DNA from: Roseimaritima ulvae
Lineage (GTDB): Bacteria > Planctomycetota > Planctomycetia > Pirellulales > Pirellulaceae
Length of the DNA stretch: 64,000 nucleotides
Direction: 5' to 3'
Assembly (NCBI RefSeq): GCF_008065135.1
Contig: NZ_CP042914.1
Span: 620,001 to 684,000 of the forward strand
In this document: positions 1 to 64,000 of the stretch, one piece after another
Layout of the letters: the number at the start of each line of letters is the position of its first letter
How positions within the stretch are numbered: position 1 is the stretch's first letter
Position numbers and translations under genes: made by a program
The notes under the pieces: model-generated
Told to the model about the DNA's origin: nothing
The model's database searches: none
The model's input: only the letters and a program-made list of their open reading frames with translations

Positions 1-75
1 GTTTGAATTCCTCAGATAGGATTTTACATTTAGGTTTTGGGGGGGCTTGGGTTCTACTTTCTAGGGGGCAGTTCG

Positions 76-630
76 ATGAAGTACGAACGGTTTGAGGATC
101 TTCCGGTCTGGCAACTGGCAGCCGCACTGGGGGCGGAGGTGTTCGACTGGACGGAACATCCTGCATTTCGTGGCAGGGGCGATCTGGCGAATCAGCTGCA
201 GCGAGCCACTTTGTCGATTTCGAATAATATCGCCGAAGGTTTTGAACGCGGGTCGACCGACGAATTGCTTGCCTTCTTGTACTACGCTCGCGGATCTGCC
301 GGAGAAGTCCGTTCGATGCTGGGGGTGCTGCAACAGGCCGCTTCGCTAGCGGTCTTGCGCGACAAAGCGACGGAACTGACTCCGCGATTCGCATCGGTTT
401 CCAGACAACTTCGTGGCTGGGCAAACAGTCTTCAGAACTCCGACATCAAAGGTCCCCGGCATCTCAACGATGCAACTCGCCGGGAATACGACATCCAGCA
501 GCGGCGAGCCGCGTTTCTAGAAAGCCAACGCGAATTCCGGCAAGCTCATAAGGAACGCTTGGAGCGAGCGGCAAGGGAGCGTGCGGAACAACAAAGCCGC
601 GAGCGAGCCGAATTCAGCGGGGAGGCTTGA
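76..630 (+). CDS. Four-helix-bundle protein (S23/IVS-protein family)
   Basis: The 184-residue product begins MKYERFEDLPVWQLA, then has an amphipathic helical region with LANQLQRATLSISNNIAEGFERG, the core pattern of the small four-helix-bundle proteins related to those encoded in 23S rRNA intervening sequences. The usual family length is about 120 residues; here a charged, Arg/Glu-rich tail (about residues 125-184) follows. I chose the ATG at 76 because a purine-rich AGGGGG lies about 7 bases upstream and the family normally starts with this F-x-x-L-x-V-W motif. An in-frame upstream ATG at 37 adds only low-complexity residues. The molecular function of the family is not established. Transcription converges on prs, with a heptamer repeat between them. 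Confidence 0.85.
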   Translation: MKYERFEDLPVWQLAAALGAEVFDWTEHPAFRGRGDLANQLQRATLSISNNIAEGFERGSTDELLAFLYYARGSAGEVRSMLGVLQQAASLAVLRDKATELTPRFASVSRQLRGWANSLQNSDIKGPRHLNDATRREYDIQQRRAAFLESQREFRQAHKERLERAARERAEQQSRERAEFSGEA

Positions 631-635
631 GGAGC

Positions 636-717
636 GAGATTTGAGATTTGAGATTTGAGATTTGAGATTTGAGATTTGAGATTTGAGATTTCAGATTTCA
701 GATTTCAGATTTCAGAT
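636..717. repeat. Heptanucleotide tandem repeat, (GAGATTT)n then (CAGATTT)n
   Basis: About eleven to twelve heptamers lie directly between two convergent genes. The first block is GAGATTT and the last four units are CAGATTT, so one G-to-C change spread through part of the array. The length suits slippage polymorphism. No coding role is visible. Confidence 0.9.
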
Positions 718-737
718 GTCGCGCTTGCCCGGGCGGC

Positions 738-1688
738 TTATTTGCTTTGGAACAGTTCGCTGATCGATTGATCGTGGTGGATGCGTTTGATGGCGGTGGC
801 CAGCAGCGGCGCGACGGAGAGTTGCACCGCGTTGGGCAGCTGTTTTTCTGGCGGCAGGGGCAGCGTGTTGGTGACCGCGATCGAATCGATTGGCGCGGCT
901 TGGATGCGTTCGATCGCCGGGCCGCAGAAAATGCCGTGGGTGGCGGCGATGTGGATTTCTTTGGCGCCGTGGTCGCGGATCAACCGGGCCGCGCCGCAGA
1001 TGCTGCCGGCGGTGCTGATCATGTCGTCGAACATCAGCGCCACGCGACCTTCGACCGGTCCGCCGATGATCGTGTTCTGTTGGACTTCCAAGGCGCTGCT
1101 ACGGCGTTTGTGCAGAATCGCCAAGGAGCCGCCCAGCCGTTTGGCGTGCCCGACGGCGCGTTTGATGCTGCCTTCGTCGGGGCTGCAGACGACGATGTCT
1201 TCGGGATCCAGGCCGCGATTGACAAAGTAGTCGTTCAGTACCGGGGCGGCGTACAGGTGGTCGACCGGAACGTCGAAGAAGCCCTGGATCTGGGCGGCGT
1301 GCAGGTCCATGGTGAGCACGCGATCGGCGCCCGCGCGGGTGATCAGGTTGGCCACCAGTTTGGCGGTGATCGGTACCCGGCCTTCGTCCTTGCGGTCCTG
1401 TCGCGCGTAGCCAAAGTACGGGATCACGGGCGTGATCCGCGCCGCGCTGGCTCGCTTGCAACAGTCGATCATGATCAACAGTTCCATTAGGCTGTCGTTG
1501 ACCGGTGGGCAAGTGGGCTGGATCAGGAACACATCGCGGCCGCGAACGTCTTCATCCAGTTTGCAGAAATTTTCGCCGTCGGGGAATTTCCCCAAGGTGA
1601 TGGCTGCCGGCGCGAGGTGCAGGTGGTCGCAGATCTCGTGGGCCAAGTCGGGATTGGCGCGTCCGCTGAAGATTTTTAATTCACGCAT
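738..1688 (-). CDS. prs: Ribose-phosphate pyrophosphokinase (PRPP synthetase)
   Basis: This cytoplasmic enzyme makes PRPP from ribose-5-phosphate and ATP for purine, pyrimidine, His and Trp synthesis. The 316 residues match the usual length. Visible motifs are the N-terminal IFSGRANPDLA, the ATP-site loop YARQDRK, DLHAAQIQGFF, and the PRPP-binding loop VALMFDDMISTAGS. I chose the ATG at 1688, which starts MRELKIFSG; longer in-frame versions only run back into the upstream gene. The start overlaps the stop of the GlmU-like gene by 8 bases, implying translational coupling. A glmU-prs pair on one transcript is also known in Bacillus (gcaD-prs). Confidence 0.97.
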   Translation of the reverse strand: MRELKIFSGRANPDLAHEICDHLHLAPAAITLGKFPDGENFCKLDEDVRGRDVFLIQPTCPPVNDSLMELLIMIDCCKRASAARITPVIPYFGYARQDRKDEGRVPITAKLVANLITRAGADRVLTMDLHAAQIQGFFDVPVDHLYAAPVLNDYFVNRGLDPEDIVVCSPDEGSIKRAVGHAKRLGGSLAILHKRRSSALEVQQNTIIGGPVEGRVALMFDDMISTAGSICGAARLIRDHGAKEIHIAATHGIFCGPAIERIQAAPIDSIAVTNTLPLPPEKQLPNAVQLSVAPLLATAIKRIHHDQSISELFQSK

Positions 1689-2439
1689 CGACGGGATACC
1701 CCATTTGCCGCATGGTGGTATCGACCAGTTTGAGTTCATCTTGATTGTTAATGCTGAGTGATTCGCAGGGCTGCAGCACCGGTAGGGCTTCGACCGCATG
1801 GCCGGCCTCGCGAAGCAACGCCACGGTATCGGTTAAATAATACTCACCCTGCGAGTTGTCGTTGCTTAATTGTTGCAAAGCGGACAGCAGCGCCGGCCCA
1901 TCGAACAGATAGGTGCTCATATTGACTTCGTGGATTTCACGCTGCTCGGCCGTGGCGTCCTTCTCTTCGACGATTGCCAAAAAATTGCCCTCTTGGTCAC
2001 GCACGATGCGGCCCAGTCCGGCCGGATCGTCTTTCATCAGCGTGCCCAGCAGCAGGCCCGGCCGGGTGGCGTGGAAATGTTCCAGCAGCTTGGTCAGGCT
2101 GGTCGGCTGCAGCAGCGGCGAGTCGCCAGCCAGGACCAGGACCGGACCCTGATGGTCGGCCAGTAGGCTTTGGCAGACCTGCACGGCATGGCCGGTGCCC
2201 AGTTGTTGGTCCTGCAGCACAAACTGGATGTCTTCGTCCCGCCCGGAGAGGGCTTGGCGAACATCGTCGGCTCGGTGACCAACGACGACGATCTGTTTTT
2301 TCAAGCCCGCGGCGGCCAGGGCGTCGAGCACAAAGTGGATCATGGGGCGGCCGCAGACCGGGAAAAGGACCTTGGGAAGGTCGCTTTTCATGCGAGTGCC
2401 TTTGCCGGCTGCCAATACCACGGCGACTTCTCCAGCCAT
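1681..2439 (-). CDS. GlmU-type nucleotidyltransferase, uridylyltransferase domain only
   Basis: It likely forms UDP-GlcNAc from GlcNAc-1-phosphate and UTP for peptidoglycan and LPS. Motifs of the GlmU N-terminal domain are clear: LAAGKGTRMKSDLPKVLFP near the N-terminus, QLGTGHAVQ, GDSPLL, EEKDA and a C-terminal YYLTD. At 252 residues it lacks the left-handed beta-helix acetyltransferase half of bifunctional GlmU (about 450 residues). No frameshifted remnant is possible because prs follows at once. Glucosamine-1-phosphate acetylation must be done elsewhere if this is the cell's GlmU. The start MAGEVAVVLAAGKG at 2439 is chosen because the P-loop-like motif sits at the N-terminus in this family. 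A related NTP-transferase with another sugar substrate is possible. Confidence 0.88.
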   Translation of the reverse strand: MAGEVAVVLAAGKGTRMKSDLPKVLFPVCGRPMIHFVLDALAAAGLKKQIVVVGHRADDVRQALSGRDEDIQFVLQDQQLGTGHAVQVCQSLLADHQGPVLVLAGDSPLLQPTSLTKLLEHFHATRPGLLLGTLMKDDPAGLGRIVRDQEGNFLAIVEEKDATAEQREIHEVNMSTYLFDGPALLSALQQLSNDNSQGEYYLTDTVALLREAGHAVEALPVLQPCESLSINNQDELKLVDTTMRQMGYPVDA

Positions 2440-2613
2440 TTCGTCTGCCTGTATCTTTGCGAGGGAACGAACCAAACCAAGGGCACAGTTTTGCATCCCG
2501 CATAGGCAGCCGACAACCGGACGCATTCGATCTAGCGTTAAATGCCCATTTCCCGCAAGAATAAGCTGAAAATTGGGATTCGAATCGCCTGCCCCCCTCA
2601 AGGATGATCCTGG

Positions 2614-3546
2614 ATGCGGCGCCGACTGCAGCATTTATTGGAATATGTAGCTGTACGATTGTTGATTGCAGTCGTTCAGACGTTGCCTGAAAACCTCGCC
2701 GACCGGTTGTGCCGGGCCGGCGCGTGGTTGCTGAGCGACGTGTTGAACGTCCGCAGCAAGACCGTGGATGGCAATTTAAAACTTGTGTTCGCCGAGTGCA
2801 GCGACGCCCAGCGAGACCGCATGCGGCGGCAGATGTGGCATCATCTGCTGCTGATGTTGTGCGAAATTGCCTGGGCGCCGCGGCGTCTGCACCGTTGCAA
2901 TTGGCAGCGACACGTGCATATCGCGGACACCTCGGAGATCCTCCGCTGGTTGCTCAGTCCGCGTCCGCTGGTGATCGTTTCGGGCCATGTCGGCAATTTC
3001 GAGATGGGCGGGTACGTTACCGGGCTGATGGGCATCCCCAGCCTGAGCATCGCGCGGCGGTTGGATAATCCGTACCTGCATCGATACATCACCCGCTTTC
3101 GCGCCGCCAACGGCCAGCGGGTGGTCGACAAAGATGGCTGTGCGCCGGAGGTCGATCGGCATCTGTCTGGCGGGGGGATTTTGACCTTGTTGGCCGACCA
3201 ACACGGCGGCGACCGCGGTTGCTGGGTCGATTTTCTCGGCCATCCGGCATCCTGTCATAAAGGTCTGGCCTTGTTCTCGCTGACCTCGCGAGCCCCCATG
3301 ATGGTGGGCTACACCCGGCGGATCGGCGGTCCCATGCAGTTCGAGCAGGGCACCACTGGTGTGGTGGATCCCGAACGCGGCACGTCCGTGACGGACGGCG
3401 TGCGACCCTTGACGACTTGGTACAATGAGCGACTTGCTGACGTGGTGCTGAAATCCCCCGAACAATACTGGTGGTTGCATCGCCGCTGGCGTCCCAAACG
3501 CAAACGCAAACGTGCCCGCGCAATCCCACCGGCCCAAGCCGCTTAG
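2614..3546 (+). CDS. LpxL/HtrB-family lipid A acyltransferase
   Basis: A 310-residue lysophospholipid-acyltransferase-like protein. The catalytic HxxxxE motif is in SGHVGNFE (His125, Glu130). LADQHGG and the closing QYWWLHRRWRPKRKR are both typical of late acyltransferases of lipid A. The N-terminal stretch YVAVRLLIAVVQTL can anchor it at the inner membrane. It probably transfers an acyl chain to a lipid A precursor, consistent with kdsA elsewhere in the window. It is divergent from glmU and followed after 6 bases by the amidohydrolase gene. Acyl-chain and position specificity cannot be read from sequence. The very basic C-terminus is common in the family. Confidence 0.9.
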   Translation: MRRRLQHLLEYVAVRLLIAVVQTLPENLADRLCRAGAWLLSDVLNVRSKTVDGNLKLVFAECSDAQRDRMRRQMWHHLLLMLCEIAWAPRRLHRCNWQRHVHIADTSEILRWLLSPRPLVIVSGHVGNFEMGGYVTGLMGIPSLSIARRLDNPYLHRYITRFRAANGQRVVDKDGCAPEVDRHLSGGGILTLLADQHGGDRGCWVDFLGHPASCHKGLALFSLTSRAPMMVGYTRRIGGPMQFEQGTTGVVDPERGTSVTDGVRPLTTWYNERLADVVLKSPEQYWWLHRRWRPKRKRKRARAIPPAQAA

Positions 3547-3552
3547 ATCCCG

Positions 3553-4785
3553 ATGACGCAACCTACCGATGCCGGCGAGCGAGAGCTGAAGACGTGGAGT
3601 CCGATCGTCCAGGAGATCGCCGCCGAGTTGTCGCCACAGTGGCGTGAGCTGCGACGCTACCTGCATCGCCATCCCGAGCTGTCGAACGAGGAATTCCTGA
3701 CCACCGAAGAGTTGGGAAAGCGGTTTGCCAGACTGGATCTGCCAGTCAATTACATCGGCGAGCGACGTGGTTTGACCTGCGATCTGGTCAGCGATCCCGA
3801 TGCCGTGATGCCTCGTCTGGCCCTTCGCGGCGACATCGACGCGTTGCCGATTCAGGATGCCAAAACGGTGGACTACCGCAGCTGTCAGGACGGGGTGATG
3901 CATGCCTGCGGCCACGACGTGCACGCGGCGGTGATCTATGGCGCGATGGCGATTTTACGGTCCATGCATCAGAGCGGCCAATTGCCCTGGCCGATCGCCG
4001 TCCGAGCCGTGCTGCAGCCAGCCGAAGAACTGGCCACCGGGGCTCGTTACATGATCCACCATCATGCTCTCCGCGACGTTTCGGCGATCCTCTCCCTGCA
4101 CGTCGATCCCACCCGCTCGGTCGGTTGCATCGGGTTGCGGAAAGGCACGTTGACGGCCAATTGCGATATCTTCCACGTGCAGTGCAACGGTCGTGGCGGC
4201 CATGGAGCGCGGCCCCATCTGACCCACGATCCGATCGACGCCATCACTCGCTGGGTCCAGTCTTCGTTTCGCCGCGTCGACCGGGCCACCGATCCGGCCG
4301 AAACGGTCGCTATCTCCATCGGCACGATCTCCGCCGGCCACAGCGCCAACGTGATCCCCGACACCGCCGAACTGGAAGGCACCCTGCGAACGCTGACCGC
4401 CGAAAGCCGTTTGAAGGTGTTGGAGACGATGGAGGATGTTTGCGAAGGCGTGGGTCGCGAGACCCAGTGTCAGATCGAGCTGCAGCTGAAAATGTCGGCG
4501 CCGATGGTCGTCAACGATGCGGAACTGGTCGACCTGTTGAGCACCGCCACCTGCCATACCTTGGGGGCGGGGGCCGTGGAAGCGATCGAGTTGCCGAGCA
4601 TGGGCAGTGAAGACTTTTCCTTTTATCTGGAACACATTCCCGGAGCCATGATGCGACTGGGAGTGGCTGGGGAGCAGGTCGGCCGGGCGCCCCTGCATAC
4701 GTCCCTGTTTGATGTCGATGAGCGTGCCATTGCCGATGGGGCGAAAGTCCTGGCGACGGCCGCCATCCTGCATTTCGCGCCTTAA
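3553..4785 (+). CDS. M20 family amidohydrolase (N-acyl amino acid/hippurate hydrolase type)
   Basis: This 410-residue metal-dependent hydrolase probably deacylates an N-acyl amino acid. Family motifs are GDIDALPI, MHACGHDVHAAV (metal ligands around Cys119, His121), QPAEE (general base and ligand around Glu158-159), SLHVDPT and MGSEDFSFYLEHIPGAM near the C-terminus. Cys in the CGHD motif is typical of the IAA-amino-acid hydrolase/hippuricase subgroup. No signal peptide is seen, so it should be cytoplasmic. The start lies 6 bases after the acyltransferase stop, so the two are probably co-transcribed. Substrate is unknown. Confidence 0.93.
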   Translation: MTQPTDAGERELKTWSPIVQEIAAELSPQWRELRRYLHRHPELSNEEFLTTEELGKRFARLDLPVNYIGERRGLTCDLVSDPDAVMPRLALRGDIDALPIQDAKTVDYRSCQDGVMHACGHDVHAAVIYGAMAILRSMHQSGQLPWPIAVRAVLQPAEELATGARYMIHHHALRDVSAILSLHVDPTRSVGCIGLRKGTLTANCDIFHVQCNGRGGHGARPHLTHDPIDAITRWVQSSFRRVDRATDPAETVAISIGTISAGHSANVIPDTAELEGTLRTLTAESRLKVLETMEDVCEGVGRETQCQIELQLKMSAPMVVNDAELVDLLSTATCHTLGAGAVEAIELPSMGSEDFSFYLEHIPGAMMRLGVAGEQVGRAPLHTSLFDVDERAIADGAKVLATAAILHFAP

Positions 4786-4858
4786 GGATGGTCCCCGCCG
4801 TGAATCCCGAGAATCCTCCGTCCTACCTGTTGCGCCCCTTTGAGAGCGAGTTGCTGCG

Positions 4859-5974
4859 ATGACGAAACTGCATTTTGACGGCAATGCCCGCCCTACCTTG
4901 GGCATCGAACTGGAACTGGGGTTGGTGGACCAGGAATCGCTCGCCCTCACCAATGCCTGCGATCCGCTGTTGGAACGGTTGCCGTCCGGTTCGCCCAGCC
5001 ACTACAAACCCGAATTGATGCAGTGCTGTATCGAAATCAACAGCGGGGTTTGTCACACGGTGGCCGAAGCTCGGCGCGATCTTGAGCAGAAATTACGCAA
5101 CGTGCAGTCTGCCTGCGAACCGCTGGGGCTGGGGCTGTGGTGGGGCGCCACCCATCCCTTCAGTTTGTGGCAGGACCAGCACGTGACCCGCACGCCCCGC
5201 TATATGGATCTGGTGGATTCGCTGCAGGAAATGGCGCGGCGGCTGGTCACCAACGGCTTGCATGTGCACGTGGGGGTCGAGTCGGGCGACAAGGCTGTGA
5301 TGATCTGCGACCGCATCATGCAATACCTGCCGACCCTGTTGGCCCTGTCGGCCAGCAGTCCCTACTGGGAAGGTCGCGACACCGGATTGGCTTCGCATCG
5401 CTCCAAGATCATGGAAGGCCTGCCCACGGCCGGACTGCCCACGCTGATGCGCAACTGGAGCGAATATGTGTGGCTGGTCAATCACATGGAAGAAACCGGG
5501 TTCATCAATTCGATTCGCGAAATCTGGTGGGACGTTCGCCCGCATCATAATTTTGGCACCGTCGAAGTCCGTGTTTGTGACATGCCGGGACATATGGACG
5601 ACGCCTGTGCTCTAGCCGCTCTGATCCAGTGCCTGGTGCGTCACCTGAGCGATCAGATCGATGAGGGGATGTATCAGTTTGACTGCCATCCCATGATGAT
5701 CCGCCAAAACAAATGGCGAGCCAGCCGGTTTGGATTAGATGCCACGCTGGTCAACAGCTACAACTACCAAGCCCAGTCGGTGCCCGAGGTGGTGGGAAAG
5801 CTGATCGAACAACTGACCGAAGTCGCTCAGGAGTTAGGCTGCGAGACGGAGCTGTCGCATCTGACAGCCGTGGCCGCAGGGCCCAACAGCGCGGTGCGGC
5901 AGCGTACGATCTTGCAGCAGACCGGCGAGGCGAAAGAGATCGTCCGGCAATTGGTCGCGGCAGCGCGGTTGTAG
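4859..5974 (+). CDS. YbdK-type carboxylate-amine (glutamate-cysteine) ligase
   Basis: A 371-residue member of the GCS2/YbdK ATP-grasp-like family, which joins glutamate or a similar carboxylate to an amine, classically cysteine in gamma-glutamylcysteine synthesis. Conserved stretches are LGIELELGLVD at the N-terminus, EINSGVCHTVAEAR, GLHVHVGVE, SASSPYWEGRDTGLAS and HHNFGTVEVRVCDMP. It lies 73 bases after the amidohydrolase on the same strand. YbdK-type activity on cysteine is often weak in tested homologues, so the true substrate is open. It converges on the kinase gene, with an inverted repeat pair between them. Confidence 0.9.
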   Translation: MTKLHFDGNARPTLGIELELGLVDQESLALTNACDPLLERLPSGSPSHYKPELMQCCIEINSGVCHTVAEARRDLEQKLRNVQSACEPLGLGLWWGATHPFSLWQDQHVTRTPRYMDLVDSLQEMARRLVTNGLHVHVGVESGDKAVMICDRIMQYLPTLLALSASSPYWEGRDTGLASHRSKIMEGLPTAGLPTLMRNWSEYVWLVNHMEETGFINSIREIWWDVRPHHNFGTVEVRVCDMPGHMDDACALAALIQCLVRHLSDQIDEGMYQFDCHPMMIRQNKWRASRFGLDATLVNSYNYQAQSVPEVVGKLIEQLTEVAQELGCETELSHLTAVAAGPNSAVRQRTILQQTGEAKEIVRQLVAAARL

Positions 5975-5985
5975 ACAGGAGATGT

Positions 5986-6103
5986 CCGTAGCCGAAGTCG
6001 CCAGACTTTGGAACACTGCGCCGGGACGGGGTCCTGCTCGCCTCCGATGACGCTGCCCAGCCTTCGGTTAATAACGATCCAAACTCTGGCGAGTTCGGCT
6101 ACG
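5986..6103. repeat. Inverted pair of GTAGCCGAAGTCGCCAGAC-type repeats between convergent genes
   Basis: One copy is at 5986-6012 and an inverted, slightly diverged copy is at 6078-6103. Each carries the core AAGTCGCCAGACTTTGG, itself nearly palindromic. The pair could fold into a large hairpin between ybdK and the kinase and may act as a bidirectional terminator. Other copies are at 7045-7074, 25541-25609 and 39052-39076. Confidence 0.85.
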
Positions 6104-6971
6104 TGACCTTCAACGCCACCGGGGTGCGGATCTGTTGGTAGGCATTGTACAGCGCCACCCCGTCGCGGAACCGCCGGCTGGGCTGCGGGTCGATGCACTT
6201 GCGGATCAGCGATACAAAGGGCGTCGACAGTCCGCGTCGCAGTTTGCTATAGCCCGGCAGCGGCGGATTGAACGGGTATTCGGGCAGCACGCCGGCGAAC
6301 ATACGGTACAGCACCAAACCCAGTGAGAACACGTCGCTGCGGTAGGTGGCCTTGCCCATGGCTTGTTCCGGAGCTACGTAGCCCAATGTGCCGGAGCCGG
6401 ATTGGGACTGGGCGGGTTTGCCTAGTCGCGCCAGACCGAAATCGGTCAGACACAGCAGGTTGTGCGGAAATAGAATGAAATTTTCCGGCTTGATGTCGCG
6501 GTGCAGGACCTGGTTTTCGTGAGCGTAGGCGACTGCTTCGATCATTTGCGAGGCGTAGTCGATGGCCGTAGCGCGAGCAATGCGTTTGCATAGCCGATCG
6601 GCCAAAGCTTGTTCGCCCATCGGGAACACCATGATCAGCTTGTCGTCGATCACCCGGGCGTCTTTGAGCCGCAGGATATTGGGGTGATCGAGCCGCGCCA
6701 TGATGCGAATTTCGCGAGTGATGTCTTCCAGGCTTTGGTGGTTGGAAGCGTAGTTTTCGCATGGAATTTTCAAGGCCACACGACGGTTTTCCAATTCGTC
6801 CATGGCCGCATAAACGGTGGCAAAACCGCCGCAGCCGAGGCGTTTGAGCAGTCGGTATTTGTCCAACCGCATACCGATTCGCAGGGATTTCTGCGTGGTC
6901 GAGCCGCTATTACGGCTAAATAGTTTTAGAGCCGCCGCCATATTCGCAGAATCATTCCGTGAGCGAGTCAT
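6099..6971 (-). CDS. Soluble Hanks-type serine/threonine protein kinase
   Basis: A single kinase domain fills most of the roughly 290 residues. Counting from the ATG at 6971: glycine loop GCGGFATVY (46-54), VALK (Lys68), catalytic HRDIKPEN (His157-Asn164), DFG (177-179), and an APE motif in GYVAPEQA. All catalytic residues are present, so it should be active. No transmembrane helix or sensor domain follows, unlike the large receptor kinases common in planctomycetes. The start is uncertain (7001, 6971 or 6941) because none has a strong ribosome-binding site. Its stop lies inside the inverted-repeat region. Targets are unknown. Confidence 0.92.
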
Positions 6972-7044
6972 GAATTTCCGTGTAACAACGGTTATCGGCA
7001 CAAAATGGGTCGAGTTATAGCGATTCTTCTTGCGGCCGGTCTGC

Positions 7045-7159
7045 GGTAGCCGAAGTCGCCAGACTTTGGACGCGTTTCCCGCAGCTCTAATCCTTCGTAG
7101 CTACGCTCGCCAGAGCGTGGTTACCGCATCGGCCCACCGTCTGGCGACGGTAGCTACGA
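7045..7159. repeat. Cluster of two dispersed palindromic repeat families
   Basis: A GTAGCCGAAGTCGCCAG-type copy (7045-7074) is followed by a GTAGCTACGCTCGCCAGAGC-type copy (7096-7120) and its opposite-orientation partner (7133-7159), which reads CCCACCGTCTGGCGACGG. They fill the gap between purF (ending 7171) and the kinase gene. Confidence 0.88.
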
Positions 7160-7170
7160 GCGGCTTTGCA

Positions 7171-8778
7171 TCAGCCCGAGGCCAGGGCGGCGGCCAGTTG
7201 TTCGTAGGTTCGCGAGGCGTCGGCGGGTTGGTCCTCGTTGCTGAGTGCGATCTGGTACAGGTGCTGGCCGCAGCGGGTCGGGTAGTCGCCCGTCACGCAG
7301 GCCTGACAAAGTCGTTCGGCGGGCAGGTCGATCGCGCGGGCGATTGATTCGACGGGAAGGTAACGCAGCGAGTCGGCGCCCAGGTCGTCGGCCATGCGTT
7401 GTTGATCGGCTTCGGTCAGGCGACCGTTGTGGAAGTATTTGGGCGCGATCAGTTGGTCGACGGTGCTCATGTCGATCCCATAGAAACAGGGCGCGATGAT
7501 TGGCGGACAAGCCACACGGACGTGAATCTCTTTGGCGCCACCCACTTCGCGGATCCGGTCTAGCAGTGCGTTCATGGTGGTGCTGCGAACGATCGAGTCT
7601 TCCACTAGGATCACGCGTTTGCCTTCCAAGACTTCTCGCAGCGGCGTGTATTTGCGAGCCGCTTTGGCTTTGCGAGCCAGCCCGTTTTCGATAAACGTGC
7701 GGCCGGCGTAGCGGTTTCGCATCAGGCCTTCACGGCTGGGCAGGCCCAAGCTGTAGGCCATCGCGTCGGCGGCCGCTTTGCTGGTATCGGGAACCGGGAC
7801 CACGATCGTGTCTTCGCGATTCCAGTCGAAGCGGGGGTCGGCTTGTTCCAGTTCGGCCAGTTCCTCGCCCAGTCGCGTGCGGCTCAGGTACACGCTGCGA
7901 TCGTCCAGCGTGCTGGCCACGTTGGCGAAATAGATCCATTCAAAGAAGCAGTGGGCCGATCCGCTGCTGGGGGCGAAGGGCTGGATCCGCATCCCGTTGC
8001 CATCGACAAAGATCGCGTGGCCGGGGGCCAGGGAGTGGATTTGTTCGGGTTCGTAGCCCAGGTTCAGCAGGGCCACGCTTTCGCTGGCGGCGGCAAACAG
8101 GCGTCCGTCGTTGGCGTAACACATCGGCTTGATGCCCAGCGGGTCGCGGACCACTAACAATTCGCCTTTGGCCGTCAGCAGGGCCAAACTGTAGGCTCCG
8201 TCAAAATCTTTGGTGGCCTGACCGATTAATTCGATCCAGTCCGGCTCTCCGCTCGATTCGCTCAGCAGGCGACCAATTTCGTGAAGGATGATTTCGGTGT
8301 CGGTGTCCAGCTGCAGGTGGTGTTCGCCGTTTTCGGTCAGCCGTTTTCGCAGCAGGCCGTAGTTAGACAGTTGGCCGTTGAAGCACAGGCTGAACCACTT
8401 GCGTTTGTGGATATGGCGGCGTTCGAAGGGCTGGGCATAGCTGCGGTCGTCCTGGCCGCAGGTGGCGTAGCGGACGTGCCCGATGGCGGCTCGACCGACC
8501 AGCTGCTTCATCAGCGATTCGCACTTGGCGCGATGGTTCAAGCGGAACACTTCGGTCACGCTGCCCACGTCGCGGCGGGTCTTGAGGATCTGCCGCCGTT
8601 TGGGGTCGTAGCTGGTCATACCGGCGGCCAGCTGGCCACGGTTTTGGATATCCAGCAGCAGGCGTGGCATCAGTCGCGACACCTCGCCCGGCCCCTGCTG
8701 AGTACACAGCGGGCTGATGGGTGAGTTGGGCAAGTGATAAATCGCGGCCACGCCGCATTCGTGGTACAGCTCACTCAT
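7171..8778 (-). CDS. purF: Amidophosphoribosyltransferase
   Basis: This is the first committed enzyme of purine synthesis, converting PRPP and glutamine to phosphoribosylamine. The 535-residue form starts [16 protein letters not shown]. The nucleophile is Cys8, implying a 7-residue propeptide that must be removed, as in Bacillus-type PurF. The PRPP site [13 protein letters not shown] and the iron-sulfur ligands ([11 protein letters not shown] and [15 protein letters not shown]) are present, so this is the [4Fe-4S] type. The ATG at 8778 is chosen because earlier in-frame starts add unrelated residues before the propeptide. The C-terminus borders a repeat cluster. Confidence 0.96.
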
Positions 8779-8889
8779 ACGTCGTTCGCATCTCGTAGGG
8801 CGGTTTGCATTATGAAGCAGTTTGCAAAGCATTAGCCGGTCGAATGGAATCGTACTCGATCGAGCCACGATTACTATCCCAACGGCCTA

Positions 8890-10002
8890 TTAATCGAACA
8901 TGGTTTCCAGGGAGCCGATGTAGTCGAGGGCTTCGTCGACGTCGGCGACCGGTACACCACGCTGGCGTCCATCGACATCACAGCTCGACAGCTCCAGCAA
9001 ATCTTCGTACCAGGGATGTTGTACCAGTCGGCGTCGGCGGCGGGCGCCCAGGCTGCCATCGCGGAGCCCGTGGGCTTCCATGTGATGTTCAATCAGCCAA
9101 TGCGTCCGCGGGGTAATGAAACCCGCCAGGGCTTCCAGGCCGGCCGCCACATGGTCGCTGCGATCGATGGCTTTGCCGACATCGTGCAGCAGCGCGGCGA
9201 GCAGAAATTCTTCGTCGTACGGCATGCTCTGGCGAGCTAACTGGTAGACCTGCAAGCTGTGGTACAGGGCGTCCCCCTCGGGGTGATATTGGGGGTTCTG
9301 CTGGACCCGTTCCAGCGGCAGCAGCAGGGCCTGATAGACCTGCCAGCGGTCGACCGGGCTGTCCATCGCCGCGACGTTTTGCTGCACTTCCATCTCGTCG
9401 CAGCCCGTCTCCAGGGCGATCAGCCGCCGCAGTTCAGCGGCCGTGGCCCGTGGGATCGGCTTGCCATCGATCGAACTGCGGAAGCGATGGCCCAGCAGAG
9501 CGGGTTCGTAGATGGTCAGCTCGATCGGGTAGGTGTCGCGGATATGGATGTGGGTGAACACGCGGCACTGGCCGTCTTTAACCAGCCGTTTGCGTTCCAG
9601 CTCGCAGCGCATGCCAATGTCTTCGACCTTGCTGGCGACAGCCGAGGGGTTGCCGCTGAACACGTGGATGTCGACGTCCGAGCCCTCGCGGACATGGCCG
9701 GTCAGCACGCTGCCGATCAGCCGCGGGTGGAACATCTGCAGTTGATCCATCCACCACACCGCTCGCAGTCGCATGCTTTGCAAGCGATCCTGGTGGGGAC
9801 GCTCGCCTTCGATCAGCCGTGCCATCATTCGGACTTCGTCGCGGATCTCCGCGTTGCTGGGCAGATCGGCCGGCCGGACCCAGCCGCTAGCGGTGCGTCG
9901 AGCGGCTTTGCGTTTGGCTTGGTAGTACTCGGACTCTTCACGGGCATACAGCAAACGCGCTGCTTCCCACGCAATTTTGCGTCGTAGTTTGGAGTGGCTC
10001 AT
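8890..10002 (-). CDS. Nucleotidyltransferase-fold and HD-domain protein
   Basis: This 370-residue protein has an N-terminal helical region. A nucleotidyltransferase core follows (about residues 95-180) with GSVLTGHVREGSDVDIHVFSG, a G-S-x(n)-SDVD pattern. A C-terminal HD phosphohydrolase domain (about residues 245-320) has LYHSLQVYQLA and LLHDVGK, with HIEHH-like histidines after. The pairing recalls CCA-adding and GlnD-like enzymes, but the protein lacks the tRNA-binding body of the former and the UTase/ACT arrangement of the latter. The substrate is unknown. It lies 111 bases upstream of purF on the same strand and may be co-transcribed. Confidence 0.8.
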   Translation of the reverse strand: MSHSKLRRKIAWEAARLLYAREESEYYQAKRKAARRTASGWVRPADLPSNAEIRDEVRMMARLIEGERPHQDRLQSMRLRAVWWMDQLQMFHPRLIGSVLTGHVREGSDVDIHVFSGNPSAVASKVEDIGMRCELERKRLVKDGQCRVFTHIHIRDTYPIELTIYEPALLGHRFRSSIDGKPIPRATAAELRRLIALETGCDEMEVQQNVAAMDSPVDRWQVYQALLLPLERVQQNPQYHPEGDALYHSLQVYQLARQSMPYDEEFLLAALLHDVGKAIDRSDHVAAGLEALAGFITPRTHWLIEHHMEAHGLRDGSLGARRRRRLVQHPWYEDLLELSSCDVDGRQRGVPVADVDEALDYIGSLETMFD

Positions 10003-10597
10003 CCCGTCGCGGCACGATCACCGCGAGTGTGGTTGGTGGGGGAGGATAGAGGGGGTTCCTTAACAGTGTATGCGCCCGTCCCGGCGGAGGCCAGGGAAAA
10101 AAGCCGGGTAGTCAGCCACGGGGTGGCGGCAGCAGGCAACGGTTTCAGTCCCGAATCGGGACGTGCGACCAATATGCTGGGAGAGTTTGGGGGCCACTCT
10201 CAACCGCAACGCGGTTCAACAACAGAGCCCAGGGTCGCGCAGCGCACCCTGGGAATCCAGCCCCGTCAGCCGCGAACCCTGAAGGGGTTCAACAATTCTC
10301 CTTCCCGCACCGTGTCCCGTGGGCGAGGAGTGTTCGACCCCGTTGGGGTCCACTGCGGGAATTTCGCAAATCCTTGGGTGCGCTGCGCGACCCAAGGCTT
10401 TGTTGTCCGACCGCGTTGCGGTCAATCGCTCTCCCGACTAATAAATCGCACGTTCCAAGGGACGGCGGGATGTAGCCATGCGGCGCCAGCCCACGGCCGA
10501 CCCGCCTGCAATTGACGCCTTTGCCTTGGCTGTTGACAATGGTGGCCGGGTCCGAACGGTCCGCCGTCTGTTTCTTTACCACTCTATCGAGCCCCCG
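10003..10597. repeat. 595-bp intergenic region with nested inverted repeats
   Basis: The gap lies between the divergent NT-HD gene and glyA. An element with core GGGTCGCGCAGCGCACCC is at about 10201-10260, and an inverted copy is at 10369-10428. Both are attached to ACCGCAACGCGGT. Inside them is a second inverted pair, GAACCCTGAAGGGGTTC (10274-10290) against a GACCCCGTTGGGGTC copy (10336-10350). A short hairpin TCCCGAATCGGGA lies near 10151. Promoters for both flanking genes should be here, but I cannot point to convincing -35/-10 boxes. No supported ORF is seen. Confidence 0.75.
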
Positions 10598-11860
10598 ATG
10601 AACCATCTCCGAGAACAAGATCCCGCCGTTTGGGATGCCATCCGCTCCGAAGCGCGTCGTCAACAGGAAGGCCTGGAGATGATCGCCAGCGAAAACTACA
10701 CCAGCCCCGCGGTGATGGAAGCGGCCGGCAGTGTGCTGACCAACAAGTACGCGGAAGGCTACCCCGGCCGACGCTACTACGGCGGTTGTGAATACGTCGA
10801 CGTGGTGGAGTCGTTGGCGATCGACCGCGCCAAATCGCTGTTCGGGGCCGAGCACGCCAACGTCCAGCCGCACTCCGGCTCGCAAGCCAACATGGCCGTT
10901 TACCTGACCGCGTTGGAACCGGGTGACACCGTACTGGGGTTGGACTTGGCACAGGGCGGACACCTGACCCACGGTATGAAATTGAACATCAGCGGTCGGC
11001 TGTACAATTTCATCAGCTACGGCGTCGATGCCGAACAGCATCGGTTGGACTTCGATCAGATCGCCAGCTTGGCCAAAGAGCACAAGCCGAAGATGATCGT
11101 CGCCGGGGCCAGTGCCTATCCCCGTGAAATCCCCCACGACCGCTTCGCCCAGATCGCTCGCGACTGCGGCGCCTTGCTGATGGTCGACATGGCTCACTAC
11201 GCCGGCTTGGTGGCCGCTGGGATCCACAACAATCCCGTGCCGTATGCCGACTTTGTTACCACCACCACGCACAAAACGTTGCGAGGTCCACGCAGCGGTT
11301 TGATCCTCAGCCAGGAAAAATACGCCAAGGGAATCAATCGCAACGTGTTCCCCGGTATCCAGGGCGGGCCCTTGATGCATGTGATCGCCGGCAAAGCCGT
11401 GTGTTTTGCCGAAGCCTCCGCGGAAGCCTTCAAGGAATACGGCCGAGCGGTTGTGGAAAACGCACAGGTGTTGGCCGAAGTCTTGATGGCCAACGGTTTG
11501 CAGTTGGTCAGCGGCGGCACCGACAACCACTTGATGCTGGTCGACGTGACCACCATGGGCATGGGCGGCAAACGCGCCGAAGCTACGCTCGATCGCTGTG
11601 GGATTACGGTCAACATGAACATGATCCCCTTCGATACCCGCAAACCGATGGATCCCTCGGGGATTCGCGTCGGCACCCCAGCTCTGACCACACGCGGCAT
11701 GGGCACCAAAGAAATGCAGCGCGTTGGCCAATGGATGGTTGCGGCGCTGCAGAATCCCGACGACGAGCAGCGGTTGACGGCGATCCGCGACGAGATTCGT
11801 GAAATGTGCGTGTCCTTCCCCGTGCCGGCCGCCGACGCCGCCGAGTACGCCGCGGTCTAA
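10598..11860 (+). CDS. glyA: Serine hydroxymethyltransferase
   Basis: This PLP enzyme interconverts serine and glycine with tetrahydrofolate, feeding one-carbon units to purine and thymidylate synthesis. The 420 residues match the family. Visible motifs are [37 protein letters not shown], the PLP-Lys motif [14 protein letters not shown] (Lys226) and [11 protein letters not shown] near the C-terminus. The ATG at 10598 ([15 protein letters not shown]) is chosen over an in-frame ATG at 10478 because SHMTs start about 30 residues before the EMIASEN motif. It is followed 60 bases later by a response regulator. Confidence 0.97.
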
Positions 11861-11920
11861 ACCGCTGCCATCGTTTCCGTCACCGTCCGCGTTCGTTTTT
11901 TCCTTTGTATCGACTGAGCC

Positions 11921-12358
11921 ATGACCACTTCGAATCGCATTCTGATCGCCGACGACAATGCGGCTAACCGCGAATTGCTGGAAGCCTATCTGGCGACGAT
12001 CGATTGTGAAATCGATACGGCCGTCGACGGCCAAGATACGTTGGACAAAGCGGCCAGCTTCCGGCCCGACCTGATCCTGCTGGACGTGATGATGCCCAAA
12101 TTCAGCGGTTTTGAAGTCTGCAAGCAGATCCGTGAAAACGAGGAGCTGCGGGGGACGATGATTCTGATGGTCACCGCTCTGAACGAACTGGGCGACGTCG
12201 AACGGGCGGTTAACGCTGGCACGGACGATTTTCTCAGCAAGCCGGTCAACAAGATCGAATTGCTCAAACGCGTCGACAATCTGCTTAAGCACAAAGGCAC
12301 CGTCGACGAACTGGAACGGCTGCGGCTGTACATCCGCAGCATGGAAGACGCCAAGTAG
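11921..12358 (+). CDS. Single-domain response regulator (CheY/PleD receiver type)
   Basis: A 145-residue receiver domain with all key residues: acidic pair Asp11/Asp12, phospho-acceptor Asp55 in LILLDVMMPK, Thr85 in MVTA, and Lys107 in LSKPV. A short helical C-terminal extension (about residues 115-145) may be a dimerisation or linker helix. There is no output domain, so it should act by protein contact or phosphotransfer. No histidine kinase gene is nearby. The ATG at 11921 directly precedes the typical ILIADDN strand. Confidence 0.95.
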   Translation: MTTSNRILIADDNAANRELLEAYLATIDCEIDTAVDGQDTLDKAASFRPDLILLDVMMPKFSGFEVCKQIRENEELRGTMILMVTALNELGDVERAVNAGTDDFLSKPVNKIELLKRVDNLLKHKGTVDELERLRLYIRSMEDAK

Positions 12359-12375
12359 CCGTAGCGGCCGCGCAA

Positions 12376-12769
12376 CGTAGCTACCGTCGCCAGACGGTGG
12401 GACGCTGGAGTCCAGGCTTTAGCCGCTCTGCACGCATCGAAAAGCGCCTAAAGGCTGTACTCCAATGGCGCGCGGTCCCCACGCTCTGGCGAGCGTAGCT
12501 ACGATGCGCCTAGGCGGCGACCGACGCTGGAGTCCAGGCTTTAGCCGCTCTGCGCGCATCGAAAACGCGCCTAAAGGCTGTACTCCAATGGCGCGCGGTC
12601 CCCACGCTCTGGCGAGCGTAGCTACGATGCGCTTAGGCGGCGACCGACGCTGGAGTCCAGGCTTTAGCCGCTCGGCGCGCATCGAAACGCGTCTAAAGGC
12701 TGTACTCCAACGGCGCCGCGGTCCCCACGCTCTGGCGAGCGTAGCTACGATGCGCCTACGCGGCGACCG
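12376..12769. repeat. Three 122-123-bp tandem repeats built from two palindromic modules
   Basis: After a single GTAGCTAC-type copy (12376-12400), three direct units start at 12401, 12523 and 12646. Each unit holds one hairpin-prone module (GGAGTCCAGGCTTTAGCCG pairing with CGCCTAAAGGCTGTACTCC) and one copy of the CACGCTCTGGCGAGCGTAGC palindrome. The units differ by only a few bases. The third unit runs over the stop codon and last residues of the minus-strand DUF4332 gene. Confidence 0.92.
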
Positions 12770-14372
12770 AGCGGCCGGGGTTGGCGTTGTCGATCCATTG
12801 GCGGATATCCGCTTTTTCCGGCGGCTGTGCACCGCGGAGAGCTCGCCGGCCGTCGGAGGTGACGGCGAAGCGGAGGATCGATTTGTGCAGGCTGTTCGGG
12901 TCGCTGTCGGCCAGCGTTTGGGGTGTGCGGCAACCGCTGCCGACCAACAACTTGACGTCGCGTGCCAGCAGGTCGGGGACGCTGCACATCAATTCGGCTT
13001 GCGCCTGCCAGTCGGCTAGGCGTTGCTCGTCGATCCAGCGGGTGCCCAGTCGCCGCGCGGTGGCCGCCGCCGGGGCGTCCAGCAGATCGCCGACCGTTTC
13101 GATACCGATGGCTTGCAGTCGAGCCGCCGTTTTGGGGCCGATCGAAGGCGCGTCGACAATATTCGCCCGCACCGATAGCCGTGATCCGGAAAGCTGCAGT
13201 CGTGGGCGAAACGGAATGGTGGCCGGGTAATCGTCCGCCGAGGATTCATCATGGCTCGACGTATCGGCGGCCGGAGTCGTCCCCTGACGACTCTGTTCGG
13301 CTTGCCGGATCGCTTGTTCGGCACGCTGCATGGCCGCTTGCCGCTGTTGCTCCAGACGCTGTGCGGCTTCGACAAAGGTTTCCTGTGCGGCGTGCCCTTG
13401 GTCGTGATACAGCGTGGCTGCGGCGGACTGTTTGGCTTGTCTTCGTCGAGCCCGATCGCGTTGGTACACGGCGACCGAACGCTGCACGGTTTTGCATTCC
13501 TGAGGCCGGTGTTCGCTTAATTCGCCGCAGCGTTGGTATTCTTCCAGTAATTGTTCGACCGCGGCTTGTTCCTCGCGGTCTTCGATGCGGCGGAGCCACA
13601 GCCTGTGTGGTACGCGGACGCCAGCCAACACCAGTGCGGTGCTCAGCGAGGGCGTGGGCAGGTTGCCGCCGCGCTGTTGTTCGGCTTGCTGTGCCGCGCG
13701 GTCGATGATGCGGGCCAAGCCGACGGTGGCCAAGCCAAACAATTCGGCGAGCGCGGTCCGCAGGGGGCCGTTCAGTCCGCGGGGCGGATCTTTGGCGCCG
13801 ACTTCCAGGTTGTAGCCGTTGATCAATAGATCGTAAGAACGATGCGCCACTCGGGCGCCGTGCAGAATCGCTTCGGCCAACCAGCCGGGCTGATTGGACA
13901 GTTGGAAGCGGACCTCCACGTCGCTATCGAGCCACTGTCGGCGGATCGATTCGTAGGACTTGGTGATGCTCCATTCCAGCGGACGGTGAACCAGGGTCTC
14001 CCGTTCGCTCTGGGCGGTGTGCAGCGGCTGCATGGGGTCGGTCACGTAATGACTGAGGACCCCCATGGCATGCGCCGCATCACTCCAGCGACCTTCGGCC
14101 AACAGTTCTTGCAGCCGTTCGTACCAGCGAATCGCCTTGGCCGGTGCCCCACCCCAATAACCATCGGTGACATGGATCACGTGGTTGTGGAAATCGCGAA
14201 ACCGGGTGTCCGGGTCCTTGGCCCCGGCCAGGTAGCGATCATGGTGACGCAACAGGATCTGCCCCAACCGTCCACCGGCATCGGACTCGGTGTACGCCAG
14301 GGCGTCGATGGCAAAAAAGTGATGCGTGCTGCGGCAGTGAGCCGCCCGCAAAATACTGATCAACGGTCGCAT
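12756..14372 (-). CDS. Zinc-dependent phospholipase C-like domain fused to DUF4332
   Basis: The N-terminal 230 or so residues carry a His/Asp-rich helical pattern (HHFFAIDALAY, FRDFHNHVIHVTDGYWGG, MGVLSHYVTDPMQPLH) like zinc-dependent phospholipase C/S1-P1 nucleases. A charged coiled-coil-like linker (about residues 250-380) is followed by a C-terminal region with VDAPSIGPKTAARLQAIGI, a helix-hairpin-helix of the DUF4332 type. No signal peptide is apparent, so export is uncertain. It is the last gene of a tight operon, starting 21 bases after the small upstream gene. Its last codons and TAG stop lie inside the third tandem repeat unit, so the C-terminus may have been altered by repeat insertion. 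Confidence 0.78.
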   Translation of the reverse strand: MRPLISILRAAHCRSTHHFFAIDALAYTESDAGGRLGQILLRHHDRYLAGAKDPDTRFRDFHNHVIHVTDGYWGGAPAKAIRWYERLQELLAEGRWSDAAHAMGVLSHYVTDPMQPLHTAQSERETLVHRPLEWSITKSYESIRRQWLDSDVEVRFQLSNQPGWLAEAILHGARVAHRSYDLLINGYNLEVGAKDPPRGLNGPLRTALAELFGLATVGLARIIDRAAQQAEQQRGGNLPTPSLSTALVLAGVRVPHRLWLRRIEDREEQAAVEQLLEEYQRCGELSEHRPQECKTVQRSVAVYQRDRARRRQAKQSAAATLYHDQGHAAQETFVEAAQRLEQQRQAAMQRAEQAIRQAEQSRQGTTPAADTSSHDESSADDYPATIPFRPRLQLSGSRLSVRANIVDAPSIGPKTAARLQAIGIETVGDLLDAPAAATARRLGTRWIDEQRLADWQAQAELMCSVPDLLARDVKLLVGSGCRTPQTLADSDPNSLHKSILRFAVTSDGRRALRGAQPPEKADIRQWIDNANPGRSVAA

Positions 14373-14393
14373 GGAGTTAACCTGCGGGGATGG

Positions 14394-14813
14394 CTAAGCG
14401 GTTTGGTTACCGGAACTTAACGGCGGCGTGGTTCCCAGGGGCAGCCCCAAAATCGGAGCGGCGGGGGCGGCCGGTTTCGACTTGCCGGCCAGCAGTTGCT
14501 GGACATCGACCCGGTAGTAGTGGGCTCGCCGCAGCAGCTGTTGCTGGAACCGCAGGGGACCCTGCAGCAGATTGGCGACGGCTTGCCGGCGCTGCTGGAA
14601 CACGCTTTCGCTTAACGGGCGAAACGGCGTGTGGCTGGCCGGACGCTGCTTTTCTCCGTACAACGCACGGATTCGCCAATCGTGGTCGCGGCGCGCTACT
14701 TCCAGATAAACCATGTACAGTTCGGTTTCGCTTAGCAAATGCTGCGACGACATTGCTTGCTGAGTCATCAGTCCGCTCGGTAGTTCAGTGGGGTGAAGGG
14801 GAAACGACCTCAC
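14394..14813 (-). CDS. Conserved-looking protein of unknown function
   Basis: A 139-residue protein rich in Gln, Arg and Leu with no motif I recognise. The central part (TELYMVYLEVARRDHDWRIRALYG and a helical QQRRQAVANLLQGPLRFQQQLLRRAHYY) looks soluble and helical; the tail is Pro/Ala-rich. A GTG at 14813 overlaps the TGA of the MMPL gene by 4 bases (GTGA), the usual sign of translational coupling. An ATG at 14768 is an alternative start. Its place between an exporter and the DUF4332 protein suggests a role in the same process; what that is, I cannot say. Confidence 0.7.
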   Translation of the reverse strand: MRSFPLHPTELPSGLMTQQAMSSQHLLSETELYMVYLEVARRDHDWRIRALYGEKQRPASHTPFRPLSESVFQQRRQAVANLLQGPLRFQQQLLRRAHYYRVDVQQLLAGKSKPAAPAAPILGLPLGTTPPLSSGNQTA

Positions 14814-17569
14814 TGGGAACTATCGTCATCAACGAAGCTTGAACGCAAGGGCAACTTTTTTTTATGGCGGTCGACGATGGTGATAAAGCTGGGAACCAGG
14901 AAGGTGCGGACGAAAAACGTGTCCAGCAAGACCCCCAAGCCGAGGGCGAAGCCCAGTTGGACGATGCCGTGCAGCATGGCGGTCGAGGAAGGTTGCGACC
15001 AACCTGTGATTTGGGCAAGCCAGGGGAACCAGGCGGATGCGGTCATGCTGAAAAAGGTGGCCGCCATCACCAGCCCGCAGGCAGTAATGATCCCGCCGGT
15101 TCGCGAGATTGCTCGCCGCAACGCCGACAACCATCCGCCCCGTTTCTGTTCTTCCAGCACGCGGGTCACCAGATACACGTTGTAGTCCTGCCCCACCGCC
15201 ACCAGGATGACAAACAGGAACAGCGGCAGTTTCCAGTCCAGCCCCAGGTACTGGTCGCCATAGAACCATCGAAACACCACCGCCGTGATGCCCACCGTGG
15301 CGTAATAGCTGAGCAACACGGTGAAGATCAGGTACAGCGACAGCATGACCCGCCGCAGGACCACGATCAGGACCAGCAACACGGCCACGACGACCGCGAT
15401 TTTAATCCGCTGATTGTCGCGCAGGGTGACTCGCCGCAGGTCGATGATTGACGCGGTCGTGCCGGCCACAAAGACTTCCGCGCCCTCCCAGGCCGAACCC
15501 TCGGTAACGGTTTGTTTTTGAATCCAGTTTCGCAGGGCCACCACATGGGCGGCCGTTTCCGCTTCGAAGGGATCGCCCTTAATGACCACATCGATCCGCG
15601 CCAGTCGCTCGGCATACTGCGGCGTCTCGCTGAAAAAATAGCGTTTGGCGATGGGGTGTTCGCGGAGCAGGCGTCGTCGCCAGGCGTTGGGGTCCAGCAA
15701 CCCCATGCGTTTTTTGCGTTTATCTCCCAGCGGGTAATCTCCCAGCGGATCGCCGGCCGTGCGGACCGCTTTGACGCCTTCGAGCGCGTACACGTCTTCC
15801 CGCAGTTGTTTGACGTCTTTGCTCATCTGCTGCCGCGGACGCGGTTGCGGCTGGACCAACACCACCGTGGTGGGATTCGATTCGCCGATCGAAAAGTACT
15901 TGGCCAGCAGTTCCAGTCCGCGGCGGCTGCTGGCCTGTTGGCTCAGCTGACCGCTCATATCGTAGGTCACGTCGCGTTCTTTCACCGTGCCATACGCCGC
16001 GGGTATTAACAGCAGGACGATCCCGGCGATCAGCGTCGTCCAGGGGTAACGGGTCATGGTCAACGACAACGCTCCCCAGATACCGGCTTGGCGAGCCGGT
16101 TGATGGCGAATCCGGCTAGGCCAGAACACTCGCGGGCCAAGCGCGAACAGCAGTGCCGGCGTCAATGTCATGCAGACCAACAAGCCGACCAATAGACACA
16201 ACGCGATCACCGGGCCGGTATGGTGGTACTTGCCAAATTTGGCAAACCACAACATGCCCAGTCCCAGCACGGTAGTCAGCGCACTGCCCAACAGCGCCGG
16301 CGTGACCCGTGACAGAGCCAATTCGCAGGCTCGCCGCCACGGCCGCCGCCGAGCTTCTTCGCGGAGCCGTGAAATCAGGAACAAGCAGTAATCGGTGCCG
16401 GCGCCAAACAGGATCACGACGACAAAAATTCGCGAGGTGGTAAACACTCGCAGGTCAAACCAAGGGCTGGGATGGTGGCGGGCAAAATCGGCCAACACGG
16501 CCACCAACCCGCTGGCGGTCACCACCGCGGCCCCGATCGATATCAGGGGTACCAACACCAGCAGCGGCGCTCGATACACGAAAGCCAAGATCACCAGGAT
16601 CATCAACACGGTGAAAATTTCCGTATAGCGGATCGCGTTGCGAGCGGCGATCAGGGTCTGTCCGCCGATCGCGGCCGATCCGGTGGGCAAGATTTTCAGG
16701 CCCGGTTGCGTGCAGTGTCCAGAGAACCGCTGGACGTTCTCGATCAACTGTTCGAGCGCTTCCAACGTGGCGATATTGCTGGTCGCCGCCAGTTCGGTCT
16801 CCAATTGCAAGCGAATCAGGCGAGCATGCGGCACTTGCAAGCGATGTCCGATGGCCGGGTCGTCCCAGCTGAGCACGTTCAGCAGTGACATCCAAGGAGC
16901 CAGCTCGCGATCTTCGATCGGCGGCAACCACTTGGCGATGTCGGGCAACAGTCCCAAGGCGGCTTCGCGGTCCGATGCCGACACATCGGTTTCACCCAAT
17001 TCCTGCAACAGATCGGCGTTGTCCCAGTAGGCCACGGCCATCCGCGGTTCGGTCGGCGTGGGCAGGTCGTCTTGAGACAAGCAGTCGACGAATTTTTCGT
17101 AGAAACGAGCGTCGGCGTCGATCGATTGGGTCAGCAACTGCCGCGCCCGCTGCAGCAGTTCCTCGACGCGGGTACCGGGAGCGGGCACGCCACCGCTCCA
17201 GCCCAGCTGTTTGGCTTTGGCGATACTGACTTCCGCCATTCGATGCGTCAGTCGCCGCTGCAGGTCCAACGCCACGTAGTCATCGGACTCGGTCAGCGTT
17301 TCATGCTCGCGAGCGATGACGATGATGATGTCACTGCGCGAGCGTTCGTCGGGAAAGGCTTGGTCCAGCAGATGCCCGCCGGCCACGCTGGGCAGATCGG
17401 CGGGCAGGTATTCGAAATCCCCGTCGTAAGCGATGGCATTCCAAGAGGGCGCGAAACTACGAGTGACGACGATCGCCAACAGCCACGCTGCCAGGACGAT
17501 ATACCAGTAGCGAATGACTAAGGAGGCTAGACGATGAGCGGGACGAGTGTCCACGTTGGGTCGCATCAT
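14810..17569 (-). CDS. MMPL/RND-family transporter
   Basis: A 919-residue inner-membrane protein with the RND layout. It has one N-terminal helix (SLVIRYWYIVLAAWLLAIVV), a large periplasmic loop (about residues 45-320), a block of five or six helices, a second loop, and a final helical block ending near residue 905. Family features include DYNVYLVTRVLEE in the second half and DYCLFLISRLREE in the first. These paired acidic Asp-Tyr motifs are typical of MMPL proton-driven exporters of lipids and hopanoids. It starts 18 bases after the secretin-like gene, so the two are likely co-transcribed. Substrate is unknown; a lipid is plausible, given the phospholipase-like partner downstream. Confidence 0.92.
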   Translation of the reverse strand: MMRPNVDTRPAHRLASLVIRYWYIVLAAWLLAIVVTRSFAPSWNAIAYDGDFEYLPADLPSVAGGHLLDQAFPDERSRSDIIIVIAREHETLTESDDYVALDLQRRLTHRMAEVSIAKAKQLGWSGGVPAPGTRVEELLQRARQLLTQSIDADARFYEKFVDCLSQDDLPTPTEPRMAVAYWDNADLLQELGETDVSASDREAALGLLPDIAKWLPPIEDRELAPWMSLLNVLSWDDPAIGHRLQVPHARLIRLQLETELAATSNIATLEALEQLIENVQRFSGHCTQPGLKILPTGSAAIGGQTLIAARNAIRYTEIFTVLMILVILAFVYRAPLLVLVPLISIGAAVVTASGLVAVLADFARHHPSPWFDLRVFTTSRIFVVVILFGAGTDYCLFLISRLREEARRRPWRRACELALSRVTPALLGSALTTVLGLGMLWFAKFGKYHHTGPVIALCLLVGLLVCMTLTPALLFALGPRVFWPSRIRHQPARQAGIWGALSLTMTRYPWTTLIAGIVLLLIPAAYGTVKERDVTYDMSGQLSQQASSRRGLELLAKYFSIGESNPTTVVLVQPQPRPRQQMSKDVKQLREDVYALEGVKAVRTAGDPLGDYPLGDKRKKRMGLLDPNAWRRRLLREHPIAKRYFFSETPQYAERLARIDVVIKGDPFEAETAAHVVALRNWIQKQTVTEGSAWEGAEVFVAGTTASIIDLRRVTLRDNQRIKIAVVVAVLLVLIVVLRRVMLSLYLIFTVLLSYYATVGITAVVFRWFYGDQYLGLDWKLPLFLFVILVAVGQDYNVYLVTRVLEEQKRGGWLSALRRAISRTGGIITACGLVMAATFFSMTASAWFPWLAQITGWSQPSSTAMLHGIVQLGFALGLGVLLDTFFVRTFLVPSFITIVDRHKKKLPLRSSFVDDDSSQ

Positions 17570-17587
17570 GCGGGGACCATTCGTCGA

Positions 17588-20500
17588 TCATTCGTTGAAT
17601 TCAGCACTGGCGTTGCTTTCGGTGGCCGTCGGCTGGCGGCTGGGGTTGGTGCGTCCGTTAGGGCGGCGAGCAGGCGAGTCGGTAAATGCTTGTAACGCCG
17701 CTTCCAGCGATTCTACACTGATCGACCCGGCGGTGCGGTGCACCTGCACATCGCCCTGGGGTTTGGCCGCCGTGTCCAATTGCTGGATCATGTCGACGAC
17801 CAAGTCCAGCAACGGTTCTCCCTCCGCGCTGACCAATAATGTGTTGCCGACTTCATCGACGCCCACCGACAATTTACCCTTAAAGGTAAAGTCGCTGCCA
17901 CCTCCCTCTTTGCCACCCTGATCGACCAGTTCGCTGCCGTTGCCATCACGATTGCGATCCGCCCTGCCCCTCTGCTGGCCGGGGTTCTGTCCCTGCCCCT
18001 GCTTCTGTTGGAAGGCTTTGTCGTTGCTGCTGAGTAGATCTCGATAAGCGTCTTTGACGGTTTCGGCGATCTTTTCGGCTCGCGAATACACCACCGGTAC
18101 CAGTTTGGTGTAACGGGCTTTGCGTTTGTTAACCGGTTCGGGAACGTCCCACAGTTCAATTAACTCGCCGATCGTTCGCAGTTGTTGGGTGGTCGCACCG
18201 GTTACGATCACCGTGTTGGTGTCGTCGTCGGAAACGAATTTTAGAGGTTGCGCGGCTCCCAAACCGTCGGCTCGTTCTTCGTCCTCCGGCGGCAGGTCCC
18301 AATACCAACGCATAAATGAGTTGGACTCGTTCGCCGGTTTCTTGGAATCGTCCTCGAAGAAACTGGTCAGATTCAATTCCATCCAATACGCCGATGCGTG
18401 TTGGATGTAAAAGACTTCGTAGGGCCGTTTGGGCGGCGGCACCTTGAGCATCAAGTTTTCCAGCTGGTCGAGCGCCGCGGTGTCGGGGCTGATCAGCAGG
18501 ATCCGACCCTCGGCATCGATTTCAATCCGCACCGCATCGCCACCGCGTGGAGTCTTGTCACCGCGTGGAGTCTTGTCATCGCGCTGAGCATCGCCACGTC
18601 GCTGAGTATCGCCGGCAGGGGGATTGGCTGAGGGCCGTTGGTCGCCGAACAAGCGATCGAATTCGGCGCCCGAACGGATCGTGTCGCGGCCGTCTGTTTG
18701 CAGCATCGCCAGACTTTCGCCGTCCACCGTTGGCGGTGAGCGAACTTCTTCGGCCGCAGCGTCCGGATCTTCCGCGGTCGGCTCGTCGGCCGGTGGCCGC
18801 ACATTGGGTTCGGGGAATTGCTCGGCGTCGGGCAACTCGATCGGGTTGGGTGCCAGGGTGCGGAATTGTTCACGCAACCGTTGTAGGTATTGATAGGTTT
18901 CCGGGGTGGGCGAAGCGTCCAGGACTCGCACCGTGCTGCGGCTGCCATCGGGCGGCGGCAATTCGCCCAATTTGATCAGCAGGTTATGGACGTCTTCCAA
19001 TTCGTATTCGTTGGCCCACAGCAGGATCTGTTTAAACCGCACGTCGGCCGCTACACGAAATTTGTCTTTGTCCTTCTCGTCATCCTGTTGTCCGCCACCC
19101 CAGAAGTAATAGGGACGCCGATTTTGGGAGTCGTCTTTTTCTTCTTCCCCGATCAAGAACTGAATCGATTCCGCTACCGCTCGTGGATCCCGGTAGCGAA
19201 TCGGTAGCACGTAGAACTGACGAGCACTACCGTCGAGTCGTTCGATCAGGGCGCGGACGATGTAGCGGTCCGCGCCGGAGCCGGTGACGATTAGGGCTTG
19301 GTTGGCTTCATCGACCTGCAGCTGTGTCGTGGGTTCGATGATGTTCATGCCCTCGATGATTTCCAGCAACTTGTTGGGGTCGAGTGAAGTCAACCGAAAG
19401 ATCTCGAAACGCGATTCGATGTCCGCCAACGAAACCACCGTGTCGCTGGGCACATCGATACGGTTGAGGAACTCGGTGGCCACGGCGATTCGATCGGGCG
19501 GTGCGTGCAGCACGATTGAGTTGCGTCGCGGATTGGCGACGATCGATATCTCGGGTTTCTTGGCAGCCGGCTGCGGCTGTGCTTGGCCGCCTTGTTGTCT
19601 TTGCATCTGCTGCAGCATTTGCATCTGTTGGGGCGACATCGGCGCTTCCTTTTCATTCACGCCAAGAAATTCTTCCAACATGGTCTTGGCTTCGCCGGCC
19701 GAGATGTACCGCAGTTCGTACTCCGGTGCCAGGTCGCGGCGGGCGTCGGGCGAGCGTTCCTGTTCGAGCAGTTGAGAAACCTGCAGCAGATTGATGGCCG
19801 CGTCCATGGCCTCAATGCGGTTGGTCGATGTCATGGCGACCAGCGTGCCGTTGGCGCTGATCATTGGTTTTAGTTCCGTCGCCAGTTTCTCGGCCGACAG
19901 CCAGCCCACATCCATCGAAGTGCGGACGAAGTCATGCGGCTGCAGCGTCGCCAATTGCGCCGTGCTGACACGTGGTACTAAAGCCGGGTTGATGCCTTCG
20001 GTCTTCAACACGATCAGGCCATCGGCTCGTTTCAGCATCACAAAGCCGCGAGCCAGCAGGTAACGGTTCAGCAGGTCGCGAACTTCGTCCAGTGTGTAGC
20101 GCCCGGCCGAAGCCATGTTGACGTGGTCGGCCGGCAGTTCACGCCAGTCGAGCGGGGCGTCGGAAATTTCAGCGAACCAATCCAGAATATCGACCCAAGG
20201 TTGGTTGCGGAAACTGAATGCGATGCGTCGGTCGGTATCCGGACGGACTTCCAATTCTTTGGGATCTGGCGGCTCGCTCGGTTCGTTGGGCCGCTCGATG
20301 GTGGTCGGCGGAGCGTCCGGTTTTTGTTGCGGTTTCTCTTCGTCTTTTTCCTCCCCCGCTCCCTCGCCCGGTTTTTTGTCCCCGCCGGCCGCTTGAGCCG
20401 GCGCCTCGGCGGGCTGGGCAGCTGGAGATCCGGACTGGTCGAAGGGCTGGCCTTCGACCTGAATGGTTTTGGTTTGCGCCCATCCGGGCGTGCACGGTGC

Positions 20501-20731
20501 AGTCAGCGCGGCCAGCACCAGCAGGCACAGCGGGGCGACGGCACGGCGGTCGAAGAGGGAGGAAGAGAGCAAAAGTACACCGGGAACCGTGGCATCGGAT
20601 GGAAGAGGGCTGAACCCCACATTATGCCTCGGCCAACGGGGGGACTCAAACCATTCTGCCATACCGGGGGGAAACAGGCAAAGTTTCGCGAGGGAGGGGG
20701 GCAATTCCCGACGGACCGAAGGTTTAGGCAC
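17588..20731 (-). CDS. Exported multi-domain secretin-N (NolW-like) protein without a secretin channel
   Basis: This 1047-residue protein has a hydrophobic export signal (about residues 62-85, VAPLCLLVLAALTAPCTPGWA, likely cut after a TPGWA-type site). A Pro/Glu-rich disordered linker follows, then several alternating alpha/beta secretin N-domains, recognisable by SAGEAKTMLEEFLGV, VNPRRNSIVLHAPPDRI-like and TNTVIVTGATTQQL strands. The usual C-terminal secretin beta-barrel motif is not seen; the protein ends in a Ser/Thr-rich tail. It may therefore be a periplasmic scaffold rather than a pore. The start is uncertain: the signal core lies unusually far in, and no good start codon lies closer. 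It heads the MMPL operon. Confidence 0.82.
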   Translation of the reverse strand: MPKPSVRRELPPSLAKLCLFPPGMAEWFESPRWPRHNVGFSPLPSDATVPGVLLLSSSLFDRRAVAPLCLLVLAALTAPCTPGWAQTKTIQVEGQPFDQSGSPAAQPAEAPAQAAGGDKKPGEGAGEEKDEEKPQQKPDAPPTTIERPNEPSEPPDPKELEVRPDTDRRIAFSFRNQPWVDILDWFAEISDAPLDWRELPADHVNMASAGRYTLDEVRDLLNRYLLARGFVMLKRADGLIVLKTEGINPALVPRVSTAQLATLQPHDFVRTSMDVGWLSAEKLATELKPMISANGTLVAMTSTNRIEAMDAAINLLQVSQLLEQERSPDARRDLAPEYELRYISAGEAKTMLEEFLGVNEKEAPMSPQQMQMLQQMQRQQGGQAQPQPAAKKPEISIVANPRRNSIVLHAPPDRIAVATEFLNRIDVPSDTVVSLADIESRFEIFRLTSLDPNKLLEIIEGMNIIEPTTQLQVDEANQALIVTGSGADRYIVRALIERLDGSARQFYVLPIRYRDPRAVAESIQFLIGEEEKDDSQNRRPYYFWGGGQQDDEKDKDKFRVAADVRFKQILLWANEYELEDVHNLLIKLGELPPPDGSRSTVRVLDASPTPETYQYLQRLREQFRTLAPNPIELPDAEQFPEPNVRPPADEPTAEDPDAAAEEVRSPPTVDGESLAMLQTDGRDTIRSGAEFDRLFGDQRPSANPPAGDTQRRGDAQRDDKTPRGDKTPRGGDAVRIEIDAEGRILLISPDTAALDQLENLMLKVPPPKRPYEVFYIQHASAYWMELNLTSFFEDDSKKPANESNSFMRWYWDLPPEDEERADGLGAAQPLKFVSDDDTNTVIVTGATTQQLRTIGELIELWDVPEPVNKRKARYTKLVPVVYSRAEKIAETVKDAYRDLLSSNDKAFQQKQGQGQNPGQQRGRADRNRDGNGSELVDQGGKEGGGSDFTFKGKLSVGVDEVGNTLLVSAEGEPLLDLVVDMIQQLDTAAKPQGDVQVHRTAGSISVESLEAALQAFTDSPARRPNGRTNPSRQPTATESNASAEFNE

Positions 20732-21028
20732 GGAGTGCCGGCATAGCCCTTGACGGGGGTGTAAACCCCCGGAGCCAAGCGAACAGGAACCATTAGGCCC
20801 GGAGGGCCGAAACAGTTCCGCCGATGCGCAGCACAGAACTCCATTGTGTCGGCCCTTCAGGCCTTTGTTTTGATTAGGGCAGGTACCGGGGCTTAACAGC
20901 CCCGGCAGGGGCTATGCCGGCCCTCCGGGCCTAGCCGGCCCAGGGTTTACCTTGATCCCCGAACCTCTCCTCGCTGACGCTCGACCCTCCTTGAAAAGGA
21001 GGGTGAACAGCGCAAACTGGTGGTCGCC
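20732..21028. repeat. Intergenic repeat region, several palindromes
   Basis: This gap, upstream of the secretin-like gene and downstream of the M13 peptidase gene, holds a perfect 16-bp inverted pair TAGGCCCGGAGGGCCG (20794-20809 and 20918-20933). It also holds a CCGGGGCTTAACAGCCCCGG hairpin (20887-20906) and, at 20964-21005, a CCTCTCCTCGCTGACGCTC element. That element ends in a 9-bp-arm hairpin (ACCCTCCTT, loop GAA, AAGGAGGGT), just past the M13 stop. The hairpin could end transcription of the peptidase gene, although no T-run follows. Confidence 0.75.
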
Positions 21029-23080
21029 CTACCAGATCCGCACGCGTTGGTCTTTCGGGATAAACATCGGGCTGCCTTCTTTGATGTCAAAAGCTTCGTA
21101 GAAGGCGTCCATGTTCCAGACGATGCCGTTGACCCGGTAGCGGCTGGGCGAGTGCGGGTCGACCATCAACCGCCGACGCAGTTCGGGTTCGCGGTACAAA
21201 CGCCGCCAGACCTGAGCCCAACCCAGGAAGAAGCGTTGATCGCCGGTCAAGCCGTCGATCACCGGAGCCGGTTTGCCGTCGAGTGACAGTTGATACGCGT
21301 GGTAGGCGACGTTCAGGCCGCCCAGGTCGCCGATGTTTTCGCCCAGCGTCAGCTCGCCGTTGACGCTCATGTCGTCCAGCGGTTTAAAGCCGTTGTACTG
21401 TTTGACCAATCCATCAGCTCGCTGTTCGAATTCTTTACGGTCCTCTTCGGTCCACCAGTCACGCAGGTTGCCATTGCCATCGTATTGGCTGCCCTTGTCG
21501 TCAAAGCCGTGGCTCAGTTCATGGCCGATGACCGCGCCGATGCCGCCGTAGTTGACCGCGTCGTCGGCGGCCATATTAAAGAACGGCGGCTGCAGGATTG
21601 CGGCCGGGAATACGATCTCGTTCATCGTGGGGTTGTAGTAAGCGTTGATGGTTTGTGGCGTCATGTGCCATTCGCCACGATCGATCGGCTGACCCAGTTT
21701 GTCTAACATGCGTTGATGTTCAAAGTTGGCCGCGGCGATCAGGTTGACCGGCAAGGAATCTCCGATGGAAAGCTTTGTGTAGTCCTTCCACTCGTCGGGG
21801 TAGCCGATTTTGGTGGTGAACTGCGAGAGTTTTTCCAGCGCCTGTTTCTTGGTGCCCGGCCCCATCCACTGGAGCATCTCGATCCGCTGTGCAAAAGCGG
21901 TTTTGAGGTTTTCGACCAGCTCGCCCATGCGTTTCTTGGCCGCCGGTTTGAAGTGTTTGTTGACATACAACTCACCGACCAGTTCGCCCAACACGCTGCC
22001 GGTCAAATCCACGCCACGGCGCCACATCGGTTTTTGTTCGGCGACGCCCGTGATGGCGGTGCCGTGGAATTCGAAGTGCCGTTTCTCCAGGTCTTCAGTC
22101 AGGTACGACGCATAGGAATCGATCACGTTGAAGGCCAGGTAGTCTTTCCAAGTCTGCAACGGTTGTTCGTTCAGCAGTTTATCGGCGGCGGCGAAGAAGC
22201 TGGGTTGCCGCAGGATGAAGGCGTCCGATTTGTCGAACTCCGTGGCCGCCGCGTAAACGGGCCAGATCGAAAGGATGTCCCGCATCTGCTCGGCGGTTTT
22301 TTTGTTGTAGGTTTTGACTGGGTCGCGGTTTTCGACCTTGGTCCACTGGGCTTCGGCGATGGCGGTTTCCAGTTCCAGGATTCGCTCGGCGGCCCCTTGT
22401 GGATCTTTGTGGCCGATTCGCGTCAGCATGTCGGCGGCGTATTCGACCAATTCCTTACGCAGTTTCTTGTACCGCTCTTCGTCTTTCAGGTAGTAATCAC
22501 GGTCGGGCAGCGTCAGACCGGACTGCGTGATGTAGACGATGTAAGCATCGCTGTTGCGGGCGTCGATGGAAACGTAGCCACCGAATAGATGTCCGACGCC
22601 GGCGCGTTCCAGATCGCCGATCGTGGTGCCCAGGGATTCCACTGAATCGATCGCGGCGACTTGTTCCAGCATGCCTTCGATGGGCTGATGTCCGCGAGCG
22701 TTGCGGCCTTCGACGTCCAGGAAGGAACGTTGCAAGTCACCGACCTTCTGCGTTGGCGAGCCTTTGACCGCGTCGGTTTGATCCGCGGCGGCTTGGATCA
22801 GTTCGCGAACCTGTTCTTTGGTGGCGTCGTCGAGCACCGAGAAGATGCCGTATTCGGAGCGGTCACCGGGGATGTCGGTGTTCTGTAACCAACCATCATT
22901 GGCGTACTGATAGAAATCCTGGTCCGGCGTGATGTTGTCGCTGAACAATGACTTGTCGATACCCGAGACCAGGGGCGTGGCCGCCGTGGTGCCTGCGGAT
23001 TCTTCGGCCGTGCTGAGCGTGGGGATTGTGAGGCAGGAGACCAGCAGCAGGAGGCTGGCCCGAGAGATTTGCTGAATCAT
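21029..23080 (-). CDS. M13-family zinc metallopeptidase (neprilysin/PepO-like), exported
   Basis: The 683-residue protein begins with a signal peptide (ISRASLLLLVSCLTIPTLSTA). The zinc site is HExxH in VIGHELSHGFDDKG (His520, Glu521, His524), with the third ligand Glu581 in GENIGDLGG. The substrate-binding NAYYNP motif and the closing FYEAFDIKEGSPMF...RVRIW, typical of M13, are intact. It should cleave peptides in the periplasm or outside. A GAAGGA site about 8 bases before the ATG at 23080 supports the start. A 24-bp-arm inverted repeat lies immediately upstream. Confidence 0.96.
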   Translation of the reverse strand: MIQQISRASLLLLVSCLTIPTLSTAEESAGTTAATPLVSGIDKSLFSDNITPDQDFYQYANDGWLQNTDIPGDRSEYGIFSVLDDATKEQVRELIQAAADQTDAVKGSPTQKVGDLQRSFLDVEGRNARGHQPIEGMLEQVAAIDSVESLGTTIGDLERAGVGHLFGGYVSIDARNSDAYIVYITQSGLTLPDRDYYLKDEERYKKLRKELVEYAADMLTRIGHKDPQGAAERILELETAIAEAQWTKVENRDPVKTYNKKTAEQMRDILSIWPVYAAATEFDKSDAFILRQPSFFAAADKLLNEQPLQTWKDYLAFNVIDSYASYLTEDLEKRHFEFHGTAITGVAEQKPMWRRGVDLTGSVLGELVGELYVNKHFKPAAKKRMGELVENLKTAFAQRIEMLQWMGPGTKKQALEKLSQFTTKIGYPDEWKDYTKLSIGDSLPVNLIAAANFEHQRMLDKLGQPIDRGEWHMTPQTINAYYNPTMNEIVFPAAILQPPFFNMAADDAVNYGGIGAVIGHELSHGFDDKGSQYDGNGNLRDWWTEEDRKEFEQRADGLVKQYNGFKPLDDMSVNGELTLGENIGDLGGLNVAYHAYQLSLDGKPAPVIDGLTGDQRFFLGWAQVWRRLYREPELRRRLMVDPHSPSRYRVNGIVWNMDAFYEAFDIKEGSPMFIPKDQRVRIW

Positions 23081-23115
23081 GTGGTTCGATCCTTCAGGGG
23101 AGTTGGGAGTTTTCT

Positions 23116-23176
23116 CGTAGCATGACTCTCCGAGTCGTGCGATCGGGGACTACACGACTCGGAGAGTCATGCTACG
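23116..23176. repeat. Perfect 24-bp inverted repeat with 13-bp loop
   Basis: The arms (23116-23139 and 23153-23176) carry the core GTAGCATGACTCTCCGAGTC. A third partial arm, AGAGTCGTGCTACG, follows at once (23178-23191). It lies between the DUF4159 gene, which ends at 23196, and the M13 gene start, all on the minus strand. It could be a terminator for the first gene or another dispersed repeat. Confidence 0.92.
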
Positions 23177-23195
23177 AGAGAGTCGTGCTACGGGG

Positions 23196-25517
23196 TTATT
23201 GTTGCAGTGAATACAGGATTAAATTGATGCCGATCTTGGCGGCGTCGGTGGTGTCGTAGCCGGGGCATTGGATTGAGTTGGGGCTTTCAAGCGCGCAGCT
23301 CAGGTCGTAGGGCGACAGGTAGGCCACCGTCAGGCCGTCGAAGCTGGCGGTTTCGATCACCGGCGGGCCCTGGCGTTTGGTAACGCTTGCGCCGGTGGGG
23401 CTGGTCGAGGGCAATCGCAAGGTGACGGTGGACAGGTCGTAGCCGTATTGGTCGCTCATCGCCGGATGATCGGCGGGCATCGGCCGCAGCGGGCTGTCGG
23501 GCATCACGGCGGCCCATTCGCGGCGGAAAGCGGCGGCAAAGGCATCGCTGCCACAGATACAATCCGCCAACACCACCCCGCCGTTGCGAATATAGGTCCG
23601 CAGTTCGTCGCGCTGTGCCGGCGTCCATTCAAAATCCGTCCGCCCGTGCACCCACAGGATCGGGAAGGACGCCAATCGTTCCGCGTCCAGCGGCACGTCG
23701 CCCTCGACCGGCAATACCCGAACGGCAAATTTGGTCTTCAACATCATGGTCAGGTTCGGCAGTGCGCGGGCGGCTTCTTCGCTGCCGGTAGCTAACGCCA
23801 GCCGCGGGATTCGCAGCACGCCGCGGGCGGCGCTATTGTCGAAGTCGGCGACCAGGATTGAGCGGGCGTCCAGTTTGTCTTTCAATTCACGCCCGGTGGC
23901 ATAAGCGATGATGTTCTGACCCAGTTGAGCTGCCGTGGCCGTTTCCGCTCGCACGGCATTCGACGCGTACGGCCGGTGTCCCGTCGGATCGCTCAACTCC
24001 CATCGGCAAGTCAAACTTTTCGGCGTATACATCACCGCCGTACGGCAACAAGCTTGCACGCCGTAGAGCCAATAGTCCGCTCCGATACGACTCGGCTGCA
24101 CTCGACCTTCGGCATTCCACACCGGGTGGCTGGGCGGCAGTTTTTCCAGCTTGGACGTGGGGAACCATTTGCTGCACTGTTCTTGAACGCTGCGTTCAAA
24201 CGGGCCCGCATCGCCACAGCCATCGCCCGCGTTGGCTTCGAACAAAATGCAGCCGCCTTGGTCGATGTAACTTTTCAGCAGGTCGGACTGCTCGTCGCTG
24301 AAGGCCAGCGGATCGCTGCCGCTGATCACCAATACCGGCGCTTGCAGTAGATCTTCGGTCCGTGAGCCCTCCAGTTCGATGGTTTGCCAGGTTAAGTCCC
24401 GTCCCCAGCTGCGTTCCACGTGCCGGACCAGTTGCTGCAGTCCGCCGGCGTGCCGCTGCCAATCGTCGGGTTGATTGGGAGTGGGGTGATGCAGTCGGCC
24501 GATGACGACCTGGCGTTTGCCTTTGGAGAGGAACAGCAGCGCGAACGAAGTTGTGACGTTGGTATCGGTCTCGCCGAAGCCGCTGCCGCGCCACCAGTTT
24601 TGAAACGGGTCTTGAGCGCTGATCAGGAACTCAGCGCCTTCGCGGTACCAGTCGTGACCGGCGATCAGCCGGCGGCCGGTCATCCGGCCCACGCGTTCGA
24701 CCGCGTATAGGTAGTAGTACAGCGAAAATGCGCTCTGTGATCCCGGATGCGTTTTGACGCTAAAGCGTTTGCCCAGCCAGTCCAGACCTTTCTCGATCGG
24801 GTCGTCGTCTGGTGTAGCGTTGCCACAACATTCGATCGACTCGCCGTTGATGCGGGCGTCGCCTTGGGAGACGCGGCCTTTGCAAATCACCAGCGAAGCG
24901 ATTCCCGCGCAGGTCATGCTGCCTTTGGCCCAGCCGGTGTCGTAGGACCAGCCGCCGTTCACTTTCTGAGTTTGCAGCCAATACTGTTGGGCTTTCTCAA
25001 ACACCTTCGGATCGACCTTCACGCCACGTTCTTCGGCCGCACCCAAAGCCAGGACCGCAAACTGGGCGTTGGAAGGATCGCCGACGCCACCACCGGCGGT
25101 GGCGCGATACGACCAGTCGCCGCGTGGTTGCTGGGCGGCTTCCAGCCAGCGGACGTTGCGGGTGATGGCGCCGATATCGGTGGCCGAGCCGAGTTGGCAA
25201 AAGACCAGCGTTTGCAGCGCCACCGAATAGGTTTGTTCCGGGGACAGCCCTCGCAGATAGCGGATGGCGTTTTTGATTGCCGGGTCATCGGGGGGCACGC
25301 CGCAGTTCAGCAGGGCCAGCGTGCACAGCGAAGTCAGCCCGCCGGTTTGGTTGGGGTGTTCCGACCAACGACCGTCTTCCATCTGAGTGCTGCGCAGATA
25401 CTGCACGCCGCCGTTGATCGAACGCTGCACGTCCGCGGCCGTGATTTCTGCTCGCAACCGGTTGGGAAACACCAACAGGCAGGCGGTGATGAGGATCAAG
25501 ATGGATAATGCACGCAC
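23196..25517 (-). CDS. Exported terpenoid-cyclase-fold and DUF4159 protein
   Basis: A 773-residue protein with a signal peptide (LSILILITACLLVFPNRLRA). Residues 30-340 contain repeated alpha/alpha-barrel motifs (VQYLRSTQMEDGRWS, GLTSLCTLALLNCG, WLEAAQQPRGDWSY, VNGGWSYDTGWAKGSMTCAGIASL), as in prenyltransferase/squalene-cyclase folds. The catalytic DxDD motif of cyclases is not seen. The C-terminal half resembles DUF4159 (LLKSYIDQGGCILFEAN, ELRTYIRNGGVVLADCICG). The start is a GTG at 25517, fixed by a strong AAAGGAG eight bases upstream at 25527-25533. The gene is divergent from moxR, a pairing common in planctomycete MoxR/DUF58/DUF4159 loci. Confidence 0.85.
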   Translation of the reverse strand: MRALSILILITACLLVFPNRLRAEITAADVQRSINGGVQYLRSTQMEDGRWSEHPNQTGGLTSLCTLALLNCGVPPDDPAIKNAIRYLRGLSPEQTYSVALQTLVFCQLGSATDIGAITRNVRWLEAAQQPRGDWSYRATAGGGVGDPSNAQFAVLALGAAEERGVKVDPKVFEKAQQYWLQTQKVNGGWSYDTGWAKGSMTCAGIASLVICKGRVSQGDARINGESIECCGNATPDDDPIEKGLDWLGKRFSVKTHPGSQSAFSLYYYLYAVERVGRMTGRRLIAGHDWYREGAEFLISAQDPFQNWWRGSGFGETDTNVTTSFALLFLSKGKRQVVIGRLHHPTPNQPDDWQRHAGGLQQLVRHVERSWGRDLTWQTIELEGSRTEDLLQAPVLVISGSDPLAFSDEQSDLLKSYIDQGGCILFEANAGDGCGDAGPFERSVQEQCSKWFPTSKLEKLPPSHPVWNAEGRVQPSRIGADYWLYGVQACCRTAVMYTPKSLTCRWELSDPTGHRPYASNAVRAETATAAQLGQNIIAYATGRELKDKLDARSILVADFDNSAARGVLRIPRLALATGSEEAARALPNLTMMLKTKFAVRVLPVEGDVPLDAERLASFPILWVHGRTDFEWTPAQRDELRTYIRNGGVVLADCICGSDAFAAAFRREWAAVMPDSPLRPMPADHPAMSDQYGYDLSTVTLRLPSTSPTGASVTKRQGPPVIETASFDGLTVAYLSPYDLSCALESPNSIQCPGYDTTDAAKIGINLILYSLQQ

Positions 25518-25540
25518 AGCCCATACTCCTTTATTTATAA

Positions 25541-25609
25541 CGTAGCCGATCTCGCCAGAGATTGGACGCGTCGGGTGGATCTCTCCAAAGTCTGGCGACT
25601 TGGGCTACG
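25541..25609. repeat. Inverted pair of GTAGCC...CGCCAG repeats in a divergent promoter region
   Basis: Copies at 25541-25570 and 25584-25609 face each other in the 212-bp gap between the divergent DUF4159 and moxR genes. Any promoter for these genes must overlap or flank the hairpin. I see no convincing -10/-35 pair. Confidence 0.82.
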
Positions 25610-25729
25610 GGGAATGCGGGAATTGGTTGCCAAGGATTCGCCGCGTTGCCTGCCGAGACCGATTCCCCGTAAGATAACACAGCCGTCCACGGTGTTAACG
25701 GCTCGTTCCCTCCCGATCCCCGTAGAGCT

Positions 25730-26797
25730 ATGCCAGCCAACCCCACGTCTTCGTCTGGAAAATCACGCAATCTAGGCGATGTGTTGCGAGAATTTTCGCA
25801 GCACCAACAGAAAATGCGGGCCGAACTGGCAAAGGTGATCGTCGGGCAATCGGATGTCGTCGAACAATTGCTGGCGGCCATCTTTACCCGCGGCCATTGT
25901 TTGCTCGAGGGCGTGCCGGGACTGGCCAAGACGTTGATGGTCAGCACGCTGGCCAACATCCTGGATGTGGGCTTCAAACGCATTCAATTTACGCCCGACC
26001 TGATGCCTTCGGACATCACCGGCACGCAGGTGCTGGAAGAAGACGAACAGGGCCGCCGCAGTTTTCGCTTTGTCGAAGGCCCGATCTTTACCAACATCCT
26101 GTTGGCCGACGAAATCAACCGTACCCCTCCCAAAACCCAAGCCGCTCTGTTGCAAGCGATGCAGGAACGACAGGTGTCGGTGGGGCGAGATACCTTCGAT
26201 CTGCCCGAACCGTTTTTCACCATCGCCACGCAAAACCCGATCGAACAGGAAGGCACCTACCCGCTGCCCGAAGCTCAGTTGGACCGATTTATGTTCAACA
26301 TCAAAGTCGGCTATCCCACGGCCGAAGAGGAAGAGAAGATTTTGACGGCTACCACCCGCGGCGAGAAAGAAGTGCCCAACAAAGTCCTGTCGGGCCGTGC
26401 GATCTTAAACGTGCAGAAACTGATCGACAGCGTGGCCGTCAGCCCACTGGTGATCCGCTACGCTTCGCAACTGGTCCGAGCGACGCGGCCCAAAGACGAG
26501 TCGGCGCCGGAGTACGTGCGTGAGTTGGTCGACTGGGGCGCCGGTCCGCGAGCCGGGCAGAACCTGATCGCCGCCGGCAAAGCTCTGGCCGCCATGGACG
26601 GTCGCTTCAGCGTCGCGCCGGGAGACGTCAGCCGCATGGCGATCCCCGTGCTGCGGCACCGCATCGCCACCAACTTCCAGGCTCAGGCCGAAGGCATGGA
26701 TACCGACGCGGTGATCGAAAAACTGGTCGCCGACGTGCCCGTCCCGAGGCCCGATAAATTCACCACCGAAAAGGGCCCACCCCCGGTGGAAAAGTAA
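25730..26797 (+). CDS. MoxR-family AAA+ ATPase
   Basis: A 355-residue AAA+ ATPase of the MoxR group, chaperone-like proteins that help assemble or activate metal-binding or VWA-domain partners. Walker A is GVPGLAKT (61-68), Walker B is ILLADEINR (Asp127, Glu128), sensor 1 lies in TIATQNPIEQEGTYPLPEAQLDRF, and a C-terminal lid domain follows. The usual downstream DUF58 and VWA genes are not next to it on this strand; only the divergent DUF4159 gene is. The ATG at 25730 gives a normal-length N-terminus. Confidence 0.95.
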   Translation: MPANPTSSSGKSRNLGDVLREFSQHQQKMRAELAKVIVGQSDVVEQLLAAIFTRGHCLLEGVPGLAKTLMVSTLANILDVGFKRIQFTPDLMPSDITGTQVLEEDEQGRRSFRFVEGPIFTNILLADEINRTPPKTQAALLQAMQERQVSVGRDTFDLPEPFFTIATQNPIEQEGTYPLPEAQLDRFMFNIKVGYPTAEEEEKILTATTRGEKEVPNKVLSGRAILNVQKLIDSVAVSPLVIRYASQLVRATRPKDESAPEYVRELVDWGAGPRAGQNLIAAGKALAAMDGRFSVAPGDVSRMAIPVLRHRIATNFQAQAEGMDTDAVIEKLVADVPVPRPDKFTTEKGPPPVEK

Positions 26798-27177
26798 AAG
26801 TAGCATCACTGGTTCCCAGGCTCCGCCTGGTAACCCACTGCACCGCAGGCTCCGCCTGCCTACCGAAACGGGGAGGCAGAGCCTCCAGGGCAGTGCGTAC
26901 CCAGGCAGAGCCTGGGTACGAGGACACCGTAGCATGGGCCCCTGGCCCGTGTCTTATTCACTGGTTCCCAGGCTCCGCCTGGTAACCCCACTGCATCGCA
27001 GGCTCCGCCTGCCTATCGAAGCGGGGAGGCAGAGCCTCCAGGACAATACGTTCCCAGGCAGAGCCTGGGAACGAGAACTGATTTTTGCAGCGGCGCGGTC
27101 GCCCTCTCCTCGCTGACGCTCGACTCTCCCAGAGGGAGAGTGAAGTGCCGCTAAGTCAGGCGTCTCTACGTCTTACC
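26798..27177. repeat. 380-bp intergenic region made of dispersed repeats
   Basis: Two direct copies (26811-26922 and 26962-27076) of a composite with modules GGTTCCCAGGCTCCGCCTGG, GCAGGCTCCGCCTGC and GGAGGCAGAGCCTCC flank one TAGCATGGGCCCCTGGCCCG unit (26928-26953). A CCTCTCCTCGCTGACGCTC element with hairpin ACTCTCCC/GGGAGAGT follows (27113-27144). Every module is palindromic. No gene is seen. Confidence 0.9.
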
Positions 27178-28443
27178 CTACGAACGGACTGCGGCGGGGA
27201 AGTCGCTGAAATCCAGCGTGGCGAAGTAGTCTTCCAGCGTTTCGCCGCGGCGGATCTGTTTGAACTCGCCTTCGCTGGTCCGCAACACTTCCGCACAACG
27301 CAGTTTGCCGTTGTATTGAAAACCCATCGAATGACCGTGGGCACCGGCATCGTGGATCACCAACAGGTCGTCGGTCTGCACTTCCGGCAGCGGACGGTCG
27401 ATGGCAAATTTATCGTTGTTCTCGCACAGCGATCCGACCACGTCGCAAACGCTGTCGTCCGAGCTGGATGGTTTGCCCACGACGGTGATGTCGTGGAAGG
27501 CGCCGTACATCCCCGGACGCATCAGATTGGCCATGCAGGCATCGACCCCGACGTAGTGCTTGTAGGTTTGTTTTTGATGCAGCACGCGGGTCACCAACAC
27601 CCCGTAAGGGCCGGTCATGTAACGACCGTTTTCCATGCAGATCTTCAGCGGGTCCAATCCCGCCGGCACGATCATGCTCTGGTACAGCTCGCGGATGCCG
27701 TTGGAAATCAGATCCAAATCCACGGCCGCCTGATCCGGCTTGTAGGGCACACCCAGGCCGCCGCCGAGATTGACGAATTCCAGTTGAATGTCCAGTTCCT
27801 GCTTCAGCTGTACCGCGATTTCAAAGACCATGCGAGCGGTTTCGACGAAGAACTGGCTGTTCAATTCATTGGACAGCACCATCGTGTGCAAGCCAAAGCG
27901 TTTGACGCCGCGACTGCGGATGTCTTGATAGCCGGCGAACAGTTGATCGCGGGTAAAGCCGTACTTGGCTTCTTGCGGCTGACCGATGATGAACGCGCTG
28001 TCGCTGCCCAAAGCCTCGCCAGGGTTGTAGCGGAAGCACATCAATTCGGGCAGATCGGCGATGTTGCTCAGGTAATCGATATGGGAGATATCATCCAGAT
28101 TGATGATCGCCCCCAGTTCGAGTGCTTTGCGATAATCCTTTTCCGGCGTGTCATTGGACGTGAAGATGATTTCTTCGCCGCCGATGCCCAGCCGTTCGCA
28201 GAGGATCAGTTCGGCCAGACTGCTACAGTCCGCACCGCAGCTCTCTTCGGCCAAGGTTTGGATGATGTAAGGATTGGGCGTGGCTTTGACCGCAAAGAAT
28301 TCTTTGAAGTCGCACCAGTCGAAGGCGCGGTGCAGGCGGCGTGCGTTTTCGCGAATGGCCGCTTCGTCGTAAAGATAAAACGGCGTGGGGAACTGAGCCG
28401 CGGCGTCGGCGGCGACCTGTTCGGGGAAAGGCAGTTGAGACAT
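27178..28443 (-). CDS. lysA: Diaminopimelate decarboxylase-like fold-III PLP enzyme
   Basis: It probably decarboxylates meso-diaminopimelate to lysine. The 421 residues carry the fold-III alanine-racemase-like domain. PLP-Lys is Lys53 in FFAVKATPNP, the glycine-rich phosphate loop is NLGGGLGVPY, and the second-domain motif is ENGRYMTGPYG. The usual EPGR is ENGR here. GVDACMANLMRP and HDAGAHGHSMGFQYNG complete the C-terminal domain. The ATG at 28443 (MSQLPFPEQ) is chosen because upstream in-frame codons are translated repeat. Homologues acting on ornithine, arginine or carboxynorspermidine cannot be excluded, so the symbol is tentative. The gene is bracketed by opposite-facing copies of one repeat. 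Confidence 0.85.
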   Translation of the reverse strand: MSQLPFPEQVAADAAAQFPTPFYLYDEAAIRENARRLHRAFDWCDFKEFFAVKATPNPYIIQTLAEESCGADCSSLAELILCERLGIGGEEIIFTSNDTPEKDYRKALELGAIINLDDISHIDYLSNIADLPELMCFRYNPGEALGSDSAFIIGQPQEAKYGFTRDQLFAGYQDIRSRGVKRFGLHTMVLSNELNSQFFVETARMVFEIAVQLKQELDIQLEFVNLGGGLGVPYKPDQAAVDLDLISNGIRELYQSMIVPAGLDPLKICMENGRYMTGPYGVLVTRVLHQKQTYKHYVGVDACMANLMRPGMYGAFHDITVVGKPSSSDDSVCDVVGSLCENNDKFAIDRPLPEVQTDDLLVIHDAGAHGHSMGFQYNGKLRCAEVLRTSEGEFKQIRRGETLEDYFATLDFSDFPAAVRS

Positions 28444-28469
28444 AGCGTTATGGTTTGGGGCTGAGTGGT

Positions 28470-28583
28470 CTCGTCCCCAGGCTCTGCCTGGGGACGCAAT
28501 GTCTTGGAGGCTCTGCCTCCCGGTTTCAGTAGGCAGGCGGAGCCTGCGTTGCAGTGGGTTACCAGGCGGAGCCTGGTAACCAG
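28470..28583. repeat. Inverted copy of the AGGCTCCGCCT composite repeat
   Basis: This copy has the same module order as those at 26811-26922 and 26962-27076, but on the opposite strand. It fills almost all of the 151-bp gap between the S1-domain gene and lysA. Modules are CCCCAGGCTCTGCCTGGGG, GGAGGCTCTGCCTCC and GTTACCAGGCGGAGCCTGG. Confidence 0.92.
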
Positions 28584-28594
28584 TGGCCCAGTGG

Positions 28595-30382
28595 CTACCA
28601 ACGCAAACCAAAGCGTTCGCCGCCGGCGTCGCCGCCCGTGCCACCTTTCAGTGGGCCGCTGTGCTGTGGCTTGATCACGGGTTCACGCGGTGGCTCGTCG
28701 ACTTCTTCGGCCGCCGCGTCGGACTTGGCTTCCGGCGGCGGTGCCAGGGCGGCTTTCAGCGACAACCCGATCCGCTGGGCGTCGCGGTCGATCGACTGAA
28801 CCTTGACGTTTACTTCATCGCCTTCGTTGACCACGTTGTTGACACGAGAGACGCGATGGTGGGCCAGTTCGGAAATGTGGATCAAGCCTTCGATACCCGC
28901 CGCCAAGCGGACGAAGGCTCCGAAGTTGGCGATCCGACTGACCGTTCCAGTGACGACTTCCCCGACGGGGAAATCCACTTCCACGGTATCCCAAGGATTG
29001 GCGATCAGGTCGCGGTAGGACAGGCTGATCTTGCCGGTTTGCTTGTCGATGGTTTCGATCGTGACTTTGACCTTCTGCCCCATCTCTAGCACTTCGCTGG
29101 GATGTTGCACGCGGTCCCAGCTGAGTTTGCTGATGTGGATCATGCCGTCGCAACCGCCCAGGTCGACGAAGGCGCCAAAGTCCTTGATGCTGCGGACGGT
29201 ACCTTCCAGGACGTCGCCCGCTTCGAGCTGTTCCAGTTGCTCCTCGCGGCGCTCTTCCCGCTCGCGTTCCAAGACCGCGCGGCGGCTGAGCACCAGACGA
29301 CGGCGGCGAGGGTTGCATTCGGTGACCGAGCAGACCATTTTTTGGCCGACGAACTCGGAGGTATCTTCGACGCGATGTTCGGCGATCTGGCTGATCGGCA
29401 TAAAGCCTTCGGCGCCGCCCACGGCGCATTCCAGGCCCCCGGAGTTGGTGCCGGTAATGGTGGCTTCGACGATGGCGCCCTCTTCCAGGTCATCCATGTC
29501 GGTGACGGCGATGGTCTGGCCAGGGATCACGCACACGTACAGGCCGTCGCTGAGGCCTTGCACGACCACTTCGATGTTCTGGCCCGGCGTGGGTTCTTCG
29601 GCGAATTGTTCAAACGGAACCATACCTTCGTCCGGACCGCCCAGAGCCACAAACACGCTGTCGTCGTGGATCTTCAACACCGTGGCGGCGACGCGTTGGC
29701 CTTCGTTTAATCCACTGGGGCGGTCGGCCATTCCGGCCGCACCGGACATCAGCGAATCCAGGTCCGAAGCGGCCAGTTCGGCGTCCAGCATCTGCTGGAT
29801 GTCGTCCGACAGCGGGCCGCGTTTGCTGGGGATCGCTACGCGAGCTTTGGGAGGCGCGGGGGGACGCAGGGGATTGGGTTCGTCCTTGCGGCCCGAGCGG
29901 CGATCGCGTTGCGGTTTGCCCTGCGGCCGTTTGCCTGGTTGGGGTTTCTGTTTCCCGCCCGGCAGGCTGTCGGTCGAAACGGCTGCCGGAGCGGCCGTTG
30001 GCGACGCGGGTTTGGCTGCGCCACCGCCACGGGCTGCCAGCGGGCCGGAGCGACGGGCCGCCGCTGACAGAGGCCCTGCGGGCTGGGTGCCTTCGGCGGC
30101 GCTGGAAGTCGATTCGCCAGCGGGGGCAGTCTCGCCAGCAGGGGCAGCGTCGCCAGCAGATTCAGTCTCGCCAGCAGGTGCCGGTTCGCTGCTTGCCGCC
30201 GGTTCGCCGGTGGGCTGCGGAGTTTCGGGCGTGGTTGCGGAAGACGCCGGACTGACCTCGGCCGACTCGGCAGCTTGTGGAGCTGTTTCAGCTTGGGGTT
30301 GCGAAGCTGGTGACTCCGAAGCTTGAGGTTCAGAAGCTTGCGACTGGGGAGCTTGCGATTCAGGGTTTTCGCCGACGGTCAT
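28595..30382 (-). CDS. Four-S1-domain RNA-binding protein (ribosomal protein S1-like)
   Basis: The 595-residue protein has an Ala/Pro/Glu/Ser-rich disordered N-terminus (about 1-170), a basic stretch (KPQGKPQRDRRSGRK), then four S1/OB domains. The first two are divergent (EGQRVAATVLKIHDDSVFVAL, EGAIVEATITGTNSGGLECAV). The last two are canonical (GTVRSIKDFGAFVDLGG, GTVSRIANFGAFVRLA, each with IHISEL/ISKLSW). It likely binds mRNA at the ribosome or in RNA processing. It is not certain to be the cell's main S1, which often has six domains. The acidic, low-complexity N-terminus is unusual and shows internal repeats (APAGET). Confidence 0.88.
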   Translation of the reverse strand: MTVGENPESQAPQSQASEPQASESPASQPQAETAPQAAESAEVSPASSATTPETPQPTGEPAASSEPAPAGETESAGDAAPAGETAPAGESTSSAAEGTQPAGPLSAAARRSGPLAARGGGAAKPASPTAAPAAVSTDSLPGGKQKPQPGKRPQGKPQRDRRSGRKDEPNPLRPPAPPKARVAIPSKRGPLSDDIQQMLDAELAASDLDSLMSGAAGMADRPSGLNEGQRVAATVLKIHDDSVFVALGGPDEGMVPFEQFAEEPTPGQNIEVVVQGLSDGLYVCVIPGQTIAVTDMDDLEEGAIVEATITGTNSGGLECAVGGAEGFMPISQIAEHRVEDTSEFVGQKMVCSVTECNPRRRRLVLSRRAVLEREREERREEQLEQLEAGDVLEGTVRSIKDFGAFVDLGGCDGMIHISKLSWDRVQHPSEVLEMGQKVKVTIETIDKQTGKISLSYRDLIANPWDTVEVDFPVGEVVTGTVSRIANFGAFVRLAAGIEGLIHISELAHHRVSRVNNVVNEGDEVNVKVQSIDRDAQRIGLSLKAALAPPPEAKSDAAAEEVDEPPREPVIKPQHSGPLKGGTGGDAGGERFGLRW

Positions 30383-30538
30383 ACCGGTACACCGGACTCG
30401 AATAGAGGGGCTGGAGTTTGGCGAGCCACATGCTCGCTGCCTGGCTGCAGTTTACCAACGAAAAGTCGGTCTTGATAGGTTTGGAATCGGCGGAACACGC
30501 GATTCATGGCCGCTCGGACGTTAGAGCCGTCTGGGACG

Positions 30539-31498
30539 TCATTGCAGCTCGGTGGCTTGCTGGCGGCGTAGGGCCGTCAGGGCGGCCACGCGGAGGTCGG
30601 TGCCGGGAGGCGGGGATTGCAGTAAAGCTTGCATTTTTAGATCCGCCGGGGGTTCTCCGTTCAGTTCTTTGCCCGGGGCGCTACCCCAGACCAGCCGCCG
30701 ACCGCTTTGCGTGACGATATCAAAGGCCAGGTAGCGTTGGTTGGGGTTGGTTTCGGCGTGCAATTCGATCGCTGCCAGCCCGAGTTCCTGCCGATAGGGG
30801 GAGAGGATCGCCGCCAGAGCCGCCGCGGCGGTGACGCGGGAATCGCCGCAGGAAAATCCCGGAGTGCCCCGGAGGTCGACCTGCGGGATGTTGATCACCA
30901 AATACTGCTTGGCTTCGTTGCCCGTAAATGCGTTGGGCGGCAGCACGATGCCTTCGGGATCGACCGGGTAATACGCCCAGCCCTGGACTTCGGCGTGTCG
31001 GCTGAGGTGCCGCACCATGGCCACCGGCTGGCGGTAGCGGACCTGCACGTCGACCTCCCCGCCGCTTTGGATGCGGACGGCCACCACCTGTTGGATCCAG
31101 GGGTGGGTGGCGTAGGCCTGGGCGATGCGGGCGGAAACCTGTCGGTCCAGCAGTGACAGTTCGCCAAGCGCCGTGGTGTCCAGGACTTCCTGGGTCAAAT
31201 CAATCCGCTCGGGGATGTATTGCGGGCGTTGGGTCAGGTGGATTTCGCTGGTTTCCAGGCGGGCAAAGCGGCTGCCGACGTGCTCCACGCCCCAGTGATG
31301 CCAGGCCCAGTACCCACCGACGGCCAACATCGCCGGCCACAGGAAGGCGAAAGCCATCGGAGCGGTGGCGATGCGGCGGATCAACAATCCCAAGAATCGC
31401 CGCAGCGGTCGCTCCCGCGGTGGCGATTTGGCTTGTTTGGGCGATTTCGCTGGCGTGGTTTTGGTCACTTTTCGTCGACATCCATGTTCGACTGACAC
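30539..31498 (-). CDS. FtsQ/DivIB-like cell-division protein
   Basis: A 319-residue bitopic membrane protein: basic cytoplasmic tail, one helix (about residues 47-66, APMAFAFLWPAMLAVGGYWA), then a POTRA-like segment and a beta domain (HPWIQQVVAVRIQSGGEVDVQVRYRQPVAMV, then GWAYYPVDPEGIVLP). The I-x-V-x-x-R-x-P-VA pattern followed by a D-x-x-G-x-x-(L/V) turn is typical of FtsQ. It lies 52 bases downstream of murB, as in dcw clusters. The start is probably GTG at 31498 or GTG at 31468; neither has a strong SD site. FtsQ links division to wall synthesis, of interest in a phylum described as lacking FtsZ. Confidence 0.75.
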   Translation of the reverse strand: MSVEHGCRRKVTKTTPAKSPKQAKSPPRERPLRRFLGLLIRRIATAPMAFAFLWPAMLAVGGYWAWHHWGVEHVGSRFARLETSEIHLTQRPQYIPERIDLTQEVLDTTALGELSLLDRQVSARIAQAYATHPWIQQVVAVRIQSGGEVDVQVRYRQPVAMVRHLSRHAEVQGWAYYPVDPEGIVLPPNAFTGNEAKQYLVINIPQVDLRGTPGFSCGDSRVTAAAALAAILSPYRQELGLAAIELHAETNPNQRYLAFDIVTQSGRRLVWGSAPGKELNGEPPADLKMQALLQSPPPGTDLRVAALTALRRQQATELQ

Positions 31499-31550
31499 GC
31501 TGTAGGCAGCGTGCTGGTGTGCTTCGTGATTTTGAGTCTGCTCTGGGAGG

Positions 31551-32429
31551 CTACCAGATTTGCAGATTCAGCTGCAAGTCGATCCCGGACTGCAGCGAAA
31601 CTTGTTCCCGGACCCGGCTCAGCAGCTGGACGACGTCTTCGCTGGTCGCGCCGCTGTGGGCCAGTAGGTAGTTGGGTTTACCGGACGCCAGGCTGGCGTT
31701 GCCCAGTCGCATCCCGCTCATCCCGGCCTGTTGGATCAGGTCGTCGACGCTGAAGCCGTCCGGGTCGATAAAAGGTTGGGCGATACGAGGTTCGTCAAAG
31801 GGCCGCTGGTTGTGGGCCACGATCCACAGTTTCTGCAAGCGTTTGGTCAGCGGGCCGACTTCGCGGGCTTCCAATTGAAAGGTCACCGACAGGATGATCA
31901 GGCCCGAGAGGTTTGATTTGCGGTGGGAAAACTGCAGTTCGTCCGGGCCGATGTGGCGGACCGTGCCATCGCGATCGAGGACTTCGACCGAATGGACGAC
32001 CGAGCCGATGTCGCCGCTGCCGGCGCCCGCATTGCCGCACACGGCCGAGCCCACGGTTCCGGGGATCCCCGCCAAATGCTCCAGCCCGCCCAGTCCCGCG
32101 CCCACGGCGTGCGTGATCGCGTGGCTCAGTTTGGCGCCGGCTCCAGCGGTCAACTGAGTGCCTTCGACGGACACCTGGCCCAGGGCGGCGGCGGCCAGCG
32201 AGATCACCAGACCATCAAATCCGGCTTCGCGAACCAGGACGTTGGAACCGCTGCCCAGAACGCGAACCGGGATTTCGGCTTCGTGGGCGTGTTGGACCAG
32301 GGCGACCAACTGCTCGCGGGTGTGGGGTTCGGCGAAATACCGCGCGGGCCCCCCGATGCCCAGCCAGGTGAGTTGGGCCAGGGGTTGGTCGTGTTGGATC
32401 AGATGCTGCAGGGGTTCAGGAAAAGACAT
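31551..32429 (-). CDS. murB: UDP-N-acetylenolpyruvoylglucosamine reductase
   Basis: This FAD enzyme reduces the enolpyruvyl group to give UDP-MurNAc in peptidoglycan synthesis. The 292 residues fit the short type II MurB. FAD motifs are LGSGSNVLV (59-66) and GIPGTVGSAVCGNAGA. The substrate-domain motifs are SVTFQLEAR and QPFIDPDGFSVDDLIQQAGMSGMRLGNASLA. It sits upstream of ftsQ in a likely two-gene operon. Its presence supports a peptidoglycan wall. Confidence 0.95.
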   Translation of the reverse strand: MSFPEPLQHLIQHDQPLAQLTWLGIGGPARYFAEPHTREQLVALVQHAHEAEIPVRVLGSGSNVLVREAGFDGLVISLAAAALGQVSVEGTQLTAGAGAKLSHAITHAVGAGLGGLEHLAGIPGTVGSAVCGNAGAGSGDIGSVVHSVEVLDRDGTVRHIGPDELQFSHRKSNLSGLIILSVTFQLEAREVGPLTKRLQKLWIVAHNQRPFDEPRIAQPFIDPDGFSVDDLIQQAGMSGMRLGNASLASGKPNYLLAHSGATSEDVVQLLSRVREQVSLQSGIDLQLNLQIW

Positions 32430-32560
32430 TACGGATTATCGATAACGCTGGAAGAGTGACAAACATTGCTCGCGTTCACCACAAGCCGACTCACAGCATA
32501 GTGGACGCAATGGCGATAGGCGATATCGGCAGCCGCGCGATGTGGGCGGCCGACGCGCAT

Positions 32561-32593
32561 AAAAAACGCGTCAGGCGGGTTAGGCCTGACGCG
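32561..32593 (-). terminator. Rho-independent terminator after the thioredoxin gene
   Basis: A perfect 10-bp stem (CGCGTCAGGC / GCCTGACGCG, loop of 7) at 32567-32593 is followed on the minus strand by six T residues. It lies 24 bases past the stop of the minus-strand thioredoxin-like gene and would insulate it from murB downstream. Confidence 0.9.
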
Positions 32594-32616
32594 TGAGGAT
32601 TGGGCGGGGCGGGCCG

Positions 32617-33024
32617 CTAGCTGCCGTTGGACAGCTGTTTGGCGGTGTTCAGCACCGACTGCATGGTCCGCTCGGTCTGGAAGCCCGTCAGCTGGATCCG
32701 TTTCCAGCTACCGGCGGGGGTCTGCGAGAAAACAATCACTTGGGGAATCGTCCGTCCTCGTTTCAGTTGTGCCGCCAATTCGGGCTCGGCGTCCTGATCC
32801 ACGATCGCCATGCTGACTTCGCTCAACTCACCGGTCCGCTTCATGGCAGCGATGGTTTGAGACTTGAGGTTCACACAGGCGGGGCACCACTCGGCGCCGA
32901 CGACTACCACCAACGGTTTTCCTTCCTGCTGTGCGGTTCGATACGCCTGCGCATAATCCTGTTGCGAGGCGGGTTGATCGGTGACAACCGTCGAGAGTAC
33001 AGCTGCAAGAAGCAACGAGACCAT
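32617..33024 (-). CDS. Thioredoxin-fold protein, probably exported
   Basis: A 135-residue thioredoxin-fold protein with the redox motif WCPAC (Cys47, Cys50) after VVVVGAE, and a cis-Pro-like TIPQVIVF. The N-terminus MVSLLLAAVLSTVV looks like a short signal sequence or anchor, suggesting periplasmic disulfide or thiol chemistry. The CPAC dipeptide differs from CGPC of thioredoxin and is closer to thiol-reductase-like or DsbD-gamma-like proteins. The ATG at 33024 has an AAGGG site 9-13 bases upstream. It is monocistronic, ended by a hairpin terminator. Confidence 0.85.
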   Translation of the reverse strand: MVSLLLAAVLSTVVTDQPASQQDYAQAYRTAQQEGKPLVVVVGAEWCPACVNLKSQTIAAMKRTGELSEVSMAIVDQDAEPELAAQLKRGRTIPQVIVFSQTPAGSWKRIQLTGFQTERTMQSVLNTAKQLSNGS

Positions 33025-33491
33025 ATTCTAACATCCCTTGGGAATCGGGTGATGTCCTGCCATGGGTTCGGAACTGTCCGAACAGCGGCGATTTCCGCAT
33101 ACCAGCGGAGACTCCCGCGTGAGAAGCCATGTGCAGGACCGTCCTTGTCATCACGCCGCGCGTCGCTCGTTTGATATCACGCGGCCTTACGTTTGCAACG
33201 GCTGGGCAAAGCCTGGCGGTTGCTCTGATGGGGCGAAGTATAGGGGCGAAGGTCTGCTTCGCAAGGCATGCGGGCATGAGAAAAAAAGATTAGTTTTTGG
33301 CCTTTTTTCGGCGTTTTGGGCCGCATTCGGCACGCTCCAGCAGCAATCACGCTAAACTGCACGGAGCAAACCAGTTAGCCGCAATGCTGGCGTGGAGGAT
33401 CAGGAAGTTTTCCACAATTCACAAGCGGGCTCGGTTGTTGGGGGATGATGAATTGTCGCACCTCTTTTCTTCGCATATGAGTTAGTGAGCC
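33025..33491. other. 467-bp intergenic region, no supported gene
   Basis: It lies between divergent genes (thioredoxin on minus, oxidoreductase on plus). It contains a hairpin GTTCGGA-ACTG-TCCGAAC at 33066-33083 and an AT-rich stretch near 33278-33320, the most AT-rich part of this neighbourhood. Short open frames here have no recognisable content. Both promoters should be in it. I see no dispersed-repeat family in it, unlike most other gaps. Confidence 0.6.
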
Positions 33492-34517
33492 ATGAGGTTG
33501 CGAGTTGGGCTGATCGGTTTGGGCGACGCTTGGCAATCGCGTTACCGGCCCGCTTTACGGTTGTTGCACGATCGATTCGAAGTCCGAGCCATCTATACCA
33601 ACGTGCCGCTGTTGGCCGAGCACGCGGCCAGCGATTTCCAAGCTCAACGCCTGGACGGCTATCGCGCCCTGGTCAGCCGCAGCGATATCGATGCCGTGCT
33701 GATCCTGGAACCCTGTTGGCAGGGCTGGTTGCCGCTGCTAGCTGCCTGCGACGTGGGCAAAGCGGTGTATTGGGCGGCGGATTTAAACTTCGACTACCAG
33801 CAGGCCAGCTTGGTCAAAGCCAAGATCGATCGCTCGGGTGTCGCCTTTATGGCCGAGTTCCCGCGTCGCTTTGCGCCCGCCACGCTGCGGCTGAAAGAGC
33901 TGATTGCGACTCAATTGGGTAAGCCTAAATTGGTGTTCTGCCACCAGCGGCTGCCCACGCCGACGCCTCACAAACGCACGCCGGCCGAGCGGAACGGCAG
34001 TCGGCAGGCCTCGCAGACGGCCGACCGCGAACAGCTGGAATTGATCGATTGGTGCCGCTACGTCGTGGGCCGCGATCCGGTGGACGTCTATGCCCGAGAG
34101 CATTGGTCGGGGGCTAAGTGTGACTACCGCAATATCAGCATGGCGTTCGACTCGCTCGATGATGCCCCGCCCGTGACCGCGCAGATCAGTTGCGGCAGCT
34201 ACATTCCCACCCAGTGGCATGAAGCGATTAACTTCCGAGCTCCTTCGGCGATGCAGATCTGCTGCGAGCACGGCGTGGCCTTTATCGACCTGCCCAGTAC
34301 CCTGGTGTGGTTCGACGAAGCCGGGCGGCACCTGGAATCGCTCGATACCGAGATGTCCGTCGGCGAGCAGCTGCTGACTCAATTTCACCGCGCGGTAACC
34401 AGTCTGGTGCGGAAGATGGGCGACCTGGAAGACGCCTGGCGAGCTTCGCAGATCCTGCAAGCCGCCCGGCAAAGCGCCGAGAGCAAGCAAAGCGTGGGGC
34501 TGGATTTAGCTCGGTAG
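33492..34517 (+). CDS. Gfo/Idh/MocA-family NAD(P)-dependent oxidoreductase-like protein
   Basis: A 341-residue protein with an N-terminal Rossmann fold (RLRVGLIGLGDAWQSRY) and a C-terminal alpha/beta domain typical of Gfo/Idh/MocA sugar dehydrogenases. The usual EKP motif, whose Lys is catalytic, is replaced by YWAADLNFDY, so dehydrogenase activity is doubtful. A twin ELIDWCRYVVGRDPVDVYA motif resembles the family's D-x-x-H region, but the His is not obvious. It may be a regulatory or degenerate member. No neighbour suggests a substrate. Confidence 0.82.
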   Translation: MRLRVGLIGLGDAWQSRYRPALRLLHDRFEVRAIYTNVPLLAEHAASDFQAQRLDGYRALVSRSDIDAVLILEPCWQGWLPLLAACDVGKAVYWAADLNFDYQQASLVKAKIDRSGVAFMAEFPRRFAPATLRLKELIATQLGKPKLVFCHQRLPTPTPHKRTPAERNGSRQASQTADREQLELIDWCRYVVGRDPVDVYAREHWSGAKCDYRNISMAFDSLDDAPPVTAQISCGSYIPTQWHEAINFRAPSAMQICCEHGVAFIDLPSTLVWFDEAGRHLESLDTEMSVGEQLLTQFHRAVTSLVRKMGDLEDAWRASQILQAARQSAESKQSVGLDLAR

Positions 34518-34528
34518 GGCAAACACCT

Positions 34529-34662
34529 CGTAGCTACGTCCCCCAGAGCGTGGGACAGAAATTGGCCGTAGCTACGCTCGCCAGAGCGTGGGCCCACCGT
34601 CTGGCGACGGTAGCTACGGGGGAGAAACGCCGGTCCCCACCGTCTGGCGACGGTAGCTACGG
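34529..34662. repeat. Four copies of the GTAGCTAC/GGCGACGG palindromic repeat
   Basis: Copies lie at 34529-34554, 34566-34592 (plus orientation) and 34593-34619, 34636-34662 (opposite type, CCCACCGTCTGGCGACGG). The second and third abut head to head. The last copy contains the stop codon and final Pro codon of the minus-strand gene ending at 34657. Confidence 0.92.
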
Positions 34663-35142
34663 ATCGCTGGCGGCTAGATCGGCGATGGGGAAGTTCGAGA
34701 CGGGCAGTTCCAGCCAGTCGGTGATCAACACCCGTTGCACGACCGGTTCGGAGATCTGTCCCATCAGGACTTCCATCAAACGGTCTCGCAGCACCGTTTG
34801 CGTAGGGTCTTTAAACAGTTCGGGCGGCGATTGACGCAGCAGTTGTTCGATCTGCTCGTGGATCTCCAGCTCGGTTTGCATCAGCGTTTCTTCGGCAAAA
34901 TGCCGCCGCTGGGGGTCGACGATGGCGTGTAGCTGAAACGAATACACGGTCGATCGATCGGTGGCGCTTTGGAACTGGAAACTGCCCACCGTGACGGTTG
35001 TGGATTGAACGTTTTTCAAGCGCGCTACCTGGCTGCGCACGTAGCTGATGATGGCCGCGTGGATCACGACCATCGCCAGTACGAGACCGACTACCCAGTA
35101 ACGGCGCAGGAAAATCACGACAGGCAGGCTCTCTGGTTGCAT
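34657..35142 (-). CDS. Single-pass membrane protein, weakly FliL-like
   Basis: A 161-residue protein with one N-terminal helix (about residues 16-34, YWVVGLVLAMVVIHAAIISYV) and a periplasmic domain. The pattern FQLHAIVDPQ...LRDRLMEVLMGQ...VQRVLITDW is loosely like FliL, where a short strand precedes an LRD helix and a final strand. No flagellar genes are nearby, so I treat the resemblance as weak. Its TAG stop and last codon lie inside a dispersed repeat. It is divergent from the lipid-kinase gene, 45 bases away. Confidence 0.65.
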   Translation of the reverse strand: MQPESLPVVIFLRRYWVVGLVLAMVVIHAAIISYVRSQVARLKNVQSTTVTVGSFQFQSATDRSTVYSFQLHAIVDPQRRHFAEETLMQTELEIHEQIEQLLRQSPPELFKDPTQTVLRDRLMEVLMGQISEPVVQRVLITDWLELPVSNFPIADLAASDP

Positions 35143-35187
35143 TTAAACGGTTAAGGTTGTGGCCAGCGCCACTCCCAAACATAGGTT

Positions 35188-36222
35188 GTGAAATTGGTTC
35201 CGTCCGAAAATCATGCTCAATCTCCGGACTCGGCTGCGGTGCCCCCCGCGGGAGCCGGTCCGCCGCAAGCTGCTAAGCCGTTGTCGAGCCGGGGCAAGCC
35301 GGTGGAGACGATTGTTCCGGCGGAGACGGTGGTCATTTGTACCAGTCCCAAGGCGGGCAGCGGCCGCGGGGCGGAACGGATCCCCCAGTTGGTGCAGCGT
35401 TTGGTCGACCAGGGACTGCGCGTCGTATGCAGTGATCGACTGGCCGAAATCATCGATACCGTGGCCGCCACCGATCCGGCTCGGCTGCGTGCCGTGGTGC
35501 CGGCTGGTGGCGACGGCACCATCAGCCTGATCGCTGACCGGCTGCCGATCGGGACCCCGCTGGTTCCCTTTCCGATGGGCACGGAAAATTTATTGTCACG
35601 CTATTTTGGCTTTACCAATGATCCACGGGCCGCGGTTCGCACGATCCTCTCCGGCCGCCTGAGCCGCTGGGACGCTGGCCGAGCCAATGGCAGGCTGTTT
35701 TTGGTAATGGTCAGTTGCGGATGGGATGCGGAGGTGGTCCGCGCGATGCATCTGACGCGGCGGGGGCACATCGGGCGGCTGAGTTATGCCAAACCGATTG
35801 TCCACGCGGTGCGTAAATACCATTATCCCCCGATCATGGTGCGAGCCTCCGAGGAGGATGCCGAGGGATCAAGCTTCGAGTGTCGCGGCGCGTTGATGTT
35901 TAATCTGCCCTGTTACGGGGGCGGTTTGAAGATCGAACCGGATGCTCGGGGCGATGATGGGCTGTTGGATCTGTGCGCATTGCAGTACGGTTCGACTTTG
36001 TCGACCCTGCGGTATGTGGCGGGGGTCTTTTCAGGGCGGCACCGAACCTGGAAAGATTTTCGCCGACAACGTGCCCGCCGGTGGTACCTGTCCAGCCCGT
36101 CGCGGGTGTCCTATCAAATCGATGGGGACTACGGCGGACGGCTGCCGCTGGACGTGGAGTGTTTGCCGGACCGATTAACATTACGAATTCCGCCTCCTGC
36201 ACCAGACCGAAACTGGAGTTAG
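35188..36222 (+). CDS. Diacylglycerol/sphingosine-kinase-like lipid kinase
   Basis: A 344-residue DAGK-catalytic-domain protein that probably phosphorylates a lipid such as diacylglycerol. The nucleotide motif is [10 protein letters not shown] (GGDGT at 107-111), with SPKAGSGRG (53-61) in place of the family NPxSGxG. The C-terminal beta domain has [44 protein letters not shown] and YQIDGDYGG, all typical. The first 40 residues are Pro/Ala-rich and disordered. The start is a GTG at 35188 with ATAGG upstream. The stop touches the ribosome-binding site of kdsA, so the pair is coupled. Confidence 0.9.
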
Positions 36223-36223
36223 C

Positions 36224-37105
36224 TTGTCTGAAACAGGTTCCTCAACCGACCCCTCGCCCCCGTCCACTCCGGTCTCCTTCGCTCCGGTGCCCATCGGCCC
36301 CTATCGCTGTGGGCCGGGGCAGCCGCTGTTGCTGATCGCCGGACCCTGCGTTTTGGAAACGCTCGACCGGGCCTTGGAAATCGCCGAACCACTGCGGGCG
36401 TTGTCCGAGCGAGCGGATGTGAACGTGGTGTTTAAGGCTTCGTTCGACAAAGCCAATCGCACCAGTCTGACGGCTCGCCGCGGTCCGGGGCTGGAGGAAG
36501 GCCTGCGGATGCTCGAACAGGTCACCGCCGCGACCGGGCTGCCGACGACCACAGACATCCACCTGCCCGAACAAGCGGCCGCGGCCGCCGAGGTCTGTAG
36601 CTTGTTGCAGATCCCCGCCTTCCTGGCGCGGCAGACCGACCTGTTGCTCGCCGCCGCGGCGACCGGATGCCCGGTGAATGTGAAGAAGGGCCAGTTTATG
36701 TCGCCCGATGACATGCGTTATGTGGTCGAAAAATTAACCAACAGCGATGCCGCGGGCGTGCTGCTGTGTGAACGCGGCACGTTTTTTGGCTATGGCCGAT
36801 TGGTCAACGACATGCAGTCGTTGCCCTTGATGCGGTCCTTGGGCGTGCCGGTGGTGTTCGACGCCACGCACAGCGTGCAACGACCCGGCGGCTTGGGCGG
36901 CGCCACCGGGGGCAACCGCGAAATGGTGGAACCGCTGGCCCGCGCGGCCGTCGCCATCGGCGTCGACGCTTTATTCTTTGAAACCCATCCCGACCCTGCC
37001 AGCTCGCCCAGCGATGGACCCAACATGATCCCGCTCGCTCAGTTTCCCGGACTTGTCGATCGACTGCTCCGGCTCCGCGTCGTCGTCGAGGAGCTCGATC
37101 GATGA
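36224..37105 (+). CDS. kdsA: 3-deoxy-8-phosphooctulonate synthase, metal-dependent type
   Basis: It condenses phosphoenolpyruvate with arabinose-5-phosphate to make Kdo-8-phosphate for LPS. Motifs are [73 protein letters not shown] and FFETHPDP. Cys42 in AGPC, where E. coli has Asn, marks the metal-dependent class (as in Aquifex). The start is a TTG at 36224 with GGAG six bases upstream; the first 20 residues are a disordered extension. The TGA overlaps the next gene's ATG (ATGA). Confidence 0.95.
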
Positions 37106-39036
37106 ATGTTCGAAATCAGAACCGCAGCACCGCCGTCCCGCCACCCGTAGCTACGCTCGCCAGAGCGTGGGCCCGCCGCGCCGCCGTAGCTACGCTCGCC
37201 AGAGCGTGGGACAGCCGCGCCACCGTAGCTACGCTCGCCAGAGCGTGGGTCAGCCGCACCGCCGTAGCTACGCTCGCCAGAGCGTGGGAGTCCCACCGTC
37301 TGGCGACGGTAGCTACGAAGAAGACGGTAGCTACGAAGAACGCGACCGCTCTGTTGACGCTGTTGCTGATCGGTTTATTGACTGGTTGTGACAGCGACCG
37401 TGAACAGCTGCGGCAGATTCAAGTCCGTCAGCAGCGACGTGTCGAAGCGGCTACCACGGTGGATCATCTCCGTGAGTCGCACGCTCTGTTCACACGTTTG
37501 GGGGAGTCGGACTTGGAAGCCGCCTCGCGGCAGATCAATTATCACCTCAACGCATGGCGCGAGCAGCAACCGGTGGAGAGCGTCGAGCCGCCGCGGGAGT
37601 TGTTGGCCAGTTGGCGGCGGTTGCTGCCCACCGACGACGCCGTTCAAGCGATCTCACAACGTGAGTTTCAGCCCCGGGATGTGCGTCATTTCCGCTTGCA
37701 GTATTTGCTGCACAAAATCAGCAACTGGGTGCTCGACCAGCCGGTGCTGGATCCTTGGTTGCAGCAACGCGTGGAAAGCGAACAGCTGCCCGATGACCAA
37801 CAGTATCAACTGCAGGTCGCCAGCCGCTTGTTCGACTGGGTGATTCGCAATATTCAGCTGCAACCGTTGGTTCTGCAGTCGCCGGCTCCCGCAGCGCCCA
37901 AGCTGCCCGAGGGTTTGGAATTCCGTGGTGGAGGTTATCGGCAGACCAGCTGGGAAACTTTGTGGCGCGGTTCAGGCGATGTCTGGCAGCGGGCGGATCT
38001 GTTTTTACAGCTGTGTCGGCACGCCGGCTTGGATGCCTGTTTGTTGGCCCTGCCGGCCGGCGACGAAGGCGAGCCGCAACCGTGGATGTGTGGCGTCCGC
38101 GTGGGAGACCAGATCTATTTGTTCGACACTCGGTTGGGGTTGCCGGTTCCCGGACCCGACGAACAGGGCATTGCCAGCTTGGCAGAGGCACGCCAGGAAC
38201 CGAGCGTGCTGCGACGATTAAGAGTGGCCGGCGTGTTCGACTATCCCTACACGTCCAGCGACATCCAGCAGTGTGTGGCGCTGTTGAACGCCACCCCGGA
38301 ACTGCTCAGCGATCGGATGCGAGACCTGACGGCCGGGCTGACCGGCGAGCAGCGGATGAACCTGTCTCTCGATGCCGCGGCCACGGCGCAGCGACTGGAT
38401 GCGATCAGTGGTGTGGCCGGTGTGCGGTTATGGCAAGTGCCGCTGCAAGCACGAATCTATCAACAGGCCATCGAGGCTGCGCTGCGCGACAACCTGATGC
38501 TGAACCAGTGGTACTTCGCTCAGTGGGGGCTGTATGACGAACAGACACCGCTGGGTCAAGCTCGTTGGCGGCATCTGGAAGGTCGCTTCGACGATGATCT
38601 GGAACAAGGCACCGAGGGCGCGCGGGTGTTGTACATGCAACTGCGTCGTCCGGAGTTTGAATTGGCGGATTTGCAACTGGATGTCGAACTGCAGCAACTG
38701 TACGATCTGCGTCGTCAGGCCGGCGAAGATCCGCGAGACTACGAACGTCGCATCGCCGTGATGCAGGAACTGCTTCGCGCGGCCAAACGCACGGCCACCT
38801 ATTGGTTGGCGTTGATGCATGTCGACGAAGCCAATTGGAGCAGCGCCGAGAAGTGGCTCGATGGTCGCGTCTTAGAAGATCCACAAGCCGGAGCCTGGTA
38901 TCCCTCGGCACGCTACAATCTGGCTCGTACCCAAGAGCGTCTGGAAAACTGGCAACGCGCCGAACAGCTTTACAAAACCGATGGCGATCCCCAAGAACAT
39001 GGCAACCGGATCCGAGCCCGCTTGATCGGCCCCTGA
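37102..39036 (+). CDS. Lipoprotein of unknown function with repeat-encoded N-region
   Basis: The 644-residue product has a lipobox ([13 protein letters not shown], Cys96). The lipidated protein of about 549 residues is helical, with a transglutaminase-like middle ([24 protein letters not shown], then [14 protein letters not shown]) and TPR-like repeats at the end ([32 protein letters not shown]). No catalytic triad is assured. The ATG at 37102 overlaps the kdsA stop (ATGA), so this start is well supported. That start places about 77 residues before the hydrophobic core, coded by five copies of a dispersed repeat: VATLARAW four times at 13-residue spacing. No ATG, GTG or TTG lies in frame between the repeats and the core. 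The stop falls in another repeat. Confidence 0.82.
37145..37317. repeat. In-frame array of five palindromic repeats inside a CDS
   Basis: Copies begin at 37145, 37184, 37223 and 37262, exactly 39 bp apart, with core GTAGCTACGCTCGCCAGAGC. A fifth, opposite-type copy lies at 37292-37317. The 39-bp spacing keeps one reading frame, giving 13-residue peptide repeats. The core is identical in all four; only the 12-13-bp spacers vary. Confidence 0.95.
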
Positions 39037-39130
39037 CGTACAGCCAACACCGTCGCCGAAGTCGCCAGACTTTGGACACCGTAGCTACCGTCGCCAGACG
39101 GTGGGTGTCAGCCTGGAAAGGCTGACGTAC
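39034..39130. repeat. Three repeat families in one 97-bp gap
   Basis: CCTGACGTAC (overlapping the lipoprotein stop), a GCCGAAGTCGCCAGACTTTG copy (39052-39076), a GTAGCTACCGTCGCCAGACG copy (39079-39105) and a hairpin GTCAGCC-TGGAAA-GGCTGAC with GTAC tail (39107-39130) occur in a row. The last type recurs at 50147-50170. Confidence 0.88.
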
Positions 39131-39155
39131 TGACCACCCGTCACGAAAGCTTACC

Positions 39156-40370
39156 GTGCAACTCTACGAAGTCCGCCAGCAACTCAACGCCCGCCCCTTG
39201 GCGGACGTCGCCGCCGCGGTGACTGCTGAACTGGATCGCTTGAATCCCGCGGTCCCCGAGGGCGATGTGGCAATCACCGTGGGCAGTCGTGGAATCCGCA
39301 ACCTGCCGACCATCATCCACGCCTGTGGGCAATGGTTAAAGCAACGCGGTGCCAGCCCCTTCATTGTGCCGGCCATGGGATCGCACAACGGCGCCACGGC
39401 GGTCGGTCAGCGGGAGATGATCGAATCGTTGGGCGTAACCGAAGCGGCTATGGAAATGCCGATCCGCGCCAGTATGGAGGTGGTCCGGCTGGCCGACGTT
39501 TCCTCCGGTTCGGTGTATATGGATCGCTACTGCTACGAAGCGGAAGGTGTGTTGGTCGTGAATCGGATCAAATTGCACACCTGTTTTTCGGGGCCGGTGC
39601 AAAGCGGTTTGACCAAAATGATGGTCGTCGGGATGGGCAAAATCCGCTCGGCCGAGACCTTTCATTCCACGCCGACGCCGCAGATGAAAGACATGCTGCT
39701 GGAAATGGGCCAGTGCGTCATCGACAGCGGCAAAATCTTAGCCGGGTTGGCGATCCTGGAAGACGGCAACGATGACACGGCCGAATTGCACGCCGTCGCC
39801 GCGAAGCAGATCCTGAGCCGCGAACCGGAACTGCTGCAGCGGCATCGCGAGTACTTCCCTACCCTGCCGGTCGATCAATTAAACGTGTTGGTCGTCGATT
39901 CGATCGGCAAGACCTACAGCGGTACCGGGATGGATACCAACGTCATCGGTCGTCGCGGCGTGCAGGGATTGGAGGACGTGACGCGACCGCAGATCCGCGT
40001 CATCGCCGCGCTCGAACTGTCGGCTGCTTCGCGAGGCAACGCCATCGGCGTCGGGCTGGCGGACTTTATTACCCAATCGCTACGCGACGCCATCGACGAG
40101 CAGAAAACGATGCTCAACGTGCTGACCACCGGTGAAATGTCGCGGGGAAAAATTCCCGCTACGATGCCCGATGACGAATCTTTGATTGACACCATTCGCG
40201 GGCGATTTGGCGAACAGGGGTGGATGTTTATCCCCAACACGCTGTGTTTGGATAGACTGTACGTAACCGAGGACTTGTGCGAGCCGCTGCGCCGTCATCC
40301 TCGCTGCAGCGTCGCCAGCGAGCCGGTCGAATGCCGGTTTGCCGATGGCCGTTTACAGCTATTTTCCTGA
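39156..40370 (+). CDS. LarA-like (DUF2088) protein
   Basis: A 404-residue protein related to the nickel-pincer lactate racemase family. Visible features are VGSRGIRNLPTIIHACGQWL, PAMGSHNGATAVGQREMIESLG (similar to the GxHRxMT region), and VVNRIKLHTCFSGPVQSGLTKMMVVGMGK. The last keeps Lys and His residues suited to cofactor binding. No LarB/C/E-like maturation gene is in the window, so whether it binds the pincer cofactor is unclear. The start is a GTG at 39156, 26 bases after a hairpin repeat. It is followed by moaA with 22 bases between. Reaction unknown; a 2-hydroxyacid epimerase is the family expectation. Confidence 0.78.
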   Translation: MQLYEVRQQLNARPLADVAAAVTAELDRLNPAVPEGDVAITVGSRGIRNLPTIIHACGQWLKQRGASPFIVPAMGSHNGATAVGQREMIESLGVTEAAMEMPIRASMEVVRLADVSSGSVYMDRYCYEAEGVLVVNRIKLHTCFSGPVQSGLTKMMVVGMGKIRSAETFHSTPTPQMKDMLLEMGQCVIDSGKILAGLAILEDGNDDTAELHAVAAKQILSREPELLQRHREYFPTLPVDQLNVLVVDSIGKTYSGTGMDTNVIGRRGVQGLEDVTRPQIRVIAALELSAASRGNAIGVGLADFITQSLRDAIDEQKTMLNVLTTGEMSRGKIPATMPDDESLIDTIRGRFGEQGWMFIPNTLCLDRLYVTEDLCEPLRRHPRCSVASEPVECRFADGRLQLFS

Positions 40371-40392
40371 GTCGAATGAATCGCGAAATCGA

Positions 40393-41439
40393 ATGCATCA
40401 CGGGCCCGACTTTCCGACCGACCCCCCTGCTGCCCCAGCTGATGCGGGCGAACCGCGGTTGATCGATTCGCTGGGCCGATCCCATCACAGCTTGCGGATC
40501 AGCGTGACCGATCGCTGCAATATCCGCTGCTTCTACTGCATGCCGGCCGAAAACGTCCAGTTCTTACCGAAGACCGAGATCTTGTCGTTTGAAGAGATTC
40601 ACCGCCTGGTGTCGTTGCTGGCCGGCGTGGGAATTCGCAACCTTCGGCTGACCGGTGGCGAACCGCTGGTTCGCAAAGACCTGCCCGATTTGGTCCGCCT
40701 GTTGGCCCGCGTCCCGGGGATCGAAGACATCGCCTTGACGACCAATGGGATGTTGCTGCAGCCGCAAGCCATGGAGTTGCGAGCGGCGGGGCTGCGGCGG
40801 GTGAACATCAGCTTGGATACGCTGCACGAAGCCACGTTCGAAAAAATTAGTCGCCGGCAGGGACTCGATCGCGTGATCGCAGGAATCGATGCCGCCACGG
40901 CAGCCGGTTTTGATGAAGTGCGTTTGAACGCGCTGGCGATTCGCGGTGTGGTCGAACAGGAAGCCGTGTCGTTGGTCGAGTTCGCCTCGGCGCGGCAGCT
41001 GACAATGCGGTTCATCGAATTCATGCCGCTCGACGCCGACCGCCGCTGGGATTCGCAACAAGTTCTCTCGGGCGACGAATTGCTGCGGATGTTGGAGCAG
41101 CATTTCGGACCCGCCAAGCCGCTGGGCCGGCAGACCGCAGCTCAGCCAGCCAGCGACTACGGCTTCGCCGGCGGTCAACGTGTGGGACTGATCCGCCCCG
41201 TCACCGCGCCGTTTTGCGGCGCCTGCGATCGTTTGCGGTTAACGGCCGAAGGCGGATTGCGGAACTGTTTGTTTTCGCAGCAACAGTGGTCGCTGCGTGA
41301 ACCGCTGCGCTGCGGCGGCAGCGATCAAGAGATTCTTCGATTGGTGCGGTCCTGTGTGGCGGCCAAGCAACCCGGGCATCTGATCGACCAACCCGGCTTC
41401 GAACAACCCGACCGAGCGATGTACCAGATCGGCGGTTGA
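40393..41439 (+). CDS. moaA: GTP 3',8-cyclase (molybdenum cofactor synthesis)
   Basis: This radical SAM enzyme starts molybdopterin synthesis from GTP. The N-terminal cluster is CNIRCFYC (Cys42, 46, 49), with SAM motif LTGGEPLVRKD and TTNGMLL. The second cluster is CGAC...GGLRNC (Cys275, 278, 292) and the C-terminus ends in the required Gly-Gly (IGG). The start is chosen at 40393 (MHHGPDF); an ATG at 40339 would overlap the LarA-like gene and add 18 residues. No other moa gene is adjacent. A MOSC protein follows on the opposite strand. Confidence 0.95.
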   Translation: MHHGPDFPTDPPAAPADAGEPRLIDSLGRSHHSLRISVTDRCNIRCFYCMPAENVQFLPKTEILSFEEIHRLVSLLAGVGIRNLRLTGGEPLVRKDLPDLVRLLARVPGIEDIALTTNGMLLQPQAMELRAAGLRRVNISLDTLHEATFEKISRRQGLDRVIAGIDAATAAGFDEVRLNALAIRGVVEQEAVSLVEFASARQLTMRFIEFMPLDADRRWDSQQVLSGDELLRMLEQHFGPAKPLGRQTAAQPASDYGFAGGQRVGLIRPVTAPFCGACDRLRLTAEGGLRNCLFSQQQWSLREPLRCGGSDQEILRLVRSCVAAKQPGHLIDQPGFEQPDRAMYQIGG

Positions 41440-41453
41440 TGGGTCTGGCGGGA

Positions 41454-41640
41454 AAGGGCGGAAAGGACATAAAGGACCAAAAGGACTGGAGCTGCCGTCT
41501 CTTTGGTCCTTTATGTCCCTTTCGTCCTCCCTTCACCCTTCACCCTTCACCCTTCACCCTTCACCCTTCACCCTTCACCCTTCTCCCTTCTCCCTTCTCC
41601 CTTCTCCCTTCTCTCTTCACCCTTCACCCCCTACCCTTCC
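41454..41640. repeat. GGACAAAAGGAC-type inverted repeat followed by CCCTTCA/CCCTTCT heptamers
   Basis: An inverted pair with arms GGACATAAAGGACCAAA (41464-41480) and TTTGGTCCTTTATGTCC (41502-41518) is followed by about fourteen heptamers at 41529-41640, first CCCTTCA then CCCTTCT. The heptamer block overlaps the stop and last codons of the minus-strand MOSC gene. Related GGGACxAAAGG repeats are at 42345-42390 and 56608-56690. Confidence 0.9.
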
Positions 41641-42308
41641 AGTCGCTTCTGGGGATCGACTTCCGCGTTTCTTGCGGCCCGATTATTGAGGGTTTCCTTC
41701 CAGCTGGGAGACAGCGTGGGCACGGCGGCCAGCGCCGCCGCTGCATCGTGATTACGTTTATCGTGATGCATCACGTGGTTGGCCACGGCGACCGTCCAGT
41801 CGGGCTCGCTGCGCTCGGCCAGCGTGATCGGCATGCCGGCTTCCACTTGGCCTTCACGCAGCACGCGAAAGTACCAGCCCGTGCGTCCGGTCTGTTGGAC
41901 TTGTAACGCCAGATCTTTAACCTGCCAACGGCGAGCCAGTTTCCAGCAGGGTTGCCGCGGCTGGGAGACTTGCACCAGGACCTCGCCCACGGCCCATACG
42001 TCGCCGATGCAAACGTCTGTTTCGGTCAGGCCGGCGACGGTAAAGTTTTCGCCGAAGCTGCCCCAGGGGAACTCGGCCAGCTCCAGCGTGTCGTGCCAAT
42101 ACGGATAATGGTCGGCGGGGTACACGCAGACGGCTTTGTGCGGTCCGCCGTGATGTTCCGTGTCCGCCTGACCATCGCCCGCCAGATTCGTGCTGCCCAA
42201 CCACAAAGGCTCGACCACCGGGGCTTTGATGAAACCGCTGGACCAGGGTTTTTCTTGGTCAATCGTTTGCGGCATGCCGACGGTGATGGAGACGATCTGG
42301 GCGGGCAT
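41631..42308 (-). CDS. MOSC-domain protein (YiiM-like)
   Basis: A 225-residue MOSC-domain protein. The core has DGQADTEHHGGPHKAVCVYPADHYPYW, GSFGENFTVAGLTETDVCIGDVW and VSQPRQPCWKLARRW. The conserved Cys in QPCWKL is the expected Mo- or sulfur-carrying residue. YiiM homologues reduce N-hydroxylated compounds using molybdenum cofactor, which fits the neighbouring moaA. A 3-alpha domain follows (MHHDKRNHDAAAALAAVPTLSPSWKETL). The ATG at 42308 is chosen because upstream in-frame codons are GGGACxAAAGG repeat. The C-terminus runs into the heptamer array. Confidence 0.9.
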   Translation of the reverse strand: MPAQIVSITVGMPQTIDQEKPWSSGFIKAPVVEPLWLGSTNLAGDGQADTEHHGGPHKAVCVYPADHYPYWHDTLELAEFPWGSFGENFTVAGLTETDVCIGDVWAVGEVLVQVSQPRQPCWKLARRWQVKDLALQVQQTGRTGWYFRVLREGQVEAGMPITLAERSEPDWTVAVANHVMHHDKRNHDAAAALAAVPTLSPSWKETLNNRAARNAEVDPQKRLEG

Positions 42309-42344
42309 TGGCGGGGCTCCAAGGGCAGAGGCAGGGGTAAGAGC

Positions 42345-42390
42345 AAAGGTAAGGGACGAAAGGGACCAAAGCGACGAAAAGGACATTCTA
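42345..42390. repeat. AAGGGACGAAAGGGACCAAAG-type degenerate repeat
   Basis: This short purine-rich repeat lies upstream of the MOSC gene. It is related to the arms at 41454-41528 and the copy at 56608-56690. Confidence 0.7.
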
Positions 42391-42457
42391 CCGCATTCCG
42401 ATCCCAACTCCTTCACTCCTCCACTGCCTACACGGGCGGGGGACCCCTGCTACGGTT

Positions 42458-43780
42458 CTACTCCCCCAGCGTTCGGATCCAGATATTCCGGTAGCGTACC
42501 GGGGCGCCGTGGTCTTGCAGTTGCAGCGGCGCGGCGGGAGGACCGGCGGTGTACTGGGGCGCTTGCATCGTTTCAGCAGAACCCAGTAGTTCGCGGTGGT
42601 GATGGACCAGCACGCCGTTGTGAAACAGCGTCAGGTAAGCGGAACGCAGCAGTTTGCCTTCGAGGTCGAACTGCGGGGCTTCGAAGACGATGTCGTAGAC
42701 CTGCCACTGTCCGGGTTGGCGAGCCGCGTTGACCAGCGGCGGGTATTGGCCGTACACCGCGGCGGCTTGTCCGTCGGCGTAGGTGCGGTTGTTAAACGAA
42801 TCCAAAATCTGGACTTCGTACTTGCCCATCAACAGGATACCGCTGTCGCCGCGTTCCTGGCTATTGCCCTGGACCTGCTGAGGAGCGGCCCATTCGACGT
42901 GCAGTTGGCAACTGCCATAGCTTTCGATCGTCCGCAGCGAGCCGCTGTTGGGCAGAACTTCGGCAGACCCATCGACCCATTTCCACTGCGGCACTCGCAG
43001 GTCCGCGTCGCCGTCCGGGCCTTGATGCGCCCAGTGCGATAGTTTGACTTGCTCGCCGAGCAATACCGTGGCGTCGCTGGGCGCCGTGCCCGGTTGCTCG
43101 TAGGTGCTCAGCGCTCCCGGCTCGATCGCTCGCGGACGAGGTCGCAGCACGTCATGCACGCGCCAGGGTTGTCCCGGCAGCATCGGCGTGTTGGTGTACC
43201 CGACCACCGGCAACCGCACGGGGCCCTCGGGTTTTGGTTTTGGCTTTGGTTCCGGCTTTGGCTCAGGCTTTGGCTCAGGCTTGGGTTCAGGCTTGGGTTC
43301 AGGCTTGGGCTCAGGCTTGGGTTCAGGCTTGGGCTCAGGCTTGGGTTCTGGTTTGGGTTCCGGCTTAGGCTCCGGCTTAGGCTCTGGCTTTGGCTCAGGC
43401 TTTGGCTCAGGCTTTGGCTCAGGCTTGGGCTCAGGCTTGGGCTCAGGCTTGGGCTCAGGCTTGGGCTCAGGCTTGGGCTCAGGCTTGGGCTCTGGTTTGG
43501 GCTCTGGTTTGGGTTCTGGTTTGGGTTCTGGTTTGGGTTCCGGCTTAGGCTCTGGCTTAGGGTCCGGTTTGGGGTCCGGTTTGGGGTCCGGTTTGGGTTC
43601 CGGTTTGGGTTCCGGCTTGGGCTGTTCGGTTTCGGGGGGCTGTGGTTTGGCTTCGGCTTCGGCGGGGGCGTCAGCGGCGGGGGGCGTTTCCGGCGCGGCA
43701 TCTTGAGCCCTGGCCGGGGAGGAGGCGATCAGGCACAGCGTGCTGATGGACAAAAAAATGCGAAAGGTGGTAGGATTCAT
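42458..43780 (-). CDS. Exported DUF1080 (3-keto-disaccharide hydrolase-like) protein with Pro-Lys-Pro-Glu stalk
   Basis: The 440-residue protein starts at an ATG at 43780 with signal peptide [25 protein letters not shown]. An Ala/Pro/Glu-rich segment is followed by about 33 consecutive PKPE/PKPD tetrapeptides, then a DUF1080 beta-jellyroll ([66 protein letters not shown]). DUF1080 proteins are numerous in planctomycetes and likely act on carbohydrates; catalysis is proven for few. The charged Pro-rich stalk resembles the periplasm-spanning stalk of TonB and may project the domain. Confidence 0.88.
43227..43622. repeat. 12-bp coding tandem repeat, about 33 units
   Basis: The plus strand reads GGTTCAGGCTTG-like units, coding on the minus strand for PKPE/PKPD. 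Codon third positions vary in patches (GGTTCAGGCTTG, GGCTCAGGCTTT, GGTTCCGGTTTG), showing block duplications. It is liable to length change by slippage or unequal recombination. Confidence 0.95.
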
Positions 43781-43823
43781 GTAGATTCCGTGGTCGATAG
43801 ATTTGGCGTTTCGGCTTGCCACC

Positions 43824-44558
43824 ATGGGCGTCGGTAAGCGAGCGATTCATTGTAGTTACGGGAGCCGCGTTTTGGCTTGGTTTCGCATTTTCTTGGCGGC
43901 TGCGAGCGTGCTATTTTGGCATGGATGGGGTGGCTCGTGGGCGGCCGGCGAAGAGCCATTCGCGGTCCGGGCTGTAGGCCCCGATGGCCAGGCAATCAGC
44001 TTGCCTGCGGCTCCTGAGTCGATAGCGAATTTGCTTAAGGCGGGGAACGTGTCCTTTTCGTTTTACGACCCGGCTCAGCAGCGGCGGCGGTATGCGGGCG
44101 AGACCAAGTTGGATCTCCGCTACGACTACCGCACCACGACTCGTTGGGAGCTGCACCGAGAGGGCGGCTCGCAAATCGTCACGGTACGCCCCCGGTTCCA
44201 CCACATCTCTTTAAGCCGTCGGCACACCGTGCTGCTGCCGTTGCGGATGGTCGGCGAACAATTTTATTCGCGTCCACTGGTGCAGCATGAAATGGACCAC
44301 GTTCGGATCAGTACGAACCCGGCGTTTGATAAGCAGTTTCAGCGTTGGCTTGAAACCGAGATGCGGGTCATTCGGCTGACGTTGCCTTCCGGCCAAACCT
44401 TGAATAATCAATGGGTGCAAGCGCAAATCAAAGCCGCCACCAAGCAGCGGTTTGACCGCATGTTGGAATTGATCCAGATCCGTTACCAGGAGCTGGACCG
44501 GGTCACCGACCACGGCATGGAGCCGTTGCCGAAAGAATTTTTCATGCATAAATCGTAG
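43824..44558 (+). CDS. Secreted or anchored protein with HExxH motif (DUF922-like)
   Basis: A 244-residue protein with an N-terminal hydrophobic segment ([20 protein letters not shown]) likely to direct export. The C-terminal half contains [12 protein letters not shown], an HExxH motif (His155, Glu156, His159), followed by a helical tail. The layout resembles DUF922 putative zinc peptidases, in which a strand-rich domain precedes HExxH. The start is uncertain (TTG 43803 or ATG 43824). It is divergent from the DUF1080 gene. Peptidase activity is inferred only from the motif. Confidence 0.72.
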
Positions 44559-44671
44559 CCGTTGCGGGCTGAAAGCCTGGGTGGCCCCCTGTTTGGCGAC
44601 GCGATTGATTGACTTTTGCGCAAATGCCCAGTAGCGTAGAGGCAATCGACTCTTCTTCTCATCCGTGAAAC

Positions 44672-45052
44672 ATGTCACGCATTCTTCTCCTACTACCGCT
44701 GTTGCTGTTGTCGACGGGCGTGTTTACGTCTGGTGCGGCCAGGGCTAGTTGTGGAGATTGGCTGGTGCATTCGCCGCCCGCCGCTGCGAGCGACAATGTG
44801 ACGGCGGATGCCAACCGGCCCGCTCCGCCCGCCGAGGCGCCTTGTCCTTGTCAGGGCCCCGGTTGCGGACAGCAACCCGTCGATTCGGTACCGACGCCCT
44901 CGGGCCCAACGACCCAGCGTCCCTCGGATGTGGCCTGTTGGTTGCCTGTTCGCTGCGACGTCTCTTTCCATCTCGCGGGCCTGCTTGGCTCGTCGGTCCT
45001 GCGGCTTCCCAGCGGAGTTGCCTTGGGCATCGATCGACCTCCGAAATCCTAG
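44672..45052 (+). CDS. Small exported Cys/Pro-rich protein, unknown function
   Basis: A 126-residue protein with a clear signal peptide (MSRILLLLPLLLLSTGVFTSGAARA, cut before SCGDW). The mature part is short and Pro-rich, with a cysteine-dense patch (PCPCQGPGCGQQP) and a lone late Cys pair. The cysteine patterns do not match CxxCH haem sites. It lies directly upstream, in the same direction, of the multihaem cytochrome gene, so an accessory role there is possible. I do not recognise the family. Confidence 0.65.
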   Translation: MSRILLLLPLLLLSTGVFTSGAARASCGDWLVHSPPAAASDNVTADANRPAPPAEAPCPCQGPGCGQQPVDSVPTPSGPTTQRPSDVACWLPVRCDVSFHLAGLLGSSVLRLPSGVALGIDRPPKS

Positions 45053-45227
45053 CGTGGAACGATCGCATGTTTGGTGTGGGGGTCCGCGCTGTGGATCCTC
45101 TCTTGATGGCGCTGTCGCTTGATCCAGTTCTGCTGGACGGCTGCAAGTAGGCGCCCTGGCCGCTTTGAGATTCAGGTCCTTGACGACTCACGTCTGTGGG
45201 TTCGCCGATTTCGCTAGGAAACGTTTT

Positions 45228-48149
45228 ATGGCTTCGTTGTCCACTCGCAGTGCGTCCTCGGCGGCGCCTGCCAAGAAGAAGAAATATGTTCGCGCGGTAG
45301 GTCCCAAATTGCGGCGGTTGCTGTACGCAATTTTTGTGTTGGTGGCGCTGCTGTTTGCCAATTCGGGCTATTTGTCCAGCGTCACCTTTCTGGAATGGTT
45401 GCGCGGTGAAACTTATCAAGACTATTACTACCAGTACATGTTCTTGGCGCATGTGGTCATGGGCTTGTTGCTGGTGGTCCCGTTGGTGGTGTTTGGATTT
45501 GTCCATATGTGGAACACCAAAGACCGCCGCAATCGCCGTGCGGTGCGGATCGGGTACGTGTTGTTTGGAGTCAGTTTGGCATTATTGATCAGCGGGATTC
45601 TGCTGGTTCGCATCGGTGGATTCGATCTGAAACAACCCTTGGCCCGCAGCACCGTGTATTGGTTGCACGTGGCCTGTCCATTGGCCGTGATTTGGCTGTA
45701 TTGGCTGCACCGTCTGGCGGGGCCCCGGATCAAATGGCGAATCGGATTTAGTTTTGGGGCAGTGACCGCGATGGCGATCGTGGCCATGGTGGCGATGCAG
45801 ATGCAAGACCCGCGGCGTTGGAATGCGGTGGGCCCGGATTCGGGCGTGCAGTACTTCGAACCCTCCTTGGCGCGGACCTCGTCGGGCAATTTTATTCCCG
45901 CCGAAACGCTGATGAATGACCAGTATTGCCTAAAGTGCCATGCGGACATTCACAAGGACTGGAGCGACAGCGTGCATCGCTTCAGTTCCTTCAACAACGC
46001 GCCCTACTTTGCCAGTGTCAGTGAAACCCGCGCGGTTTCGCTCAAACGCGACGGCAACGTCCAGGCTTCGCGATGGTGCGCGGGTTGCCACGATCCGGTG
46101 CCCTTCTTTTCCGGAGCGTTTGATGATCCCAATTTCGATATGCTGAAGCATGAAACCGCGTCGGCTGGGATCACCTGCACCGCTTGCCACGCGATCACCA
46201 ACGTCAACAGCGTGCGCGGTAATGCGGACTACACCATCGAAGAACCGCTGCACTATCCCTTCGCCTACAGCGACAACGCGGTCCTGCAGTGGGTTAACAA
46301 CCAGTTGGTCAAAGCCAAACCCTCGTTCCACAAACGCACGTTCTTAAAACCTTTCCATAAAACCGCCGAGTTCTGTTCGACTTGCCACAAGGTGCATCTG
46401 CCCGAGGCGTTGAACCACTACAAAGAGTTCCTCCGCGGCCAGAACCACTACGACCCCTACTTGTTCAGCGGCGTTTCGGGGCACGGGGCACGCAGTTTTT
46501 ATTACCCACCCAAAGCTGTCGACAATTGCAGTCAGTGTCACATGCCGTTGGTGCCCTCGAACGATTTTGGCGCCCAGATGTTTGCCGGGGCGAAGGAGTT
46601 GAGCGTTCACGACCACCTGTTTCCCTCGGCCAACACCGGCATCGCCTGGCTCCGCGATCGCGACGATATTATCAAGGCGCATCAGGACTATCTGAAGGAC
46701 GTAATGCGGGTCGACATCTTTGGGATCCGTGAGGGCGGCGAGATCGATGGCAAACTGATCGCTCCGCTGCGTCCCGAAGTGCCCACGCTCGAACCCGGTC
46801 AGCGGTATCTGTTGGAGACCGTAATTCGAACGCTGAAGCTGGGGCACCTGTTCTCTCAAGGAACCGTCGACTCCAACGAAATCTGGTTGGACGTTGTCGT
46901 CCGCAGCGGTGATCGCGTGATCGGTCGCAGCGGTTCGCTGGATCCGAAAAACGGCAACGAAGTGGATCCTTGGTCCCACTTCGTCAACGTGTTCATGCTG
47001 GACAAAGACGGCAATCGCATCGATCGACGCAATCCGGAAGACATTTTTACACCGCTGTATAACCACCAAATCCCACCCGGTGCGGGGCAGACGGTGCATT
47101 ATGAACTGCAGCTGCCCGACGATCTGACGGCGCCGGTGACCGTGGAGTTGAAACTGCAGTATCGCAAGTTCGACCAGCAGTACATGGACTTCGTCGCCCG
47201 CCGCAACCAAGAGTTCGGACGCACGATTCGCGGGCACGTGCCCGGCCAGTCGTACGTCAACCGGTTGCCGATCACCACCATGGCCGTGGACACCGTGACC
47301 TTCCCGGTCGCAGGCGTCGAGGCGAAGGTGGAGAACGAACCGCGAGACATTCCGACCTGGCAACGCTGGAACGACTACGGCATCGGGCTGTTGCTGAAAG
47401 GCAAAGCCGAATTGCGTCAAGCCGAAGCGGCGTTTGTCGAAGTCGAACGGTTGGATCGTTATGACGGGCCCTTAAATCTGGCTCGGGTTTTAAATACGGA
47501 AGGCCGCTTGGATGAAGCCGTCGAAGCGCTGCAGCGTGCCGAGGCGTATAGCGACACCGAAGGCTTTCCGCGTTGGACCTGGGCTTGGCTGTCCGGCGTG
47601 ATCAATTCCCAACAGGGCCGTTTGGAGGAAGCCGAGCAGAACCTCCGTAGCGTGCTGGAAGACCGCACCGAAGACATGCGGAATCGCGGGTTTGACTTCA
47701 GCTTGGATATCGAGGTCATCAATCTGTTGGGGCGGACACTGTTCGACTTGGGTAATGTCCGCAGCCGTCAACAACGCGAAGAGGAGAGCCGGCGGTATTA
47801 CAGCGACGCCGTGGCTCGCTTTGAACGGACGTTGGAGATCGATCCTGAAAACGTCACCGCGCACTACAATCTGCATCTGCTGTACGAAGCTCTTGGTGAA
47901 CAAGAGAAAGCAGCGGAGCATCAGGTATTGCATCTGCGGTACAAGCCCGACGACAACGCCAAAGGTCGCGCGATTCGCTTGGCCCGGCAAAAGTATCCAG
48001 CGGCCGACTACGCGGCGGAAGCCGTGGTCAAATACCAGCTTCAACGGAATCTGGATATCGGCCTTGAAACTCCTACTCCCGAACCGTCAGACGATGCACC
48101 GCAAACGCCGTCCGCCCCTCAAACGCAGCAAGGGCAAGATGATGAATAA
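45228..48149 (+). CDS. Pentahaem b/c-type cytochrome with TPR tail
   Basis: The 973-residue protein begins with a membrane block of about five helices (about residues 31-190). Its paired histidines (His75, His93, His147, His161) could ligate b haems. Five CxxCH motifs follow, at Cys234 (CLKCH), 284 (CAGCH), 317 (CTACH), 383 (CSTCH) and 434 (CSQCH). A beta-rich middle domain and a C-terminal TPR region (about residues 720-940, AFVEVERLDRYDGPLNLARVL, ARFERTLEIDPENVTAHYNLHLLYEALGE) complete it. It likely moves electrons across the inner membrane to a periplasmic partner. The ATG at 45228 is chosen from the TAGGA site nine bases upstream; the gene overlaps the next by 8 bases. Confidence 0.9.
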   Translation: MASLSTRSASSAAPAKKKKYVRAVGPKLRRLLYAIFVLVALLFANSGYLSSVTFLEWLRGETYQDYYYQYMFLAHVVMGLLLVVPLVVFGFVHMWNTKDRRNRRAVRIGYVLFGVSLALLISGILLVRIGGFDLKQPLARSTVYWLHVACPLAVIWLYWLHRLAGPRIKWRIGFSFGAVTAMAIVAMVAMQMQDPRRWNAVGPDSGVQYFEPSLARTSSGNFIPAETLMNDQYCLKCHADIHKDWSDSVHRFSSFNNAPYFASVSETRAVSLKRDGNVQASRWCAGCHDPVPFFSGAFDDPNFDMLKHETASAGITCTACHAITNVNSVRGNADYTIEEPLHYPFAYSDNAVLQWVNNQLVKAKPSFHKRTFLKPFHKTAEFCSTCHKVHLPEALNHYKEFLRGQNHYDPYLFSGVSGHGARSFYYPPKAVDNCSQCHMPLVPSNDFGAQMFAGAKELSVHDHLFPSANTGIAWLRDRDDIIKAHQDYLKDVMRVDIFGIREGGEIDGKLIAPLRPEVPTLEPGQRYLLETVIRTLKLGHLFSQGTVDSNEIWLDVVVRSGDRVIGRSGSLDPKNGNEVDPWSHFVNVFMLDKDGNRIDRRNPEDIFTPLYNHQIPPGAGQTVHYELQLPDDLTAPVTVELKLQYRKFDQQYMDFVARRNQEFGRTIRGHVPGQSYVNRLPITTMAVDTVTFPVAGVEAKVENEPRDIPTWQRWNDYGIGLLLKGKAELRQAEAAFVEVERLDRYDGPLNLARVLNTEGRLDEAVEALQRAEAYSDTEGFPRWTWAWLSGVINSQQGRLEEAEQNLRSVLEDRTEDMRNRGFDFSLDIEVINLLGRTLFDLGNVRSRQQREEESRRYYSDAVARFERTLEIDPENVTAHYNLHLLYEALGEQEKAAEHQVLHLRYKPDDNAKGRAIRLARQKYPAADYAAEAVVKYQLQRNLDIGLETPTPEPSDDAPQTPSAPQTQQGQDDE

Positions 48150-50001
48150 ACCGATTGTCAAAACCAACGTTGAAGAAATCGAAATCGAAGAACGCGATGA
48201 CGCGGTGATCGGCCGCGCGTTGCTGGCTTCGCTGGTGGTGTTTGTCGTGCTGGCTGCCACGGGCGGTGGGGTGGCTTATTGGCTCAGTCGGCCCGAGGCC
48301 GCGCCGCCGCTGCGGGAAACCGAACTGGCGCCAGTCGCCGTCCGGGCTCGGCCCACCGTCGAGGCCCCGGTGGTCAACTTTACCGACATCACCGACGCGG
48401 CGGGCATCGCGTTTGTTCACAATAACGGTGCTCGCGGCGACAAACTGCTTCCCGAAACGATGGGCGGTGGCTGCGCCTTCTTGGATTATGACAACGACGG
48501 CGACCAGGACATCCTGTTTGTCAATTCCAAAGATTGGCCCTGGGATGAAGCCAGTGACCGCTCGCAAACGGCGGCCCTGTATCGCAATCAGGACGGCCAG
48601 TTTGAAGACGTTACTAAAGGTTCGGGATTGGACGTTCCGCTGTATGGCATGGGCGCCGCCATCGGGGACTTTGATAACGATGGGCTGGTGGACGTGTTCC
48701 TGACCGCCGTGGGGGCAAACCGACTGTTCCGCAATCTCGGCGAAGGTCGGTTTGAGGACATCACCGAATCGGCGGGCGTCGCCGGCGAAGCGGATCGTTG
48801 GAGCACCAGTGCTGGCTGGTTTGACTACGACAACGATGGCGATCTAGATCTGTTTGTCTGCAACTATGTGTTGTGGAGTCGTGAGTTCGATTCGTCGCAA
48901 GGGTTTCAACTGGTCGGTGGCGGCCGGGCCTACGGACGGCCTCAAAACTTTGAGGGCACGTTCCCCTATCTGTACCGCAACGATGGCAAGGGACGTTTTA
49001 CGGATGTCTCCGAGGGCGCGGGGGTGCAAATTCGCAATGCCGCCACCGGCGTGCCGCTGGCCAAATCCTTGGGGCTGGCCTTCTGCGACTTCGACGGCAA
49101 CGGCGCGCTGGACGTCGTGCTGGCCAATGACACCGTGCAGAATCTGCTGCTGCAAAACGATGGCCAGGGGCGGTTCAGCGACGTGGGCACGTTGACCGGG
49201 ATCGCCTTCGATCAGACCGGTAACGCTCGCGGAGCGATGGGCGTCGATGTGGCCGCGCTGCGTGATCGCCAATCGCTGGGCGTGGCGATCGGAAACTTTT
49301 CTAACGAGATGACGGCCTTGTACGTGACCCGAGCCGGAGAGATGAATTTTTATGACGAAGCTGTGTCGACCGGGCTGGGACCGAGCACTCGGTTGCTGCT
49401 GACCTTTGGCGTCGTCTATCTGGACTACGATCTGGACGGACGCAGCGACTTGTTGTGCGCCAATGGGCATCTGGAAGAAGATATCAATCGTGTCCAACCC
49501 AGCCAGCACTACGAACAACCCCCTCAACTGTTCTGGAATGCGGGGCCCCAGCAAGGCACCGAATTCCTGCCGGTCGATGAGCAACAGGTGGGGGCCGATT
49601 TGTTAGAGCCGATGGTGGGCCGTGGGGCGACCTATGCCGACATCGACAACGACGGCGACTTGGACATCCTGCTGACCGCTTCGGGACGCCGCCCGCGGCT
49701 GCTGCGAAACGACCAGCAGCTGCAGCATCATTGGTTGCGATTGCAACTGGTGGGCAACGGCGAGTCCTGCAACCGAGACGCCATCGGCAGCTGGGTGGAA
49801 GTCACCGCCGGCGGTCAGGTGCAGCGAAAGCAGGTCATGCCGACACGCAGCTATTTGTCGCAAGTCGAGTTGCCGCTGACCTTTGGTCTCGACGATGCCG
49901 ACGCCGTCGAAAAGGTCACGGTCACGTGGAGCGACGGCAGCCAGCAGGAGCTGCAGGATTTGCAGGTCGATCAGACGCATGTCGTGCGACAGGCTCCCTA
50001 A
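48142..50001 (+). CDS. Membrane-anchored FG-GAP/ASPIC-UnbV protein (CRTAC1-like)
   Basis: A 619-residue protein with one N-terminal helix (about residues 29-52, LLASLVVFVVLAATGGGVAYWL). Six or more FG-GAP/VCBS blades follow with calcium-type loops (DYDNDGDQDI, DFDNDGLVDV, DYDNDGDLDL, DFDGNGALDV, DYDLDGRSDL, DIDNDGDLDI), then a C-terminal ASPIC/UnbV domain (GSWVEVTAGGQ, MPTRSYLSQ, VTWSDGSQQEL). Such proteins form periplasmic beta-propellers, often beside multihaem cytochromes with TPRs in planctomycetes. The start is inside the cytochrome gene, with AGGG upstream; an ATG three bases earlier is equally possible. The two are translationally coupled. Confidence 0.92.
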   Translation: MNKPIVKTNVEEIEIEERDDAVIGRALLASLVVFVVLAATGGGVAYWLSRPEAAPPLRETELAPVAVRARPTVEAPVVNFTDITDAAGIAFVHNNGARGDKLLPETMGGGCAFLDYDNDGDQDILFVNSKDWPWDEASDRSQTAALYRNQDGQFEDVTKGSGLDVPLYGMGAAIGDFDNDGLVDVFLTAVGANRLFRNLGEGRFEDITESAGVAGEADRWSTSAGWFDYDNDGDLDLFVCNYVLWSREFDSSQGFQLVGGGRAYGRPQNFEGTFPYLYRNDGKGRFTDVSEGAGVQIRNAATGVPLAKSLGLAFCDFDGNGALDVVLANDTVQNLLLQNDGQGRFSDVGTLTGIAFDQTGNARGAMGVDVAALRDRQSLGVAIGNFSNEMTALYVTRAGEMNFYDEAVSTGLGPSTRLLLTFGVVYLDYDLDGRSDLLCANGHLEEDINRVQPSQHYEQPPQLFWNAGPQQGTEFLPVDEQQVGADLLEPMVGRGATYADIDNDGDLDILLTASGRRPRLLRNDQQLQHHWLRLQLVGNGESCNRDAIGSWVEVTAGGQVQRKQVMPTRSYLSQVELPLTFGLDDADAVEKVTVTWSDGSQQELQDLQVDQTHVVRQAP

Positions 50002-50004
50002 ATG

Positions 50005-50170
50005 CCGTAGCTACGCTCGCCAGAGCGTGGGGAAGGTAGCTACGCTCGCCAGAGCGTGGGTGTTGCGCGAGACCCACCGTCTGGCGACGGTAGCTACGGT
50101 GTTTCGTAGTGGCGCTGTTCCAATTGGCTGACATGCTAGAATCTCTGTCAGGCTGGAAAGCCTGACGTAC
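50005..50170. repeat. GTAGCTAC repeats and a hairpin just upstream of the peptidase start
   Basis: Copies of the GTAGCTACGCTCGCCAGAGC repeat lie at 50005-50031 and 50035-50060, with an opposite-type copy at 50073-50100. A perfect hairpin GTCAGGC-TGGAAA-GCCTGAC (50147-50166) with GTAC tail ends one base before the GTG start of the next gene. Confidence 0.92.
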
Positions 50171-51394
50171 GTGGCGCCTGTGGAATTGATTCTTGACGTG
50201 ACCCCCCTGCCCTACCATCAACAGATTCGCGACTACCTGCAGCGCCAGCAGCGTGAGGTGTGGGAGTGGTATGCGTCGAATCGCGTTCAGGACAAACAAG
50301 CCGACGCAGTGCGATTCGAATTGCTCAAATCCACTTACCGCGTCGATCGTGACTCCCAACCTCAGTTGTACGAACAGGCCGATCAGGTGGCCCGCGAGTT
50401 GGGGTTGGACGTGTCGGTGACGATCTACCAGACGCAGAATCCCCAGGGGCTCAACGCCTCGCTGGCTTACCTGCCCAATGAAGCGCACATCGTTTTTCAT
50501 GGTGCGGTTGCCGACACGTTGAACCACCAGGAAATCCGCGCGCTGCTGGGCCATGAATTGAGCCATCTGCTGCTGTGGCAGGGATGGGACGGCGAATACC
50601 TGATCGTCGATCAGGTGCTGAGTGCCTTGACCTGCGATCCCAATGCTGACACGCCGCACCTGGAATCCGCTCGACTGTTTCAGTTGTACAGCGAGATCTT
50701 CTGCGACCGCGGGGCCCTGGCGGTGGTTCAGGATGCCAAAACCGTGGTGGCGATGCTGGTCAAAGTGATGACCGGCGTGGCGGACGTGAACGCGGAAAGT
50801 TATCTGCGGCAAGCCGAAGAGATCTTGCAGGATCCCAACGTGCGAGCCGACGACTACACCCATCCCGAAGCCTACATCCGGGCTTCGGCGATTCAGTTAT
50901 GGGCTGACAAGGACCCGCAGGCCGACGACAAAATCAGCCGTATGATCGAGGGCCCGCTCCGCCTGCAGCAACTCGATCTGCTTAGCCAACAACGCGTCGC
51001 TCGGCTCACTCGGCAATTGATCGACCTGTTACTGGCAGCCCCCTGGATGCGGACCGATGCGGTGTTGGCCCACGCCCGCCTGTTTTACCATGACTACGAC
51101 CCACCCTCCGCGGTCGTGGGCGATGGCGAACTGGTGGAGGCGTTTGCCGACGTCGATGATTCGCTCCGCGATTACGCCTGTTACCTGCTGTTGGACTTTG
51201 TTACGTCGGATCGCGACCTGGAAGAATTCCCCTTGGCGGCGGCGTTGACGCACAGCGAACGCTTGGGATTCAAACCACGGTTCACCGACATCGCTCGCAA
51301 AGAATTGCGTCTGCGCAAAAAACAGATCGAGAAAATCGATCAGGATAAAACCGACCTGCTTGCCAAAGCCGCCGCGGCGATCGCCACAACATGA
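50171..51394 (+). CDS. Soluble M48-like zinc metallopeptidase
   Basis: A 407-residue protein with an M48-type zinc site: HExxH in LLGHELSHLLL (His128, Glu129, His132) and the third ligand in LYSEIFCDRGAL (Glu175, with Asp179), as in the M48 ExxxD pattern. Unlike HtpX or Ste24 members, there is no transmembrane helix and no signal peptide, so it should act in the cytosol. A long helical C-terminal region (about 230-400) may bind a substrate or partner. The start is GTG at 50171, with GTG 50180 as alternative. The stop overlaps the helicase ATG (ATGA), implying that the two are made together. It may cleave the partner protein or a target; this is inference. Confidence 0.85.
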   Translation: MAPVELILDVTPLPYHQQIRDYLQRQQREVWEWYASNRVQDKQADAVRFELLKSTYRVDRDSQPQLYEQADQVARELGLDVSVTIYQTQNPQGLNASLAYLPNEAHIVFHGAVADTLNHQEIRALLGHELSHLLLWQGWDGEYLIVDQVLSALTCDPNADTPHLESARLFQLYSEIFCDRGALAVVQDAKTVVAMLVKVMTGVADVNAESYLRQAEEILQDPNVRADDYTHPEAYIRASAIQLWADKDPQADDKISRMIEGPLRLQQLDLLSQQRVARLTRQLIDLLLAAPWMRTDAVLAHARLFYHDYDPPSAVVGDGELVEAFADVDDSLRDYACYLLLDFVTSDRDLEEFPLAAALTHSERLGFKPRFTDIARKELRLRKKQIEKIDQDKTDLLAKAAAAIATT

Positions 51395-54300
51395 CTTCGT
51401 TCCACACGTTTTTGCAACAGCGAATCGCCGCCGGTGGCTTTTCTACCGAAGACACGTTGAGCAGTTTGCTGCCCTTGATTCGCGAGGTGCTAGATGCCCA
51501 CGCGGCGGGGTTTGTGGCGCCGCTAGAAGGCCTCGACGCGCTACACGTCGACGGCGTGCGGTTGTGGTTTGCCGAAAAGGATCGCCGCAGTCCCCTGCAA
51601 GCCGCCACGCGGTTACGGAGCATCGAAGCGGCCAACCGAGCCAATGTCGAAATCCTGAACGAACAGTATCGCACGGCCGACGTGGGCGAAGGCACGCAGC
51701 AGATCATCGCGGCCGAACTGGGCAAACGCGACCAAGAAATCCAGCGTCCTGTCTATCTGCCGGGCTACGTCAGTTGGGAACATCAAATCGGGCACCATGA
51801 TCCCCTGACGGACGTGTTCAGTCTGGGCATGCTGCTGGCAAGCCTTGCTTGTGGACTGGACTTTACCGATCCCGCGCAGCTGGAGACGTTCGTCAGCAAA
51901 CGCCGCAACCTGTTTGAGCTGAACGCCAGCCTGCATCCGGTGTTGGCCCGAGCGATTGTGCAGATGACGGAATTGGATCGTCATCGTCGCGTCCAGCAAT
52001 TGTCGGCGCTGCTGCACAGTTTGGAACACTATCGTGACCAGGACGTGGATTTTGAATTTGATCTGGCCCGCATCCCCGGTTTCCGGCAACAGGATTCACG
52101 CAGTAAACAAAGCGTGGTGCTGTCGAAATTGCGTGAGCGGTTGTTCGAAATTTCACGCCGCAATCGCTTGCTGCATTTTCGGCCCACCATGCAGACCGCT
52201 AATCTGACGCAAGCTTCGGTGCCGCTGTCGTTCGACATTAAGAATATTCGTCCCAATCAAATTTTGATCTGGGATGACGCTTTCAAAAAAACGTTGATCG
52301 CCGGCAAAGCTATCTCGTTAAACAAGTACTTGAACTTTGCCGAAGCCCTGTACCTGCCCAGTCTGTTGGACCGGATCATCGCCGAGGCCCGTAAGGATCA
52401 GGCGGAGTACGGATTCGCTCAGCTGCGACTGGTGGTCTGCTTTTTGAACTGGGCCAATCTGAAAGAAAAACCCGTCCAGCAGTTCGCTTCGCCATTGGTC
52501 CTGGTGCCGGTTCAGCTGAAGAAGAAAAAGGGCGTGCGTGACACCTATACGCTGCAGGCGCTGGAAAGCGTGGCGGAGGTGAATCCGGTGATTCGGCATC
52601 AGTTCAAGCAACTGTACGCCATCGATTTGCCGGAAACATTAGATTTGACCAAGACCACGCTGGACGCCTTCTTCGATTACCTGGCCCAAAAGATCGAAGC
52701 CAGCGAGCCGGCCATCACGTTGAACAAAATCGACCGCCCGCGAATCGCTTTGATTCACGACAAAGCCAAACGCAAACTCGATCAGTATCGTCGTCGCGCG
52801 CGGGTCTCGGGACGTGGCGTGCGGACGTTTATGGATGTGGACTACAGCTACGATCCGGCGAACTACCATCCGCTGGGGATCAAACTGTTCTCCAGCAAAA
52901 TTCAACCGCCCAGCACGTCGCTACAAGCGATTTTGGAGCAACAGCCGCGGCCGCGCAGCTACGTCGCTCCCGCCGACGAACCGACGCCTACGGTCGAAAA
53001 GAGCAAAACCTTTTTTCAAATGCAGGAGGGCGGCGACGACAATCCGTATTCCTGGGATTTCGATCTGTGCAATGTCACGCTGGCGAATTTTAAGTATCGC
53101 AAGATGTCGTTGGTCCGCGATTACGAAGCGTTGCTGCAATCGCCCTGTTCGAATCCCGCCTTCGAGGCTACTTTTTCGCTGACACCTCGCGACGATAAAC
53201 GCGAGTTGTTGGAATCGCCGCCGCTGGATCAACGCTATGACGTGGTTCCCTGCGACCCCACGCAGGCGATCGCCATCGAAGAGGCACGGGCCGAGAGCAG
53301 CTATATCATTCAAGGGCCGCCGGGTACGGGCAAGTCGCAGACGATTACCAACCTGATTGCCGACTACGTGGCCCGTGGCAAACGCGTGTTGTTTGTGTGT
53401 GAAAAGCGAGCGGCGATCGACGTCGTCTACGCCCGCCTGCGACAGTGCGGACTGGGGTCGTTGTGTTGCTTGATCCATGATTCACAGGCCGACAAAAAAG
53501 CGTTTGTGATGGATCTGAAACAGACCTACGAAAACCTGTTGGAGCAGGCCCCGACCCACGGCGAGCGCCGCAGCGGGCGACGAAAACGTCTGTTGAATCT
53601 GATTGATAAAGAACTACAGCCGCTGGAACGTTTCGATGCGGCGATGCAATCCACTCCGTCGCACGTCGGGCTGCCTGTTCGCGACTTGATCTCTCGCTGT
53701 TTGACAATGTCGACCGAGCCCCCGCCGTTGGATGATTTGCAGAAGGAACGGCTGCCCGGCTACGCCGATTGGTGGCAGCATCGTGAAGCCATCGAACGGT
53801 ACGTCGATGCTTTGGATGAAGCGATACCCGATCGCGTCCTGGCCCACCATCCGCTCAGCCGTTTGTCTTGCCAGTTAATCGACGCACCACGGCCGCTGGA
53901 ACAGCTGACCACTCATGGAACGGCCGCGCAAACCGAACTGCAGACGGCTTGGGCGGCGCTAACCGAAACGCTGGACCGCTGTGGCGAGCCGCTGGAGCGG
54001 TGGAACAGCTTGCAGGCCGCCGGGGAACTGACCGCATACGCTCGCTGTGTGCTGCCCTTGGTCGAAATCCAGCAGCTCGATTTATTAGATTCCGACAGCG
54101 ATACCTCCAAACAATTCGATCAAGCGCATCGGCTGTGGGAAGAACAGCAACAGATCGTCCGTGACGCAGCCAAAATGAATCAAGCTTGGGTACAGAAACT
54201 GACGCCGGCCGATACGACGGTGGCACTTGAGCAGGCTCGCGTCTTCGAAACCAAAACGATGCCCTGGCTGAGTCCCGCGTGGTGGCGGCTGCGCAATATC

Positions 54301-56577
54301 TTGCGGCACGCGTATCCTTTCGCCAGCGACGCGGTCCGCCGCAGTTGGGTTCGTGTGTTGACGGATCTGCAGCATGAGTATCAACAGATCGACGCCATGG
54401 AGCAGTTTGCTCGAGAGACCGCGCGGCGGTTTCACATCGATACGGAAGTGTCTCAATTTCATGGGCAACTGCAGGATATCCGGCGTCAGGTTGCCGTGCT
54501 TGATCCGGGCTTGCTGCAGTTCCATCGTCAACTGCTGGCATCGCCCAATGCCGAGGCGGTGCTGCGAGCGCTTGCTGATATCGGTCCCGCACTGCAGCGA
54601 TTGACCAGCCATCTAGAACCGATCTGCGACGATTATCAGGAACTGTCGCTGGTCGAATTGGACAGCTTGTTGGAACAGATGCTGGAGTCCCGCGACACGT
54701 TGCCGGACGTGATCCGTTGTCTGCAAGAGTTGCGGGATGTGCCGGACGAGCTACGGCGGACGTTGATTTACTGTCCGCTGACGCCGGACCAGGTCGAAGC
54801 CGCGATCGCCGATCACAGTTTGGCACGTGTCTTCCAGGCCGACCGTTCGCTGCAGCGATTCAGCGCCGGTACTCGCAACCAACATGTCGAGCGAATTGAA
54901 AACTACTACCAGGATTGGCTGGACAGCAATGCCGAGGCGATCTGTGACACAGTCAAACGCCGTTTTCTGGAGAACGTGCGGATCTCCAGTTTGCCGGCCG
55001 CTCAGTTAAAGCCCGAGGAAAAACAGTTCAAGAAACGCTACAACCGAGGCCGCCGCGAATTGGAGCACGAATTTGGCAAGTCGATGCGTTACAAATCGAT
55101 CCGCGACCTGGTCACCGACGAATCGGGCGAAGTGGTCAAGGATCTAAAACCCGTCTGGCTGATGAGTCCCCTGAGTGTGTCGGACACGCTGCCGCTGGAT
55201 ACCCAGCAAGTGGACGTGGTGATCTTTGACGAAGCCAGCCAGATCACACTGGAAGAAGCCATCCCCTCGCTGTTTCGGGCCCAGCAGACGATTGTTGTCG
55301 GCGATCAGATGCAATTGCCGCCGACCGACTTCTTCGCCGTCAAGCGCAGCGAAGAAGATGAGGAAGAGACAACGTTTGAAGAAGACGGCGAAATTATCGA
55401 GTACGATCTGAGCAGCAACAGCTTTCTAAACCATGCGGCCACCAATTTGCCCAGCACCATGCTGGGCTGGCACTATCGCAGTCGCAGCGAGTCCCTGATC
55501 AGCTTTTCCAACTGGGCGTTCTACGACGGTCGCTTGTTAACCGTGCCCGAGGAACGTCTGCCTGAACCCGGACGTCGACCGCTGGTGGCCCGCATTGCCA
55601 CCGATGCGGTCGAGCATGTCGACGAGGTGTTTCAGCGTCCGATCAGTTTTCACTTGATGGAACACGGACGGTATGAAAAACGCCAAAACCGAGCCGAAGC
55701 GGAATACATTGCCGAACTGGTTCGCGAAGTACTGAATCGACGCAGCGGCGTCAGTATCGGCGTGATCGCGTTTTCCGAAGCGCAGCAGAGCGAAATCGAA
55801 GCGGCGCTGCAGCGCTTGGCGAAAGACGACGCGGCCTTTCGTGAATTGCTGGACGCCGAATTGGAACGCGATGAAGACAATCAGTTTGTCGGCCTGTTGG
55901 TCAAAAACCTAGAAAATATTCAGGGCGACGAACGCGACGTGATCATCCTGAGCGTCTGTTATGGTCCCGATGCACGCGGCAAGATGCTGATGAACTTCGG
56001 GCCGATCAATCGCAGCGGTGGCGAGAAACGATTGAATGTGGCTTTTTCACGAGCCAAGCATCACATGGTGTTGGTCAGCAGTATCCGGCACGATCGGATT
56101 ACCAACGATTACAACGACGGCGCGAACTGTTTGAAGAACTATTTGCATTATGCCGAAGCGGTATCGACGGGCGACCGCGATACGGCCAACCGGATTCTGC
56201 ACGGCATGTCGCCCTGGCATCACGCGGCGGGCACCGAAAACCGTCAAGCCATCGAGGGGGTTGCTCAGCAGCTTGCAGCGGCGCTGTCGGCACAGGGCTT
56301 CATTGTCGACCATCACGTCGGACAGTCTCATTTCCGCTGTGACCTAGGTGTCCGTCGTCCGGATGATACCATTTATCGGCTGGGGATCATGATGGACAGT
56401 GACGCCTACTACGAGCAACCCGATATTCTCGAGCGAGACATGATGCGGCCGAAGTTGTTGCGAGCCTTTGGTTGGCGGCTAACGCACGTATTGGCGAAAG
56501 ATTGGCACGCCGATCGAGAGGCGGTGCTGAAGCGGTTGGAAGGGATGTTGGAAGCGTCGAAGAAGCATGGGCAGTAG
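51391..56577 (+). CDS. Pseudokinase / DUF4011 / SF1 helicase / MTES_1575-type nuclease-like fusion
   Basis: A 1728-residue cytosolic protein. Residues about 15-215 resemble a kinase C-lobe (YLPGYVSWEHQIGHHDPLTDVFSLGMLLA) without HRD or DFG, so a pseudokinase. LRERLFEISRRNRLLHFR (247-264) is the DUF4011 signature. The Upf1-like SF1 helicase core has Walker A GPPGTGKS (642-649), DEASQ (1280-1284), GDQMQLPP (1304-1311), HYRSRSESLISF, and an NVAFSRAKH motif near 1550. The C-terminal 90 residues match the MTES_1575-like restriction-endonuclease fold (FRCDLGVRRPDD, DIOxERD-like ILERDMMRPKLLRAFGWR), but the usual acidic GIECD is GIMMD here (1665-1669). Related COG1112 helicases occur in defence loci such as Mokosh. 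The TAG stop is the first triplet of a dispersed repeat. Confidence 0.88.
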   Translation: MTSFHTFLQQRIAAGGFSTEDTLSSLLPLIREVLDAHAAGFVAPLEGLDALHVDGVRLWFAEKDRRSPLQAATRLRSIEAANRANVEILNEQYRTADVGEGTQQIIAAELGKRDQEIQRPVYLPGYVSWEHQIGHHDPLTDVFSLGMLLASLACGLDFTDPAQLETFVSKRRNLFELNASLHPVLARAIVQMTELDRHRRVQQLSALLHSLEHYRDQDVDFEFDLARIPGFRQQDSRSKQSVVLSKLRERLFEISRRNRLLHFRPTMQTANLTQASVPLSFDIKNIRPNQILIWDDAFKKTLIAGKAISLNKYLNFAEALYLPSLLDRIIAEARKDQAEYGFAQLRLVVCFLNWANLKEKPVQQFASPLVLVPVQLKKKKGVRDTYTLQALESVAEVNPVIRHQFKQLYAIDLPETLDLTKTTLDAFFDYLAQKIEASEPAITLNKIDRPRIALIHDKAKRKLDQYRRRARVSGRGVRTFMDVDYSYDPANYHPLGIKLFSSKIQPPSTSLQAILEQQPRPRSYVAPADEPTPTVEKSKTFFQMQEGGDDNPYSWDFDLCNVTLANFKYRKMSLVRDYEALLQSPCSNPAFEATFSLTPRDDKRELLESPPLDQRYDVVPCDPTQAIAIEEARAESSYIIQGPPGTGKSQTITNLIADYVARGKRVLFVCEKRAAIDVVYARLRQCGLGSLCCLIHDSQADKKAFVMDLKQTYENLLEQAPTHGERRSGRRKRLLNLIDKELQPLERFDAAMQSTPSHVGLPVRDLISRCLTMSTEPPPLDDLQKERLPGYADWWQHREAIERYVDALDEAIPDRVLAHHPLSRLSCQLIDAPRPLEQLTTHGTAAQTELQTAWAALTETLDRCGEPLERWNSLQAAGELTAYARCVLPLVEIQQLDLLDSDSDTSKQFDQAHRLWEEQQQIVRDAAKMNQAWVQKLTPADTTVALEQARVFETKTMPWLSPAWWRLRNILRHAYPFASDAVRRSWVRVLTDLQHEYQQIDAMEQFARETARRFHIDTEVSQFHGQLQDIRRQVAVLDPGLLQFHRQLLASPNAEAVLRALADIGPALQRLTSHLEPICDDYQELSLVELDSLLEQMLESRDTLPDVIRCLQELRDVPDELRRTLIYCPLTPDQVEAAIADHSLARVFQADRSLQRFSAGTRNQHVERIENYYQDWLDSNAEAICDTVKRRFLENVRISSLPAAQLKPEEKQFKKRYNRGRRELEHEFGKSMRYKSIRDLVTDESGEVVKDLKPVWLMSPLSVSDTLPLDTQQVDVVIFDEASQITLEEAIPSLFRAQQTIVVGDQMQLPPTDFFAVKRSEEDEEETTFEEDGEIIEYDLSSNSFLNHAATNLPSTMLGWHYRSRSESLISFSNWAFYDGRLLTVPEERLPEPGRRPLVARIATDAVEHVDEVFQRPISFHLMEHGRYEKRQNRAEAEYIAELVREVLNRRSGVSIGVIAFSEAQQSEIEAALQRLAKDDAAFRELLDAELERDEDNQFVGLLVKNLENIQGDERDVIILSVCYGPDARGKMLMNFGPINRSGGEKRLNVAFSRAKHHMVLVSSIRHDRITNDYNDGANCLKNYLHYAEAVSTGDRDTANRILHGMSPWHHAAGTENRQAIEGVAQQLAAALSAQGFIVDHHVGQSHFRCDLGVRRPDDTIYRLGIMMDSDAYYEQPDILERDMMRPKLLRAFGWRLTHVLAKDWHADREAVLKRLEGMLEASKKHGQ

Positions 56578-56805
56578 CATGGGCCCCTGGCCCGTGTACA
56601 CAAGAAAGGGGGGCGGAAAGGACCAAAGGGACCAAAGGGACTACCAACATCCTTTTCGTCCTTTAGGTCCCTTTCGTCCTTCTCTTTTCTCATCACACGG
56701 GCCGGGGACCCATGCTACTATCACACGGGCCGGGGACCCATGCTACTATCACACGGGCCGGGGACTCATGCTACTTGTACACGGGCCGGGGACCCAGGGC
56801 TGTAA
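56575..56805. repeat. GGGCCGGGGACCCATGCTAC repeats, tandem and inverted
   Basis: An inverted unit (56575-56604, TAGCATGGGCCCCTGGCCCG) starts on the helicase stop codon. A GGGACCAAAGGGAC-type repeat (56608-56690) follows. Then come four direct units of exactly 28 bp beginning at 56694, 56722, 56750 and 56778. The units are near identical and contiguous, with no unique spacers, so this is not a CRISPR array. Confidence 0.92.
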
Positions 56806-56941
56806 GGGTGTCGTCAAACGTCGCTTTTCCCGGCTTTTGCAGGAAAGTCAAAAATCAAATTCTCAGATGCATGGTTGTGTTTTACGAGAAAAGGCCGTTT
56901 TCATTGTGTTTCTTACCCTTACAGCCCTGGGCCGGGGACCC
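56783..56941. mobile_element. MITE-like element with 14-17-bp terminal inverted repeats
   Basis: Terminal inverted repeats CCCAGGGCTGTAAGGGT (56793-56809) and ACCCTTACAGCCCTGGG (56915-56931) bound an AT-richer core with no ORF. CCGGGGA (56786-56792 and 56932-56938) flanks it directly; with shorter terminal repeats, the direct repeat can be read as 13 bp. Removing the element and one duplicate restores an intact dispersed-repeat unit. This is the pattern left by a transposase-mobilised non-autonomous element of 133-139 bp. Confidence 0.8.
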
Positions 56942-56975
56942 ATGCTACGGGGCGGCCCATGCTACGGGGCGGTGA
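56929..56975. repeat. Terminal GGGCCGGGGACCCATGCTAC units at the HEAT-gene stop
   Basis: One complete unit (56929-56949) and a shortened one (GGCGGCCCATGCTACGG, 56952-56968) follow the MITE. The CTA of the last unit is, on the minus strand, the TAG stop of the HEAT-like gene. Confidence 0.88.
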
Positions 56976-59900
56976 TCGGTGCTGGGGCATCGGGCGTGTG
57001 TTCGCTTACCTGCATTCGCTTCTTCGTTTTGCGATCGATGTTGCCCAGGGCTAGTGCTGCTTTAATATCGCTCTTGGCGGTATCGAGCTTACGGACGCAG
57101 GTTAAGCACAGCATCGCGCGCTGAGCCAACAGCGATCCACTGTCCGGGTAACGCTCGATTCGCTCGGTGATAAAGTTCATCTCAGATGCAAACATCTGAT
57201 CGGCTAACTCATGTCCGCCCGCCGCATCGACTTGGAAGATGAACGGGTGCAGCCACTGTGGTTGACTGGAATTGGCCCACCGCAATTCTTTCCAGAGCCG
57301 TTCCAGAGTTTCGAAATCGCCACGAGCCAACGCGTCTTGCATGGCAGCCTGCTGGGCCATCTGCAAGCCGTGCAGAACTTGCACTGGAGTGCCGCGCGAG
57401 AGCGTCGGGCGACACATCCAAATCAGCTGTTCACGGCGAAGGTCGGCCACTTCGGCCACGTCATCGGTTGCATCGGCCAGTTGGGTCGTCGCCCACAGGA
57501 AATCGTCGCTATCGGGCAAAGTCGTGCGCCGAACCAGCCGCCACTGTTCCATTGCCGCTTCGGCTTCACCGATGACACGCCATGATGCGGCCAATTGCAA
57601 GCGATCGATAGGTAAGTAAAGCAGCGATTGGGCCAGTTGCGCGGCGTCTTCGGCTTGCTGGCGTTGTGGCTCGTCGGTTGCTGCGCGAAGCCGGGCTTGT
57701 GCCTGCAGCACGATCAGGTCGCTGCGTTCGGGGGCCAGCCAAGTTGCATCGTTGAGGACTTGAACACACGCAGCGTAATCTCCCGCAGCGAAACGGCTGA
57801 CGGCGTGCCAGCGAAGCGTTTCCACGTTTTGCGTCTGCTTCAGCCAATACGCACGCAGTTCATCGTCCATGGGGAACGTCTGTCCGGCTCGCCCCCAGCG
57901 TTGCACCACCACGTCCAGCAATTTGTTTTGCGTGGTCGACCCGGACAGCCGCGCGGTCCGCAGTTGACCAGCAACATGCTGTGCATATGCCTGGACCGCT
58001 TCGTGATCCAAGGGGGAGGTTTCGACGGTCACGAACTGCAGCATGCGTTCGAGGAGCGATTCGCCGAAATACGGGTCCTGGACGAACAACCGAATGCGAT
58101 CGTAATCCAAGGGAACGAGGTATTTGTGGATCGCATGTGGTGGTTTGCGGCCGTCACGACGTAATTGGCGAGCGGCAATCCATTTGCTGAGCGTGCCACG
58201 CAGCAGTTCGGTTCCCAGCGAGCTCGACTTTTCGATCTGTGGATGGTCGGCAAACCACTTGCGGCATGCCGCTATATTGCCCCGCAGCAGCCACTGGGCC
58301 AACAGTTCTTGCTGGAAGGCTTTGACGGCGGGGGCGGCTTGATCAGGTTGTTGATCCGCGAACTTGGCCAATGCGTTGTCGATTTCATCGCCACGGTCGG
58401 GGTTGCCCAGCAGACGTTCGGTATCGGCGATGTTTAACAGGAACGCGATGCCGCGAATCCGTTGTGAATTATCGATCGGCGTCGAACGCGTCGCGTCGTC
58501 GTAGTATTCCTCCGCGGTGCGTTCGCCCCAACGGACATGGCGGAGGGCGTCGTGGTAGTAGCCGCGGGTGCGGATCAGGTCGAAGGCGATCCAGTTTTGG
58601 TGACGCAGGTGTTTGGTGCCCTGGGCGGGTTGGCCTAGCATCGTCAACAGATCCGAGACATAGCGACCAAAGGCGTCGTCTTGGGGCGTGCGCAAGCCCT
58701 CTCGTGCGAGCCCGAGTTCTTCCAGTGTCTCCATGGCCGCGGTAACGGCGGCCCACTGATCTTCGGGTTTTCCGCCGGTCTGTCCCCGATGCCACGCCAA
58801 CATTCCGGCGATGGCCGCGCGTTGGGCTTGTTCGTAAGCCGGGTCGGTGGGAGCGGACGATTTGCTGAAGGCAGACAGATCGGTTTGCAGATCGGGCACC
58901 GGCAACTCGGTGGCGGCCTGCCAGTCATGATGTTGAATCGTGAGGATGGTGGCCAGCGACGGCATCTCGGCTTTTAAGGCGGCCTGGACCGCTGGTTCCT
59001 GGCGGCCGGCCGCGTGCAGCAAACGCACGATCCGCCGTTGCTCCTCCTCGGTGCGTTGATCATCGGGCTTGTCACGCAGCGACTGCAGCTCGGCGTCGAG
59101 CAATTGGTTGGCAAGCAGAAAGGAGATCCAGCGACCCGTGGCGTCTTCACTTGGATGTTCGACCGGCCCGCGATCACGGAGGATGTTGGCCACGGCCTGG
59201 ATTTCGCCGCGGCGGATTTGAAGCGACAGGGGCGTGGCGGGAATCGGGCGTTTCGTTAACGGACTGGCGCTGCCGTGCCTCAGCGCCATCATGCGGTTGG
59301 CCAGTTTGGCGTAACGTTCGCCCAGGTCCGCGCGATAGAAGCACCCGGCGATGGAGTTTTCAGTCAGGAAACGGCAATTCTTTAACGCTTCGTCCGGTAG
59401 CGATTCGAGCCACTGCGTAAAGGCGGTAATGGTTTCCGGGGAGGAGAGTGCTTGTCTGTCTGCCCGCTCGGACAAAAATTGCGACAGACCGAATATCAAC
59501 GACGAGCTATGAGATGCCTGACTAGCCTGCCACAGAAGCTCCAGTTCGCCGCGGGCCAGGACCGCGGTGAGGGCAAGGCGGTCCTGCCACATCGAGCGGA
59601 GGACGTAGGGTTTCCGGCGGCGGTCGAGCCGCTCCAAAATAGGCGTCAGGCCGCGGCGGGCGATGAACGCGGCCATCACGGCGCTGTTGCGGGGCAAGGA
59701 GTAACTGCCCATCCGTGTGTTCAGTTTGTTGTCGAACGCTTCGAGGCGGGCGGCCTGTTGGGCTTCGCTTAACGAAGCAAACACGCGAGGCTGATCAAAG
59801 AAGCGAGTTTCATCGTGTTTTTCCGCCCAGCTCACCAGGTCGTCCAGGTGTCCGGCCGCAAGCAATCGATTGCAGGCCACTGTCGAACGCGCCAAATCTC

Positions 59901-62900
59901 GCATGGCCGAATTGCTGGCGGGGTTAGCCTCGCGGATGACTTTATACAGTTCGTCATATTCTTCGTCCGACCAAAATACCGCCGCGGAGGGAGCGGTCAG
60001 CAAGGCAGCCAAGGCCTCATCGCGAGTGGCGCGGCGTGGTTCGCTCAGCAGCACGCCCGCCAGCGAAGACAGTTCGCCGCGGCGCACCCAATCGCCGCAC
60101 CATCGTGCGTTTTGCAGCATCGCGGCCAGCAGACGATACACCGCATCACGATTGCCGTCTTGCCAGAACCTGATTCGCATGTCCGTGGCAGAATGGTTTT
60201 GCAGGTACGCCGCGGCGACCGCATCCTGACGCAACAGGTGTTGCAGGGCCGACAGGTCGATGGTCGCTACATCGCGCCAACACAGTTCCAGTAGTTCGTC
60301 GGCATAGCCCGAACGCGCCAACGTGTAGCCCATCTGACCTCGTAACAATGTGGTATAGCTGCTATTGCCGGTGGCTGGATAGGAGATCGCCAAATCGCGA
60401 TAGATTTGCATCATCCGATCCAGCTGGTCGTGGCTTTCGACAAGCTTACGGACAGCACTACCACCCAGCAACGAGGACCACTTGGAGGCCGTCATGCGGT
60501 CCATGTCATGGCGAGCAAATTCCAGCACCCTGTCCAGCGAAACGGCTTCCAACCAAGCCACCGATTGGCTGCTGCTCGTCAGCGATGTGAGCACTGTGGC
60601 GCGATCTTTGGGAGGCAGGTCTTCACGCAATCGAGGCAGGACCTGTTGCGCATGACCCTGATTGACCAACCAGTTCAGGAAGGCTGCATTACCCAGCAGT
60701 CTTCGGTAGCCATCGGTGCGCGTGGGACGGTTATCGAGGGGAAACTGACGGATGCGCTGCCACAACGTGTCTCCCAATACGTCTACCGTTTCGTCTTGCA
60801 CGCCGCCGGAAAGAAAACGCAGCATGCTGGAGGGCAGTTGTTTGGTAGGAATCGATTTTAAAAAGCGATTCAATTCGGACACTTGCTGCTCGTCAACGTA
60901 GTGTTCGATTGCATGCGGGTGAGACATCACGATGGTAAGCATGCTCCAGCGTTGATCCGTGTCGCGAACCTGCTGGATCTTTTTCAGCAAGTGCGGCAGC
61001 TCACCGTCTTCGAGCAGTTGTTTTAAACATGCCGATGAATTGACCACGGCATTCAACAGGAGCTGGCGGATTTCCACGGAACGCTGTGGGTTGCGATAGT
61101 CCAGCAGACGCTCGGTCTGTTTAAGTCGCACCAGTTCCGTCGGCACACGGCTCTGCCGCAGCAGTTGTTCCCACATCTTCGCCCTGGCGTCAGCGGATTC
61201 AACCGCATCCACGCGGGCCACCACCTGGTCAAAACCGCGCTCGGTGATCAAGGAATCGATCAGGTAGCGATTGCTCACCAGCCCGGACAGCAACGCCAGA
61301 CGCGTCGGTTGCGGATGCTCGCCGTCCATCCGTTCGAATATCCCCTTGCGGAGCTGCATCAGCACCGGGGGCTCGGCGGAACGGATGTTACGGATACAGG
61401 CCGCGACCAGATTGAACTGCGGGGCTTCGTCCAGTTTGATCGCGATGTCCAGCAAACGGAAAAATAACGCCACACTGGGCGCGTCCGACGGCGCCGGAAA
61501 GACGCGGCGTTGCAAACACTCCCGCAACGCAGCCGTGCGTTCTCGAAGTGGCAACTGTTGCAGTTCGGACAGGAACCATTCGAGGTGCGGTGGTTCGGCC
61601 AGCAGTGAGCTGGCTTCGGGCACTCGCGACACGGCCAGCAATTGCGGCAAAGTCAACGAGGCATCGATCTGGATGATTTCTTCGATGATCTGTTTCCGCG
61701 TTGCCACGTTGTCCTCGGTCACTCGGTTGAGCTGGCCGAGTCGGAGCAGGCAGTAGGCCAGTTGGCCGGCAGGCTTGGCGGACTGTTTGTAGCGTTGTTG
61801 CAAGGCGGTCAGCCGGGCCCTCATCGCCGGTAAGACCTGGGGGTTGCGATTGCCCTGCATCTTGGCGTAATTGCCGACCTGCTTTAACGCCGCCAATTTG
61901 TCATCATCGGACGAGAAGCGATCGAACCAGTCCAGCATCTGTTGCTCGGAAACTTTGGTCATCAGAATGGGCAGCACCCGCAGGTCGGTGAACAACCGCT
62001 TCAGCAACGGTTGCGGGTCATCCAGATAAGCCATCAACCGCGGGGTCGATTCTGCTTCCAGCATGTTTTCCAGCACGGACCAGTGAGCGACAAAAGCCTT
62101 CGCCAAGCGTGTTCGTTGAGCTTTCGATTCGGCTCGATCGATAAACTGAAAAATCGCCTCGACACCGTCGCTCTGCAGCAGCTTGTTCGCCGCGACGGGC
62201 GAACTGGCAATTCGCGTCCAGCCAATCAAACGTGCTTCGGCAGGCAGGGTGTCCAGGAAATCCAACAGCACCTGCAGCTGATCTTGCTGCACGACCGCAG
62301 CGATCATGGCGGGCGTAAATAGATTCCACTGCAGATCTTCGTCGATCGCTTGGCCGGGTGGCGCCAGGGCTCGCAGCAAGGAAGCCAGGTGGGCTTGTTG
62401 CAAAAAGTGCTGCTGCCCGGTGGGGTGTTCCAACGCGATGGACGCCAATTGCGAACGACGCGGCAGGCTGGGTTCCAAGCGGATGGCCAGCAGCAGGGTG
62501 TCGAATTCTTCGGCTTTGAGCAGCGCGTGCAGGCCGCGCTGTTGACGCGTCAGGTCGCCATCGCGGATGTCACGCACGGCGGTCACCACGTCGGTTGCGG
62601 TATCCGGGAATAAACCGTATCGAAAATCTTTGTGAATCAGTTGAGCCCGGCGACGGACTTCGTTGTCCGGGTGGGCGGTGGCGGCCTGAGCGATCTTTTC
62701 AGCCGCCGGTGGTCCCAACGCGCGCAGCTGACGCGATGCGGCGTTGCGAGCACTAAAACGAGGCGACCCCAAGGCTTCGATCAGCCGATCGATATCGGCG
62801 GCGGCGGGTTCGGCGGTGGCAGCGGATTCGGGAGGTTGGGCCAGTACCGATGGCGAGAGCGTGGTCAGGCCGCCGGCCAGCCAAAACAGGGCCAGCCACA

Positions 62901-62952
62901 GCGTCGTGGGCGAAGCACCGAGATGCCGGTGCCGAATCGATTGAAACGCCAC
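56962..62952 (-). CDS. Giant exported HEAT-like/TPR-like repeat protein
   Basis: The 1996-residue protein starts at GTG 62952, with GGGAGT eight bases upstream. It has a long signal sequence (TTLWLALFWLAGGLTTLSPSVLA). The N-terminal repeat, DIDRLIEALGSPRFSARNAASRQLRALGPPAAEKI, is the HEAT-like repeat common in planctomycete exported proteins. The rest is helical, with Leu/Arg/Gln-rich solenoid-like segments and TPR-like C-terminal repeats (LLAQRAMLCLTCVRKLDTAKSDIKAALALGNIDRKTKKRM). No catalytic motif is seen. It probably acts as a periplasmic scaffold. Its stop lies in a dispersed repeat. The type II secretion gene lies upstream on the same strand. Confidence 0.85.
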   Translation of the reverse strand: MAFQSIRHRHLGASPTTLWLALFWLAGGLTTLSPSVLAQPPESAATAEPAAADIDRLIEALGSPRFSARNAASRQLRALGPPAAEKIAQAATAHPDNEVRRRAQLIHKDFRYGLFPDTATDVVTAVRDIRDGDLTRQQRGLHALLKAEEFDTLLLAIRLEPSLPRRSQLASIALEHPTGQQHFLQQAHLASLLRALAPPGQAIDEDLQWNLFTPAMIAAVVQQDQLQVLLDFLDTLPAEARLIGWTRIASSPVAANKLLQSDGVEAIFQFIDRAESKAQRTRLAKAFVAHWSVLENMLEAESTPRLMAYLDDPQPLLKRLFTDLRVLPILMTKVSEQQMLDWFDRFSSDDDKLAALKQVGNYAKMQGNRNPQVLPAMRARLTALQQRYKQSAKPAGQLAYCLLRLGQLNRVTEDNVATRKQIIEEIIQIDASLTLPQLLAVSRVPEASSLLAEPPHLEWFLSELQQLPLRERTAALRECLQRRVFPAPSDAPSVALFFRLLDIAIKLDEAPQFNLVAACIRNIRSAEPPVLMQLRKGIFERMDGEHPQPTRLALLSGLVSNRYLIDSLITERGFDQVVARVDAVESADARAKMWEQLLRQSRVPTELVRLKQTERLLDYRNPQRSVEIRQLLLNAVVNSSACLKQLLEDGELPHLLKKIQQVRDTDQRWSMLTIVMSHPHAIEHYVDEQQVSELNRFLKSIPTKQLPSSMLRFLSGGVQDETVDVLGDTLWQRIRQFPLDNRPTRTDGYRRLLGNAAFLNWLVNQGHAQQVLPRLREDLPPKDRATVLTSLTSSSQSVAWLEAVSLDRVLEFARHDMDRMTASKWSSLLGGSAVRKLVESHDQLDRMMQIYRDLAISYPATGNSSYTTLLRGQMGYTLARSGYADELLELCWRDVATIDLSALQHLLRQDAVAAAYLQNHSATDMRIRFWQDGNRDAVYRLLAAMLQNARWCGDWVRRGELSSLAGVLLSEPRRATRDEALAALLTAPSAAVFWSDEEYDELYKVIREANPASNSAMRDLARSTVACNRLLAAGHLDDLVSWAEKHDETRFFDQPRVFASLSEAQQAARLEAFDNKLNTRMGSYSLPRNSAVMAAFIARRGLTPILERLDRRRKPYVLRSMWQDRLALTAVLARGELELLWQASQASHSSSLIFGLSQFLSERADRQALSSPETITAFTQWLESLPDEALKNCRFLTENSIAGCFYRADLGERYAKLANRMMALRHGSASPLTKRPIPATPLSLQIRRGEIQAVANILRDRGPVEHPSEDATGRWISFLLANQLLDAELQSLRDKPDDQRTEEEQRRIVRLLHAAGRQEPAVQAALKAEMPSLATILTIQHHDWQAATELPVPDLQTDLSAFSKSSAPTDPAYEQAQRAAIAGMLAWHRGQTGGKPEDQWAAVTAAMETLEELGLAREGLRTPQDDAFGRYVSDLLTMLGQPAQGTKHLRHQNWIAFDLIRTRGYYHDALRHVRWGERTAEEYYDDATRSTPIDNSQRIRGIAFLLNIADTERLLGNPDRGDEIDNALAKFADQQPDQAAPAVKAFQQELLAQWLLRGNIAACRKWFADHPQIEKSSSLGTELLRGTLSKWIAARQLRRDGRKPPHAIHKYLVPLDYDRIRLFVQDPYFGESLLERMLQFVTVETSPLDHEAVQAYAQHVAGQLRTARLSGSTTQNKLLDVVVQRWGRAGQTFPMDDELRAYWLKQTQNVETLRWHAVSRFAAGDYAACVQVLNDATWLAPERSDLIVLQAQARLRAATDEPQRQQAEDAAQLAQSLLYLPIDRLQLAASWRVIGEAEAAMEQWRLVRRTTLPDSDDFLWATTQLADATDDVAEVADLRREQLIWMCRPTLSRGTPVQVLHGLQMAQQAAMQDALARGDFETLERLWKELRWANSSQPQWLHPFIFQVDAAGGHELADQMFASEMNFITERIERYPDSGSLLAQRAMLCLTCVRKLDTAKSDIKAALALGNIDRKTKKRMQVSEHTPDAPAPITAP

Positions 62953-63010
62953 GTCAAAGCACTCCCAAAAACGGAGGACAAAACCAGATCCCCCATTCTA
63001 CCCGAGGATG

Positions 63011-63120
63011 CAAGGTCGTTGTTCGCTCCGCGAACATAACGAAGGGAAGGAATCGTTGCGTTGCGTTCGCGGAGCGAACGACGACCTTACGTTGCGTTCG
63101 CGGAGCGAACGACGACCTTG
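63011..63120. repeat. GTTCGCGGAGCGAAC palindrome repeats
   Basis: Two direct units 31 bp apart (from 63061 and 63092; core TTGCGTTCGCGGAGCGAACG followed by ACGACCTT) and one inverted partial copy (63011-63040) fill the gap between the T2SS F gene end and the HEAT-like gene start. The inner GTTCGC-GGA-GCGAAC is a perfect hairpin. Confidence 0.92.
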
Positions 63121-63123
63121 GGG

Positions 63124-64000
63124 CTAGATGGCGGAGGAGCTTTTGATGACGGGGATCAGCAGGGCCATCACCACGATCAACACCAGCGTGGCCATGATCA
63201 GCAGCATCACCGGTTCCAGCAGCCGGACGAATAGGTCCAGGCGGCGGAAGGTGCGTTTTTCCAGGGTGTCGGCGATCGTCGGCAGGACGCTCTCCAGCGA
63301 GTTGCTTTCTTCGGCGACGCTGATCATTTCCACCACGGTGTTGGGGAAATAACCGCTGCTGCGAAGCGGTGAAGCCAAGCTTTCTCCCGAACGAATGTTC
63401 TCGCTGGCTTCGCCGATCGAACGGCTCAGCAAACGGTTACCGGTGGCGGCTCGACTGATTTCCAGCGACTTCAAAATCGGCACGCCGTTGCCCAGCAGGG
63501 TGCCCAGTACGCGGCAAAAGCGAGCTACGGCCAGGTTCATCAAAATGTCGCCGAGCACCGGGATTCTTAATTTGATCCGGTCGGCGGCAAATTTACCGGC
63601 TTCGCTCTGCAGTTTAAAACGGATGAAGAACCCCAGGGCGATCAAGGCTAACAAGATGTAGATCCCGTAGGACTGCAACATCATGCTGAACGATAGCAGA
63701 CCGTCGGTCAGGGCCGGCATTTCGCCTTTGTCTCGCAGCCGCGCGAACAGCGGATCAAACTTGGGCACAAAGAACACGATCAGGACCGTGATCACGATCG
63801 AGCCGACGCCGAACAGGAACACCGGATAGGCCATCGCGCTGACGGTTTTGCCCTTGAGGTCTTCTTGCAGTTCGGTGAACGTGCTGACCCGGTCCAAGGC
63901 GTCTTCCAGGAACCCGCCTTCGGTTCCCGCGCGGACCATGTTGATGCCCATCTCGCTGAACACGCGGGGGTACCGGGCCATGGCGTTGCCCAGCGGTTCG
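63124..64000 (-). CDS. Type II secretion/type IV pilus inner-membrane protein GspF/PilC, N-terminus beyond window
   Basis: The reading frame is open through the right edge, so the first 100-130 residues are missing. The visible 292 or so residues carry the T2SSF pattern twice: VFSEMGINMVRAGTEGGFLEDALDRV at the end of the first domain, and a second domain with AVARFCRVLGTLLGNGVPILKSLEI, IRSGESLASPLRSSGYFPNTVVEMISVAEESNSLESVL. Three membrane helices are evident (VSAMAYPVFLFGVGSIVITVLIVFFVP, LQSYGIYILLALIALGFFIRF, LLEPVMLLIMATLVLIVVMALLIPVI). It is the inner-membrane platform of the secretion or pilus machine; which one cannot be told. Confidence 0.95.
   Translation of the reverse strand, partial: EPLGNAMARYPRVFSEMGINMVRAGTEGGFLEDALDRVSTFTELQEDLKGKTVSAMAYPVFLFGVGSIVITVLIVFFVPKFDPLFARLRDKGEMPALTDGLLSFSMMLQSYGIYILLALIALGFFIRFKLQSEAGKFAADRIKLRIPVLGDILMNLAVARFCRVLGTLLGNGVPILKSLEISRAATGNRLLSRSIGEASENIRSGESLASPLRSSGYFPNTVVEMISVAEESNSLESVLPTIADTLEKRTFRRLDLFVRLLEPVMLLIMATLVLIVVMALLIPVIKSSSAI

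Follow-up and report, generated by a model that had tools for sequence, protein, structure and literature searches.

What do a metallopeptidase gene and a large helicase gene, which overlap by four bases in the Roseimaritima ulvae window studied here (the whole stretch of 64,000 nucleotides that was analysed), do together? No description of the pair was found in the open-licence literature, and the sequence-only reading had proposed that its two products work as one unit, with a housekeeping role in planctomycetes as the alternative. The features of both genes are collected in Table 1.

Table 1. Features of the peptidase and helicase genes, with positions in the window.
Feature	Position	Strand	Evidence
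M48-like metallopeptidase, 407 aa, start GTG	50171..51394	+	ORF; Pfam M48
Zn-binding HExxH (HELSH), residues 128-132	50552..50566	+	
Third Zn ligand region, EIFCDR (E175, D179)	50693..50710	+	
Peptidase C-terminal domain, alpha-helical, residues about 205-405	50783..51385	+	Secondary structure of AF2 model
ATGA stop/start overlap of the peptidase and helicase ORFs	51391..51394	+	
DUF4011 SF1 helicase (presumably COG1112-type), 1728 aa, start ATG	51391..56577	+	ORF; Pfam; profile matches
Putative pseudokinase: kinase C-lobe, with N-lobe, HRD and DFG missing, from residue 1 to about 235	51391..52095	+	
DUF4011, residues 250-402	52138..52596	+	Pfam E 2.6e-13
Helicase motif I, GPPGTGKSQT, residues 642-651	53314..53343	+	10/10 positions at least 98% conserved, 48 homologues
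Helicase motif II, VVIFDEASQIT, residues 1276-1286	55216..55248	+	9/11 positions at least 90% conserved
Helicase motifs IV-VI, residues 1358-1559	55462..56067	+	26/38 motif positions at least 90% conserved
MTES_1575 REase fold, predicted to be inactive, residues 1626-1717	56266..56541	+	Pfam E 5.7e-18

The first product had been read as a cytosolic M48-like peptidase with an HExxH/ExxxD signature whose gene overlaps that of the helicase by ATGA, and the open reading frames, Pfam, the zinc-ligand residues and the hydropathy all agree with this description. The protein belongs to Pfam M48, scoring 30.6 bits (E 3.7e-7) against a gathering score of 20.3; its highest 19-residue hydropathy mean is 1.49, with no membrane segment predicted, and it is predicted to be cytosolic. 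Its AlphaFold2 model (pLDDT 90.7) has BepA as the best Foldseek match (E 9.6e-3, probability 0.97). Stand-alone M48-TerB peptidases are relatives, aligned by hhalign over the M48 core (probability 99.1, E 2e-18) in a match that spans query columns 41-284 only. Pfam finds TerB in the four stand-alone proteins tested and in none of 42 paired peptidases, and from inspection by eye we suspect that the C-terminal domain of the paired peptidases is related to that TerB part. Helicase segments had no match in any of 10 stretches around weak stand-alone peptidase matches.

The second product carries the full set of Upf1-like SF1 motifs (I to VI) and the DUF4011 signature, both of which had been noted earlier. 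Pfam recognises AAA_11 (E 1.9e-20) and AAA_12 (E 3e-19), and across 48 homologues 54 of the 69 positions in motifs I, Ia, II, IV, V and VI are at least 90% conserved (10/10, 9/10, 9/11, 6/8, 12/18 and 8/12, respectively); motif III also occurs, five of its nine positions being invariant. That the protein begins with a kinase C-lobe lacking HRD and DFG was borne out by a structure model, a profile search and an alignment of 43 sequences. For residues 1-260, modelled with AlphaFold2 (pLDDT 87), the 50 Foldseek matches listed were all protein kinases (probability 1.00), with an E value of 3.9e-3 at best and above 0.001 throughout, and the 49 PDB sequences matched by a profile of this domain were likewise all protein kinases (best E 0.009). 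Pfam Pkinase gave a weak match in 10 of 43 members (best 0.0067) and no match in the window's own helicase. E130, D141, R197 and R200 are invariant in the 43 sequences; we interpret E130 as the Glu of the APE motif, D141 as the alpha-F Asp, and R197 and R200 as late Arg residues. In the alignment rows displayed, the stretch aligned with the catalytic loop has the form HxxxxVAP.. with no HRD; four HRD-like strings lie 27-70 residues beyond it, and none of the 43 C-lobe sequences contains a DFG-like string. An active protein kinase has an N-lobe, HRD and DFG, and only the C-lobe was found here. Together, these results support a C-lobe-only pseudokinase.

At the other end of the helicase, the MTES_1575 fold that had been proposed is recognised by Pfam, but the working nuclease did not survive comparison of the active sites. 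The column of the catalytic Glu (residue 1667) holds Leu (46), Met (1) or Phe (1) in all 48 helicases of the paired clade, compared to a Glu kept in 24 of the 24 unpaired DUF4011 helicases examined, and because of this difference the nuclease of the paired clade looks dead. The earlier Asp is present in only 24 of the 48. An active MTES_1575 enzyme has catalytic carboxylates that include the Glu of ECDG, the residue lost here. A pseudokinase sensor, helicase and active nuclease that together destroy mobile DNA, with the peptidase as an accessory, would fit the recognised fold, but these residues make that arrangement very improbable, and on the comparison of paired with unpaired helicases we reject an active nuclease.

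The two genes are inherited together. Among 199 genomes of the family, peptidase and helicase occur in one and the same set of 25 (Fisher p = 2.5e-32, relatedness being ignored). Of 67 distinct peptidase loci, spread over several phyla, 65 have the helicase downstream, and 26 of the 40 pairs from outside the Bacteroidota show the four-base overlap. In five loci with a gap between the genes (L075, L098, L109, L112, L141) the gap DNA holds no common gene, as judged by eye. Since both genes are kept together though peptidase identity falls to 27% across the retained pairs, the pairing is more than chance. Peptidase and helicase trees agree as well (Mantel r = 0.844, with 0 of 2000 permutations as high), an agreement that includes any shared host ancestry. 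One peptidase (G035, L082) stands away from any helicase, and one member of the clade (G044) has neither the pseudokinase nor the peptidase. The proposal of a single unit thus holds, and its genes are not usually apart.

The distribution bears on whether this is an ordinary planctomycete housekeeping pair. Its patchiness, which had been put forward as a check, is evident in two sampled families, with frequencies of 25/199 (13%) and 10/195 (5%), and a third sample gave 8 strong matches in 392 genomes. A housekeeping pair would be consistent with the position that the window genome shares with one congener (G083), but the pair is absent from 174 of the 199 family genomes, including a congener (G109) whose assembly is 82% complete, and it is present in other phyla; in a third congener (G028) the version found does not branch as sister to that of the window and is not flanked by the window's neighbouring genes. 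The cytochrome-ASPIC block was found without the pair, that is, as an empty site, in all 11 relatives' stretches fetched. The pair therefore does not sit at one site in all Pirellulaceae, and because it is patchy and the same flanking genes occur without it in these 11 stretches, it is accessory, not housekeeping; the distribution rules out the housekeeping reading, which we regard as scarcely credible. Taxa are mixed in the tree of the pair, part of which may reflect mis-binned MAG contigs, and the pair shows signs of horizontal spread.

Comparison with known systems places the helicase near catalogued defence proteins. The same helicase body and C-terminal end are shared with PDC-S37, a PADLOC candidate (E 1.1e-213; best stretch model positions 217-1344 of 1550 on residues 554-1726), with ProA (NCBIfam NF058533; E 5.2e-207) and with Hhe (E 1.6e-90 in PADLOC, 2.1e-132 for NCBIfam NF042953). 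The curated cut-offs place the present helicase outside both NCBIfam families, with 690.6 bits against 1500 for ProA (best stretch from residue 562) and 443.2 bits against 2000 for Hhe (best stretches from residues 1141 and 1134), and its nuclease Glu is lost. Matches to all three relatives include further stretches. No description of a peptidase partner for PDC-S37, ProA or Hhe was found in the open-licence literature, where nothing was found on PDC-S37 itself. Mokosh ties a Ser/Thr kinase to a helicase, and its helicase core is similar (PADLOC MkoA E 1.5e-39, MkoC 2.5e-26). The best MkoA stretch is confined to the helicase core (1270-1593), short of a full-length match, and in place of an active kinase the present protein has a dead C-lobe and a peptidase as its partner. 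An M48 metallopeptidase gene does lie inside the RptR-RMS-DarTG-M48 island, which was shown to be phage-protective (PMC12255303); there it stands beside a type I R-M system and DarTG, and no DUF4011 helicase appears in the available part of that description (PMC12255303). Its kinship with PDC-S37, ProA and Hhe makes a defence role of the helicase plausible, and protection against phage or plasmids would be the likeliest purpose of the pair.

The neighbourhood was searched for a third operon member by clustering 868 ORFs, and no conserved partner was found in the first 45 clusters. Apart from the pair, the clusters represented at the most loci were a PAS histidine kinase (at 9 loci), a response regulator (at 8) and a sulfatase (at 7), all of which Pfam places in common families. 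Ten other genes of the window had no match in PADLOC. When 120 of 381 neighbour ORFs were compared with 120 of 217 control ORFs, a few PADLOC matches were seen in both sets, and the 91 defence families matched by neighbours, against 37 by controls, are overlapping models of few genes; both sets contain some false ORFs because genes were called by length alone. Among the 25 of 91 neighbour families listed were GajB, a reverse-transcriptase-associated helicase, an NERD-UvrD protein, PD-T4-6, a dGTPase and MADS models, and among the 25 of 37 control families listed were HmaB/HmaC, CARF-RtcR, DinG, MADS and methylase models. Defence matches among the neighbours are thus not clearly above the control. 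The pair had no match in plasmid (two queries), phage and viral-contig collections, and no integrase was seen among the Pfam families listed (25 of 96 for neighbours, 25 of 104 for controls).

With neither a nuclease nor a kinase site intact in the helicase, only the peptidase is left as an intact candidate effector. The reading that we tentatively favour is an accessory system of two proteins, spread horizontally, whose Upf1-like SF1 helicase would be sensor and motor on aberrant nucleic acid, foreign or damaged, and whose cytosolic M48 peptidase would be the effector. The pseudokinase C-lobe might dock and restrain the peptidase, which is a guess, and the dead REase fold, with a WGR domain where present (25 of 48 helicases), would bind DNA or DNA ends. 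Movement of the helicase along nucleic acid that is foreign or damaged would then free peptidase activity against a phage or host protein, the order of activation again being a guess. Such logic would resemble that of Hachiman, where the sensor helicase of HamAB gates a partner effector that is a nuclease (PMC12278908); the likeness is in mode of working only, with no homology claimed, and proteolysis would here replace DNA cutting.

The main rival, which we consider less likely, is a role in the repair or quality control of nucleic acid blocked by protein, in which the helicase would strip or unfold bound protein and the peptidase digest it, the two forming an accessory stress-survival module comparable to SPRTN/Wss1 working with a helicase on protein-blocked DNA. 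Consistent with such repair are the lost nuclease site, the matches of 31 among 42 paired peptidases to SprT-like Pfam models (E up to 0.1, best 2.2e-6), and WGR domains, which in PARPs bind DNA breaks: Pfam finds one in the helicase of locus L113, from a cultured strain of Blastopirellula marina (E 5.9e-18), and a profile search finds homologous ends on 25 of the 48 helicases. However, M48 matches more of the same peptidases, and better (40/42, best E 1.4e-10), and the third zinc ligand is a Glu, as in M48, not the His of SprT. The patchy distribution would also be unusual for repair, and those peptidases that lack HExxH could digest nothing.

These HExxH-less proteins, 3 of 66 readable peptidases, are still paired with a helicase, so catalysis is not always needed. 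The losses appear to fall at two places of the tree; the ORF is intact there, as are the four-base overlap and motifs I, II and VI of the helicase, and C178, D179 and R180 are invariant in 23 peptidase homologues including the three without HExxH. All this would suit a peptidase that is a regulator or structural partner, cleaving or scaffolding the helicase as a switch and leaving the work itself to the helicase, for example the dismantling of transcripts or replication intermediates. Against such a role, HExxH is kept in 63 of the 66 readable distinct peptidase loci, which implies selection on catalysis, and the peptidase's position as sole intact candidate effector likewise argues against it; we judge it rather improbable. 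For the favoured two-protein system, a more specific form is possible, if doubtful: an immune complex in which a nuclease-less SF1 helicase would switch on a metallopeptidase through docking on the kinase C-lobe, giving nucleic-acid-gated proteolysis without CRISPR guides, the effector role having moved from nuclease to protease.

The pair may thus be a hitherto undescribed system for defence or DNA protection. Defence catalogues list DUF4011 helicases by name, and we found no account of their mode of action in the open-licence literature. The paired clade separates the parts, with the motor kept, the nuclease and kinase sites lost and a peptidase gained, and it offers a direct test of whether DUF4011 helicases are sensors controlling an effector that can be exchanged, and whether proteolysis can serve as one.

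The pair lies in a genome of 8.21 Mb on a single contig (the window is bases 620001-684000), and a search of this genome with the helicase returned itself and only 2 weak core matches (E 3.8e-6 and 9.9e-5). The sequence-only reading had described an M48-like peptidase overlapping a DUF4011/SF1 helicase/MTES_1575 protein by ATGA, and ORF and Pfam assignments agree with this description.

Features of the pair, its surroundings and related loci
Feature	Location	Strand	Remark
Cytochrome c554/TPR gene and ASPIC/UnbV FG-GAP gene	45165-50001		conserved block in relatives
24-base repeat	50007-50060		upstream of pair; palindromic ends
Peptidase ORF	50171-51394	+	shares ATGA with helicase ORF; Pfam M48
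Helicase ORF	51391-56577	+	Pfam DUF4011, AAA_11/AAA_12, MTES_1575
23-base repeat	56573-56967		just 3' of helicase; 28-base tandem steps
1996-aa gene	56962-62952	-	next after pair; unmatched in 29 relatives at a threshold of 1e-40
Window gene	63124-63981		homologue is first window gene found after helicase in G083
Peptidase, paired type (G035)	L082 9072-10277		no adjoining helicase
Helicase, paired clade	L077 9455-13861		no pseudokinase; no peptidase in genome
195-aa ORF in one MAG	L112 11349-11936		between peptidase and helicase; nucleotidyltransferase-like by eye
Blastopirellula marina helicase	L113 11215-16758		C-terminal WGR domain, Pfam E 5.9e-18

The proposed co-occurrence of the two proteins was borne out in the Pirellulaceae sample, an even draw of 199 genomes from a larger group. 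A helicase match at 1e-30 was obtained in 74/199 genomes, and 25 of those 74 carry a paired-clade helicase with the N-terminal domain or a remnant of it, as judged by reading the rows (the helicase of G079 is cut by the contig start and that of G090 is decayed). The peptidase was detected in 30/199 genomes, 25 strongly (E ≤ 7.4e-43) and 5 weakly (E 1e-9 or worse), and the 25 strong genomes were identical to the 25 with a clade helicase (Fisher p = 2.5e-32, relatedness ignored). Both genes adjoin on one contig in 23/25, with gaps of 1.8 kb in G140 and 0.9 kb in G042, and occupy separate contigs in G035 and G079. One further clade helicase, in G044, has no pseudokinase, and the peptidase is also absent from that genome; at L077, both parts may possibly have been lost secondarily.

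Scanning 84,980 species (one genome each) yielded 52 peptidase loci in Planctomycetota, Lentisphaerae and other Verrucomicrobia, Bacteroidota (mostly Chitinophagaceae and Pedobacter) and one gammaproteobacterial MAG, as well as a few MAGs of doubtful label (among them Polyangia L116, whose contig looks chimeric, and Nealsonbacteria L143, L148). Helicase sequence lies downstream in 51/52 scan loci and in 65/67 distinct loci, the set left after removal of nine duplicates. The genes overlap by 4 bases in 26 and by 8 bases in 4 of the 40 non-Bacteroidota pairs, and are separated by 2-117 bases in 24 of the 25 Bacteroidota pairs and by 2.1 kb in the other. The distribution is patchy: 25/199 in the window's family, 10/195 in the Niastella populi family (peptidase at 1e-20), and 12/392 in the window's phylum at 1e-10, 8 of them strong.

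The pair follows the cytochrome c554-ASPIC/UnbV genes in the window and in its congener G083. Because this block occurs without the pair in 11/11 stretches from other relatives (L200-L210; about 3 kb beyond the block in the shortest), the pair is, judged by gene order, an insertion at this site common to the two congeners. Genome-wide, no peptidase match was found in eight of these 11 genomes (G783, G787 and G789 were outside the search); the upstream cytochrome is present in 18/30 genomes, the window's own counted. The 1996-aa gene in turn looks like a separate insertion, since it has no match in 29 relatives and is skipped in the G083 gene order. At ≤2 mismatches, the 24-base repeat, which is REP-like, has 384 genomic copies (reversed-pattern control 0) and the 23-base repeat 524 (control 0). 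No match to the pair was found in plasmid, phage and IMG/VR collections.

Peptidase and helicase trees are congruent (Mantel r = 0.844, 0/2000 permutations as high; 48 loci, host ancestry still included), in line with co-inheritance, with shared host ancestry contributing too. L109 (Lentisphaerae) and L111 (Phycisphaerales) form a pair, as do a planctomycete and the gammaproteobacterial MAG L115, and the Phycisphaerae MAG L108 falls among Pirellulaceae; G028 belongs to the window's genus, yet is not the sister of the window pair. Some of this host-taxon mixing could be due to MAG mis-binning.

The N-terminal part of the helicase had been described as a kinase C-lobe without HRD and DFG, and this description stands. 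In an alignment of 43 such domains, H37, E130, D141, G146, R197 and R200 are invariant; we read H37 as the His that precedes the catalytic loop, E130 as the APE Glu, D141 and G146 as the alpha-F Asp and Gly, and R197 and R200 as the late Arg of a putative kinase C-lobe. The HRD position reads HxxxxVAP among the alignment rows listed, four HRD-like strings all lie away from the expected catalytic-loop place, DFG is absent from the 43 sequences, and the kinase N-lobe is missing. With an AF2 model (pLDDT 87), Foldseek returned only protein kinases among the 50 matches listed (probability 1.00, best E 3.9e-3, TM 0.39-0.49, none at E ≤ 0.001), and 49/49 PDB sequences matched by the domain profile were protein kinases (best E 0.009). 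Single values are modest and jointly they agree.

The expectation of an active restriction endonuclease was not supported: the MTES_1575 fold is present, and its Glu column (1667), which we take to be catalytic by the REase fold, reads L in 46 of 48 paired-clade helicases, M in that of the window and F in the remaining one. At the earlier Asp position (1651), 24/48 have D. In contrast, Glu is kept in 24/24 DUF4011 helicases of the same family without adjoining peptidase (ECDG 22, ECDS 2), these being the loci retrieved, a subset of all such helicases in the family search; 22 come from genomes without a strong peptidase, and G028 and G051 have the peptidase beside another helicase. Nuclease-site loss thus appears to mark the peptidase-bearing clade, and the G044 helicase, of this clade and without peptidase, has lost Glu too. 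WGR, a DNA-end binder in PARPs, forms L113-type ends in 25/48 paired-clade helicases, mainly of Bacteroidota, and is lacking in the window helicase.

An AF2 model of the peptidase (pLDDT 90.7) matched BepA best in Foldseek (E 9.6e-3, probability 0.97), with BlaR1 at E 0.37 (probability 0.99) and selecase and HtpX ranked lower; Pfam at E up to 0.1 gave M48 in 40/42 members and SprT-like in 31/42. Stand-alone M48-TerB peptidases show kinship with the paired one across the M48 core, and such kin stand alone in several planctomycetes (L158-L163), with TerB in all four tested. HExxH is kept in 63/66 readable distinct loci (L148 is cut by a contig end). L070, L071 and L076 lack it, yet their genes still overlap by 4 bases and their helicases still have motifs I, II and VI. 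These loci occupy two separate places in the helicase tree (L070 and L076 represented by their duplicates L144 and L145), so HExxH was probably lost twice.

The window helicase is near PDC-S37, ProA and Hhe by PADLOC and NCBIfam, but scores under both curated NCBIfam cut-offs for ProA and Hhe. PADLOC returned nothing for ten further genes of the window. At 1e-8, PADLOC families numbered 91 among pair neighbours (120/381 ORFs within 6 kb) versus 37 in the control (120/217 ORFs of 20 random stretches, L164-L183, of the same or related pair-bearing genomes), with few genes in each, and are not counted as enrichment. Control ORFs hold strong HmaB/HmaC matches, showing that such matches are possible without a pair nearby. 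In the portions consulted, a DUF4011 gene serves as core flank to a defence hotspot in P. aeruginosa (PMC10250203), a protective island contains an M48 gene (PMC12255303) and Hachiman is described (PMC12278908); neither these portions nor those of PMC7159879, PMC8195603, PMC11291487 and PMC12839542 yielded a description of the pair.

Together, these results indicate that the pair is a real, widespread two-gene system, apparently undescribed so far, whose helicase is of a known kind and whose function we infer. Since nuclease and kinase sites are lost, the predicted conserved activities are ATP-driven translocation and, at most loci, proteolysis. Judging from the loci without HExxH, the peptidase seems to have a non-catalytic role as well, which would be normal for a stable subunit. 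The candidate triggers are RNA, phage DNA and host DNA that is blocked; a repair function, with the last of these as trigger, is accordingly an unlikely but serious alternative. In the simplest model, a sensor helicase would gate the peptidase.
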